Shown here: in pieces, positions 1-64,000 of the stretch
Layout: each line of letters starts with the position of its first letter
How positions within the stretch are numbered: the first letter of the stretch is position 1
Assembly (NCBI GenBank): GCA_030062745.1
Contig: CP099841.1
Location: 3,782,001 to 3,846,000 of the forward strand
From: Capitulum mitella
Lineage: Eukaryota; Arthropoda; Thecostraca; Pollicipedomorpha; Pollicipedidae
DNA length: 64,000 nt
Direction of reading: 5' to 3'
The notes under the pieces: generated by a model
The model's database searches: none
What the model was told of the DNA's origin: nothing
What the model saw: the letters and a program-made list of their open reading frames with translations, nothing else
Translations under genes and position numbers: made by a program

Positions 1-1090
1 CCCCGAACAGGTTACAAGGTCTAAAAGTCAAGTATCGATCGAAAAAACATCACGAGGAATGAACCCGAGGTCGGAACTGTTCTCAGTCCACAGGCGTGCT
101 GCCATATGTCAAATATCACCTGCCATCCACGAGCCATACCAATGAGCGATTCTCAACGCACTCTTGATAACGTTGCGTAGATATTCCGACGGTGACCAAT
201 ACTGCCGACTTACGGACTCATGCGGATATTTTGCAGACCCTTTTATGCAACGGTTACGTTAAGTTATTCCCAAAAATCCTGCAGCGTTCAGTAAACACTA
301 CGTATCGTTCACCCTAAACTGAGAAAGCGGAAACGATGTGCCGTGTAAAAGTGGTAGCATGTATGTACATTAGAATTCGTGCCTTGAAAAGGTTGAAAAT
401 TAATGCTCACCCTGGAAACATGAAGTCCAGTGGCTGTTATCGTTTTCGACTTTTTCACTTTTTGACAGTGACTTCAACGAGTTTTTTTTGCCAGGTTTTG
501 GCGCCAAGGCCAGTGATAGCGGAAGGAGCGTGATAAAAAGGGTTTGAGTGTAGAGTGATCGCGTCATGATGATCAACCGGTCTTGTCGCAAGCTATGCTG
601 AGATGTACGAGTTTTATCCGCGCGAGCTTTACACAGGCGCTTCCCCGTTTCCGATATTATGCCAGGCAACAATTACTGGCAGGTCAAGCCAGTCAGCATG
701 ACCTGACAGAATAACATTATTGCCTCCGAGTAGCGAAGGCCACTGCCTCCCACTGCTGCCTGCAGCCGTCATCTGTGAAATGTAGCGCACAAACAGCAAC
801 GGTTCCCAAGGCATGCTTTAATGAGGCTGTCAGTCAACCATTTGACCTACGCCTAGTCTGATGAACTCACAGGCGGTTGTGACTCTCAGAGCCATAAGAC
901 AGTTTCTAATTGGGAATGCTGAATCATCGAAACGTTCTTCATCGAAGAATCAAAATACTCGGGCCTCGTGCGGGACACCGTTAACGTGAAACATTCTATG
1001 AAAATCCTTGTCAGAGTGCATGAAGTAAAAATATATATGCTAGATGTAAACGACATAATTATGTTCACGTTTTTAGTGGAACAGAAGCAG

Positions 1091-1127
1091 GATCTAGATG
1101 AACCGTGAAGCGAGGTTCATCTAGATC
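1091..1127. repeat. Perfect 14-bp inverted repeat (hairpin)
   Basis: GATCTAGATGAACC at 1091-1104 is exactly repeated in inverse orientation at 1114-1127 around a 9-nt loop. There is no T-run or coding context that would suggest a terminator. It is probably the foldback core of a small element. Confidence 0.75.
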
Positions 1128-1372
1128 GGGTCAAACAAGGTCACCCCGAGTCAACATTTGAAAATGTTACATTTCGTCGAAAGAGCACATAAGACAAGCT
1201 GATGAGCTGCTGGTAGGAAGGATATCCTTGTATAACCGTACGTACGTTAGGTGACTTACTTAGGTCATCTGAGGCCATGCGAGATCGTCTGAGGTCAAAA
1301 AAATGCATCTTCTGAAAATTCAATTGACTTAGTTTGGTTGTATCCAGAGAAAAATAAGTAGCTTTTATCTGC

Positions 1373-1454
1373 ACTCATTGACTTTGGATATCGGTGGGCC
1401 TGACCTAGCTTTGTCGTGCTAGGTCAGGTCCACTGATATCCAAGGTCAATGAGT
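1373..1454. repeat. Long hairpin, 36-bp arms, 10-nt loop
   Basis: Arm 1 (1373-1408) and arm 2 (1419-1454) match in 33 of 36 positions. All three differences are transitions that would give G-U pairs in a + strand transcript. The inner arms contain CCTGACCTAG/CTAGGTCAGG. It could be a foldback element or a small-RNA precursor-like hairpin; there is no expression evidence. Confidence 0.75.
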
Positions 1455-1761
1455 GTAAATAAAAAATTGCTCATTTGTCGTGCATTGAGGTGACTACATT
1501 TATCCTTTAGTCAAGGTCCCCACCACTTTTCCATGTGACCCATTTACAGAATATTGCATTTTTGTACACGAACCCGCTTGACCTCGATTGACCTGACGCA
1601 GGGTACTTAGGCCTTTTGATTGTAAATTTGTCATAAATGCTACCTCCCCTCAAAGTTCTGCAAGGAATTATCGTCTCTACGTTTCCAATTCTTTTTCATG
1701 CACTCCTATTGTTTGTCAGGACATGACGAGAATCATAACAAATCTGCCAGCCCTTACTTTT

Positions 1762-3196
1762 TTAACCTTCCCCGTACCAGGGGATGTTTGAACACTACCG
1801 TCAGGTTTTTCCGCCGTAGCAGAAAAACGGCAAAACATAGGGCTGCCAAATTTGCCGCGTCTTTTCTATCATTGATTACACGTATTCAGTCAAAGTTTTA
1901 GTCCCGAGTCAGGTCAGACCACTGACCTAGATCAGGTCAAAGAGCTCAACCTTAAATTTTTTGACCACCTGTTACTTTTTGGGGGGTTTGACCGAGTTCG
2001 CTAAAACTTGTAAGAGCTACATCATATGATAGAAGGTACAATTTGCATATTTGAAATTTTTCGGAATTCCAGATCAGTGACCTGAGGCCAAGTCAATTTT
2101 AGTCTCTTTTTGAGAGTGTCTAAATTTGAGCGGATTTGTAAGGGATTGTGATGTTCAGATATTATCAGCAGCAAGACTCCTCACATGTGCTACCATTATT
2201 TCACCAGAACATCCGTGACCTTGGCTCAAGTCATGACCCAATAATATGCGTGCATGTTTAAACTCAAACTTTTTGTCCAAAATTAGTAATTTGCAGCTCA
2301 TTGCTGAATTCGACCTTACGGTTCGAAATATTCTTATCTCACACTGTAGGGCAAAACGAAGTCACTAGAGGTCATCTGGGGTCAACGACCCTTTTCGACT
2401 TGAGCAATGCACTTAAGAATTTGTTGTGACCTTGAATGAGCCACTGTAATGTGCAAAAACAATGTTACACATAAATTGCGACAAAAAGGTTCCAGTTAAC
2501 GAAAATTCCTGCACGGCCATTTGCACCTTACTTATTCCTCCCCACGGCAAGTGCATCAAGTGGCACCGGAGGCCGTTGGCTGGTGACTTCATATGATATC
2601 TCTCGGCTTCCATTTACCTTTCCTGAACCATGAAAAATACTCCATTTGCCACGTAGATCCCACTAAAACCATGAATTTTTCGACTCCTGTTATATGAAAA
2701 CTTGACCTTAGCTGAACTCAGTTGACTTTTGGTTCAACCTGGAATCATGGTTGGGAGTCTATAGTGTGCTTGTGTATGTCATCATCACCCTCTTAAACGC
2801 AAGTTAACCGTAAATACATGCTCGTCAGCAGAAATAAAAAGAGAACGTACATTTTACAAATGCACCATTTGGAACGATGAGGTCACCTGATCTGACTCGT
2901 GCTTAATGTCAAAAAGAGGAAACTTTGCTTAAAAAGAACATTATTTGGCGTATCATTGGCTATCGTGTAAAGTGAAATTTTGGGCACAACCTGTATTAGT
3001 TGTTGAGCTATTAAGAAAAAAAAGAAGATTTTTGGCTATATTTCCTTACAATTTGGGGTAATTTTCAAAAATATTACCTGTTTCGAACTCTGTTCTTCAA
3101 GTGCTTTCCGATTTGTATCTTTTATTTCTCTCGGACACATGGTTCGCTAGTTAGAGGGGAGGTGTTCAAACACTCCCCCCTGGTACCGGGAATGTG
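1762..3196. mobile_element. Non-autonomous repeat family Y, TTAA-associated
   Basis: The left end begins at TTAA (1762-1765) with CTTCCCCGTACCAGGGG followed by GTTTGAACAC. The right end (about 3158-3194) carries the same words inverted: GTGTTCAAACACTCCCCCC then TGGTACCGGGAAT. The interior has no coding capacity and many TGACC/GGTCA words. The design resembles the X and Z families but the sequence differs. The right TTAA is not intact, so the exact right boundary is uncertain. Confidence 0.55.
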
Positions 3197-4460
3197 ATCT
3201 GACCACTGGTACGGTGCGGATTATTGGCCCTCCGCTAAGCCAGCTGGCAAAGTTATTAATTATGCTTGTACCTTCCTCGAATACGATTCTCGCGAAATCA
3301 TGTCAGCAAATGGCGACTGAAACTGTCGAAGGTCGCATCGTACATTCAAAACGAAAGGGGCACAGGTCTCATAATCCCATCTGGTCTCTTTGCGCCCAGT
3401 CATAAGCCTGGCAGGAGTGTTGTAACACCAGGTCTAAGGGGTTTTTGTTCGTGCTTTATCTGGCTCAGGTGATCTGTTTAACCCTCGCCGGAAGGATTCT
3501 TACCTATGCGTCGGACGAAAGAGGTGGTGGTCGCTCTCCGTCCATTTCACTCCTGTGTAAGATCAAAAGGCGAGAAATCGAACGCGTAGCACATTTCCAT
3601 TTCATTCGAATGGTGTTAGAATGAGACTGATATGAAACTACAAAAGCTCATTCTGTTATGATCTTTTCAGGGCATCCGGTGACCCCTTACATTACAGTCA
3701 GAGATTCGACGTCACATCGTTTCCCGTCTCCGCCGACATCGTAGCAGTTTTCAAGCCGATGGCCTGTATCCATGCTTTTCTGGAGACTTGGTTTTAATCC
3801 GGTCCGTCATGGCGCTCTTGCACGTGCACGCCGTCATGGGCGTCAAATTGACTTCCCCCTAAAATCCGAACTTGTGGGGTAATGGTGGACTGAAAGTTAC
3901 GGTATTAGTCTCGTCCTTGGTATTTTTATCCTGTCTGGCTTACTTTGCGCTTCCCATCTTTGGTCAGGTCATGTCAAATGGAAACATGTTAAAACGCTTT
4001 GGTGACCCTCACTTTTGTGTCCATTTAGTGGTTTCCAATGTCTACGAAACTCGAATAAGGCTCAGATATGCTGCTCTCTGGTATGTGATACGATGTCACG
4101 TGAAAGACATTTGCAAGTCATCCAAACCATGTCAGGTCGTGGTTCTGGCTGGTGGTTATGCGTCTGCCGACGCTTGGCGGGACCAAGACCAACGGATTTA
4201 AACCTGGATATTTCAAGACGATACTGTCAGATTTAAAAAAAGAAACGGGTGCAGAATCCCTCGTCATTTTGGAAACATGCTGTGAGTTTCAGAAACGTAA
4301 GTTGTGTCACCAAAAAATATTCAAGAAAAATTTAACTGTGGAGAGGGGGGGGGGCAGTAGACCGATGCAGTCCATGACGGGGTTGTTGAGAACTGACCAA
4401 TCATTGCATTCCTACATTGTTTTTACTCCCAATCAAGGTATATCAGTGAAAGGTCAAAAA
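3197..4460. other. Intergenic DNA, no gene recognised
   Basis: Overlapping open frames of up to 109 codons occur (for example 3872-4201 on +), but they resemble no family I know and show no gene structure. A G-run at about 4346 recalls the ends of the X/Y/Z repeats. The segment ends at the left breakpoint of the A-type tandem array. Confidence 0.45.
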
Positions 4461-6420
4461 TCTTCGTCATTTTTGTGACTCTGCTAGTGCCAAAAGCAAT
4501 TATTTATTATCACAAACTAGAGCTCTGATTACGAGAGGGATACCAGTTGTTGCCATTAACGGCAATCGGCGACCAAAATTATCTAAAGACCGGTCCAAAA
4601 TTATTGTTAGATCGCATAAGCTTAATGGTCTCATTCCACCAAGAAAAAGTCACCGATCTTTCAAGGCCCCATTTGTTGTCAAACAGACGCCGAAACCATA
4701 CTGTATCAGAAACTGGCCCCTTATCTCGCCAGAATCCTCAGCAGAAGCTAAAACGCGACACAGTTAAAAAAATATGGTTTGCAGTCCCTCGAGCATAGCT
4801 GCATACCTCGGTGACCAGACTTGGCCTGAAAACATATTTTGGAGAAAAAAATGCAGAAAGAATGCAAGATCGGCTTTTGCAAATTACAAGCTCTTGAAGC
4901 CGACCGATCGCCGACAGTCTAAGAAAACCCTCATGGGGGGCAGCCTTCTAGATGCGGTTGGGAGCTAGCTTGATGGAGCTTAAAGCTACTTACTCTTTCG
5001 AGTAAGAAAGTAAATTTTCTGACTTGCCCAAAGAAAGTGCTGTTGAAACATGTCAATAAGATCTGGATAAAAAACTTTCTGTCTAAGAAAATGTTTGATC
5101 AAGTTTCGCAGTCTACATCAGTTAACCTGGATTGGTCTTGTACGTGATCTAGAGAAGTCCAAAGCCAAGGCCTACCTAAGTTTCCAGCGCAGACTAACTC
5201 CGCACGAAGTTTCGTGGCTGCGCGGTGGCTGGCAGCGGCCGTTTCATGTCCAGGTTCGCGCCAGAGTCGCAGTCGAGAAAACGGCGGCCGTCTGTCGCCG
5301 ACGACGGATCGACCGCGCAACTGGCTTTCCGACTTTGTCAGAACGCAGTCGGCAAAGTTATAAACCGATTGTGCAATTTCAAACGTCAAAGCGTGCCAGG
5401 AGCGCAGCAGGAGATGGCAAGAGCATGCTACTTATGCGTAACCTGTTCGAAAGATATGCCCCCAAAATTACGGGCGGTAAGAATTTTTGCTTCCGTCAAT
5501 GGGCTTAATAGCCAAGTGCGACTCACGACTTGAAGTGCGGATAATTTCGACTTCATGCCTTAAACGACGCTGAAGGACTCTATTGACAATCAACTGTTGT
5601 TTATGCTTGTTGCACTGGTTTGGCATCGAATTCCAGCGTTTACCAGCATGTGTTAGCGGAGAGGAGCCCTCGGCCACTGAAACCCACGTCGCTGATGCGG
5701 AAGGCTTCAGAGGCGAGTCAGCAAAACGGTGCGAAGGTGGCCAATGAATCAGCAATTTTGTGACAAGAGAGTACGGCATACAGAACACAGAATACAAAAC
5801 AGTCTAAATGGTGTTCCAAAGGCGCGATGCGGAGCCATATGTGGCGAAAGATGACTGCCGCAAAGCGGAAACGAAATGTGTATTCTAGCAAGGAATGTGC
5901 CGGCATTGGAAATCGGGAGAATTTGAGAAGAACGTTGTGTATGATAGCTACGACATGGCAGTTGCCTGTAAGTAGGCTCCTCCACACGACGGGAATGCTG
6001 TGAACTGTGTCGTAGCTGCAACATAAACAGCCGGTTTTCGCAACAGTTCCAAAGCCATTCCTGCTGCAGATTTGTTTCAGTATTGTCGTAGGAACGCATT
6101 TTAGATGGATTCCTTTCTTCCTTGCCCTTGCCTGAACTGTAGGGCAGACACACAATAGAACAGAAGAGCCTCGGCAAACCAAGCGCACTGTATTCAGATC
6201 GCATCATCAGCTCCTGACCAGGGCTCCAGACATCTGCTCCAGCCCGATGACCATCACACCGGACACGTCAGCCACGTCCCCCCCCACGAGCCGGCAGGGC
6301 TGGGACGTCACGGCGTGTCCGGGACACTGGCTCCGCCGGAGAGGGAGGGGCCCTCCTGCAGATCTTCTCTGAGGGCATGGCCGGCCGGCTCCAGATCGTG
6401 CAGACGTCGCCCACGCCCAG
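4461..6420. other. Upstream spacer of G1, no gene recognised
   Basis: Open frames occur on both strands (for example 5095-5508 + and 5718-6188 -) and recur in units A2 and A3 because the whole unit is duplicated. In A3 the minus-strand frame is broken by a small deletion near 19210, which argues against coding function. The last 200 bases become GC-rich and lead into the G1 promoter. Confidence 0.5.
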
Positions 6421-6506
6421 CAAGGACGGTGCCATGGACGGCCGGTATATAAGGCTCCAGCACCGTCCCGTCGACATCCAGTCGGAGCTCTCTGTCTGAT
6501 CACAAC
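6421..6506 (+). promoter_or_regulatory. Core promoter and leader of G1
   Basis: TATATAAG lies at 6446-6453 and an initiator-like CATCCAGT at 6475-6482, with the predicted first base A at 6480, 34 nt after the first T of the box. A conserved block AAGGACGGTGCCATGGAC (6422-6439) precedes the TATA box and recurs in every copy. GGACGGTGC (6424-6432) and GCACCGTCC (6460-6468) form a perfect inverted repeat around the TATA box. The predicted leader is only 27 nt. Confidence 0.8.
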
Positions 6507-8172
6507 ATGAAGGTCTTTGTGAGTATTTCCAGTTGGACGTGTCCCAGCGTATCTAATTTACGTAGGATTAGAATATGAGGTTGTCGTCCTTTGTTTTTAC
6601 ATCGTACTCTTGTTTTTTCTCGTCTCCGTAGAACATTAAAAAGGAAAGCGGCCTTTCATCAGGTTTACGCACTTCTGGGCTCACTTTCTGATACATTTTC
6701 TGCGCAGTTAAATGTGTATTGAAGACATAATCATGCCATGTTTACTCCGACTGCCGAATCCGATTCCGGATCCGTATCCGGATATTCGATCGGCATCAAG
6801 CCCTATTTGCCCTACACATGATACTATACCCCTACAGCCCCATTTGGCTGATACAGTATAGTTCAGATTCCAGATTTAGTCACGTCGTTGTCATGAAGGC
6901 ATAAATCAATGTTTTATTTCTTTGCAGGTGGTGATTGCTGCTCTAGCTGTGTCGGCCTTTGCCGCCCCCGGCAACTATGCTGGACACAGGAGTGCAGCTG
7001 TCCCCGTTGGCCTGGGCGCCATCGCTGCCCCGGCGGAGCTCAAGACCATCAAGGTGGATGAGGTGAAGGCTGCTCCCGTCACCCTGAACCACGCTGCCCT
7101 CACCTACTCTGCTGGAGCCATCGCCGCTCCCGTGGCCTACTCTGCCGGTGCCTACGCCGCCCCCCTGGGCTACGCTGCCCCCGCTGCCGTGGCTGTGAAG
7201 GCTGCCGCCCCTGTGGAGTTCAAGTCCATCGGTGCCGAAGAATACAACTCTGCTCCCGTCACGGCCAACCACGCCGCCGTCGCCTATTCTGCCGGAGCCT
7301 ACGCCGCCCCCGTGGCCTACTCTGCCGGCGCCTACGCCGCCCCCGTGGCCTACTCTGCCGGCGCTTACGCCGCTCCCGTGGCCTACTCTGCCGGTGCCTA
7401 CGCCGCCCCCGTGAGCTACGCCGCCCCCGCTGCCGTGGCTGTGAAGGCTGCCGCCCCTGTGGAGCTCAAGACCATCAAGGTCGATGAGGTCAAGGCTGCC
7501 CCCGTGGCCTACGCCGCTCCCGTGTCGTACGCCGCCCCTGCTGCCGTTGCTGTGAAGGCCGCCCCTGCCGTGGCCTACGCTGCCCCGGCCGTCACCTACG
7601 CTGCCGCCGCCCCTGCCGTCGTCCGTCAGGAGGTGGAGATCCCCATCACCAAGACGGTCCACTACGCCGACCAGCCCGTCGTCACCGGACACACCACCAC
7701 CATCCACAAGCCGGCCATCGCTGCCCCGGCCATCGCCGCCCCCAGGACCCTCATCGGCAAGACCATCACCAACCCGGCCACCGTCAGCGTGCAGAAGTAC
7801 GCCGCCGAGGTCAGGACCGTCAACCACGTGCCCCAGCCGTACGACGTGCCCTACGACGTGCCTGAGCCGTACGCCGTGCCCACCCCCGTCCACACTGCCC
7901 CCGTGGAGGTGAGGAAGCGCGTGTACGCCCCGGCCGCCTACGCCGCCCCGGTGCACGCTGTCCCTGCTGTGGCCGTGGCTGCCCCCGCTGCTGTCGCTGT
8001 GAAGGCTGCTCCTGCTGTGGCCGTGGCTGCCCCTGCTGTGGCCGTGGCCGCCCCGGTGTCGTACGCTGCGCCGGCCGCCGTCGCTGTGGAGGCCGCCCCG
8101 GTCGTGGAGGTGAAGGCAGCGCCGGCCGCCGTCGAGCTGGAGTCCGGATACCTGCCCCCTGCCCAGGACTAA
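6507..8172 (+). CDS. G1: AAP(A/V)-repeat cuticle-protein-like, secreted, 418 aa
   Basis: Two exons: 6507-6518 (MKVF) and 6928-8172, joined by a 409-nt GTGAGT...TTTGCAG intron in phase 0. The product starts MKVFVVIAALAVSAFA, a clear signal peptide with cleavage expected before APGNY. Residues 17-234 are Ala/Pro/Val/Tyr repeats (four VAYSAGAYAAP units and PAAVAVKAA blocks), with two ELKTIKVDEVKAAP blocks and one EFKSIGAEEYNSAP. Residues about 235-340 form a non-repetitive, more charged core (VVRQEVEIPITKTVHYADQ... to VEVRKRVYAPAAY). The tail ends ESGYLPPAQD. AAP(A/V) motifs and a tiny first exon splitting the signal peptide are typical of arthropod cuticle proteins, so a structural role in cuticle matrix is likely. 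I see no Rebers-Riddiford chitin-binding consensus. Another secreted structural or adhesive protein remains possible. Confidence 0.85.
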
Positions 8173-8340
8173 TGTTCCCATCTCCAACCAACCGGCGGCC
8201 GGCTTCGCTTGGCCAGCGGCTGTCCGGCCGGCCGGCTCAGGCGGCAGATCTTGCATGTGATACTGCTTGTATGATGTGCTTAGGTCAGTGTGTGGTGCCC
8301 AGTCATGTTGTGATCATCTCTTCTCTTTCAATACATTTGA
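8173..8340 (+). promoter_or_regulatory. G1 3' UTR with conserved element and poly(A) signal
   Basis: A GC-rich stretch is followed by AGGTCAGTGTGTGGTGCCCAG and TCATGTTGTGATCA (8303-8316), then the variant poly(A) signal AATACA (8330-8335). TCATGTTGTGATCA is the exact reverse complement of the start-codon segment at 6497-6510. Confidence 0.65.
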
Positions 8341-9483
8341 CGTTCATTAACCCAGCAGCCTCGGCGCCTTGGAGTGTTCAGTTTTGACTCCGCACAAGAA
8401 ACAAACTGCGGGATTGACGTTCATATAAAGCTCCCGTCAAATCGGTTTAGACGCAATTGCAATTCGAGCGGACATGTTAGTACCGAAAAGCGCTCCGAAT
8501 TTCAATAATGAAATATAGGGCAGCTACTGGATGTCAATCGTACAGAAACAGAAGCAAAAGTAGTCACGAGCACGGAGAAAATTCGTTCAGCTTCAGATCA
8601 CAACTGAGACGAACCTAGTCTCTGTGACGCACCGAAACCGCATTTAGGAGGTCGCTTAGCCACTTCAGAGGCGAAATCATTAAGTAGTTGCAAGACTTGC
8701 TACAATAAAGGGTTAACATACTTATGGAGAACTAAAATTAACGAGCTTCAACTGACGCTTGCTAATAATGGCAAATGATAATTCCTAAGTTTCTGATTAC
8801 GTGTTGCATGGGTGATGCAAGACAAGACAGCTCTTCTCATAAGAAAGATTGAAGGAAGATCAGAAGTTTTATGATTCTATGAATCTCAAAATGTAATCAT
8901 TTTGACAGCGATTTGTTTTAAATGGTGAGGTACTTGACACCACTGCACACATGCCGACAAATTACACTGCACAAAATACGAATTCGGCAAAACATGACGA
9001 ATTGCCCTTTATTCTTTTCGATAACAATATACAGTACAGTAGGGAAACTGTTTTTCCAAAAACTTAATAGCTTCTTATCTTTATCGGCCAAGAACTTGAC
9101 CGTAAAACTCTTTCTTTGGAAAACACCCCTGTAAATACCCTGCTGGGCCAAGTTATGAACCGTTTCAAAGCAACTGATGTGCCACATCCGGAGAAATTGA
9201 CCATCAAATCTTGGAATCAAATCACTGGGGGACAAGGCGGTATAAGTACTAGAATTTTGGTCGGTACTTATAAAACCAGTTTGCAACACTACCATTTCTC
9301 TTTAATTCCGGTCTTCAGTCATTTCTGTTCCCCACATTACCGAAAAGTGTTATCATTAAGCTAAGATAGAAACTGAGAGAAAGAAATCGATGTACTAATT
9401 ATCTCCCGACAGTAGTGCTGCTCATCATCTAAAATATATCTGATACCTTTTTTTCCTACGCCGATGATATTTGTTTCCTCCGC
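8341..9483. other. Downstream spacer of G1, no gene recognised
   Basis: AT-rich sequence. Overlapping open frames near 8918-9364 occur on both strands and recur in A2 and, damaged, in A3. They resemble nothing I recognise. They precede the reverse transcriptase fragment in the same orientation and could be more of the same decayed LINE, but that is a guess. Confidence 0.4.
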
Positions 9484-9814
9484 TGTTCCATTCGTTTTCA
9501 GTAAGAAACACTCCACTTATATGCCCATATCACTCTAGTTGATTAGATTACTAAATCATGCTTGAAAATAAGATGATTTAACTACATATCTTCGTTTTAA
9601 AAAGGCATTGGACAATGTAGGAGTTCACATATTGTTACAAAAACTAGAAAATATTGGTGTTAATCGGTTGACTGTTGAACAGACTGCAGTCATATTTCCA
9701 AAACAGGTATCAGAAAACGAAAGTAAATATATTCGTTTCACAAGATTTAAAATGCATTAGAACAAAAATAGAAGCCTCTGAATGTTCAGTTCTGAGACCG
9801 TTGTTATTTGTCCG
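9484..9814 (+). pseudogene. LINE reverse transcriptase remnant, 5' part
   Basis: Across shifted frames one can read RT landmarks in the correct order: FRxxKKHST-like (about 9490-9520), LKKALDNVGVHILLQKLENIGVN (about 9598-9665; the family motif is KAFDxVxHxxLLxKL), and VLRPLLFV (about 9790-9814; the family motif is GxxLGPLLF). Frame changes and stops show decay. The continuation lies after repeat X1 at 11013. The order is that of non-LTR retrotransposon RTs (CR1/Jockey-like); I cannot fix the clade. Confidence 0.6.
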
Positions 9815-11012
9815 TTAACTCGCGCACGACCGTCGGTCCGTTTCGAACATGGGCGACTGGGGGAGGGGGGCAGTTGGCCGCACCCCCTCTAACTCACGAA
9901 CGGTTGGTCGCACGATAAAAATAAGCATACCGTTGGGAAGCTTGTAACGAGTAGAGCTCAACACTGGCCTCATTTTTCTAGTTTTAGATAATACGTAAGC
10001 AATTTATGCCCTAAATATGTTTTCTCATAGCCGATTGCATGAGACCGAGAAATGGCCTGAATCTCAAGGGCTGTGACTAATAATGCATAGGCAAAGGCAC
10101 TAGCGCACAAGTAAAGGTCCGCGGATGCCGATACACGTCTAATTTTCCAAGATTTGTTCAATATATACGCCGAAACGTTGAGTTAAAGACACGGCAATTC
10201 CCCCGCCAGCTGTCGGTGTGCGCCGCTGCCGTATCCGGTACCAAATTGACGGGAACTAATTTTAGCGTTCCTTTATTTTCGCGAAAAAAACGATCTATGT
10301 AAATGTTATTGATCTTAGTGATTCTTGTGATGGTTTTTCATGCTTAAATTTCAGAAAAAATACATTAGTTACCAGTGTACACAGTTGGCGGAGCTTTATT
10401 CGCGGCAGCCTGTTTATTTCCAAAATATGCTACTTTTTCAAACTTTCTGAGGTTCCTGGTATTACTTACGTCTGCGCAAGCTAGTTCTGCCATTTTCTAC
10501 CCATTCTGAGTAATTCATCGTCGACTTTGACGGTGGTGCATTTTGGCTCACTACAGTTATTCGTGACCTGACCTCAGGTCAATGGCTGGAAGTCACTGAT
10601 ACTTTGCCCAATGACGGTAACTAGATGTCTGCTTCACTCCACACTAAAAATGTTATAAAATATTTCGTCAATTTCCGAAAAAAACGACGACATGGTTAAA
10701 AAATGGGCTTGACCTTAGGTCAATGACCCGGAAAATTCCGAAAAATCCGAGATAGCAGATTTGTTGCATCTATCACGATCACTAATCCCTGAAAGTATTA
10801 TTCAGATATCTTGTTTTGCGAAAAAGTCATAGGACTTTTTTTGACATAGGTTCGTTTGACCTGGCCTGAGGTCCAAATTTTGACACGAGATGTAAAATTG
10901 ATGAAGCAAAAGGTACACGAAGTTTGGTGACTCTGTATTTGTTCGTTCTCTCGCAATCCATAAAAACCTCAGAGGGGGGCAGTTAACAGCCCCCCAGTCG
11001 GGGACGGGTTAA
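9815..11012 (+). mobile_element. Repeat X copy 1 (TTAA-flanked, non-autonomous)
   Basis: Bounded by TTAA at 9815-9818 and 11009-11012. The left end has GCGACTGGGGGAGGGGGGCA and the right end the inverse word GCCCCCCAGTCGGGGACGGG, each followed inward by a second complementary G/C block, so each end can form a stem. It has no coding capacity. The interior is rich in GGTCA/TGACC, including AGGTCAATGACC at 10717-10728. Insertion splits the RT remnant exactly between its PLLF and INDI motifs. The TTAA target suggests a piggyBac-type mobiliser, which is inference. Confidence 0.7.
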
Positions 11013-11114
11013 ATAAACGAAAATTCCCCTTGCAGTCATTTGTCAGTGAAATAAACGATATTTCTCGGAGAAACTTCAAGGCATACCATTTTGCTGACGA
11101 TACTGTAGTAACTT
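11013..11114 (+). pseudogene. LINE reverse transcriptase remnant, active-site part
   Basis: After X1 the RT reading resumes with INDI (ATAAACGATATTTC) and HFADDTVVTS (about 11086-11115). FADD is the catalytic aspartate motif of the polymerase. The reading needs frame changes, so the gene is dead. The sequence breaks off at the junction with unit A2. Confidence 0.65.
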
Positions 11115-13028
11115 CATCTTTGTCATTTTTGTGACGCTGCTAGTGCCAAAAGCAATTATTTATTATCACAGACTAGAGCTCCGATTATCGAGAGGGATAC
11201 CAGTTGTTGCCATTAACGGCAATCAGTGACCAAAATTATCTAAAGACCGGTTCAAAATTATTCTAAGGTCGCATAAGCTTAATATTTGTTGTCAAACAAA
11301 CGCCGAAACCATACTGTATCAGAAACTGGCCCCATATCTCGCCAGAATCCTCAGAAGAAGCTAAAACGCGACACAGTTAAAAAGAATGGTTTGCAGTCCC
11401 TCGAGTATAGCTTCATACCTCGGTGACCAGACTTGGCCTGAAAACATATTTTGGAGAAAAAAATGCAGAATGAATGCAAGATCGGCTTTTGCAAATTACA
11501 AGCTCATGAAGCCGACCGATCGCCGACAGTCTAAGAAAACCCTCATGGGGGGCAGCCTTCTAGATGCGGTGGGAGTTAGCTTGATGGAGCTTAAAGCTAC
11601 TTACTCTTTCGAGTAAGAAAGTAAATTTTCTGACTTGCTCAAACAAAGTGCCGTTGAAATATGACAATTAGATATGGATAAAAAACTTTCTGCCTAAGAA
11701 AATATTTGATCAAGTTTCGCAGTCTACATCAGTTAACCTGGATTGGTCTTGTACGTGATCTAGAGAAGTCCAAAGCCAAGGCCTACCTAAGTTTCCCGCG
11801 CAGACTAACTCCGCACGAAGTTTTGTGGCTGCGCGGTGGCTGGCAGCGGCCGTTTCATGTCCAGGCTCGCGCCAGAGTCGCAGTCGACAAGTCCGTCTGC
11901 CGCCGACGACGGATCGACCGCGCGACTGGCTTCCCGACTTTGTCAGAACGCAGTCGGCAAAGTTATGAACCGATTGTACAATTTCAAACGTCAAAGCGTG
12001 CCAGGAGCACAGCAGGAGATGGCAAGAGCATGCTACTTATGCGTTACCTGTTCGAAAGATATGCCCCCAAAATTACGGGCGGTAAGAATTTTGCTTCCGT
12101 CAGTGGGCTTGATAGCCAAGTGCGACTCACGACTTGAAGTGCAGATAATTTCGACTTCATGCCTTAAACGACGCTGAAGGACTCTATTGGCAATCAACTG
12201 TTGTTTATGCTTGTTGCACTGGTTTGGCATCGAATTTCAGCATTTGCCAGCATGTGAGTGTCAGCGGGGAGGAGCCCTCGGCCACTGAAACCCACGTCGC
12301 TGATGCAGAAGGCTTCAGAGGCGAGTCAGCAAAACGGTGCGAAGGTGGCCAATGAATCAGCAATTTTGTGACAAGAGAATACGGCATACAGAACACAGAA
12401 TACAAAACAGTCTAAATGGTGTTCCAAAGGCGCGATGCGGAGCCATATGTGGCGAAAGATGACTGCCGCAAAGCGGAAACGAAATGTGTATTCTAGCAAG
12501 AAATGTGCCGGCATTGGAAATCGGGAGAATTTGAGAAGAACGTTGTGTATGATAGCTACGACATGGCAGTTGCCTGTAAGTAGGCTCCTCCACACGACGG
12601 GAATGCTGTGAACTGTGTCGTAGCTGCAACATAAACAGCCGGTTTTCGCAACAGTTCCAAAGCCATTCCTGCTGCAGATTTGTTTCAGTATTGTCGTAGG
12701 AACGCATTTTAGATGGATTCCTTTCTTCCTTGCCCTTGCCTGAACTGTAGGGCAGACACACAATAGAACAGAAGAGCCTCGGCAAGCCAAGCGCACTGTA
12801 TTCAGATCGCATCATCAGCTCCTGACCAGGGCTCCAGACATCTGCTCCAGCCCGATGACCATCACACCGGACACGTCAGCCACGTCCCCCCCCACGAGCC
12901 GGCAGGGCTGGGACGTCACGGCGTGTCCGGGACACTGGCTCCACCGGAGAGGGAGGGGCCCTCCTGCAGATCTTCTCTGAGGGCATGGCCGGCCGGCTCC
13001 AGATCGTGCAGACGTCGCCCACGCCCAG
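11115..13028. other. Upstream spacer of G2, no gene recognised
   Basis: Copy of the G1 upstream spacer, with the same uninterpreted open frames (for example 12326-12796 -). Nothing further is recognised. Confidence 0.5.
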
Positions 13029-13114
13029 CAAGGACGGTGCCATGGACGGCCGGTATATAAGGCTCCAGCACCGTCCCGTCGACATCCAGTAGGAGCTCTC
13101 TGTCTGATCACAAC
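13029..13114 (+). promoter_or_regulatory. Core promoter and leader of G2
   Basis: TATATAAG at 13054-13061; initiator-like CATCCAGT with A at 13088, again 34 nt after the first T. The same AAGGACGGTGCCATGGAC block lies upstream. The leader differs from G1 by TAGGAG in place of TCGGAG just after the initiator. Confidence 0.8.
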
Positions 13115-14769
13115 ATGAAGGTCTTTGTGAGTATTTCCAGTTGGACGTGTCCCAGCGTATCTAATTTACGTAGGATTAGAATATGAGGCTGTCGTCCTTT
13201 GTTGTTACATAGTACTCTTGTTTTTTTCTCGTCTTCGTAGAGCATTGAAAAGGAAAGCGGCCTTTCACCACGTTTATGCACTTCTGGAGCACTCACTTTC
13301 TGATACATTTTCTGCGCAGTTAAATGTATATTGAAGACATAATCATGCCATATTTACTCCGACTGCCGAATCCGATTGCGGATCCGTATCCGGATATTCG
13401 ATCGGCATCAAGCCCTATTTGCCCTACACATGATACTACACCCCTTCAGCCCCATTTGGCTGATACAGTATAGTTCAGATTCCAGATTTAGTCACGTCGT
13501 TGTCATGAAGGCATAAATCAATGTTTTATTTCTTTGCAGGTGGTGATTGCTGCTCTAGCTGTGTCGGCCTTTGCCGCCCCCGGCAACTATGCTGGACACA
13601 GGAGTGCAGCTGCCCCCGTTGGCCTGGGCGCCATCGCTGCCCCGGCGGAGCTCAAGACCGTCAAGGTGGATGAGGTGAAGGCTGCTCCCGTCACCCTGAA
13701 CCACGCTGCCCTCACCTACTCTGCTGGAGCCATCGCCGCTCCCGTGGCCTACTCTGCCGGTGCCTACGCCGCCCCCCTGGGCTACGCTGCCCCCGCTGCC
13801 GTGGCTGTGAAGGCTGCCGCCCCTGTGGAGTTCAAGTCCATCGGTGCCGAAGAATACAACTCTGCTCCCGTCACGGCCAACCACGCCGCCGTCGCCTATT
13901 CTGCCGGAGCCTACGCCGCCCCCGTGGCCTACGCCGCCCCCGCGGCCTACTCTGCCGGCGCTTACGCCGCTCCCGTGGCCTACTCTGCCGGTGCCTACGC
14001 CGCCCCCGTGAGCTACGCCGCCCCCGCTGCCGTGGCTGTGAAGGCTGCCGCCCCTGTGGAGCTCAAGACCATCAAGGTCGATGAGGTCAAGGCTGCCCCC
14101 GTGGCCTACGCCGCTCCCGTGTCGTACGCCGCCCCTGCTGCCGTTGCTGTGAAGGCCGCCCCTGCCGTGGCCTACGCTGCCCCGGCCGTCACCTACGCTG
14201 CCGCCGCCCCTGCCGTCGTCCGTCAGGAGGTGGAGATCCCCATCACCAAGACGGTCCACTACGCCGACCAGCCCGTCGTCACCGGACACACCACCACCAT
14301 CCACAAGCCGGCCATCGCCGCCCCGGCCATCGCCGCCCCCAGGACCCTCATCGGCAAGACCATCACCAACCCGGCCACCGTCAGCGTGCAGAAGTACGCC
14401 GCCGAGGTCAGGACCGTCAACCACGTGCCCCAGCCGTACGACGTGCCCTACGACGTGCCTGAGCCGTACGCCGTGCCCACCCCCGTCCACACTGCCCCCG
14501 TGGAGGTGAGGAAGCGCGTGTACGCCCCGGCCGCCTACGCCGCCCCGGTGCACGCTGCCCCTGCTGTGGCCGTGGCTGCCCCCGCTGCTGTCGCTGTGAA
14601 GGCTGCTCCTGCTGTGGCCGTGGCTGCCCCTGCTGTGGCCGTGGCCGCCCCGGTGTCGTACGCTGCGCCGGCCGCCGTCGCTGTGGAGGCCGCCCCGGTC
14701 GTGGAGGTGAAGGCAGCGCCGGCCGCCGTCGAGCTGGAGTCCGGATACCTGCCCCCTGCCCAGGACTAA
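13115..14769 (+). CDS. G2: AAP(A/V)-repeat cuticle-protein-like, secreted, 413 aa
   Basis: Exons 13115-13126 and 13540-14769, with a 413-nt intron in phase 0. It is nearly identical to G1 and five residues shorter: the SAGAYAAP tract has three units, one replaced by VAYAAPAAYSAGAYAAP. Signal peptide MKVFVVIAALAVSAFA, the non-repetitive core and the tail ESGYLPPAQD are unchanged. A few substitutions separate it from G1, such as Ala for Val in HRSAAAPVG. The open frame, intact promoter and 3' end suggest a functional paralogue of G1, probably a cuticle structural protein. Confidence 0.85.
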
Positions 14770-14937
14770 TGTTCCCATCTCCAACCAACCGGCGGCCGGC
14801 TTCGCTTGGCCAGCGGCTGTCCGGCCGGCCGGCTCAGGCGGCAGATCTTGCATGTGATACTGCTTGTATGATGTGCTTAGGTCAGTGTGTGGTGCCCAGT
14901 CATGTTGTGATCATCTCTTCTCTTTCAATACATCTTG
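14770..14937 (+). promoter_or_regulatory. G2 3' UTR with conserved element and poly(A) signal
   Basis: TCATGTTGTGATCA at 14900-14913, reverse complement of 13105-13118, followed by AATACA at 14927-14932. The layout is as in G1. Confidence 0.65.
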
Positions 14938-16103
14938 ACGTTCATTAACCCAGCAGCCTCGGCGCCTTGGAGTGTTCAGTTTTGATTCCGCACAAGAAAC
15001 AAACTGCGGGATTGACGTTCATATAAAGCTCCCGTCAAATCGGTTTAGACGCAATTGCAATTCGAGCAGACATGTTAGTACCGAACAGCGCTCCGAATTT
15101 CAGTAATGAAATATAGGGCAGCCACCGGATATCAATCGTACAGAAACAGAAGGAAAAGCAGTCACGAGCACGGTGAAAATTCGTTCAGCTGTAAATCACA
15201 ACTGAGACGAACCTAGTCTCTGTGACGCACCGAAACCGCATTTAGGAGGTCGCTTAGCCACTTCAGAGGAGAAATCAGCAAGTAGTTGCAAAACATGCTA
15301 CAATAAACGGTTAACATACTTATGGAGAACTAAAATTAACGAGCTTCAACGGACGCTTGCTAATAATGGCAAATGATAATTTCTAAGTTTCTGATTACGT
15401 GTTGCATGGGTGATACAAGACAAGGCAGCTCTTCTCATAAGAAAGATTGAAGGAAGATCAGAAGTTTTATGATTCTATGAATCTCAAAATGTAATCATTT
15501 TGACAGCAATTTGTTTTAAATGGTGAGGTACTTGACACCACTGCACACATGCCGACAAATTACACTGCACAAAATACGAATTCGGCAAAACATGACGAAT
15601 TGCCCTTTATTGTTTTCGATAACACTATACAGTACAGTAGGGAAACTGTTTTTCCAAAAACTTAATAGCTTCTTATCTTTATCGGCCAAGAACTTGACCA
15701 TAAAACTTTTTCTTTGGAAAACAACCCTGTAAGTACCCTGCTGGGCCAAATTATGAACCGTTTCAAAGCAACTGATGTGCCACATCCGGAGAAATTGACC
15801 ATCAAATCTTGGAATCAAATCACTGGGGGACAAGGCGGTATAAGTACTAAAATTTTGGTCGGTACTTATAAAACCAGTTTGCAACACTTAACCATTTCTC
15901 TTTAATTCCGGTCTTCAGTCATTTCTGTTCCCCACATTACGGAAAAGTGTTATCATTATCCAAAAGTGTTATCATTAAGCTAAATTAGAAACTGAGAGAA
16001 AGAAATCGATGTAGTAATTATCTCCCGACAGTAGTGCTGCTCATCATCTAAAATATATCTGATACCTTTTCTTCCTACGCCGATGATATTTGTTTTCCTC
16101 CGC
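14938..16103. other. Downstream spacer of G2, no gene recognised
   Basis: Copy of the 8341-9483 spacer with scattered substitutions and a short local duplication (AAAAGTGTTATCATTA) near 15952-15980. No gene is recognised. Confidence 0.45.
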
Positions 16104-16434
16104 TGTTCCATTCGTTTTCAGTAAGAAACACTCCACTTATATGCCCATATCACTCTAGTTGATTAGATTACTAAATCATGCTTGAAAATAAGATGATTTA
16201 ACTACATATCTTCGTTTTAAAAAGGCATTGGACAATGTAGGAGTTCACATATTGTTACAAAAACTAGAAAATATTGGTGTTAATCGGTTGACTGTTGAAC
16301 AGACTGCAGTCATATTTCCAAAACAGGTATCAGAAAACGAAAGTAAACATATTCGTTTCACAAGATTTAAAATGCATTAGAACAAAAATAGAAGCCTCTG
16401 AAGGTTGAGTTCTGAGACCGTTGTTATTTGTCCG
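16104..16434 (+). pseudogene. LINE RT remnant, 5' part (A2 copy)
   Basis: Copy of the 9484-9814 remnant with the same KAxDNVxVHILLQKL reading and PLLF motif just before repeat X2. Confidence 0.6.
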
Positions 16435-17634
16435 TTAACTCGCGCACGACCGTCGGTCCGTTTCGAACATGGGCGACTGGGGGAGGGGGGCAGTTGGCCG
16501 CACCCCCCTCTAACTCACGAACGGTTGGTCGCACGATAAAAATAAGCATACCGTTGGGAAGCTTGTAACGAGTAGAGCTCAACACTGGCCTCATTTTTCT
16601 AGTTTTAGATAATACGTAAGCAATTTATGCCCTAAATATGTTTTCTCATAGCCGATTGCATGAGACCGAGAAATGGCCTGAATCTCAAGGGCTGTGACTA
16701 ATAATGCATAGGCAAAGGCACTAGCGCACAAGTAAAGGTCCGCGGATGCCGATACACGTCTAATTTTCCAAGATTTGTTCAATATATACGCCGAAACGTT
16801 GAGTTAAAGACACGGCAATTCCCCCGCCAGCTGTCGGTGTGCGCCGCTGCCGTATCCGGTACCAAATTGACGGGAACTAATTTTAGCGTTCCTTTATTTT
16901 CGCGAAAAAAAACGATCTATGTAAATTTTATTGATCTTAGTGATTCTTGTGATGGTTTTTCATGCTTAAATTTCAGAAAAAATACATTAGTTACCAGTGT
17001 ACACAGTTGGCGGAGCTTTATTCGCGACAGCCTGTTTATTTCCAAAATATGCTACTTTTTCAAACTTTCTGAGGTTCCTGGTATTACTTACGTCTGTGCA
17101 AGCTAGTTCTGCCATTTTCTACCCATTCTGAGTAATTCATCGTCGACTTTGACGGTGGTGCATTTTGGCTCACTACAGTTATTCGTGACCTGACCTCAGG
17201 TCAATGGCTGGAAGTCACTGATACTTTGCCCAATGACGGTAACTAGATGTCTGCTTCACTCCACACTAAAAATGTTATGAAATATTTCGTCAATTTCCGA
17301 AAAAAACGACGACATGGTTAAAAAATGGGCTTGACCTTAGGTCAATGACCCGGAAAATTCCGAAAAATCCGAGATAGCAGATTTGTTGCATCTATCACGA
17401 TCACTAATCCCTGAAAGTATTATTCAGATATCTTGTTTTGCGAAAAAGTCATAGGACTTTTTTTGACATAGGTTCGTTTGACCTGGCCTGAGGTCCAAAT
17501 TTTGACACGAGATGTAAAATTGATGAAGCAAAAGGTACACGAAGTTTGGTGACTCTGTATTTGTTCGTTCTCTCGCAATCCATAAAAACCTCAGAAGGGG
17601 GCAGTTAACAGCCCCCCAGTCGGGGACGGGTTAA
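16435..17634 (+). mobile_element. Repeat X copy 2
   Basis: TTAA at 16435-16438 and 17631-17634, at the same RT position as X1, so it was duplicated with the unit rather than inserted independently. AGGTCAATGACC lies at 17339-17350. Confidence 0.7.
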
Positions 17635-17779
17635 ATAAACGATATTTCTCGTGTCGAGAAACTTCAGGGCATACCATTTTGCTGACGATACTGTTGTCAT
17701 TTGTCGGTTAAATAAACGATATTTCTCGTGTCGAGAAACTTCAAGGCATACCATTTTGCTGACGATACTGTAGTAACTT
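17635..17779 (+). pseudogene. LINE RT remnant, active-site part, locally duplicated
   Basis: INDI...HFADDTVV occurs twice in tandem (about 17635-17695 and 17703-17779). The first copy continues into 'gttgtcatttgtcggttaa'. This is a short tandem duplication of dead RT sequence. Confidence 0.6.
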
Positions 17780-19656
17780 CATCTTTGTCATTTTTGTGAC
17801 GCTGCTAGTGCCAAAAGCAATTATTTATTATCACAGACTAGAGCTCCGATTATCGAGAGGGATACCAGTTGTTGCCATTAACGCCAATCAGTGACCAAAA
17901 TTATCTATTTGTTGTCAAACAAACGCCGAAACCATACTGTATCAGAAACTGGCCCCATATCTCGCCAGAATCCTCAGAAGAAGCTAAAACGCGACACAGT
18001 TAAAAAGAATGGTTTGCAGTCCCTCGAGCATAGCTTCATACCTCGGTGACCAGACTAGGCCTGAAAACATATTTTGGAGAAAAAAATGCAGAAAAAATGC
18101 AAGATCGGCTTTTGCAAATTACAAGCTCTTGAAGCCGACCGATCGCCGACAGTCTAAGAAAACCCTCATGGGGGGCAGCCTTCTAGATGCGGTTGGGAGT
18201 TAGCTTGACGGAGCTTAAAGCTACTTACTCTTTCGAGTAAGAAAGTAAATTTTCTGACTTGCTCAAACAAAGTGCCGTTGAAATATGACAATTAGATATG
18301 GATAAAAAACTTTCTGCCTAAGAAAATATTTGATCAAGTTTCGCAGTCTACATCAGTTAACCTGGATTGGTCTTGTACGTGATCTAGAGAAGTCCAAAGC
18401 CAAGGCCTACCTAAGTTTCCCGCGCAGACTAACTCCGCACGAAGTTTTGTGGCTGCGCGGTACTGGCAGCGGCCGTTTCATGTCCAGGCTCGCGCCAGAG
18501 TCGCAGTCGACAAAACGGCGTCCGTCTGCCGCCGACGACGGATCGACCGCGCGACTGGCTTCCCGACTTTGTCAGAACGCGGTCGGCAAAGTTATAAACC
18601 GATTGTACAATTTCAAACGTCAAAGCGTGCCAGGAGCACAGCAGGAGATGGCAAGAGCATGCTACTTATGCGTTACCTGTTCGAAAGATATGCCCCCAAA
18701 ATTACGGGCGGTAAGAATTTTTGCTTCCGTCAGTGGGCTTGATAGCCAAGTGCGACTCACGACTTGAAGTGCAGATAATTTCGACTTCATGCCTTAAACG
18801 ACGCTGAAGGACTCTATTGGCAATCAACTGTTGTTTATGCTTGTTGCACTGGTTTGGCATCGAATTTCAGCGTTTGCCAGCACGTGAGTGTCAGCGGGGA
18901 GGAGCCCTCGGCCACTGAAACCCACGTCGCTGATGCAGAAGGCTTCAGAGGCGAGTCAGCAAAACGGTGCGAAGGTGGCCAATGAATCAGCAATTTTGTG
19001 ACAAGAGAATACGGCATACAGAATACAGAATACAGAACAGTCTAAATGGTGTTCCAAAGGAGCGATGCGGAGCCATATGTGGCGAAAGATGACTGCCGCA
19101 AAGCGGAAACGAAATGTGTATTCTAGCAAGAAATGTGCCGGCATTGGAAATCGGGAGAATTTGAGAAGAACGTTGTGTATGACAGCTACGACATGGCAGT
19201 TGCCTGTAAGCTCCTCCACACGGCAGGAATGCTGTGAACTGTCTCGTAGCTGCAACATAAACAGCCGGTTTTCGCACTAGTTCCAAAGCCATTCCTGCTG
19301 CAGATTTGTTTCAGTATCGTCGTAGGAAGGCATTTTAGATGGAGCCCTTTCTTCCTTGCCCTTGCCTGAACTGTAGGGCAGACACACAATAGAACAGAAG
19401 AGCCTCGGCAAGCCAAGCACACTGTATTCAGATCGCATCATCAGCTCCTGACCAGGGCTCCAGACGTCTGCTCCAGCCCGCTGACCATCACAGCGGACAC
19501 GTCAGCCACGTCCCCCCCCCCACGAGCCGGCGGGGCTGGGACGTCACGGCGTGTCCGGGACACTGGCTCCACCGGAGAGGGAGGGGCCCTCCTGCAGATC
19601 TTCTCTGAGGGCATGGCCGGCCGGCTCCAGATCGTGCAGACGTCGCCCACGCCCAG
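17780..19656. other. Upstream spacer of G3, no gene recognised
   Basis: Diverged copy of the A-type upstream spacer. Small deletions (for example near 17907, 18460 and 19210) interrupt the open frames seen in A1 and A2. No gene is recognised. Confidence 0.5.
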
Positions 19657-19742
19657 CAAGGACGGTGCCATGGACGGCCGGTATATAAGGCTCCAGCACC
19701 GTCCCGTCGACATCCAGTCGGAGCTCTCTGTCTGATCACAAC
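19657..19742 (+). promoter_or_regulatory. Core promoter and leader of G3
   Basis: TATATAAG at 19682-19689, CATCCAGT with A at 19716 (34 nt), conserved upstream block and the start-codon element TGATCACAACATGA at 19733-19746. The promoter is intact although the gene body is broken. Confidence 0.75.
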
Positions 19743-21251
19743 ATGAAGGTCTTTGTGAGTATTTCCAGTTGGACGTGTCCCAGCGTATCTAATTTACGTA
19801 GGATTAGAATATGAGGTTGTCGTCCTTTGTTGTTACATAGTACTCTTGTTTTTTTCTCGTTTCCGTGAAACATTAACAAGGAAAGCGGCCTTTCACCACG
19901 TTTATGCACTTCTGGAGCACTCACTTTCTGATACATTTTCTGCGCAGTTAAATGTATATTGAAGACATAATCATGCCATATTTACTTCGACTGCCGAATC
20001 CGATTGCGGATCCGTATCCGGATATTCGATCGGCGTCAAGCCCTATTTGCCCTACACATGATACTACACCCTACAGCCCCATTTGGCTGGTACAGTATAG
20101 TTCAGATTCCAGATTTAGTCACGTCGTTGTCATGAAGGCATAAATCAATGTTTTATTTCTTTGCAGGTGGTGATTGCTGCTCTAGCTGTGTCGGCCTTTG
20201 CCGCCCCCGGCAACTATGCTGGACACAGGAGTGCAGCTGCCCCCGTTGGCCTGGGCGCCATCGTTGCCCCGGCGGAGCTCAAGACCATCAAGGTGGATGA
20301 GGTGAAGGCTGCTCCCGTCACCCTGAACCACGCTGCCCTCACCTACTCTGCTGGAGCCATCGCCGCCCCCCTGGGCTACGCCGCCCCCGCTGCCGTGGCT
20401 GTGAAGGCTGCCCCTGCCGTGGCCTACTCTGTCGGTGCCTACGCCGCTCCCGTGAGCTACGCCGCCCCCGCTGCCGTGGCTGTGAAGGCTGCCGCCCCTG
20501 TGGAGCTCAAGACCATCAAGGTCGATGAGGTCAAGGCTGCCCCCGTGGCCTACGCCGCTCCCGTGTCGTAGCCGCCGCCCCTGCTGCCGTTGCTGTGAAG
20601 GCCGCCCCTGCCGTGGCCTACGCTGCCCCGGCCGTCACCTACGCTGCCGCCGCCCCTGCCGTCGTCCGTCAGGAGGTGGAGATCCCCATCACCAAGACGG
20701 TCCACTACGCCGACCAGCCCGTCGTCACCGGACACACCACCACCATCCACAAGCCGGCCATCGCCGCCCCGGCCATCGCCGCCCCGGCCATCGCCGCCCC
20801 CAGGACCCTCATCGGCAAGACCATCACCAACCCGGCCACCGTCAGCGTGCAGAAGTACGCCGCCGAGGTCAGGACCGTCAACCACGTGCCCCAGCCGTAC
20901 GACGTGCCCTACGACGTGCCTGAGCCGTACGCCGTGCCCACCCCCGTCCACACTGCCCCCGTGGAGGTGAGGAAGCGCGTGTACGCCCCGGCCGCCTACG
21001 CCGCCCCGGTGCACGCTGCCCCTGCTGTGGCCGTGGCTGCCCCGCTGCCGTCGCTGTGAAGGCTGCCCCTGCTGTGGCCGTGGCTGCTCCGTAGGCCGTG
21101 GCCGTGGCCCCCTGCTGTGGCCGTGGCCGCCCCGGTGTCGTACGCTGCGCCGGCCGCCGTCGCTGTGGAGGCCGCCCCGGTCGTGGAGGTGAAGGCAGCG
21201 CCGGCCGCCGTCGAGCTGGAGTCCGGATACCTGCCCCCTGCCCAGGACTAA
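19743..21251 (+). pseudogene. G3: frameshifted cuticle-protein-like copy
   Basis: Exon 1 is 19743-19754 (MKVF) and exon 2 starts at 20167 after a 412-nt intron. The frame matches G1/G2 until about 20566, where TACGCC of the paralogues is replaced by TAGCCGCC (net +2), giving a stop at 20569-20571 and a 138-residue product. The core continues in another frame to about 21040, where one C of a C-run is missing, and a further stop and rearrangement lie near 21092. The original stop position would be 21249-21251. The SAGAYAAP tract is reduced to one variant unit (YSVGAYAAP). Promoter and splice sites are intact. It is either a recent pseudogene or carries assembly errors in GC-rich repeats. Confidence 0.75.
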
Positions 21252-21419
21252 TGTTTCCATCTCCAACCAACCGGCGGCCGGCTTCGCTTGGCCAGCGGCT
21301 GTCCGGCCGGCCGGCTCAGGCGGCAGATCTTGCATGTGATACTGCTTGTATGATGTGCTTAGGTCAGTGTGTGGTGCCCAGTCATGTTGTGATCATCTCT
21401 TCTCTTTCAATACATTCTG
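21252..21419 (+). promoter_or_regulatory. G3 3' UTR with conserved element and poly(A) signal
   Basis: TCATGTTGTGATCA at 21382-21395 and AATACA at 21409-21414, unchanged from G1/G2 despite the broken coding region. Confidence 0.6.
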
Positions 21420-22564
21420 ACGTTCATTAACCCGGCAGCCTCGGCGCCTTGGAGTGTTCAGTTTTGATTCCGCACAAAAAACAAACTGCGGGATTGACGT
21501 TGATATAAAGCTCCCGTCAAATCGGTTTAGACGTAATTGCAATTCGAGCGGACACGTTAGTACCGAAAAGCGCTCCGAATTTCAATAATGAAATATAGGG
21601 CAGCTACTGGATGTCAATCGTACAGAAACAGAAGCACAAGTAGTCACGAGCACGGAGAAAATTCGTTCAGCTGTAGATCACAACTGAGACGAGCCTAGTC
21701 TCTGTGACGCACCGAAACCGCATTTAGGAGGTCGCTTAGCCACTTCAGAGGAGAAATCAGCAAGTAGTTGCAAAACTTGCTACAATAAACGGTTAACTTG
21801 CTTATGGAGAACTAAAATTAACGAGCTTAAACTGACGCTTACTAATAATGGCAAAGGGTAATTTCTAAGTTTCTGATTACGTGTTGCATGGGTGATGCAA
21901 GACAAGGCAGCTCTTCCTATGAGAAAGATTGAAGGAAGTTCAGAAGTTTTATGGTTTTATGAATCTCAAAATGTAATCATTTTGACAGCGACTTGTTTTA
22001 AATGATGAGGTACTTGACATCTCTGCACGCATGCAGAGAAATTACACTGTACAAAATACAAATTCGGCAAAACATGGTGAATTGTCCTTTATTCTTTTTG
22101 ATAACAATATACAGTACAGTAGGGAAACTGTTTTTCCAAAAAACTTAATAGCTTCTTATCTTTATCGGCCAAGAACTTGACCGTAAAAATCTTTCTTTGG
22201 AAACACCCTTGTGAATACCCTGCTGGGCCAAATTATGAACCTTTTCAAAGCAGCTGATGTGCCACATCCGGAGAAATTGACCATTAAATCTTGGAATCAA
22301 ATCACTGGGGGACAAGGCGGTATAAGTACTAAAATTTTGGTCGGTACTTATAAAACCAGTTTGCAACACTTAACCATTTCTCTTTAATTTCGGTCTTCAG
22401 TCATTTCTGTTCTCCACATTACCGAAAAGTGTTATCATTAAGCTAGGATAGAAACTGAGAAAAAGAAATCAATGTACTAATTATCTCCCGACAGCAATGC
22501 TGCCCACCATCTAAAATATATCTGATATCTTTGCTTCCTACGCCGATGATATTTATTTCCGCCG
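21420..22564. other. Downstream spacer of G3, no gene recognised
   Basis: Diverged copy of the 8341-9483 spacer. The open frames near 22145-22369 are shorter than in A1/A2 because of indels. Confidence 0.45.
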
Positions 22565-22895
22565 CTGTTTCATTCGGTTCCAGTAAGAAACACTCCACTT
22601 ATATGCCCATATCACTCCTGTTGATTAGATTACTAAATCATGCATTGAAAACAAGATAATTTAACTACATATCTTCATTTTAAAAAGGCATTTGACAATG
22701 TAGAAGTTCACATATTATTGCAAAAACTAGGAAATATTGTGTCATTGGTTGACTGTTGAACAGACTGCATTCATATTTCCAAAACAGGTATCAGAAAACG
22801 AAAATAAACATATTCTTTTCACAAGATTTGAAATGCATTAGAGCAAAAATAGAAGCCTCTGAAGGTTGAGTTCTGAGACCGTTGTTATTTCTCAG
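22565..22895 (+). pseudogene. LINE RT remnant, 5' part (A3 copy)
   Basis: This copy preserves more consensus-like readings: KKAFDNVEVHILLQKLGNI (about 22680-22740) agrees better with the RT motif KAFDxVxHxxLLxKL than A1 and A2 do. Confidence 0.6.
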
Positions 22896-24146
22896 TTAAC
22901 TCGCGCGCGACCGTCGATCCGTTTCGAACATGGGCGACTGCGGGGGGGGGGGGCAGTTGGCCGCACCCCCTCTAACTCACGAACGGTTGGTCGCACGATA
23001 AAAATAAGCATACAGTTGGAAAGCTTGGAACGAGTAGAACTCGACACTGGTCTCATTTTTTAGTTTTAGATAATTTGTAAGCAATTTACGCCCTAAATAT
23101 GTTTTCTCATAGCCGACTGCATGAGACCGAGAAATGGCCTGAGTCTCAAGGGCTGTGACTAATAACGCATAGGTAAAGGCACCAGCGCGCAAGTAAAGGT
23201 CCGCGGATGCCGATACGCGCCTAATTTTCCCAGATTTGTTCAATATATACGCCGAAACGTTGAGTTAAAGACACGGTAATTCTCCCGCCAGCTGTCGGTG
23301 TGCGTCGCTGCCGTATGCGGTACCAAATTGACGGGAATTAATTTTAGTGTTCCTTTATTTTCGCCAAAAAGCCTATCTATGTAAATTTTATTGATCTTAG
23401 TGATTCTTGTGATGGTTTTTCATGCTTAAATTTTAGAAAAATTAATTAGTTACCAATCTACACAATTGGCGGAGCTTTATTCGCGAGAGCCTGTTTATTT
23501 GCAAAATATGCTACTTTTTGAAACTTTTTGAGGTTCCTGGTATTACTTAAGTCTGTGCAAGCCAATTCTGCCATTTTCTACCCATTCTGAGAAGTTCATC
23601 ACTGATTTTGACAGTGGTACATTTTGGCTCACTGCCGTTATTCGTGACCTGACCTCAGGTCAGGTCACGAATTATCCTGGAAATCATTAATGGCTGGAAG
23701 TCATTGATACTTTGCCCAATGACGGTAACTAGATGTCTGCTTCACTCCACACTAAAAATGTTATGAAATATTCCGTCAACTTCCGAAGAAACGACGATAT
23801 GTCTTAAAAATGGGCTTGACCTTAGGTCAATGACCTGGAAAATTCCGAAAAATCTGAGATAGCAGATTTGTTGCATCTATCAAGATGACTAATCCTTGAA
23901 AGTATTATTGAGATATCTTGTTTTGCGAAAAGTTGGAGGGCTCTAAACTTTTTTGAGATAGGTCTGTTTGACCTGACCTAGGTCAGGCACCTGGCGTGAC
24001 CTGAGGTCAAAATTTTGACACGAGATGTAAAATTAATGAAGCAAAAGGTACACGAAGTTTCGTGACTCTGTGTTTCTTTGTTCTCTCGCAATCTCAGAAA
24101 AACCTCAGGGGGGCAGTTAACAGCCCCCCAGTCGGGGACGGGTTAA
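22896..24146 (+). mobile_element. Repeat X copy 3
   Basis: TTAA at 22896-22899 and 24143-24146. It carries a full 13-bp IR1 palindrome AGGTCAATGACCT at 23824-23836 and an extra near-perfect 33-bp palindrome at 23640-23672 that copies 1 and 2 lack. Confidence 0.7.
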
Positions 24147-24490
24147 ATAAACGATATTTCTCGTGTCGAGAAACTTCAAGGCATACCATTTTGTTGAAGA
24201 TACTGTGGTAACTTCAGCTTCAAAAAAATCGGCACACCACCTGAAGAATGGTTCAGAAAAATGTCCTATTGAATTAGCCAGTGGTTTTCTGCAAACGGAT
24301 TATCACTAAATGAAACAAAAATTGTCTATTATTTTTTCATGTGCCCATTGAAATCAATATTGACATAATCCTCAACAACATCAAACTTTACTGCCGTCAA
24401 AAAGTCTTGCATCCAAGTATCTTCGAGTCATACTTGGCGAAGATATAACCTGAGTATGGCAAGTTCACAGAATATCAACCCTCACGAGTA
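24147..24490 (+). pseudogene. LINE RT remnant, active site to thumb
   Basis: Readable landmarks in order: INDI and HFxEDTVVTSASK (about 24150-24235; the family's ADD is changed to VED here), then WFSANGLSLNETK (about 24285-24325; the RT motif is WFxxNxLxLNxxK), then SKYLRVILGEDIT (about 24412-24450; the motif is YLGVxLDxxLTW). Frame changes are needed. This is the flank from which A1 and A2 were cut. Confidence 0.6.
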
Positions 24491-25039
24491 ATTTCATCGG
24501 GGGCGGTTCTGGGGTCTGGAAGACGTAAGGTACTTAGGTTGGCCTGAAATGTGGGATGAAGGTGGTAAATATCGAGAGAATGGGTCGTATCCAGAGTTTG
24601 TCCTCTACACTAATACCATGAAATAAAATACTTGCAAGGGAACGGTTAGCACTGCTACGGAATGTTTCACGGAAGCCTACGTTTCAGAGGAAAAGGACTG
24701 GTACGATACTACTGCTTGTGCAGAAAACAGAACACACTCGTTTCAGAATTGCGAAAGGACGCAAGGACTTGGGTTCAGAGTTCAGGCGTCTAGGATATTG
24801 TGCCAGGTCTTGTGTCTCGTCGAGCGTCAGTCAGTCGTCTACAGTGGCATGCTGCGAGGCTCTGCTGTGATCTTGCTTCCGCAGCTGCGTCACTATCGTG
24901 ATAAGTTGGAAACTGTCTGCATAGAGGCGACTATGAAGGCCTTAATTTCACAATCATTGAACAATTTGGAGCCTATGGATCAGCAATGGCGTAGCTTCAT
25001 ATTTTCAAAACTATATTTTATAATCCTAAAGTCATAGGT
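24491..25039. other. Intergenic DNA, no gene recognised
   Basis: No recognisable coding or repeat structure. A 79-codon open frame (24798-25037) has no familiar features. Confidence 0.4.
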
Positions 25040-26284
25040 TTAACCTGCGCCCGACCGTGGGTCGGTGCCATGCACGCTCGACTGGGGGGTGGGCGGTTGA
25101 CCGCCCCTTCTAACTCATGAACGGTTGGTCGCACGATAAAAATAAGCACACCGTTGGAAAGCTCGTGACAAGTAGAGTTCACAACTGGCTTTATTTTTAG
25201 TTTTGGATAATATGTAAGCCATTTACGCCCTATATATGTTTCCCCATAGCGGCCTGTATGAGACCGAGAAACGGCCTGGATCTCAAGGGTACCTTTATCT
25301 GGTAATTTTATCTAGATTTAAGTCTAGATAAAGGTACCAGCGGACAGGTAAAAGTCCCCAAATGCCGATACACGCCTATTTTCTCGGATTTGTTAATATG
25401 TACACGGAAACGTTGAGTTAAAGACACGGTGATTTTCGCAATGCTGCACGGCGGGTGCCGCCGACGAAAGCGCCATGAAATTAACGGGAACTAATTTTAG
25501 CTTTCTTTTTCGCGAAATATGCCATTCCAAGTGATGTTTCTTGATCCATTTGGTTATTGGAATGATTTTTTCAAGCTCAAATGTTGGAAAAACTCAATAG
25601 TGATCAATGTACGCAATTGGCGGAGCTTTATTCGCGAAAGTCTGTTTATTTTCAAAACATACGATTTTTTGAAACTTTTTCGACTTCTTGGTATTAGCTG
25701 CAACTTTGTGAGCCAGTTCCGCCATTTTCAATCCGATCTGAGTCATTCATCGCCAATTTTGATGGCAGTGCGCTTTGAGTCTTAACAGTTATTCGTAGGC
25801 TGACCTCAGGTCAGTGGTTGGAGGTCACTGAAATTTTTCCCACTGACGAAGACTGGATATCTGGATCTCCCCACACTCAAAATGTTCTAAAAAATGCCGC
25901 CAGTTTTTTTTTTTTAAAACTTAGACGACTTAAGTTGAAAACGCGCTTGACCTTAAGTCAGTGACCCGTTCATTCCCTAAAAATTGGAGATAGCAGACTT
26001 CTTGTATTTATCAAAATCTCTAACCCTTGAAACATTGATTGTAATATCATGTTTTGCGGAAAAGTTACAGGGCGCTAAACTTTTTTGGACATAGGTTCAT
26101 CTGACCTGACCTAGGCCAAACACCTCAGTTGACCCGAGGTCGAAAATTGGCTGCAAGTTGTAAGAATGATCAAGCAAAAGGTACACTGAGTTTCGTGACG
26201 CTGCGTTTGTTTGTTCTCTCGTAATCTCGGAAAACCTCAGGAGGGGCGGTCAACCGCTCCCCCCCCCAGTCGGTGGGTGATTAA
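25040..26284 (+). mobile_element. Repeat X copy 4 (diverged)
   Basis: TTAA at 25040-25043 and 26281-26284. Left-end GACTGGGGGGTGGGCGGTTG and right-end inverse blocks are present. It is more diverged than X1-X3; the IR1 site has decayed to TTAAGTCAGTGACCCG. A short inverted repeat (GGTACCTTTATCT.../...AGATAAAGGTACC) sits at about 25289-25338. Confidence 0.65.
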
Positions 26285-26809
26285 CATACATGCAGGGAAC
26301 ACATATGAGGCTTGCCTTACCAGCATCATGTGACATTACCAGAAGCCCGCCAGGATAGTCACAGGCGTGATATGGCAACGGCCGCCGAAGGGCTGCTGTA
26401 GAAGTCTGTAGAGGCCACGTCAGGCACATGGAATGAGGCTACTACTTATGTTCACATACCTGTCGTGATAAATACGAGGGATGCGTTCGCCAGAATGAAA
26501 TTTTCGCTGATATTAGGCATTTCCGTTCCTGTTTTTCGCTTTTCATCTGTGGATGAATATCGTTAAAAAAAAAAAAAAAATTAAATTTTTTTTTTTCTGT
26601 TTTTTGGGGGGAGCGGTCGGGGGGGGTTAAAATGGGGTTGCTGGGAAGGGCCCCCCGGAGGGGGGTTTTTTGTGTCAATGATAAGAAGGGGAAGAGACGA
26701 GGGTCGTGCGAGCTATATATGCATGTACAGTGTCTCACGAAGTACAAACTGCTTTAATAATTTATCCACATGTATAGCCATGTTTGTCGTGATCACAAAC
26801 CCTCGTACA
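26285..26809. other. Intergenic DNA with homopolymer-rich block
   Basis: No gene seen. About 26561-26666 consists of long A, T, G and C runs, listed as a finding because it may be low-quality sequence. The Tc1-like element follows directly. Confidence 0.45.
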
Positions 26810-26811
26810 TA

Positions 26812-28542
26812 CAGTACTGGACATATTATTATGGATTTTTGTAAAAGAAGCTATACTGCTTGGAAACATGGGTGCAGGAGCTGATCGGTATTTCGATGCA
26901 TCGGTATATCGATGTATAAACAATTTCTGAATGCATTTTCATATTCAGTATTTCTAATGAGTACTTTGTATTGATAAAAGCCCGCTTTTAAGCACTCATC
27001 CACTCAATTTGAACGTCATTTTTTGCCCATTTTTAAAAACACAACTTCAGCGCTGGAACCTTTCCAGCTGAGTTCACTCTTGAATTTGACTGGTATTCTA
27101 GTTTCACTTTCGATTCATTCTGGATACAAAAAAGTTAAATTATAGCAAAATAATCACATTTCCATCGATTTATTGACGAATTAGTGAGGATGGGTAAAAG
27201 GGCTGACCTCAGTCCCCGTAAGAAAGGTCAAATAAAGACTTTACTGGAAAATTCTACTCTTAAACAGGTAGAAATCGCCAAGGAATTGAAGGTATCGACC
27301 CAAACTGTTAGTTTAGTTAAGAAAAATTTACAGAAAGACATTCCATTGGAGAACAGGAGAGTTGGAAAATGTGGCCCGAAGAGGAAGACAAGTGCAAGAA
27401 CAGACCGCAAGATTAAAAATATGTCATTGAAGATGAGAAGGGCTTCCTGTCAAAAGATTTCAAGCATTCTTGCTAAAGAAGGGTTCCATGTTCATCGGAA
27501 AACCGTTAGTCGAAGACTCCTGGAGTGTGGACTGAAGGCCTACAGGCCTAGGAAAAAGCCGCGTCTTACCCAGAAAATGATTGAAGCAAGAATGTCATGG
27601 GCAAATGAGCACAAAGAATGGACTGTAGCAGATTGGTCTGAGGTAAATCATTATTACAGAATTCTATATTGATCATACTAATTTTTAGAAATAGTTCTAT
27701 CACTAAGTAATCTGTTTTTAAATTTGTTTGCCTAGAAAATTATACAGGCAATTTTTCGATGAAAATCATGGATCTGTAGAGTAGGATTCTTGATGTCTTA
27801 AAAAAGTTCTCGATAAGCCAGCATCATTAATTCATTTCAGGTGGTGTTCTCTGATGAAAGCACCATATGTGTGCTGGATGACAGGGTTCAGACTGTACGA
27901 CGACGTCCAGGAGAAGAGTTCAAACCTGAATGCCTGAGAAAAACTGTGAAATTTCCTAAAAAAATCATGGTATGGGGAGCAATTTCTACAAGCGGTACAA
28001 GTCGCTTACACATAGTGGAGGGAACTATGAATGCCAGCAAGTACATATCTGTACTAAAGAATCGTCTCCTACCTCAAATCAGGGACTGGGAGCTTGCTGA
28101 TGACTGGATTTTCATGCAAGATGGGGCCCCCTGTCATACTGCCAAGTCAGTGAAGGCATGGTGTGGAGAAAATCAGGTGAAATTGCTCTCTTGGCCAGGC
28201 AACTCACCTGATATGAATCCCATAGAGAACCTATGGGAGGTTCTCAAAAATGAAATACATCAAGTGCCAATTACAAGCAAAACAACGCTGATAGCACGTC
28301 TTATTGAAGTGTGGTTTCATTCTGACAGATTGAAGGAAATGTGCTCAAAGTTGATTGAAGGGATGCCAAAACGTATTGAAGCTCTTTTGAAAGCAAAGGG
28401 AGGACAGACAAAATACTAGAAGGACAATAATAATTTCTCATACTAATAAAATGATATTTGATGTGTTTTTGTCGTATATTTTGATGAAATGAAGCAAATT
28501 TTATGATTTTCTCAAAAATCCATAATAATATGTCCAGTACTG
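26812..28542 (+). mobile_element. Complete Tc1-like transposon (1731 bp)
   Basis: Terminal inverted repeats start CAGTACTGGACATATTATTA. Including the flanking TA they match perfectly over 31 bp (26810-26840 versus 28514-28544). TA dinucleotides at 26810-26811 and 28543-28544 are the expected Tc1/mariner target duplication. The transposase gene is open and spliceable. Perfect termini and an intact gene suggest recent insertion and possibly a mobile copy. Confidence 0.9.
27190..28419 (+). CDS. Tc1-like DD34E transposase, two exons, 343 aa
   Basis: Exon 1 27190-27642 and exon 2 27841-28419, with a 198-nt intron (GTAAAT...TTTCAG, phase 0). ATG 27190 (MGKRADLSPRKKGQ) is the first in-frame ATG. 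The N-terminal part has paired helix-turn-helix DNA-binding character (QVEIAKELKVSTQTVSLV, then QKISSILAKEGFHVHRKTVS). The catalytic triad is visible: D in VVFSDEST, D in IFMQDGAPCHTA, and E in SPDMNPIENLW, with 34 residues between the last two (DD34E). Length fits the usual 340 residues. It would cut and paste the surrounding element in the nucleus. AATAAA follows at 28445-28450. The intron is unusual, as many Tc1-like transposases are intronless. Confidence 0.88.
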
Positions 28543-28839
28543 TACAGTTTCAGACCGACTGCTCAACAATTAACGGTCCAGGAAATCGGCGACTTACAAG
28601 AAGAAACACCGCAAAACCAGGATTGACGCAGTTGTACAGAAACGAAAGTTCAAAAAGAGATTTAGCCATAGCGAAAAAAACGGTACTCGTGTCGCGATGT
28701 GCTTACTCAGAGCTTCATCATGATTTCGTCTTTTGCTTTCTTTTGAACAAGCTTCCTGTTCTGACACACAGCCTTCAACAGGGACTGCTTCTGGTCCTCC
28801 TTCGTAGTCAGGGTCGTGTTGAATTGCTTGATGTGGGCA

Positions 28840-29667
28840 ATCTACGTGCTTACGATGTGACTGACGTGCACGTGGCAGGAGAGACACAAAGCTCCGTCAA
28901 GTGCCAGAGATTTTGCGACGACGGCATACGACAATGTTGCGTTGCGGCACAAGTTCAGCCTATCTTATGTTACGGCCATTGTTTCGTTGACGAGATTCTT
29001 AAACCTCTTCCTCGGTGGGGAGCAGGACTCCGACGAGCTAGCATCGTGAGCAACGAAGGCTTCACCTTCATCCTCTGCAGGCGCAGCCGATGACGATGAA
29101 ATGTCCTCCAGCACTGCAGTTGTCTTTTTGTCCTTCCTTTCTCTGTCCCGTCTGTCCCGCCCCTTTTCTGCTTCTTTTCGAGTCCTTTTCTTGATCTCCT
29201 GATTGTGGAGTTTCCTGTCCGCCGATCCCATGCCACTTCCACCCGGACCCTCTTGCTAGCTTTTATGGAACGCTTTGTCTATGTCGTTGGTAATCATCGA
29301 CTAGGCATTTGCGTGTCCGATGTCCAAAATCTCTCTCATTAGCTCATCCTCGAACATCTCTTCAGCCACACGATAGTTCTGTCTGTGGCTTGTAGCGATT
29401 CTTCACCAAAGCATTGAACTTTTCGAGCAGAGATCCCATTTTTCTCAGAGCGCTGTCCCGCCTGATTGCTGGAATCCTAACTTTCTCCCGAAACATTAGC
29501 ACAGCGTCCAGACACAGACTCAGGCTTTTGGTCCGTCCAAGGCTCCCTTTCTTCTTATGATAGAAGGACTTCTGCAACAATCGACGCTTTGTCGAAAGAC
29601 GGCTACCGAGGATATCACAGTTAGAATGGCCGATTAACCAAAAGCCAGTTGCTTTTCGAGTTGCCAT
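28840..29667 (-). pseudogene. Broken gene of an uncharacterised arthropod family
   Basis: Reads from ATG at 29667 downward: MATRKATGFWLIGHSN, then LGSRLSTKRRLLQKSFYHKK, FREKVRIPAIRRDSALRKM and LLEKFNALVKNRYK, ending at a stop at 29362. Shifting frame continues the protein: VAEEMFEDELMREILDIGHANA, stop, MITNDIDKAFHKS, stop, then GSADRKLHNQEIKKRTRKEAEK and a highly charged tail, another stop after TMAVT, and DRLNLCRNATLSYAVVAKSLAL. From memory, arthropod genomes carry a repetitive family with the same order (K-L-P-S-x-R-Q, F-W-x-K-A-R-I-P, D-x-x-F-D-I-A-H, charged coil). The function is unknown to me. At least one frameshift and three stops make it dead. Confidence 0.5.
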
Positions 29668-30391
29668 GGTCAAGCAAAATCTTTGGGATGACGCAGAAAG
29701 CGCAAGCAGTTAGCTGGGAAGAGGGATTATGACAGTGAACTAACCACACAGTCACAACTAAGGCACGGGAACTTAACATTGGTGTTACCGTTCCTCATAA
29801 CACGTTGTGCGTAGTGCTACTAGGGAAATGTAGTGGCGTTCGTAGATGAGTAGTGGATATGCAGTGGCGTCAGTAGCTACTTACGTGACTTGTGATCTGG
29901 TTGGGTTCACTTTTTTCGACCCTCCAAAAATGGAATGCTGTTTTTTCCATACATATACTTAATCAAGTAAGAACAGAATGCGTTTGCTTCAACTTCACTT
30001 ACACGCAACGACGCGACGCAGAGCAGCGCCCGGCCGCCGCAGCGTTGCACAGCGACGAGGCGGCTGGCGGAGCTGATTGGTCAAATGAACTTTGACGAAG
30101 CTTACTATATCATAATGCCAACACACTCGACGCCCATGTCCTTTCATTTGTTTCACAATTTCCCCAAAGAGAACTGCGGGATTTTGTAGACCACAGAGCT
30201 ACGGATAGCGCTCCCCGCTCACCAACGTGTCCGCCCGCCGCGCCCACCCGTGTGACCCAGATGGGCTTCTTGCGAGACCCCTATATATAGTCCAGTCTGG
30301 CTGAAACTTGCACAAACATGTCTTCAGAAGAAATGGAACAACAAAACATGAATTCGAAAATATTTTTTTTTTTATTTGGTTTAAAAAAACT
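29668..30391. other. Intergenic DNA; GC-rich promoter-like stretch
   Basis: No gene recognised. 30000-30290 is GC-rich and holds GATTGG (30075-30080, an inverted CCAAT box) and TATATATA (30282-30289), followed by ATG at 30318 (MSSEEMEQQNMNSK before poly-T and TA repeats). This may be an orphan promoter and first exon; see findings. Confidence 0.3.
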
Positions 30392-30392
30392 A

Positions 30393-30426
<34 letters not shown>

Positions 30427-30449
30427 CGTATATATATATATATATATGA
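30392..30449. repeat. TA microsatellite
   Basis: Alternating TA with short interruptions (TGTA, TCGTA). Confidence 0.9.
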
Positions 30450-33400
30450 TATCTCTATATATTTACTATCCCTCTGTTTCAGGAAATGTATGATTCTTGG
30501 TTCCATTTGTTATTCCAACTGGCTGTTTTGCGTGCAGTTGTAGTTTTATATTTGATTTCTAACCCAAAACATTGGTGAGTCCTAGAATAACATTGGTAGA
30601 GCTCACATCAGTATTGGTAGGCCCCTAACCCTACCAGGTCATTTAGAAACGACGCCCCTGAACAGTGTGCCCGTTTGGCGACAAAACCCGTCACCATTCC
30701 TATTCTAAATGTTTTGGATCATTTTAGGTTTTATTCTACGCTTTCTGCCTATCTCTTATCTATTGCGGCCGTTCTTTTCGTCAATATTGCTTGTTTTCCT
30801 TGTAAAAAAAAAACAGCAGAAAATATTGGGGAATGGGCAAAATCGGTTTTGGAGAAGGGGGCCAAGGCTCACATCGGGGGAGGGGGGCATGGCCCCTTGT
30901 AAAGAATACAAATCGATAACAGTGGAGCCGTCCCTCAGTGTGGTGTGGTAAGAGTTAGACACTTTTTAGCATAAAGAGAGTTCAAATTACTTTATCGCAC
31001 TCTAATGCTACCATTGTTTCAATATTGCGCAGTCATTTGGGCAAGGATTATGCTTCTAGTGTTGATGAAATTTGGATTGCTGCAAGAAATGGAAGCCGCA
31101 AGAAAGAGCTTTAGGGATTACTTACAACAGACATTGATGTCTATCAAATTATTTGTTTATAAAACATTCGCAACTCAGATTTCCTGACATAGTAAAGGAA
31201 CGCAACATGATGCCACTATTAGGGTCCTTGAATCACACACTGCTTCCTTCCATGATACCAGTCTTTCGATTGCGTAATACACCTGCCAAAACCGAGAATA
31301 AACTCACTTTCACATTCTACTTTCCCTCAATTCATGAGCTTTCCTTTCTATGGATCGTGAGTCTCAAAAAAATGGAATAAAGTCAGCGGTAGAATATTTC
31401 CTAGGATTTCATGTGTACTGAGAAGTAAATCAACTCTCAGAATGACTATAAAAAATCTGTTCGATAAATACAAAGCTCTGCTCTAGCAATATAACGTAAA
31501 AGTAGGCGATTAAGTCACATCGAATGAAGTGAACGTACGTAATGGAAGTTTTTTCTACGACTTTGAAACGGAAACGCAACATCAAACAATTTCCCCTATT
31601 TACTTCCCATTTTCCTTACTGCCTAATTATTACGCTTTGAATTAACCCCATCTCATATACCCATACATGGTATGCCTCGCGATGCGGGCGGCGTTACTAA
31701 CTGGTTACTTGATTAACGCAGATCGTGAGACCCATCCGCTGGCCAACATTGGTGGCGGGAGTGGAGTTATGGCGGGAGTGGATTTATAGAAGAAATGGCG
31801 AGGAGTGGTGTGACCTAGACTGACTTTCAAGGCGATGTAGGAACCACTGAGTATGACGTAGCTCTTATATCCCGGTCGCACACCTACTTATTGATGGGTA
31901 GAGGGCTAAAAAATGCGACCCGAAGGGCAGTTCATGCCTCAAGAGTGATGCGTTTGTGGAGAAGTTCCCAGAAGCCCGAACACCAATGGCAATTCAGATT
32001 CAGAAATCGAGCGATATGGAAACATCGCTTCTGAGCCATCAGTTTTCGTCTAATAGCTGTTGTTCCTCTATGAACTACCTGACGTCCAGTCATCCAGTTG
32101 GTACCATATTTCTGAACTTCTATGAAAGTGACAAACCTGCATTTCTTCCGGATCGTTTTGGGTACAGAAAGCCAGAAAAGCATTACCGGCGTTAGATATG
32201 CAGCACCCGTCATGTTTTGGTGACACAACCGTAAGGGGTGAAGAGTGTCATGGTTAACTTGACGCATCTAAATAAATTCGGCTTTCATGTTAACGCTGGC
32301 ATCGCGATTGCCATATATGTGGGTTTTCTCTGTCATATAGCTCTGCCTGTCCGTTCTCCAGGTTAAAAACATTCTTGGTCTGAGAAACAGAATTCAGTAT
32401 AATACGTTACGTAAGTAGTAATACATGTGTCTCCGAAATAGATTTGGCCCGACGCTACATGGTTAACTTGTTAATTACTACCTACTTTTCTTCCTTAGAA
32501 CTTTGAAAGACTGGCTGAATTATAGTTCCTGGTATTTGCATCACACTCCTAACAAGAACCATCCAGAAAAAGAACGTTAGTTTTGACTCACATCTTTGGA
32601 CCAACGGTGGCAAGTATTAAAGTGGAATTAATCATTGTTTGAAACCATTTATTAAATCACGCCGCAACCTATTGGTTGTTTGCACAGCGGCGATAGAGCA
32701 AAAAGACGGCGAAATGCTCCGTGCACAAAAATGGAGGAGGCTAGGAAAGAAACCAAGCCATTTTCAGCATCTCGTAACATGTAATATGATTCGCTTTGTA
32801 TTGTTCTTTGTTCCGATCTTTTTCATCACACTCTTTCAGTCCACCTCGCCAAGATCAACAATGATCGTTTCCACGAAGGCGGATTAGTTAGACGGTGGAC
32901 AATGGCCCAGTTGATCCAGATTTCATATGCTTTAATGAAAGTATCTTTGTTTTTATGCCATGACGAAGGTAATGATAATCGAATGAGCACGTGTATTGCC
33001 TCAGGTCGATGGTCATGAAATGTCATAATCGTCTTGGTCATTATCGCCAGCTCTGCTCATAATCCATTACCTCCGCACAAATACGAACTTCCATTCACGA
33101 TTTTCTTATTTTTCGAATGTATTAGGGAATATATGCTGACAGTGGTAACGTGAAATGTTATTATCGAGGGAGATTTAGAAACATGGCCAAAGGTGACTTC
33201 GGCTCGTTCGGTACCACTGTCCTGCTATGGGATGAACGAAAATATGTAAGTCACATTCCACCTGTATTCCAACAAGGTCAGCGCGGCACAGAACTCAGTC
33301 AGGTACATGAGGTCCATTTCGTTACTCGTGATTGCATGTGACCTGATTGGGCGATTTCCCTTTCCGGACCCTTTTGCCATCAACATTTTAGCCTTGCACG

Positions 33401-33825
33401 CACCCTGGCAGGCGACGATCATATGTTCCATTCCTTCACCCCATGTCCTTGATTTAGTACTCCAGGAGTACATAGGGCATTTGTATATGTCTATAACATG
33501 ACATGTGACGTATATGGAAATATTTCCCGCACACAAATAAGCGTTCCAGACTCCAGATACGTAATACAATGAACTGACATTTCCCCAAAACTTGCACCCC
33601 TTCCTATGTGCCCTGGATATGCCCGTGAATTTTGCAAATCGACCTCGTCCTAATATATGTGACAGACCTTCCAGTTGCCAGTGAAATGACGAATTAGAGT
33701 ACAATCGACGATGGAACGTGGTCAGGAAGCTCATACAAATAAACCCCTACTCGTACCCTCATTGAGACCAGCCTATTCCTCCCTTTCCAAAATTTTCAAC
33801 ATTTCTATAAGGGAAATGTAGATCT
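30450..33825. other. Intergenic DNA, no gene recognised
   Basis: About 3.4 kb with only short open frames (up to 169 codons at 33225-33734 on -). None has recognisable motifs, splice-supported extension or family resemblance. I found no tRNA-like or rRNA-like sequence. Confidence 0.45.
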
Positions 33826-34158
33826 GGCTACAGGCTATCGAAAGCTGTTTTCCATTAGGAAATCGGACCAACAGTTTTTGAGATTGTAGGGAAGCAGAAT
33901 CATAGAATCTGCCCCCCCCCCGCGCGGAATCATATGTAGCGGGCAGGAACACGGAATAGGGTTACCAACAGAAAACTCGGCTCCTGCGGTGTTTCCTCAT
34001 CTTCACTCGAAGCTCAATACAGATTACACAAAGAAACGCCACACAATTCCCTACCACGTTAAATGCCGGGCAGATTCTGCGATTCTGTCCTTCCCCGCAA
34101 CCTCGAAAACTGTTGGTCCGATTCCCCAGTGGAAAATAGCGTTCGACAGCCTGCAGCC
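33826..34158. mobile_element. Foldback element with arms of about 90 bp, upstream of G4
   Basis: 33826-33914 (GGCTACAGGCTATCG...) and 34068-34158 (...CGACAGCCTGCAGCC) are imperfect inverted repeats sharing the block ACTGTTGGTCCGATT. The interior of about 150 bp has no coding capacity. The element ends about 270 bp before the G4 TATA box. It looks like a MITE; I could not identify a target duplication. Confidence 0.6.
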
Positions 34159-34486
34159 AAGACGCCGTTCTACCTTTTAACACATCTCGACGTCCGACAG
34201 TACGCACGAATCCCTTACAGCCATCTGACACTATAACCCCCTCTCCCCATTCCCACCGGCGATGGTCTGAGAGAGGGTCCTCCAGCGGCCCACCGCCAGC
34301 GGAGGGAGGGGGCACGGGGTGAGGCGGGAGTCGCCTCGCCGCGTGCGGAACCCTCCGTGCCGGGTGGGGCCTCGCTCTGCATCGCCAGCGGCGCACAAGG
34401 ACGATGCCATGGCCTCCGCGGCGGGTATAAAAACGCACCCACCGCCAGTGCCGGCATCCAGTCGCGGTCCTCTGCCTGATCACAAC
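34159..34486 (+). promoter_or_regulatory. Promoter region and leader of G4
   Basis: TATAAAAA at 34426-34433 and CATCCAGT with A at 34460, 34 nt after the first T as in all copies. AAGGACGATGCCATGG (34398-34413) matches the conserved upstream block, but the rest of the GC-rich region differs from both A and B types. Leader and start-codon element TGATCACAACATGA (34477-34490) are conserved. Confidence 0.75.
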
Positions 34487-35721
34487 ATGAAGGCCTTTGT
34501 GAGTATGGAGTGCGGAGGCGCCAGTGTGGGAAAGCTTGCGTGAGATTGGTGTGCTCTGCTGCTGTCTACGTATTTAAGGAAGCAGTGTGCTCCTGTGTCC
34601 CTCGTGTTCTGTTCTTTCCATGACGTTGTAAACTCTTACCTGTTGATGTGTTTTGTTACATGTCACGCGGATAATGCAATCTATTTTGAAAATTGAATTT
34701 CACGGTTTGAAAACAGAAGCCTTTTTGTCACGTCTTCTGGTCGTGCACGCCTCAAGTTCCTTTGGAGAAACTATGCTGATAGAGAATATTCTTCTTTCAG
34801 GTGGTGATTGCTGCACTAGCTGTGACGGCGTCTGCCGCCCCCGGCAACTATGCCGCTCTCAGGAGTGCAGCTCTCCCCATTGGCCTGGGCGCCATCGCTG
34901 CCCCGGCGGAGCTCAAGACCATCAAGGTGGATGAGGTGAAGGCTGCTCCCATCGCCCTGAACCATGCTGCCCTCACCTACTCTGCTGGAGCCATCGCCGC
35001 CCCCCTGGGCTACGCCGCCCCTATCGGCTACGCCGCCCCTGCTGCCGTGGCTGTGAAGGCTGCCGCCCCTGTGGAGCTCAAGACCATCAAGGTCGATGAG
35101 GTCAAGGCTGCCCCCGTGGCCTACGCCGCTCCCGTGTCGTACGCCGCCCCTGCTGCCGTTGCTGTGAAGGCTGCCCCTGCCGTGGCCTACGCTGCCCCGG
35201 CCGTCACCTACGCTGCCGCCGCCCCTGCCGTCGTCCGTCAGGAGGTGGAGATCCCCATCACCAAGACGGTCCACTACGCCGACCAGCCCGTCGTCACCGG
35301 ACACACCACCACCATCCACAAGCCGGCCATCGCCGCCCCGGCCATCGCCGCCCCCAGGACCCTCATCGGCAAGACCATCACCAACCCGGCCACCCTTAGC
35401 GTGCAGAAGTACGCCGCCGAGGTGAAGACCGTCAACCACGTGCCCCAGCCGTACGACGTGCCCTACGACGTGCCTGAGCCTTACGCCGTGCCCACCCCCG
35501 TCCACACTGCCCCCGTGGAGGTGAGGAAGCGCGTGTACGCCCCGGCCGCCTACGCCGCCCCGGTGCACGCTGCCCCTGCTGTGGCCGTGGCTGCCCCCGC
35601 TGCCGTCGCTGTGAAGGCTGTCCCTGCTGTGGCCGTGGCTGCCCCCGCTGCCGTCGCTGTGAAGGCTGTCCCTGCTGTGGAACTCAAGTCGGCCTACCTG
35701 GCCCCCGCCCGCAATTGGTAA
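34487..35721 (+). CDS. G4: AAP(A/V)-repeat cuticle-protein-like, secreted, 310 aa
   Basis: Exons 34487-34498 (MKAF) and 34801-35721, with a 302-nt phase-0 intron. Signal peptide MKAFVVIAALAVTASA, mature start APGNYAALRS. This is the shortest open member: it lacks the SAGAYAAP tract and the EFKSIGAEEYNSAP block and has only two C-terminal 16-residue units (AVAVAAPAAVAVKAVP). The non-repetitive core (VVRQEVEIP to RKRVYAPAAY) is conserved. It ends ELKSAYLAPARNW, unlike AHAW of G5-G7. The minimal layout may be close to ancestral or result from repeat loss. A secreted cuticle-matrix role is inferred as for G1. Confidence 0.85.
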
Positions 35722-35900
35722 ATTCGTTTCATCATCAGTCTCAAGCATCCGCAAATTATCGCACTGGTGGACAAATGTAACGTGTTCCAGCTCACGCGGC
35801 GAGCAACGAGTGTTATCGGTGTGATTGGGATATTGCCAGGTCAGTGTGTGGTGCCCAGCCTTGTTGTGATCATCTTCCTCAATATATTTCCATCTTCACT
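35722..35900 (+). promoter_or_regulatory. G4 3' UTR with conserved element and poly(A) signal
   Basis: B-type 3' UTR. CTTGTTGTGATCA at 35860-35872 has one mismatch to the element of other copies, followed by the variant signal AATATA at 35881-35886. Confidence 0.6.
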
Positions 35901-38452
35901 ACCGCTGCTTTGCAATTTATAAAGGATTAGGGACAAGCAAAGAAACCAGGGCAATAATGTAAACACTTGTATGAAGTGCTAGACAATATGTTATCTTCAA
36001 AAATACTTCAAATGCGTCGTTATATATATACCTCTATCTCGTATCAGGTTCATATGAAATTTTCATGTCAAAGTCATATCAAATACGTCGTTTCAATCTA
36101 TGTTATTACGGAAAATCTTCTTGATCTGTATGCTCGAGTGCCATACAATGCACGCGAAAAGAGGAAATGAATTGCTAACGTTTTATACATTGCAGTAATA
36201 CAACCGTTGCCACCAGAGAGGTGAAGAGCCGTCTTTTCCCTTATCCTGGGATTTTGTTTATTACCAAAAAATGCTTCAAATACCTAAAACGACATGCCAG
36301 AAAATGTTAGCATTTCAAGTCATAAAACTCATCAGTGATATCTAACATCCCCAAGTTGTTCGCTTTTGCAGTTCTACCTATGGTAAAAACAACAGCCAGA
36401 CTAATAAAATACCAACCATAAGTGTTTTCAGACAACTCGCAGCAATATGTTAGTATAAATCATCTTGAAAGATTACATGATAACATATATTATCGGAATA
36501 TTTTTCGATCATACATTTGCTTTGCATGAGCGCAATAAAATGATATGCTGTTAAATTTGCAAGATCCGATTCTTTCAAATCTAATACAACCGAAAGCTTT
36601 AATGAACAGTCGATGTCTATTTACAATTCTTAATCCTGTAAAAGTACAGCCACCAATGGAAAAAATATTGTCAAAAAGAAAAATGTAAATACTGCCGAGG
36701 TAGTTCCAACCGGTTCATTATGAAGATGTGGTAACAGTGTGAATGCATGCTGGTCAGGTGGGAAACCTTCCTACACCTATAATTCATTTTTTGTTGCAGT
36801 CTAGATTACACAGGTTTACAGAGGCAGTCACCCAAAATGTTGCAGAATTATTACCATCAACCGTGAACTGCTGAAAAGGCTGAAACGCTAAACCAGCTGA
36901 ATCAGAAGGGCACACCGCCACTTTCTGCACCTTCACATCATCAATATTTATGTGATACCAATCACATCATGCAGGAAAAATATCATTAAAAATCTCAAGA
37001 AAAACACAGTTAATCGACAACAGCAAAAACAGGCGCAGAACATGTCAACCACATGCGAAGTTTTGTCTCTCATGTGGTGCTTGAGGCCCAAATAAAAAAA
37101 TGCACGACCTAGCGAAAAGTGGCAGCACTTGGAGCAATGCACTAAATGTGATGTACATTGAAAATATTTGTACCTAATGACAACAAGTAAACCCAAAATT
37201 TGCAGGTTGGCCAGCACGCAAACGTTTTTGAAACTCAGGGCAGTGGTACTGTATGGGCACCTCATACCCATCGCATGAGATTTCTTCATCCGCCATTGAC
37301 GGGTCCACGCCCCGCTTTGGGCGTGTTCACCCGCTGCCTTCACGACAGAACCTCGTGTTCATCGTTTCGCATACTCCACATTTCCGTACTACTCGTTGTC
37401 GTTACACGCTACAGCGTGGTCAACGACGAACGTTTATCCAATGGTACTGAGTAAACCAGAAGCCTTTATTCGTATTTTGGGGATCACTTTCAAGCCATCT
37501 CACACGTCGTGGACGGATAAAGTACTCGTTTCCAACCTATAAATGTAGCAGGTCCTCGGTCCGCCAGCTTAAGTTATCATCAACCAACGGCAACATCATA
37601 AAAATACACATAGATACATTTAAGACTCGTCTTCGTTACCGAAACCATTCCCGTCCCGTTTTATTATTTTATTACGCATCACTTTGGCTAATATGTCACC
37701 ATCACGTGACAACCAATGCATTACCATTTCAATGCAATTCTGCAACAGAATGAGTACAACGCGAATGCACAGCTAAACAAACATGGGATGCTTTATAAAA
37801 TGGCAGAATCAAGGTCACAATTCAACTTCATATGAAGAGCACTAGACAGCCTCGTCGGAAAATGCGAGGCGTTTGTAACGAGTCCATGATGGGGTCAATG
37901 AGACACTGCTTTGTACATTTGAGCGAGCGCCTACGCCAAGCCCAGCGTCCACACTTTCGCAACAATAGTTTTGGTGACAGCTTGTGATCTGTCAACTCAA
38001 CACGCTGCTCTACTTACACAGGGTACCGCACGATCAATACTCGAATCGATCGGAAGCACCTCACAATTCACCCGCGTGTCATCACTCAAAAACATGGCGC
38101 CCTTGCAGCATCGTGCGCACCAAAATCCGCAAGAATACATCGGGTCATTTATCCGCTGCATCTAAGCTGACACGCTGGCGGGTAATCTATTCCCATTCCA
38201 CGAATCAACCGCGCCACTCGTGACGCTTGGGTTCGAGCTCGGCGCAACAGGGACACCAACACTCGATACCGGTATTTTTCTTATCGCTGTCGAATAAATC
38301 CAGGTGTTAATTGGGAACTCTCTGCAATTTCCTTCGACTGCTTGGTAAAATTTATGCAAAACCTTTGTACAAAGGGTTAACTCGTCATGCGCAGGTGACA
38401 TTGTTTTCAGGGCAGATCTAGATGAGCCTCTGTAACATAGATCATAAACTTC
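35901..38452. other. Intergenic DNA, no gene recognised
   Basis: The first 150 bases match the 3' flanks of G5 and G6, showing shared ancestry of B-type units. The rest holds short open frames only (131 codons at 36948-37343 on - is the longest). No recognised repeat or gene. Confidence 0.45.
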
Positions 38453-39647
38453 TTAACACCGCGCACGACCATGGGTCGGCAGCGATCACGCCCGACTGGG
38501 GGAGGGGAACGGTTGACCGCCCCTTCGACCTCACGAATGGTTGGTCGCATGATGAAAATAATCACACAGCTGGAAAGCTCGTGACATGTAGAGCTCGAAA
38601 CTGGTCTCATTTTTAGTTTTGGATAATGTGTAAGCCATTTACGCCATACATATGTTTTTTCCCTAGCCGACTGCATGAGACCAATAAATGGCCTGAATCT
38701 CAAGGGCTGTGACTAATAACGCATAGGACAAGGCACCAACGCACAGGTGAAGGTCCGCAGATGTCGATACACGTCCAGTTTCTCTGATTTGTTCAATATA
38801 TACGTTGAGTTAAAGACACGGTGATTTTCTCGCCGGTTGTCGGCGGGCACAGCAGCTTTACGCAGTTAGAAATTAACGGGAACTAATTTTCGCGTTTCAT
38901 TATTTTCGCGACAAAAAAACCTATCCATCCAAATTTTATTGATATTAGTGGTCCTTGCGATGGTTTCTCATGCTTAAATTTCGGAAAAGTTCATTAGTTA
39001 CCAATCTACATCATTGGCGGAGCTTTACTCGCGAGAACCTGTTTTTTGCAAAACATGCATTTTTTTAAACGTTCTGAGGTTCTTGATATTACTTGCGTCT
39101 GTGCAGGCCAGTTCTGGTATTTTCTATCCATTATGAGTGATTCATCGCTGATTTTGACGGTGGTACATTTTGGCTCGCAACAGTTATTCGTGATCTGACC
39201 TCAGGTCAATGGCTGGATGGCAGCTAGATCCCTGCATCACTCCACACTAGAAATGCTATGAAAAATTCCACCAATTTTCGAGAAAAGGACGACATGTGTA
39301 AAAAAATGGGCTTCAGCGTAGGTCAATGAACCAGAAAATTCCGAAAAATCTGAGATAGCAGACTTGTTGCGTCTAGCAACCTCTCAGATCCCTGAAAGTA
39401 TTATTGTGATAACTTATTTTCCGAAAAGGTTAGAGCGCGCTAATTTTTTTGGACATAGGTCCGTTTGCCCTAACCTAGGTCAAACACGCCTCTTGATCTG
39501 AGGTCAAACTTTGACACAAGGTGTTAAAATAATGAAACGAAACGTAGACGAAGTTTCCTGGCGCTGCGTTTGTTCTTTCTCTCGCGATCCTGGAAAAACT
39601 TGAGGGGTGCGGTCAACCGTTCCCTCCTCAGTCGTGGGCGGGCTAAT
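38453..39647 (+). mobile_element. Repeat X copy 5
   Basis: TTAA at 38453-38456; the right TTAA is degraded to CTAAT. Full-length relative of X1. The IR1 site has become AGGTCAATGAACC. It is the first X copy of the B-type array; X6 and X7 occupy the equivalent place before G6 and G7. Confidence 0.7.
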
Positions 39648-40208
39648 AGGGTCCGAAAACATTGCTTACTTTTTAGTGGTTAAGACTGATTTCACGAATA
39701 TTTTTGGAGACAGAAATGACCAAACGGCTGTGGAGGAGTTCCCGCGCTTCTGCTTGTGTTAACTTTGTCTTTTGCGCCGCTATCAAGCCCCATTCATTTT
39801 CTAAACTACTACCAGCCCCATGTTACGACGGCTAAATTCAAACGCATCGCATCTCATTTCTAAGGGCGTTTGACTACACTTGCTAGAAATTTGAAAGTTG
39901 CAAGGAGTAGAAACACGCACACACATTAATTTTTACCTGTCTGTGTATTCATGCTTATTTTTCGTAGCCGATTATGTGAAAGACCGGAACACGGACAACA
40001 GACCATTGCCTTGCATATTGGTACTTTATTTGGGTACAGAAGAACCACCTGGAATGTTACATGTTGGCTATTTCTAGGCAGCTAATGCAGAAATAGCCCC
40101 GTCACATCATTTTTCTGTTAAACTTTCCCCGTATTCAAGGACAAAAGCAGGCGGGAATGCAGTCTTGTCACAAATGGTCAAAGTTCACTGGTCGAAGTTC
40201 ATGTGCAT
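39648..40208. other. B-type spacer, no gene recognised
   Basis: Begins with GGGTCCGAAAACATTGCTTAC, also found right after X6 (46771) and X7 (51490). This marks the start of homologous spacer in each B unit. Confidence 0.6.
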
Positions 40209-41423
40209 TTAACCCTATTCCCGGAGGGCTAGACGGTATGGCCGATTCCCGGCGGGAGGGGGATTCGCCCCCCCCCCCCCCGAGATCTCGAGAACTACTC
40301 GTCCGATTTTATCGCAACAAACGACAGTCGATTTGCCATGACGTGAACTACATTTTTATAAAAACAAATTTTGAAAATTTTGAAATGTGTGGATACAGGG
40401 GGCAAAAATATCAAAATAAGGGGTATTTTTGGACTTCTTATAACTCCGTTCTTTTTCGATCGATTTCAATGAAACTGGCATGAATCGAAAGATTATGGAT
40501 AGGGCTTTTACCATGGGTACAAAAATCGGGAATTTTGAGAAAATTCATGGGCGTTCACAGGGTTTCAAAAATAGGAGGATTAGTTTTCTAACAACTGAAT
40601 GAACAAAAGAGGCAAAAACATATTTTTGGCTTCTGCTAGTCATGCTTTGCTAAAGAAGTACAAATCACATCACGTTTGCATAATGTTAACATAGGCGGTG
40701 CCAGGGACATGAAAAAAGGGGAACTGTCATGGACACACGTTCTTCAGATCAACTTGTGACCTTTGAACTTAAATGACCTTCAGCGACCGTGGGATTACTT
40801 GGAATGATCTCGTGTGCATTTGGTATTATCTGTAAACTTTTTCAATCATTTGAATTCACTCTATTAAAAAAAAATCATTTTACGGCTATTGCGATATAGG
40901 GTACGCGCATTGACATTTTAGGTCATAGCTCCGCGACCTGATCTGATATCAAGCTGAAACTTGATACACAAGTAGAGGGCATCGTTCTACGTCATATATA
41001 TTCCGGGTTTGGCATTTGAAAGAACGGCGCTGAAATTATTGCAAACCAACAAATGTTGACTTTTGACCTTGACCTGACCTTGTAAAGTGACCTCAGATGA
41101 GCAAAATTACTTATACACATTGCCCAACTATTTAGCTATACAGCCATATGACGTTTTTAGTTCTATCTTAAAAACTCTGCTTTTGGTAGACATTTCTCTT
41201 TTACCCTCAACAAGGCCAAAAATGGCCTGAGGTGCATCCCAAAAATGCTGCCTGGCTCCGCCCCTAAGCAAAATAGAATTTTGAAATTTTGTCACAGCGC
41301 GTAGAAAGAATGGCTAGGAAAAGTCACCAAGTTTTGTGGAGCTGCGTTAAAAACGCTGGAATTGGCAAGCAAAAAACCCGAGGGGGGCGGATTCAGCCCG
41401 CCCCCTCTCGGGAATAGGGTAAA
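40209..41423. mobile_element. Repeat Z copy 1 (TTAA-associated, non-autonomous)
   Basis: The left end TTAACCCTATTCCCGGAGGG and right end CTCTCGGGAATAGGGTAAAG are inverted repeats. Inner blocks GGGGGATTCGCCCC and GGCGGATTCAGCCCGCC add stems. Units B2 and B3 have the uninterrupted site (GCATTTAAGGCGAGAAG at about 47099 and 52069), so insertion at TTAA is directly seen. No coding capacity; TGACC/GGTCA words are common inside. Confidence 0.75.
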
Positions 41424-42870
41424 GGAGAGAAGTTGGTCAATTGGATTTACCCACGGAGCAAGTATACACGGAACTCATAGTTGTTCGCATGATATGGATA
41501 GGAAACCTGTAGCAGGAGAGTAATTTTACTCACAAGTGGGGGGTAAATACGTGGGCGGATCTCCTCTTCCAAAATCGAGGGTTTTCGAAACCCTAGGTAC
41601 TGGAGTAAACGGCACGGGTTGCCTGCCTGCCTGCCTGATGAAAGTTCTTAGTTTGGATTAACCCCTAGAGTAAGAATATGTCAGAAAGATTAACTTTCAG
41701 AGAAGGGTTAAGATACCCTCGGATTGAGAGTAGATTTTTTCCTATTCCGGGAGTGAAAAACTATTGTTGATTCTCACTCTCTCCATATAGAGAATTAACT
41801 CTGAGCGGAAGTAAAATTGTTTTAGGTGTATGCAACGGTGAATGATATATTCGAATTGTCACATCCCTAAAGACATGTTTTTCTGGCACTGCGAGCAGGT
41901 CGCCTTGTTCCATCCTACTTATAATACTACATAAGTAAAATGCGCCGCAGTCCGTCAGTACCGATAAAGAAACACTCAAGGAGAAAAAACAATTGCAATG
42001 TTGTCGCAATGAACACATGCATAAGTACGACATCATACCAATGGTGCAACCTGAGTAACACGGCAAAAAACCTTGCGAGATGTATTCATGGTGGTGGTGC
42101 AACAGCAAAAAGCTGAAGAGTAAATGTGAAAGCGCAAAACATGATGAACAGTTTTTTGGACGGTTGCAAATGGACCCTTTACAAATGTCCAGAAAGCAAA
42201 TGGCCAGATTTATCAGACTGCTCTGACTTTATTCTCGTCAGTTTCAAGTGAACTTGACCCAGCTGTTGTTTCTGTATTGTACGCTACCTTAGAAGCTCCT
42301 CATATTACTGTCATTATACCCGGATATATCTGCGTAATGTGTCTTGTGACTTTTTGTTTTCTTTTTACGTGCCTTTTGGGGTAATAATTAACTAATTGTC
42401 GTCAAACTGTATCGTTATCAACAAACGGCAATAAATCAACTGAAAAATAGTGGATCCATGAGTACTTAAAAAGCAAACAAACATATCAAAACAAACCAGA
42501 AATACAAAGACGACAAACCGACAACTTTTCCCTTTGTTTTTCTCGCAATTTCTGCAATTAGAAGGATTTTTTCCTGCAAATCATTCATACATAAGCCCTC
42601 GTGCTCTGCTGGTGAAACAAGTTAAAGTTCGTTCTGCACTGCAAAGTATATACAACGAAATTGCAGCAATAATTCTTTCTTGGCAGAATATTATTATCTA
42701 TCTTTTTAACACCACGGAAATATACGGTCCATTGGGTCATGAAATTATTTCATCGTCTATCTCTATCATTTTCATTTCTTCTTTGCATTTTCTTCATGGT
42801 TTTCCAACATATGTTTAAAATCTGAAGCACAGTTCATTCAGTGTTCCGCTCGGTTCAGGCACCTGTCCGA
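41424..42870. other. B-type upstream spacer of G5, no gene recognised
   Basis: Homologous to 47106-48560 and 52076-53570. It includes a GCCTGCCTGCCTGCCTG microsatellite (41621) that varies between units. Short open frames are not kept intact in the other units. Confidence 0.5.
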
Positions 42871-43061
42871 TGCCCGGGGAGAGATATTCTTCCGTTAACG
42901 CCCCGTCCGTGACTGGGCGGGGCCAGGCTGTCTAACCAAGACACCCTCACTGGTCCGCCGGACTGCAGCCTCGCGCAAGGACGGTGCCATGGACGGCCGG
43001 TATATAAGGCCCCACCGCCGTCCCGTCCACATCCAGTCGGAGATCTCTGTCTGATCACAAC
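42871..43061 (+). promoter_or_regulatory. Promoter region and leader of G5
   Basis: TATATAAG at 43001-43008, CATCCAGT with A at 43035 (34 nt). AAGGACGGTGCCATGGAC lies upstream. A conserved GC-rich stretch from about 42885 (GTTAACGCCCCGTCCGTGAC) is shared with G6 and G7 only. Start-codon element TGATCACAACATGA at 43052-43065. Confidence 0.8.
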
Positions 43062-44635
43062 ATGAAGGCCTTTGTGAGTAGACAGAACAATCAGCGGTAT
43101 TTGCTGTACGCTTTAGTGTTCTATTAGTCTAAAGCAAGAAACACATAGCAGTAGGTTTTTCCGATATTGGTACTAAATATTAGATTTCCATAATTTAAGA
43201 CTCATAACTTTGTTTTGCACAACGTTCCTTTGCTTCACTCGATTGCCTGAATCCTTTTAAAGAAAGCTATGGTGGTAGATGAAAAATTTTATATTATCAA
43301 TATTTGATAAGACCAAGAATCAACATTGTCATCCATCTTCAGGTGGTGATTGCTGCACTAGCTGTGACGGCGTCTGCCGCCCCCGGCAACTATGCCGCTC
43401 TCAGGAGTGCAGCTCTCCCCATTGGTCTGGGCGCCATCGCTGCCCCGGCGGAGCTCAAGACCATCAAGGTGGATGAGGTGAAGGCTGCTCCCGTCGCCCT
43501 GAACCACGCTGCCCTCACCTACTCTGCTGGAGCCATCGCCGCCCCCCTGGGCTACGCTGTCCCCGCTGCCGTGGCTGTGAAGGCTGCCGCCCCTGTGGAG
43601 TTCAAGTCCATCGGGGCCGAAGAATACAACTCTGCTCCCGTCACGGCCAACCACGCCGCCGTCGCCTATTCTGCCGGAGCCTACGCCGCTCCCGTGGCCT
43701 ACTCTGCCGGAGCCTACGCCGCCCCCGCGGCCTACTCTGCCGGCGCTTACGCCGCTCCCGTGGCCTACTCTGCCGGCGCCTACGCCGCCCCCGTGAGCTA
43801 CGCCGCCCCCGCTGCCGTGGCTGTGAAGGCTGCCGCCCCTGTGGAGCTCAAGACCATCAAGGTCGATGAGATCAAGGCTGCCCCCGTGGCCTACGCCGCT
43901 CCCGTGTCGTACGCCGCCCCTGCTGCCGTTGCTGTGAAGGCTGCCCCTGCCGTGGCCTACGCTGCCCCGGCCGTCACCTACGCTGCCGCCGCCCCTGCCG
44001 TCGTCCGTCAGGAGGTGGAGATCCCCATCACCAAGACGGTGCACTACGCCGACCAGCCCGTCGTCACCGGACACACCACCACCATCCACAAGCCGGCCAT
44101 CGCTGCCCCGGCCATCGCCGCCCCCAGGACCCTCATTGGCAAGACCATCACCAACCCGGCCACCGTCAGCGTGCAGAAGTACGCCGCCGAGGTCAGGACC
44201 GTCAACCACGTGCCCCAGCCTTACGACGTGCCCTACGACGTGCCTGAGCCGTACGCCGTGCCCACTCCCGTCCACACTGCCCCCGTGGAAGTGAGGAAGC
44301 GCGTGTACGCCCCGGCCGCCTACGCCGCCCCGGTGCACGCTGCCCCTGCTGTGGCCGTGGCTGCCCCCGCTGCCGTCGCTGTGAAGGCTGCCCCTGCCGT
44401 GGCCGTGGCTGCCCCTGCTGCCGTTGCTGTGAAGGCCGTCCCTGCTGTGGCCGTGGCTGCCCCCGCTGCCGTTGCTGTGAAGGCTGCCCCTGCTGTGGCC
44501 GTGGTTGCTCCCGCTGCCGTCGCTGTGAAGGCTGCCCCTGCTGTGGCCGTGGCTGCCCCCGCTGCCGTCGCTGTGAAGGCTGCACCTGCTGTGGAGCTCA
44601 AGTCGGCCTACCTGGCCCCCGCCCACGCCTGGTAA
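43062..44635 (+). CDS. G5: AAP(A/V)-repeat cuticle-protein-like, secreted, 434 aa
   Basis: Exons 43062-43073 and 43343-44635, with a 269-nt phase-0 intron ending ATCTTCAG. Longest member. Signal peptide MKAFVVIAALAVTASA. The repeat region carries four SAGAYAAP units and both ELKTIKVDE blocks (the second as KVDEIKAAP). The conserved core is followed by five 16-residue units (AVAVAAPAAVAVKAAP with VP and VVAP variants) and ELKSAYLAPAHAW. The in-frame sequence upstream of exon 2 (MIRPRINIVIHLQ) is intron, since the splice acceptor and first exon are conserved in all copies. A secreted cuticle structural protein is inferred. Confidence 0.85.
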
Positions 44636-44815
44636 ATTCGTTTCATCACCAGTCTCCAGCATCCGCAAATTATCCGACTGGTGGACAAATGTGACGTGTT
44701 GCAGCTCACGCGGCGAGCAGCGAGTGTTATCGTTGTCATTGGGATATTGCCAGGTCAGTTCGTGGTGCCCAGCCATGTTGTGATCATCTTCCTCAATATA
44801 TTTTCATCTTCATTA
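44636..44815 (+). promoter_or_regulatory. G5 3' UTR with conserved element and poly(A) signal
   Basis: CATGTTGTGATCA at 44774-44786, exact reverse complement of the start-codon region, then AATATA at 44795-44800. Confidence 0.65.
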
Positions 44816-45815
44816 CTGCTGCTTTGCAATTTATAAAGGACTATGGATGAAGAAAGAAACCAGAATGATAATGTAGACGTAGGTAAGAGGTGCTAGATAA
44901 TTTTTCATCTTAAAAACATTTCAAAGCCGTTCTTATGAGCATGTGACGTCTTTTCCATCAACGCCATTACGAACATTTTCATGATCTGTATGTATGGTAC
45001 GAGTGTCATACAAACAGGAAATAAATAGCTAACTGTTATACCTTGTAGGATTACAAACGTTGTCACTTGTGAGGTAAAGAGCCGCCTGTTCCCTGATTGC
45101 AGGTATTTGTCAACTGGCAAAAAAATACCTTGGATACCAGAAACGACCGTAAAACAGTCCTAAATATACACGAGAATCACACTTGTGCTTGATTGGACGC
45201 TTGACTGGAATCGACTCCGACTCAATAACAAGGCAAATTACTCCGAATCCGATTCCAATTCCAGGCAACCAAATACAAGTGGAATCGATTTCGAGTCCAG
45301 TTCCGACGTGACTAAAACTGTCTGGTTACGAATCCGAATCCTATTCAGACAGATAATGCAAGTACAATATAACCATAACGTAATACAGATCAATGTGATC
45401 AATAACAAATTATGGATATATATGCATGTATATAGATATATACGTCCATGCATCATATGCACATACACGATACCAATAAGACGTTAATAATCAGGTAGGT
45501 AAACATATGATACTAATAATCAGGTAGATGAATATATGATATTAATAATAAGGTAGGTCTTCCGTTACCAGGGGTCAATTTTAACTCTATGGCAGCAACC
45601 ATGGATTCCCAATGTAGATCTGTCCTCCCGTTGTTTTAAGCAGGTCCCCTCCCCTATATCTTCTATCAGTTTTAAAGAGGGGAAGAAAGCTTTTAAGATG
45701 GTAAATGATAATCAAATATTAAAAATGAAAATTAACGCAGGTTAAAATAAAGCGGCTAAATGCGTTGACAAAATCATTCGGGGGAACGTTTGGTAGTCAG
45801 GGCCTTGCTGGTCTT
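44816..45815. other. Spacer between G5 and X6, no gene recognised
   Basis: The first 110 bases match other B-type 3' flanks. The remainder is unique in the window, with short TATATG-rich stretches around 45415-45540. No gene. Confidence 0.45.
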
Positions 45816-46767
45816 GCACCAACGCACGGGTAACTGTCCGCAGATGCCGATACACGTCTAATTTCTCTGACTTGTTCAATATTTATGCCGAAACGCTGAG
45901 TCAGACACGGCGATTTTCACGCCGGTTGTCGGTGGGCGCAGCAGCTTTACGCAGTTCGAAATTAACGGGAACTAATTTTAGCGTTCCTTTATTTTCACGA
46001 CAAAAGCCTATCCATGTAAATTTTGTTGATCTTAGTGGTTCTTGTGATGGTTTCTGATGCTGAAATTTGGGAAAAATACATCAGTTTCCAGTCTACACAA
46101 TTGGCGAAGTAAAAGTGGAGCTTTCTTCGCCAGAGCCTGTTTATTTTCAAAATATGCAATTTTTTGACACTTTTTGAGGTTCTCGATATTACTTGCGTCT
46201 GTGCGAGCCAGTTCTGCCATTTTCTACCCATTGTGTGTAATTCATCGCTGATTTTGACGGTGGTACATTTGGGCTCGCAAGATTTATTCGTGACCTGGCC
46301 TCAGTCAATGGCTGGAAGTCATTGATACTTTGCCCATTGACGGTAACTAGATACTTGCATCACTCCACACTAGAAATGTTATGAAAAATTCCGCCCATTT
46401 CCGAAAAAAAACGACGACATGTCTTAAAAATGGCTTCACCTTAGGTCAATGAACCAGAAAATTCCGAAAAATCTGAGATGGCAGATTTGTTGAATCTAGC
46501 AACCTCTCTAATCCCTGAAAGTATTATTGTGATATCTTATTTTCCGAAAAAATTGCAGGACGCTTAACTTTTTTTGACATAGGTCTGTTTGCCCTGACCT
46601 AGGTCAGACACGCGACTTGAACTGAGGTCGAAACTTTGACACAAGGTGTTAAAATAATGATACGAATGGTACACGAAGTTTCGTGACGCTGATTTGCTCT
46701 TTCTCTCGCGATCCTAGAAAAACCCCAGGGGGGCGGTCAACCGCTCCCCCCAGTCGGGACGGGTTAA
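45816..46767 (+). mobile_element. Repeat X copy 6, left end missing
   Basis: Homology to X5 starts inside the element (GCACCAACGCAC) and runs to TTAA at 46764-46767. The missing left quarter suggests that the duplication breakpoint of this B unit lies within X. Confidence 0.65.
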
Positions 46768-48560
46768 TAGGGTCCGCAAACATTGCTTACTTTTTAGTGG
46801 TTATGACTGATTTCACGAATATTTTAGGAGACAGAAATCACCAAACAACTGTGGAGGAGTTCGCGCGCCCCTGCTTGTGTTAACATTGTCTTTTGCGCCG
46901 CTATCAAGCGCCATTTAATTTCTAAACTACTGCCTTTCTTTTTATTCTTTTACATATTGGTTATTGCTAGACAGCTAATACAGTAATAGCCCCGTCACAT
47001 CAACTCTCTGTTCAGCTTTCCCCGTATTCAAGAAAACAAGCAGACGGGAATGCGATCCTGTCAAAAGTGATCAAAGTTCACTGGTCGAAGTTCATATGCA
47101 TTTAAGGCGAGAAGTTGGTCGATTGGATTTGCGCACTGAGTAAGTGTACACTGAACTTGTAGTTGCTCGCATGTTATAGATAGGAAACCTGCAACAGGAG
47201 AGTAATTTTACTCTCAAGTGGGGGGGGTAAATACGTGGGCGGATCTCCTATTCCAAAACAGAGGGTTTCGGAACCCTACGCACTGGAGTAAACGGTACGG
47301 GTTACCTGCCTGCCTGCTTGATGAAAGTTCTTGGTTTGGGGTAAACCCTAGAAAAAGAATATGTCAAAACGATTAACTTTCAGAGAAGGGTTAAGATACA
47401 CTCAGATTGAGAGTAGATTTTATTCCTACTTCGGGAGTGAAAAACGGTTCTTGATTCTCTCTCTCCATTTAGAAAATTAACTCTGAGCGGAAGTAAAATT
47501 GTTTCCAGTGTGTGCAAAGGTGAATGATATATTCGAGTTGTCATATCTATAAAGACCTGTTTTTCTGACATCGCGGGCACATGGCCTTGTTCCATCCTAC
47601 TTATCATACCACATAAGTAAAATGCGCCGCAGTCCGTCATCACCGATAAAGAAACACTTTAGGAAAATAAACAACTGCAATGTTGCCGCAATGAACACAT
47701 GCATAGGTACGACACCATACCAGTGGTGCGACCTGAGAAACACGGCAAACAGCCTTGCGAAATTTTGTCATGGTGGTGGTGCAACGGCAAAGAAATGAAG
47801 AGTAAATGTCAGAGCGCAAAACATGATGAACGGTTTTTGAACGGTTGCAAATGGACTTTACAAATGACCAGAAAACAAATGGCCAGATTTATCGGATTCC
47901 TCTGACTTTACCCTCGCAAGTAAGAGCTAAATTTTCAAGTGCACTTAACCCAGCTGTTGTTTGTGTATTGTACGTTACCTTAAAAGCTCCTCACATTACT
48001 GCCATTATGCCTGGATATATGTGCGTAATGTGTCCTGTTCATTTCTGTTTTCTTTTTACGTACCTTGTGGGATAATAATTAATTCTCGTCACGCTGTATC
48101 GTTATCAACAAACGGCAATAAATCAACAGAAAAATAGTGGATCCATAAGTACTTAAAAAGCGAACAAACATATCAAAACAAACCAGAAATGCAAAGACGA
48201 CAAACCGACAGTTTTTCCCTTTGTTTTTCTGTTAATTTTTGTAATTAGAAGGATTTTTTCCTGTGCATCTTTCATATATAAACCCTGCTGATCTGCTGGT
48301 AAAACAGGGCGAAGTTCTTTCTGCACTGCGAAATATATACGAAGATAATGCAGCAATTCTTTCCTGGCAAAATGTTAATATCCATCTTATTCATACTGCC
48401 GAAATATACGCTCCATAGGGCTCATGAAATTATTCCATCACATATTCCCTATAACTAACATTTCTTCTTTGCATTTTCTTCATGGTTTTCCAACATATGT
48501 TTAAAACCTGAAGCACAGTCCATTCAGTGTTCCGCTCAGTTCAGGCACCTGTCCGATGCC
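46768..48560. other. B-type upstream spacer of G6, no gene recognised
   Basis: Homologous to the G5 spacer but without the Z insertion. Short open frames only. Confidence 0.5.
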
Positions 48561-48747
48561 CTGGGAGAGGTTTTCTTCCGTTAACGCCCCGTCCGTGACT
48601 GGGCGGGGCCAGGCTGTCTAACCAAGACACCCTCACTGGTCCGCCGGACTGCAGCCTCGCGCAAGGACGGTGCCATGGACGGCCGGTATATAAGGCCCCA
48701 CCGCCGTCCCGTCGACATCCAGTCGGAGATCTCTGTCTGATCACAAC
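48561..48747 (+). promoter_or_regulatory. Promoter region and leader of G6
   Basis: TATATAAG at 48687-48694, CATCCAGT with A at 48721 (34 nt), same upstream block as G5 and G7. Start-codon element at 48738-48751. Confidence 0.8.
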
Positions 48748-50226
48748 ATGAAGGCCTTTGTGAGTAGACAGAACAATCAGCGGTATTTGCTGTACGTTTT
48801 AGTGTTCTATTAGTCTAAATGCAAGAAACACATAGCAGTAGGCTTTTCCGATATTGGTACTAAATATTAGATTTCCATTATTAAAGACTCATAACTTTGT
48901 TTTGCACAACGTTCCTTTGCTTCACTCGATTGCCTGAATCCTTTTAAAGAAAGCTATGGTGGTAGATGAAAAATTTTATATTATCAATATTTGATAAGAC
49001 CAAGAATCCACATTCTCATCCATCTTCAGGTGGTGATTGCTGCACTAGCTGTGACGGCGTCTGCCGCCCCCGGCAACTATGCCGCTCTCAGGAGTGCAGC
49101 TCTCCCCATTGGCCTGGGCGCCATCGCTGCCCCGGCGGAGCTCAAGACCATCAAGGTCGATGAGGTGAAGGCTGCTCCCGTCACCCTGAACCACGCTGCC
49201 CTCACCTACTCTGCTGGAGCCATCGCCGCCCCCCTGGGCTACGCCGCCCCCGCTGCCGTGGCTGTGAAGGCTGCCGCCCCTGTGGAGTTCAAGTCCATCG
49301 GGGCCGAAGAATACAACTCTGCTCCCGTCACGGCCAACCACGCCGCCGTCGCCTATTCTGCCGGAGCCTACGCCGCTCCCGTCGCCTATTCTGCCGGAGC
49401 CTACGCCGCTCCCGTGGCCTACTCTGCCGGCGCTTACGCCGCTCCCGTGGCCTACTCTGCCGGCGCCTACGCCGCCCCCCTGAGCTACGCCGCCCCCGCT
49501 GCCGTGGCTGTGAAGGCTGCCGCCCCTGTCGAGCTCAAGACCATCAAGGTCGATGAGGTCAAGGCTGCCCCCGTGGCCTATGCCGCTCCCGTGTCGTACG
49601 CCGCCCCTGCTGCCGTTGCTGTGAAGGCCGCCCCTGCCGTGGCCTACGCTGCCCCGGCCGTCACCTACGCTGCCGCCGCCCCTGCCGTCGTCCGTCAGGA
49701 GGTGGAGATCCCCATCACCAAGACGGTCCACTACGCCGACCAGCCCGTCGTCACCGGACACACCACCACCATCCACAAGCCGGCCATCGCTGCCCCGGCC
49801 ATCGCCGCCCCCAGGACCCTCATCGGCAAGACCATCACCAACCCGGCTACCGTCAGCGTGCAGAAGTACGCCGCCGAGGTGAAGACCGTCAACCACGTGC
49901 CCCAGCCTTACGACGTGCCCTACGACGTGCCTGAGCCGTACGCCGTGCCCACCCCCGTCCACACTGCCCCCGTGGAGGTGAGGAAGCGCGTGTATGCCCC
50001 GGCCGCCTACGCCGCCCCGGTGCACGCTGCCCCTGCTGTGGCCGTGGCTGCCCCCGCTGCCGTCGCTGTGAAGGCTGCCCCTGCTGTGGCCGTGGTTGCT
50101 CCCGCTGCCGTCGCTGTGAAGGCTGCCCCTGCTGTGGCCGTGGCTGCCCCCGCTGCCGTCGCTGTGAAGGCTGCACCTGCTGTGGAGCTCAAGTCGGCTT
50201 ACCTGGCCCCCGCCCACGCCTGGTAA
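48748..50226 (+). CDS. G6: AAP(A/V)-repeat cuticle-protein-like, secreted, 402 aa
   Basis: Exons 48748-48759 and 49030-50226, with a 270-nt phase-0 intron. Signal peptide MKAFVVIAALAVTASA. It has four SAGAYAAP units, the conserved core and three C-terminal 16-residue units (the middle one AVAVVAPAAVAVKAAP), ending ELKSAYLAPAHAW. It differs from G5 mainly by two fewer C-terminal units; the VVAP variant shared with G5 shows that units can be aligned one to one. The gene is open with intact promoter and 3' end, so it is probably expressed alongside G5 and G7. Confidence 0.85.
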
Positions 50227-50405
50227 ATTCGTTTCATCACCAGTCTCCAGCATCCGCAAATTATCCGACTGGTGGACAAATGTGACGTGTTCCAGCTCAC
50301 GCGGCGAGCAACGAGTGCTATCGGTGTGACTGGGATATTGTCAGGTCAGTGTGTGGTGCCCAGCCATGTTGTGATCATCTTCCTCAATATATTTTCATCT
50401 TCATT
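50227..50405 (+). promoter_or_regulatory. G6 3' UTR with conserved element and poly(A) signal
   Basis: CATGTTGTGATCA at 50365-50377, exact reverse complement of the start-codon region, then AATATA at 50386-50391. Confidence 0.65.
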
Positions 50406-50613
50406 AGTGCTGCTTTGCAATTTATCAAAGATTATGGGCAAACAAAAAAAAACAGGGTAATAATGTAGGCACATGTATGAGGTGCTATACAATTTGTCAT
50501 TTTCAAAAATATTTCAAATGTGTCGTTATATGTATATACGTCTTTCTCATATCAAGCTCATGTCAAATTTACATGTCAAAGTCATAAGAAAATACGTCTT
50601 TTCTATACGTCTC
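50406..50613. other. Spacer between G6 and X7
   Basis: Matches the 3' flank of G4. It runs directly into truncated repeat X7. Confidence 0.5.
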
Positions 50614-51486
50614 TACGCTGAAACGCTGAGTCAGACACGGCGATTTTCACGCCGGTTGTCGGCGGGCGCAGCAGCTTTACGCAGTTGGAAATTAATGAAA
50701 ACTAATTTTAGCTCTCCTTTATTTTCACGACGAAAGCCTATCCATGTAAATTTTGTTGATCTTAGTGGTTCTTGTGATGGTTTCTGATGCTGAAATTTGG
50801 GAAAAATACATTAGTTAGCAATCTACACAATTGGCGGAGCTTTATTCGCCAGAGCCTGTTTATTTCCAAAATATGCATTTTTTGAAACTTTTTAAGGTTC
50901 TCGATGTTACTTGCGTCTGTGCAAGCCAGTTCTGCCATTTTCTACCCATTCTGAGTAATTCATCGCTGATTTTGACGGTGGTACATTTGGGCTCGCAACA
51001 TTTATGCGTGACCTGACCTCAGGTTAATGGGTGGAAGTCCGTGATACTTTTCCTATTGACGGTATCTAGATCCCTGCATCACTCCACACTACACATGTTA
51101 TGAAAAATTCTGCCAATTTCCGAAAAAAACAACATGTCTTAAAAATGGCTTCACCTTAGGTCAATGAACCAGAGAATTCCGAAAAAAGTCTGAGATAACA
51201 GATTTGTTGCATTTAGCAACTTCTCTAATCCCTGAAAGTATTATTGTGATATCTTATTTTCCGAAAAAGTTAGAGGGAGCTAAACTTTTTTTGACATAGG
51301 TCTGTTTGCCCTGACGTAGGTCAGACACGCCACTTGACCTGAGGTGGAAACTTTGACACAAGGTGTTAAAACAATGATACGAATGGTACACGAAGTTTCG
51401 TGACGCCGAGTTTGCTCTTTCTCTCGCGATCCTAGAAAAACCTCAGGGGGGCGGTCAACCGCTCACCCCCAGTCGGGGCGGGTTAA
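50614..51486 (+). mobile_element. Repeat X copy 7, left end missing
   Basis: Homology to X begins at ACGCTGAAACGCTGAGTCAG and ends at TTAA 51483-51486. The AGGTCAATGAACC version of the IR1 site is present near 51157. Confidence 0.65.
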
Positions 51487-53570
51487 TAGGGTCCGCAAAC
51501 ATTGCTTACTTTTTAGAGGTTAAGACTGATTTCACGAATATTTTAGGAGATAGAAATGACCAAACAACTGTGGAGGAGTTCGCGCGCCCTTGCTTGTGTT
51601 AACTTTGTCTTCTGCGCCACTATCAAGCGACATTTAATTTCTAAACTACTACCAGCCCCATGTTGCAACTGCTAAATTCAAACGCATCACATCGCATTTC
51701 TAAGTACGTTTGACTACACTTGCTAGACATTCGGAAGTTGCAAAGAGTAGAAACACGCACACACACATTAATTTTTCCCCGTCTGTGTATTCATTCTTAT
51801 TTTTCGTAGTCGATTACGTGAAAGACCATAACGCGGAACCAGATCATTGCTGGCATACTGGTTGCATATGCATATGCATATTCATACAATGTATTTGGAT
51901 ACAAAAGAACCGCCTGAAATGTACATATTGGCTATTGCTAGGCAGCTAATGCAGTAATAGCCCCGTCACATCAACTCTCTGTTCAACTTTCCCTGTATTC
52001 AAGAAAACAAGCAGACGGGAATGCGATCCTGTCACAAATGGTCAAAGCTCATTGGTCGAAGTTCATGTGCATTTAAGGCGAGAAGTTGGTCGATTGGACT
52101 TACCCACGGAGCAAGTGTACACTGAACTCATAGTTGCTCGCATCATATGGATAGGAAACCTGCAACAGGAGAGCAATTTTACTCCCAAGTGGGGGGTAAA
52201 TACGTGGGCGGATCTCCTATTCCAAAATCGAGGTTTTTCGGAACCCTACGCACTGGAGTAAACGGTACGGGTTACCTGCCTGCCTGATGAAAGTTCTTGG
52301 TTTGGGGTAACCCCTGGAGCAAAATTGTGTCAAAAGGATTAACTTTGAGAGAAGGTTTAAGATACCCTCAGAATGAGAGTAGATTTTATTCCTACTTCGG
52401 GAGTGAAAAACGGTTCTTGATTCTCTCTCTCCATTTAGAAAATTAACTCTGAGCGGAAGTAAAATTGTTTTCAGTGTATGCAAAGGTGAATGATATATTC
52501 GAGTTGTCACATCCCTAAAGACCTGTTCTTCTGACACCACGGACACGTGGCCTTGTTTCATCCTACTTATCATACCACATAAGTAAAATGCGCTGCAGTC
52601 CGTCAGCACCGATAAAGAAACATTTCAGGAAAATAAACAACTGCAATGTTGTCGCAATGAACACATACATAGGTACGACACCATACCAGTGGTGCTACCT
52701 CAGCAACACGGCAAACAGCCTTGCGAAGTTTTGTCATGATGGTGGTGCAACAGCAAGGAAATGAAGAGTAAATGCAAGAGCGCAAAACATGATCAACGGT
52801 TTTTTGAACGCTTGCAAATGGACTCTTTACAAATGACCAGAAAACAAATGGCCAGATTTATTGGATTCCTCTGAATTTACCCTCGCAAGTAAGAGCTAAA
52901 TTTTCAAGTAAACTTGACCCAGCTGTTGTTTCTGTATTGTGCGTTACCTTAGAAGCTTCTGATATTACTGTCATTATGCCCTTCCGTTGCATCACACATG
53001 TGCGTAATGTGTTCTATTCATTCTGTTTTTGTTTTCTGTTTTTGTTTTCTGTTTTCATTCTGTTTTTTTACGTGCCTTGTGCGATAATAATTAATTGTCG
53101 TCACACTGTATCGTTATCAACAAACGGCAATAAATCAACAGAAAAATAATGGATCCATGAGTACTTAAAAAGCGAACAAACATATCAAAACAAGCCAGAA
53201 ATACAAAGACGACAGACCAACAGCTTTTTCCTTTGCCTTTCTCTCAATTTTTTTTAATTAGGATTTTTTCCTGCGCATCATTCATGCATAAACCCTCGTG
53301 ATCTGCTGGTAAAACATGGCGAAATTCTTTCTGCACTGAGAAATATATACAAGGAAAATGCAGCAATTCTGTCTTGGCAGAATGTTAATATCCATCTTTT
53401 TCACACTGCAGAAATATACGCTCCATAGGGCTCATGAAATTATTCCATCACATATTCCCTATAACTAACATTTCTTCATCGCGTTTTCCTCATGGTTTTC
53501 CAGCATATGTTTGAACACCAAAACACAGTCCATTCAATGTTCCGCTCAGTTCAGGCACCTGTCCGATGCC
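51487..53570. other. B-type upstream spacer of G7, no gene recognised
   Basis: Homologous to the other B spacers. It contains a GTTTTCTGTTTTT short repeat near 53021-53065 and CATATGCATATGCATATTCAT near 51865. No gene. Confidence 0.5.
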
Positions 53571-53757
53571 CTGGGAGAGGTTTTCTTCCGTTAACGCCCC
53601 GTCCGTGACTGGGCGGGGCCAGGCTGTCTAACCAAGACACCCTCACTGGTCCGCCGGACTGCAGCCTCGCGCAAGGACGGTGCCATGGACGGCCGGTATA
53701 TAAGGCCCCACCGCCGTCCCGTCCACATCCAGTCGGAGATCTCTGTCTGATCACAAC
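53571..53757 (+). promoter_or_regulatory. Promoter region and leader of G7
   Basis: TATATAAG at 53697-53704, CATCCAGT with A at 53731 (34 nt), conserved upstream block. Start-codon element at 53748-53761. Confidence 0.8.
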
Positions 53758-55251
53758 ATGAAGGCCTTTGTGAGTAGACAGAACAATCAGCGGTATTTGC
53801 TGTACGTTTTAGTGTTCTATTAGTCTAAATGCAAGAAACACATAGCAGTAGGCTTTTCCGATATTGGTACTAAATATTAGATTTCCATTATTAAAGACTC
53901 ATAACTTTGTTTTGCACAACGTTCTTTTGCTTCACTCGATTGCCTGAATCCTTTTAAAGAAAGCTATGGTGGTAGATGAAAATTTTTATATTATTAATAT
54001 TTGATAAGACCAAGAATCCACATTCCCATCCATCTTCAGGTGGTGATTGCTGCACTAGCTGTGTCGGCCTTTGCCGCCCCCGGCAACTATGCCGCTCTCA
54101 GGAGTGCAGCTCTCCCCATTGGCCTGGGCGCCATCGCTGCCCCGGCGGAGCTCAAGACCATCAAGGTGGACGAGGTGAAGGCTGCTCCCGTCGCCCTGAA
54201 CCACGCTGCCCTCACCTACTCTGCTGGAGCCATCGCCGCCCCCCTGGGCTACGCTGCCCCCGCTGCCGTGGCTGTGAAGGCTGCCGCCCCTGTGGAGTTC
54301 AAGTCCATCGGGGCCGAAGAATACAACTCTGCTCCCGTCACGGCCAACCACGCCGCCGTCGCCTATTCTGCCGGAGCCTACGCCGCTCCCGTCGCCTACT
54401 CTGCCGGCGCCTACGCCGCCCCCGTGAGCTACGCCGCCCCCGCTGCCGTGGCTGTGAAGGCTGCCCCTGCCGTCGCCTATTCTGCCGGTGCCTACGCCGC
54501 TCCCGTGAGCTACGCCGCCCCCGCTGCCGTGGCTGTGAAGGCTGCCGCCCCTGTGGAGCTCAAGACCATCAAGGTCGATGAGGTCAAGGCTGCCCCCGTG
54601 GCCTACGCCGCTCCCGTGTCGTACGCCGCCCCTGCTGCCGTTGCTGTGAAGGCCGCCCCTGCCGTGGCCTACGCTGCCCCGGCCGTCACCTACGCTGCCG
54701 CCGCCCCTGCCGTCGTCCGTCAGGAGGTGGAGATCCCCATCACCAAGACGGTCCACTACGCCGACCAGCCCGTCGTCACCGGACACACCACCACCATACA
54801 CAAGCCGGCCATCGCTGCCCCGGCCATCGCCGCCCCCAGGACCCTCATCGGCAAGACCATCACCAACCCGGCTACCGTCAGCGTGCAGAAGTACGCCGCC
54901 GAGGTGAAGACCGTCAACCACGTGCCCCAGCCGTACGACGTGCCCTACGACGTGCCTGAGCCGTACGCCGTGCCCACTCCCGTCCACACTGCCCCCGTGG
55001 AGGTGAGGAAGCGCGTGTACGCCCCGGCCGCCTACGCCGCCCCGGTGCACGCTGCCCCTGCTGTGGCCGTGGCTGCCCCTGCTGCCGTCGCTGTGAAGGC
55101 TGCCCCTGCTGTGGCCGTGGCTGCCCCCGCTGCCGTCGCTGTGAAGGCTGCCCCTGCTGTGGCCGTGGCTGCCCCCGCTGCCGTTGCTGTGAAGGCTGCC
55201 CCTGCTGTGGAGCTCAAGTCGGCGTACCTGGCCCCCGCCCACGCCTGGTAA
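53758..55251 (+). CDS. G7: AAP(A/V)-repeat cuticle-protein-like, secreted, 407 aa
   Basis: Exons 53758-53769 and 54040-55251, with a 270-nt phase-0 intron. The first exon is B-type (MKAF) but the signal peptide continues VVIAALAVSAFA, which is the A-type sequence of G1-G3 rather than AVTASA of G4-G6. The next residues (APGNYAALRSAALPIG) are B-type again. The repeat region has a distinctive duplication: a SYAAPAAVAVKAAPAVAYSAGAYAAP segment follows the first two SAGAYAAP units. Core conserved; three C-terminal 16-residue units; ends ELKSAYLAPAHAW. The patchwork suggests gene conversion. A secreted cuticle structural role is inferred. Confidence 0.85.
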
Positions 55252-55440
55252 ATTCGTTTCATCATCAGTCTCCAGCATTCGCAGATTATCCGATTGGTGG
55301 ACAAATGTAACGTGTTTCAGCTCACGCGTCGAGCAGTGAGTGGCAGTGAGTGTTATCGGTGTGATTGGGATATTGCCAGGTCAGTTCGTGGTGCCCAGCC
55401 ATGTTGTGATTATCTTCCTCAATATACTTCCATGTTCACC
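55252..55440 (+). promoter_or_regulatory. G7 3' UTR with conserved element and poly(A) signal
   Basis: CATGTTGTGATTA at 55400-55412; the single C-to-T change still allows G-U pairing with the start-codon region. AATATA at 55421-55426. Confidence 0.6.
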
Positions 55441-56494
55441 ATCGCTTCTTTGCAGTTCATAAAGGGCTGCAGATCAGCAGACAAAGAACAGTGACAGCGT
55501 AGATACACTCTTGAGGTGTTCCAAGTTCATCATCTCGAAGCGAATGTGAAATGCGTCGTTGTGGATATGTTACACGTTTTTATCTACTTCATTTAGTTTC
55601 TGGCACTGAATAAATCAAACGGTGCCACATAATGCAGTGAAAACAGCAAGTGAGGAACAGGCGTTTTCTTGCGTCGTAAGAAGACAGAGAATTGACAGAT
55701 AACGGACTTTGGCACCACAACAGATGATGTGGTACTCCGAGTGGAGGGAATGCATTGGAATGAAGCATAAATTGCTGCATTCGAATCGAGGTATGACACT
55801 CCGAAAATTACAACGTGTAGCAAATCACCTGTCATAGATATGCTTTGGCTGCCACTTCGCAAATGAAGCACTACGAAACGTCATTTTTGTGCTAGTTATT
55901 AGATTCCCTGTCCGAAAATAATATTCCCGAGTCCTTTTTGAGGAAGAACACGTCTTTATTTGTTTGTTTGTTTGTCAATTTCACATTACCTAACTGTAAA
56001 TCATTTTTACATATTTCAGTGGCAGTGTTTCATCAATGCATCCAAGGTTATCTTGATATGACGTCACAAGGAGAATAATGCTGTGACATTTTGTCCTTTC
56101 TTTAGTTTGCTTAGTCTTTATCGACATGCTGGTTGTGGAAGATAATCAAAAGTACCCAAAAGTCCAACGTGAAATGTGGTCATGGTAGATTAAATTTGCA
56201 TCATTGTGAATGTTGGAAGAAATGTTAAGTTATGCCATAAACCAGTGGTGGAAGCCATTTGAATATTTTCTGGTACAAGCTTAAACATTTCAGTGCATCT
56301 GGTGGAGCTCTGTTCTGTTTCTGAATTCTTATGCACCTTATAAGGCTTCTTAAAACAAATAAATCTTAGTGTTTCATGACCGAGGTCGACTTTCGTCGAC
56401 ATGTCTCTCATACAGACAAGTACTGACATGCGATGCATACCTTTTCATGTATTTCGAAGCTTAGAGAACTGCAGTCTCCGCTTCAACTTACGTC
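55441..56494. other. Intergenic DNA, no gene recognised
   Basis: The B-type 3' flank fades out after about 100 bases. The remainder has short open frames only. TTTGTTTGTTTGTTTG microsatellite near 55957. Confidence 0.45.
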
Positions 56495-56890
56495 CCGAAT
56501 GTGAAGGTGGGGGGATTTCAGAAGCCCCCTCCAGTTTTGTTGCTGGCCACCTCCAGGATTCCTGGAAAACTGAGCACCAAAAATTATTTGTTTTTCCTTT
56601 ATATTCTTTGTCCGTATTATGTCGAGTTTTCAAAACTTTATTTTGCCCAGAGTCGGAGCCAGGCTGCTTTTTTGGGAGGCATCGTAGAAGGTAAAAGAAA
56701 AATAGGGTTTGTTTGTATAAATTCACTGGGAAAACATACCCAAATATTTTGCTAACCTAAAGTAACTTCACAAGATCAGGTTAAGCACAGAAGTACAAAT
56801 CTGTTTTTTTATGTAATGTTCTTGACGCCATTTTTTTAAAGAAATCTCAAGAGTATATACATATATATATATTCATATATACATATATAT

Positions 56891-56939
<49 letters not shown>

Positions 56940-57078
56940 GTATATATACAAGTGGCTCAAGACAGTGTTTCTGCTTTTGTTTACGATTCAGATCGATATC
57001 ACGTCGGGTCAAGAAGCTATAACCTAAAATGTCTCCGGGCGTGCCCTATATCACGGTGGCAAAAAAACAGGACTTTTA
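56495..57078 (-). mobile_element. Repeat Z copy 3, diverged and interrupted
   Basis: 56500-56830 reads as the reverse of Z (GGGGGGATTTCAGAAGCCCCC terminal block, then GGAGCCAGGCTGCTTTTTTGGGAGGCAT). After the TA microsatellite, 56975-57078 resembles 58070-58165 of Z2. The element stops where homology to the cuticle gene begins at about 57079. Confidence 0.5.
56853..56948. repeat. TA microsatellite inside Z3
   Basis: Long TA tract with a few CATA/ATTC interruptions. Confidence 0.9.
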
Positions 57079-57384
57079 GAAGAAGTGAAGAGGAAACGCG
57101 TGTACGCCCCAGCCGCCTACGCCGCCCCGGTGCACGCTGCCCCTGCTGTGGCCGTGGCTGCCCCCGCTGCCGTCGCCGTGAAGTCTGCCCCTGTTGTGGC
57201 CGTGGCTGCACCTGCTGCCGTCGCTGTGAAGGCTGCCCCTGCCGTGGCCGTGGCTGCCCCCGCTGCCGTCGCTGTCAAGACTGCCCCTGCTGTGGCCGTG
57301 GCTGCCCCTGCTGCCGTCGCTGTCAAGGCTGCCCCTGCCGTGGAGCTCAAGTCGGCCTACCTGGCCCCCACTCACGCCTGGTAG
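57079..57384 (+). pseudogene. G8: 3' fragment of a cuticle-protein-like gene
   Basis: Homology begins abruptly at GAAGTG (EVKRKRVYAPAAYAAPVHAAP) and continues in frame through four 16-residue units to ELKSAYLAPTHAW and TAG. Everything upstream (promoter, exon 1, repeat region, first two thirds of the core) is absent and is replaced by Z3 sequence. An ATG occurs only at 57085, in the middle of the homologous region, so a normal secreted product is impossible. The fragment is more diverged than G5-G7 (KSAP, KTAP variants). A dead remnant is the simplest view; splicing from an unseen upstream exon cannot be excluded (AG at 57068 and 57079). Confidence 0.7.
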
Positions 57385-57515
57385 TTTGGCTTTGGACGCA
57401 TTATGGATTGCCTAGCGTTAAGCGTATGGCCCAGTCCTGGCCTTTGAGCTCATCCGCGGGTCGTAAGTGGCTCCTAATCATATTGTGATCAACGCTCTCA
57501 ATAAATCGTAGTTGG
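57385..57515 (+). promoter_or_regulatory. G8 3' UTR remnant with canonical poly(A) signal
   Basis: CATATTGTGATCA at 57479-57491 is the diverged conserved element, followed by canonical AATAAA at 57500-57505. The rest of the 3' UTR differs from the A and B types. Confidence 0.55.
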
Positions 57516-57599
57516 AAACAAAGTGTTAATTGAGTGCCATGGAAGGTCGCACAAAACAGAGAAATGTACCCAAAAAAAAAATCTGAAATGGGCCCTGCA

Positions 57600-58457
57600 G
57601 GATTCTTACGCTGTTCCCGTAGGGGGGGGGCTTCAGAAGCCGCCTCTGGCTGTTTGCTCGCCATTTCCAGTGGATTTAAGACAACTGCACGAAACTTGGC
57701 GGCTTCCGCTGTTTTTTTCTTATGACATATTTTGAAACATCTCCATAATTTTACTCTGTCCAGGGGCGGAGCCAAACCACGTTTTTTGGAGGCACCTCAG
57801 GCCATTTTTGGCACAGTTCAGGGCAAAATAGCTGCCAAAAATGAAGTTTCTAAGATGGAACCTAAATCGCTATATAGACGTATATGTCAATACCTTGGTA
57901 AACAAACACATTTTTGTTGACCTGAGATCACTTTTACAAGATCAGGTCGACGTCAAAAGTCACATTTGATGTTATGTAAATATGTTTGCTATTATTTTCA
58001 AAATAAAACAGGAATAAGAATAAGAATAATAATCTTTGACTCAGCGCAATGTTCTTTACCTTTGTTCCAAGCTAAGCTTCAGGTCGATCCCAGGTCGGCT
58101 CATGGAGCCATGACCTAAAATTTACCGGTGAGTACCCAAAACCACGTCGGAAATAAACAGAAGTTTTGGAAATATAGTCCATTCAAAAGGCTGAAATTGT
58201 TTAGAAACGATGCAATGAACACAAAATCATTTCATGTGACGCTGGAGGTATTTCAGGTCATTTGAGATCAGAGTCGTAAGTCGACCTGATAAGCATGCGA
58301 TCATGATAATTCCCTTTCCCTCTTTCCTCTTGTGCCGCCAGTGCCAACATCATAAAAATCATGGTAAATCTATTGCCGTTTCTTGCAATGAAATCGGACG
58401 GGTACTTCTCGAGATACAAGGAAAGTAGCAAATAAGTCTCCGCCCCATAACGGCAAT
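57600..58457 (-). mobile_element. Repeat Z copy 2 (reverse orientation)
   Basis: Left block GGGGGGGCTTCAGAAGCCGCC, then CGCCATTTCCAG, GGCGGAGCCAAACCACGTTTTTTGGAGGCACCTCAGGCCATTTTTGGC, parallel to the reverse of Z1. It ends near ATCGGACGGGTACTTCTCGAGAT, the reverse of the Z1 left part. Terminal TTAA was not found. Confidence 0.55.
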
Positions 58458-58597
58458 GATGATGACTAGGTTTTATACAGCGCTTCGGCTACTGGGGCCA
58501 TTTCGCGCTACCCCGTATGGCGATGCGTCTTATCGTTATGGATACGGAAACAGAGCTCAAAAGGTTCCCAGGGTTCTCAAGAACGTTTTCAGCATTC
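58458..58597. other. Short spacer
   Basis: Unassigned sequence between Z2 and X8. Confidence 0.4.
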
Positions 58598-59825
58598 TTA
58601 ACCTGCCCCCGACTGGGGGGGGGGCAGTTGACCGCCCCCTGAGGTTTTTCTGGGATTACGATGAAACAAACAAACACAGAGCCACGAAACTTCGTGTATC
58701 TTTTGCTTGATCATTTTACACCTTGTGTCAAAGCTTTGACCTCAGATCAAGTCAGATGTCTGACCTAGGTCAGGTCAAACGGACCTATGCCCAAAAAAGT
58801 TTAGCGCCCTGTAACTTTTTCGAAAAACAAGACATCACAATAATACTTTCAGGGGTTAGTGATCTCTATAGATGTAACAAATCTGCTATCTCAGATTTTT
58901 TGGAATTTTCCGGGTCATTGACCTGAGGCCAAGCCCATTCTTAAGACATGTTGTCGTTTTTTTCCAAAATTGGCGAAATTTTTCATAACATTTCTAGTGT
59001 GAAGTGATGCAGGGATCTATTTGCCGTCATTGGGCAAAGCATCAATTACTTCCAGCCTTTGACCTGAGGTCAGGTCACGAATAACTGTTGTGAGCCGAAA
59101 TGTACCACCGTCAAAATCAGCGGTAAATTACTCAGAATGGGTAGAAAATGACAGAACTGGCTTGCACAAACGTTAGTTATACCAAGAACCTTAAAAAGTT
59201 TGAAGAAAAATTGCATATTTTGGAAATAAACAGGCTCTCGCGGATAAAGCTCCGCCAATTGTGTAGACTGGTAACTAATGAATTTTTCCAAAATTTAAGC
59301 AGGAGAAACCGTCACAAGAACCACTAAGATCAATAAAATTTGCAATGGATAGGCTTATGTCGCGAAAATGAAGGAACGCTAAAATTAGTTCCCGTTTATT
59401 TCTTTCTGCGTACGGCTGCGGCGCCCGCCGACAGCCGGCGCGAAAATTGCCGTGTCTTTAACTCAACGTTTCGGCGTATATATTGAACAAATCAGAGAAA
59501 TTAGACGTGTATCGGCATCTGCGGACCTTTACTTGTGCTCTGGGGTCTTTACGTATGCGTTATTATTAGTCACAGCCCTTGAGATTCAGGCCGTTTTTCG
59601 GTCTCATGCAGTCGACCATGATAAAACATATATATGAAGTAAATTGCTTACATATTGCTTAAAACTAATAACGAGACCAGTTTCGAGCTCTACTCGTCAC
59701 AAGCTTTCCAACGGTGTGCTTATTTTCATCATGCGACCAACCGTTCGTGAGTTAGAGGGGCAGGTGAACCGTCTCCCCCCAGTCGGGCGTGATCGTCGGC
59801 CGACCGACGGTCGTGCGCGGGCTAA
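58598..59825 (-). mobile_element. Repeat X copy 8 (reverse orientation, full length)
   Basis: TTAA at 58598-58601; the right side ends CGTGCGCGGGCTAAAA. Reverse-strand homologue of X1. The IR1 site AGGTCAATGACC is intact on the minus strand (58913-58924). It is the only X copy in the opposite orientation. Confidence 0.7.
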
Positions 59826-62800
59826 AAAGGATTCTTAAAAACGTCTCGGTCTTCATGTCCTCATTTGCATTCGTCATTCGCCTACTTTGACAACATAGTC
59901 GTTACTAAGTTTCCCCGATTCCAAACCTGAAGCGACAGAGAGGCAAAACAAAATAACGAAGGCGTTTCATGGCTGCTTGGCTACACATAGTGTTACTTTT
60001 TTTAAGCCACACAATGACCTGAGCGATGACTTCAGATGAGGTGAATTTAGTCAATGCGAATACATATCGAACACTGAATCCTACTTTGTTGTTTCGTGTG
60101 CTCCGTAAAACACTTGTTCAAAATTATTGTGTGAACTAGATCTGATTCGAAGGCTATGGCTGTTGCAAATGCGAACACAAATAACATCACGTAGAAAAGT
60201 AAAAAAAAACACCTGCCAAGAAGTGGACAGCATGGTCATCCAATGATGTGAGCACGCACCGAAGATAAAATTTTTAAAGATCTGACGTTTCCCATATCAT
60301 TTGCGTTTTAAAAAATTGGTCTCCGAGGCAGATAAATTAGAAACATCCCATGCAAAGCAACGACAGTTTGACACGTGAAACCATCACCGGACGAGCAAGT
60401 CCGCTGCCGCAGCCATGCGGGGTTTCTCTTACTCGAGAGGAACGGCCTGTATCAGGAGCCTGAGAATTGCCATGGCTGGTCTTCAATGTTTCCCACATCT
60501 TTTCCAAGAAAAACCATTGCGAGGTCATGCCAGATCACGGCCAAAATGACGCTATGATCGATGGCTTGCAAACCGTTGTCTAGATCTAAGCTACATTTCG
60601 TTTTCTTCAGGACTCTGATGACATGATTTCCAAAATACAGGCTGTTTGAACATCCAGGACACGGCGTGGGTACTGAAAAAGGCAGACGACGCCTTTTGTA
60701 CAGCGCTGTGGTGCTACACAGCTCGCTGCCCCCAGAACTGCGTAACTTGTCGGTTGCTGCTTTTGAACGAGCATTGAACGGGTTTTTAGACATTTAGGTT
60801 GGGAGTACCAGGTGTGCGCTTTATTGTTAGCGTGCTTTTATGTGTTTTGTTTGTGTGTTTGCTGATGTCGTTTTTAAAATGCTTTCTTTTTTAACTTTGA
60901 CGTGACACTCGGAATAGCCACCTTGATAATGTAGTGTTTTACTGACAATGCAATGCATGCGACTGACAAACTACCGTGTTTTGAAAGTTCAGTGACACTT
61001 CCATGGTCATATGAGATGACAGTCATAAATTCTGTCACACCAAAATGACCTTGGCCCGATTATGAGGTATTTTTTATTGTTGATGTTAGTTTTGATAATC
61101 TTTTTTTTTCTTCTCAATGACCAGAACATTGGCCAGTGGTAATCAAGCATTATCTAACGGCGTGGAGAAGGAAACAAATGACATTGGACCTTTAGCTGCC
61201 CTCACCTTGTTTTCAGGAGAGCGATAACAACTGACTATAATGGATCAGTTTTAAAACCAGTTCTCTGTGAAAGCACAATCGCGAACAGGAATGTTATTAA
61301 ACTACTGTGATGGCATCGGGGCGGTAAACGGCGTGGTGCGGTTTGTTTAGCTGGAATCTGAAATGTCACCAGGTGGCCTCAGTTATGAAATTATGAAAAT
61401 ACTCAAGTCAGAACGAAATGCGCTATGCCTTCATTTTGCTCTGTCCCTCTACCTCGATTAAAAGAGGAATGGGCAGAGAGCGCAGCTATACCTGTCGTCT
61501 CGAGCCTTGGTGAAAGCCTTACGCCTTGCGAGGGCCAAACATCTCTTTCAGAAATAAATAGCTCGCAGAGTTTAACATGACTAGCATTCAGTAACTCATG
61601 CACTTCAACAAATGGCCGTCCAGTTTGCTGTCAAGAAATGGCAGAATTTACGAAAACAGTATGTTAACGCGACGCAAATGACGTCACCAGAGTGCTCGAC
61701 ATGGGGCACCAGGCGACCCTCTGTCGCAGGCGGCCTGAGCTCCGCTTAAGACGGCAGCCCTTTGAGTCAGCTGCGACGCTGTCCGTCAACTAAGCTCCGC
61801 GTCTAATCAACGGACGCTTTTAAAACGCAGCAAGTCGGCTGCCAAACATCTGGCTCCCTGCGCCCCGGGATCCGGATAAACACGCCTCAAACCGGTTTGC
61901 GGCCGGCGGCCGGTGCCGTTAGAAGCACCGCGCGCCTGCCTCACTGCCCCGACCCACCCCCTGAACGGGTGGCTAACGGGCCCAAAATGGCGGCCACCAT
62001 GTCCTCCGCCACAAATATTGTCACCGCCAGACGACGAAATGGGCTCAGCGACGGCGCGACCCCGTCTCGAGGTCAGGGAGGTCACCATCTCGGCACGCAG
62101 ACGGCGGCGTTTCAGCCCGGTCAAGTCATCCTGAGGTCGCGCCAGGCATATTGAGGTCGAGTCAGATCGGGTCATAAGAGCGACCTGAATGCGCTGCAGA
62201 GCAACAATCAAGAGCCCGTAATCCGACTTTAAAACTTGGATTTATGGCGGAAATAAACGCGAGCTGTGCAAGACAAATCGAAATAAATATCTGTATTTGC
62301 TTTAAATATTCTGATCCCTCTGGCTATGCTGCAGACTTAGACAACTGGCGCTCCAAAAGGTTTACCCAAATAACCCGGGAGAAGGACAGAGGCAGGTGAC
62401 AGAGTGAAGGCAGGTATGACAGCACGAGGAACGTGACAGGTTCTAAAGTACGCTCTGAAGGAGGTACGCTTCGTTTGCACATTGCGGCTCGTGTGCCCCC
62501 CTCCTATCCCCAACATTCGTATTTTGTTTGAACACTTCATATTCCGCTTGTAGGACGCCGAGCAGCTCACTCCCTCCCTGCTTAAGTGACATGTGTTTTA
62601 GCGGCATCACTGACAACTGTTTGTCGAATGCGTTTTTTGGACAAACTGGAAAACTGACTTTTATATTTGAAAAGATTGGGCTCGCTCTCTCGCACTACGC
62701 CTTTCCCTCCCCTGCTCTCCTTTTCCCATTTCTGTCACCTTCCCCTTGACACAGTGTAAGGTTTCCGGTTATGTAAAGAGCACACATAGCCGGATTTTGG

Positions 62801-63400
62801 ATTGCGTAAATCGCAGTTTTCACATCCGTGTATCAAACAAGCTCAGTTTTCGTCTCTGACCGCTAAACTTTAGGAGAACTACTGGACAAGTGTAAGTGCG
62901 AATAGAAAGTTTCAGATTGCTGTCCTGTTTCTTCCGATCGACAGCCAGCTGAGTGATTGTCTGCCGTTGTTTTGGAAGAGATAATGCGGTTTGTTCTGTT
63001 GCATTGACAGCTCGACCACGTGATCCAGGGAAAGGCATGTCAGCTGTACGAGACCGCAGGATAACAGGTGGGAGCTTTCTGTTGGGTGATACCTCATGAA
63101 GTACAATAATATGCACTACGCCAGAGCCAGAAGAGCTTGCAAGAATCTGTGAGGTTCACATTTTACATGATAATTGTCAGAGAATGAAGCTATCACTGAA
63201 TATGTTACTAAGTAAGGTCTGATTTGCGTAGATCATATTGATACCAATCACCGCTTTAAAATACTAGATGAGCTGGGTGCACTGGAGTTACGCCTGCATT
63301 GAGTCCTTTCACACATGGCACAAAATGCTCAGACTTTTTCTCTACTCCGCAATATACGACACATTTCGCTAAAACCAATCTCATCCTAAGCCCCAAAACT
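59826..63400. other. Intergenic DNA, no gene recognised
   Basis: About 3.6 kb outside the arrays. The longest frames (113 codons at 60452-60793 -, 134 codons at 61807-62211 -) lack recognisable motifs. 61880-62120 is GC-rich. No RNA gene seen. Confidence 0.4.
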
Positions 63401-64000
63401 CCCGATCTCCGAGTCCAAGGACTGCTGAGCGCGCGAGTCCACTGCTCGTGCGTCTCGTCGAACGGACCACCGCCGCCGGCGCGGCTGGGAAGGGCTTTTC
63501 TCCGCGGCGGAGGTGCCGACGGCGGCGGGACGTTCGACGGCGGCCGTCACCGGCGACGTCCCGCGTCTTTCGGGTCTTCGTCGAGCTCCGGCCGTCCAGC
63601 GGCGACCCGGCGGGTCCGCTGGGCGTCAGCCCCTGGGTCACGTGGAGACAGCTCGCGTCGAGGGCGCCAGCCCTGGGTCACGTGAAGACAGCTCGTATCG
63701 ATGGCGCCAGCCTCTCGGTCTCCTGGAGAGGACCCGTGACGAAGGTGCCAAGCCCAGTTCGCCTGAGAAGAGCCCGTGGCGAAGCCGCCGACACCTGAGT
63801 CGCCTGGGTGGGGCCTGCGGCGGCTGCGCCGACATTGCCTGCGGCGAGTTGCCGGGGGCGCCGGCGCCGGACAGACGGACCTGTTGTCCGGGCCTGGCGG
63901 GAGACAGGGAGGGGCCGGCGCGCTGGCCGATCGCCAGGGCCGGCCGCACCGGGATCACGGCCATGGCGGCAGCACGCAAGGCCGACGACCGAGCAGTATA
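63401..64000. other. GC-rich, CpG-dense region at window edge
   Basis: High density of CG dinucleotides and GCC/CGG words, in contrast to the AT-rich sequence before it. It could be the 5' region of a gene that continues outside the window. An ATG in good context (GGCCATGGCGGCAGC, 63963) opens a frame to the edge, but 12 codons are too few to call. Confidence 0.3.
63631..63832. repeat. 40-bp tandem repeat, about five units
   Basis: CCCTGGGTCACGTG starts at 63631 and again at 63671, with matching GGCGCCAG ends. Diverged units follow at about 63711, 63752 and 63792 (for example CCTGAGTCGCCTG). Confidence 0.65.

Follow-up and report, generated by a model that had tools for sequence, protein, structure and literature searches.

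Comparison with Described Systems

In flaviviruses, the elements that cyclize the genome lie near the start codon. Long-range pairing between the genome ends inhibits new initiation (PMC6765113), and this is the effect that the initial annotation of the DNA studied here proposed for an array of tandem genes; the flavivirus case, however, concerns a viral RNA, and no covariation was seen in the array. Among cellular messages, an interaction between the 5′ and 3′ UTRs of p53 mRNA, together with the binding of RPL26, has been shown, and translation rises (Chen and Kastan 2010, via the review PMC3474909). That system shares with the array the complementarity between both ends of one cellular mRNA, but differs from the account in this review in that the array genes are known from sequence alone and that the start codon itself lies inside their match. 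The K box, TGTGAT, is a hexamer of insect 3′UTRs (PMC3261227). As in the tandem gene complex described there, TGTGAT occurs here in the 3′UTRs and miR-2 genes are present in the genome, whereas the match in the array is limited to six bases and the family is cuticle-like, unlike the Notch target genes of that source. The fourth comparison is with RR cuticle genes (PF00379), to which two genes treated below (L096 and L097) belong, with a TATA box, a short first exon and a TCACAACATGA start; the protein predicted for the first array gene differs from them in that a Pfam search gave no match.

The matches listed by one literature search all dealt with viral RNA, 'cuticle protein' occurring in none of them; the matches of another search were not on arthropods, and a search with peptide words of the array family gave no match. 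If the ends of these messages pair, viral genome cyclization would have a parallel in cellular RNA, in a family probably switched on and off with the moult. If they do not, an end-to-end match of 11-14 bp that stems from tandem copying and a stereotyped context of the start can be mistaken for a switch, and the case shows why folding alone is no evidence. It also draws attention to a poly(A)-proximal 3′UTR motif that persists in this family where the sequence around it does not.

Gene Array and Complementary Segments

The window, that is, the whole 64,000-nucleotide stretch that was analysed (contig C3, 3782001-3846000), carries a set of tandem cuticle-like genes with TGATCACAACATGA spanning the ATG. 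The initial annotation had quoted five complementary pairs (G1, G2, G3, G5 and G6), all of which were found where it placed them, letter for letter. Two copies that it omitted, G4 (ATG 34487) and G7 (ATG 53758), have the same 5′ segment with an imperfect 3′ element, so the set totals seven (G1-G7). The features are as follows, in window positions:

6497-6510, plus strand, G1 5′ segment TGATCACAACATGA, containing the ATG (6507)
6507-6518 and 6928-8172, plus strand, G1 coding sequence (predicted, 418 aa)
6519-6927, plus strand, G1 intron (predicted), after the 12-nt first coding exon
8303-8316, plus strand, G1 3′ element TCATGTTGTGATCA, complementary to the start over 14 bp, with 8283-8302 as its conserved flank
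13105-13118, plus strand, G2 5′ segment
14900-14913, plus strand, G2 3′ element, 14 bp
19733-19746, plus strand, G3 5′ segment, reading frame of G3 broken
21382-21395, plus strand, G3 3′ element, 14 bp
34477-34490, plus strand, G4 5′ segment, same segment as in the other copies
35859-35872, plus strand, G4 3′ element CCTTGTTGTGATCA, 11 bp ended by a mismatch that faces the U of AUG
43052-43065, plus strand, G5 5′ segment
44773-44786, plus strand, G5 3′ element CCATGTTGTGATCA, 13 bp
48738-48751, plus strand, G6 5′ segment
50364-50377, plus strand, G6 3′ element CCATGTTGTGATCA, 13 bp
53748-53761, plus strand, G7 5′ segment, same segment as in the other copies
55399-55412, plus strand, G7 3′ element CCATGTTGTGATTA, 13 bp, one of them G.U

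The 3′ element lies shortly before a poly(A)-like signal, as had been noted, although the distance to AATACA in G1 was counted as 13 nt and not 14 nt. This spacing of 13 nt holds in G1-G3, and that to AATATA or an AATATA-like signal is 8 nt in G4-G7. Each of the seven genes has a TATA box about 60 nt 5′ of the ATG, which places both segments within the predicted mRNA, and a predicted 12-nt first coding exon with GTGAG directly after it. Exon 2 encodes an Ala/Val/Pro-rich protein with a signal-like start, and the putative label cuticle-like was given from composition and secretion signal only. The G3 frame is broken after 138 codons, with several indels relative to G2 and 9 mismatches over 1046 aligned bases, and the copy (19743-21395) resembles a recent pseudogene. 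As G3 retains a perfect pair despite its broken frame, such a pair can reflect recent copying and not selection. The window also contains an element at 26810-28544, presumably of the Tc1/mariner family, with 32-nt inverted repeats at 26810 and 28513 and two transposase-type ORFs (27190-27672 and 27967-28419).

Excess over Chance and Predicted Folding

Gene by gene, the 39-nt start region was searched against the 157 nt of the 3′ end for the longest run of Watson-Crick complementarity, and its length was set against 300 mononucleotide shuffles. The complements of 14 or 13 nt in G1, G2, G3, G5 and G6 were reached in none of the 300 shuffles, which had a mean near 6 nt and a maximum of 9-11 nt; the 11 nt of G4 were reached once, and those of G7 (11 nt without the G.U) never. 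Exact inverted pairs of 13 nt lying 1-2.5 kb apart numbered 11 in the window, five of them being the pair of start and 3′ element; ten block shuffles gave 0-4. Within a single gene, complementarity between the two ends is, consequently, beyond chance. However, the evidence counts roughly once, because G1-G7 are tandem copies of one array, with intron identities of 96% between G1 and G2, 98% between G5 and G6 and 99% between G7 and G6, that between G4 and G6 being only 50%.

On the pairing reading, the element next to the poly(A) signal would bind the start region within one and the same mRNA, looping the message and holding back initiation or protecting the message until it is opened, a reading that we consider unlikely although deserving of some weight. 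In its favor, the segments can form 11-14 bp in all seven genes, and in the predicted mRNAs a helix of 12-14 pairs was obtained, with duplex energies from -15.7 (G4) to -20.1 (G1-G3) kcal/mol and the AUG closed in six of the seven, the U being left open in G4. The same calculation speaks against giving this helix much meaning, since any complementary pair of such size folds: of 12 pairs of complementary 14-mers, drawn at random with unchanged composition and placed in the G6 mRNA, all 12 paired, with mean probabilities of 0.92-0.99, so that the predicted helix is no more favorable than arbitrary complementary segments. When the 3′ element of the G6 mRNA was shuffled, the AUG remained less than 0.2 unpaired in 10 of 12 cases. 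Folding was therefore rejected as evidence for pairing, given that random pairs fold equally and the AUG is mostly closed anyway. A search of window positions 6400-8500 with the Rfam 15 covariance models gave no match up to E = 1.

Conservation of the Two Segments among Paralogues

The 14 nt of the 5′ side are unchanged in all seven genes, and the 3′ element varies at three of its 14 columns with no compensating 5′ change. A pair is lost through two of these changes, one at column 1 in G4-G7 and one facing the U of AUG in G4; through the third, in G7, a G-C pair becomes G.U. Compensation between the segments was sought among the paralogues G1-G7 and not found. Change in one segment without the other, which had been named as the outcome that would speak against the proposal, is thus partly what the paralogues present, the 3′ side altering at three columns and the 5′ side never. 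The bases facing the AUG themselves vary: CATG in G1-G3 and G5-G7, CTTG in G4, and, in two relatives described below, CATA in GX and CCCC in G8.

The statement that the 3′UTRs of the two subfamilies have little else in common did not hold, as G1 and G6 share GGTCAGTGTGTGGTGCCCAG at 20 of 20 positions directly 5′ of the element. Together with the element (13/14), this makes a block with 33 of 34 positions identical, compared with 39/88 (44%) in the 3′UTR upstream of it and 107/267 (40%) in the intron; the 5′UTRs are identical at 26 of 27 positions. The conserved 3′ block, of about 34 nt, exceeds the complementary part, and across G1-G7 the flank, which has no complementarity, varies at 2 of 20 columns against 3 of 14 in the element.

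Copies that change or keep one side alone make two separately kept signals likelier than an RNA switch. We therefore favor, with a little better than even confidence, the reading that the context of the start and a 3′UTR motif close to the poly(A) signal are kept separately, their complementarity having been fixed in the ancestor of the array and then copied. The 5′ segment would be part of a conserved stretch from the TATA box to the start (promoter, 5′UTR and start context), and the 3′ element would be the inner part of the conserved block just 5′ of the poly(A) signal. The most lasting 3′ piece is TGTGAT(CA), 8 nt (G4-G8 and GX) or 13 nt (G1-G3) before the signal, and this core would most likely be read single-stranded by a trans factor, such as a protein that binds RNA or processes 3′ ends, or a microRNA of the miR-2 type, the last being a candidate reader because TGTGAT is the K-box hexamer. 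We infer from these sequences that selection probably does not act on pairing itself and that the 3′ core may be read by a factor. The conservation of the non-complementary flank, equal to that of the element, supports separate signals. Against them stands the coincidence itself, improbable for a single family (0/300 shuffles), as well as the loss of the 3′ core in a further relative, G9, and the fact that the changed pair of G7 can still form as G.U.

Relatives outside the Set

Genome-wide searches covered 477 Mb on 16 contigs, and the miR-2 and RR cuticle genes that they gave agree with an arthropod source, perhaps a barnacle. The protein search gave ten places, seven of them in G1-G7, the other three being G8 (L075), G9 (L073 with L089) and an opposite-strand copy, L077. 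The 3′ end of G8 reads CTGTGATCA-N6-TCAATAAA, with the spacing of G4-G7, and keeps the core TGTGATCA; its start region, CAGTGGACAGCGCAACATGA, has a longest complement of 5 nt to its own 3′ end, so that the core stands without a 5′ partner, which argues against pairing. G9 has neither element intact; 64 of 300 shuffles equalled its longest complement of 7 nt or surpassed it. In L077 the start reads GTCATCAACATGA, and no counterpart of the 3′ element was seen in the 500 nt after its stop. Within the window there is, in addition, a truncated copy, GX:

57478-57491, plus strand, GX 3′ element TCATATTGTGATCA, in a 5′-truncated family copy with no start region of its own

Family similarity begins at about 57081 in GX, and the region 57028-57500 holds only the C-terminal part and the 3′UTR, behind a TA-rich stretch. 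Relative to G1, GX keeps 13 of the 14 element positions and 11 of the 20 flank positions (Fisher p 0.024); relative to G6, the values are 12/14 and 11/20 (p 0.076). The excess is of borderline significance, and the better keeping of the element in a copy without a start region supports separate signals. TGTGAT is the most lasting piece, being present in nine of nine (G1-G8 and GX) and missing in G9; the bases that face the AUG do not persist in this way.

What had been claimed about a loop is hence borne out as regards the complementarity and the in silico helix closing the AUG in six of seven genes, while the switch fares poorly: there is no compensation, the G8 core lacks a partner and random pairs fold alike. 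The alternative offered with it, a binding site used at both ends, fits the 3′ side better.

A Possible K Box for miR-2

A special form of the separate-signals reading would identify the 3′ element as a K box for miR-2 type microRNAs (seed AUCACA), its resemblance to the start context CACAACATG being incidental. The conservation of TGTGAT in nine of nine 3′UTRs is consistent with this, as is the presence of miR-2 in the genome (RF00047; four matches, two above the cut-off), with the miR-2 family genes located as follows:

L090-L093, contigs C8 and C12, miR-2 family genes, TATCACAGCCAGCTTTGATGAGC present on both contigs

The CTGTGAT of G8 would give a 7-base match under the usual seed rules, and L097 reads TGTGATA. 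However, a site of at least seven bases was not found in G1-G7, where T precedes TGTGAT and C or T follows it, leaving a match of six bases with G.U at the next position. Hexamers are also frequent by chance, the conserved 20-nt flank would be left unexplained, and the hexamer is missing from G9 and from L096, so that we regard the K box as an improbable identity for the element.

Second Case on Contig C8

A search for TATAWA-N-TCACAACATGA, with 13 matches genome-wide against 6 in the control, led to L096 and L097, twin RR cuticle genes on contig C8 with a Chitin_bind_4 domain (PF00379). The 3′UTR of L097, a gene unrelated to the array, carries CATGTTGTGAT, a 10-nt complement of its own start reached in 1 of 2000 shuffles, and thus offers the pairing reading a second instance. 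Its twin L096 has the same TCACAACATGA start, but CATGATTTGTATAATT in the 3′UTR and a longest complement of 5 nt; the two differ on the 3′ side alone, and a start of this kind without the element counts against pairing.

A TATA box followed by CACAACATGA occurs at other gene-like starts, such as multi-copy sets on C7, C11, C13 and C8, so that CACAACATGA appears to be a start context in its own right. This pattern exceeds the reversed control by a modest margin (54 matches against 40), which means that many of the 36 non-family places are not gene starts. The 3′ pattern, which requires an AATAWA signal and so misses elements without one, was followed through 100 of its 111 matches (control 71), ending on C13 and thus short of the two start places on C14 and C15. 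Merging repeats reduced the starts from 54 to 43 places and the 3′ matches from 100 to 98, and three start places sharing their bases with a 3′ match on the other strand were left out of the count. Between the resulting 36 non-family start places and 95 non-family 3′ places, from those 100 of 111 matches, one coincidence on the same strand within 5 kb was found (L097), against 0.018 expected. This is the strongest result against separately kept signals and speaks for pairing; the count, however, was made after L097 had been seen and is no independent test. It also gave no support to a rule that an CACAACATG start implies an CATGTTGTG 3′UTR, since only 1 of the 36 non-family places with TATA and CACAACATGA has the element before AATAWA downstream on the same strand, and this rarity again counts against pairing.

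Taken with the array, L097 could suggest a broader start-codon lock of arthropod cuticle mRNAs, which we hold to be improbable. The start (UCACAACAUG; in the array UGAUCACAACAUGA) would pair with a poly(A)-proximal CAUGUUGUGA, keeping the messages closed and circular until a moult signal, and the arrangement would need two or more origins, one in the Ala/Val/Pro array on C3 and one in the RR cuticle gene on C8, with free loss in sister copies. Genome-wide, CATGTTGTGAT-AATAWA had 6 matches (control 2); those on C9, within an open frame, and on C14, with no clear gene, were rejected, as neither has CAACATG in the preceding 2.5 kb.

Possible Inverted Site and Other Genome-Wide Patterns

Another reading would treat the two segments as one DNA site, inverted at both gene ends, either bound by a factor that joins the ends or serving an antisense start at the 3′ copy. 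Read on the reverse strand, the 3′ end gives TGATCACAACATG, and two copies have a TATAAA there roughly 59 nt upstream of the element, an arrangement like that of the sense promoter:

35859-35921, minus strand, promoter lookalike of G4, TATAAA about 59 nt before the element
44774-44835, minus strand, promoter lookalike of G5, TATAAA about 59 nt before the element

The antisense TATA was, however, seen in G4 and G5 only and not at the other copies, the antisense ATG is lost in G4, G8 and GX carry the 3′ site alone, and the long antisense ORFs are probably shadows of GC-rich coding sequence. An antisense gene at the 3′ end was rejected as not conserved across copies, and the inverted site as a whole appears very improbable. 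TGATCACAACATG has 32 matches in the genome (control 8), 12 of them within the array; among the 9 of the 20 outside matches whose flanks were inspected, no family start was recognised.

As a general 3′-end motif, TGTGATCA before CAATAAA proved weak, with 31 matches against 11 for the reversed pattern. At two of these sites, L094 and L095, no obvious coding end was seen by eye. G8 and GX are among the 31, and 7 of the 31 share a repeat-like spacer. The pattern TCACAACATG gave 1336 matches against 653.
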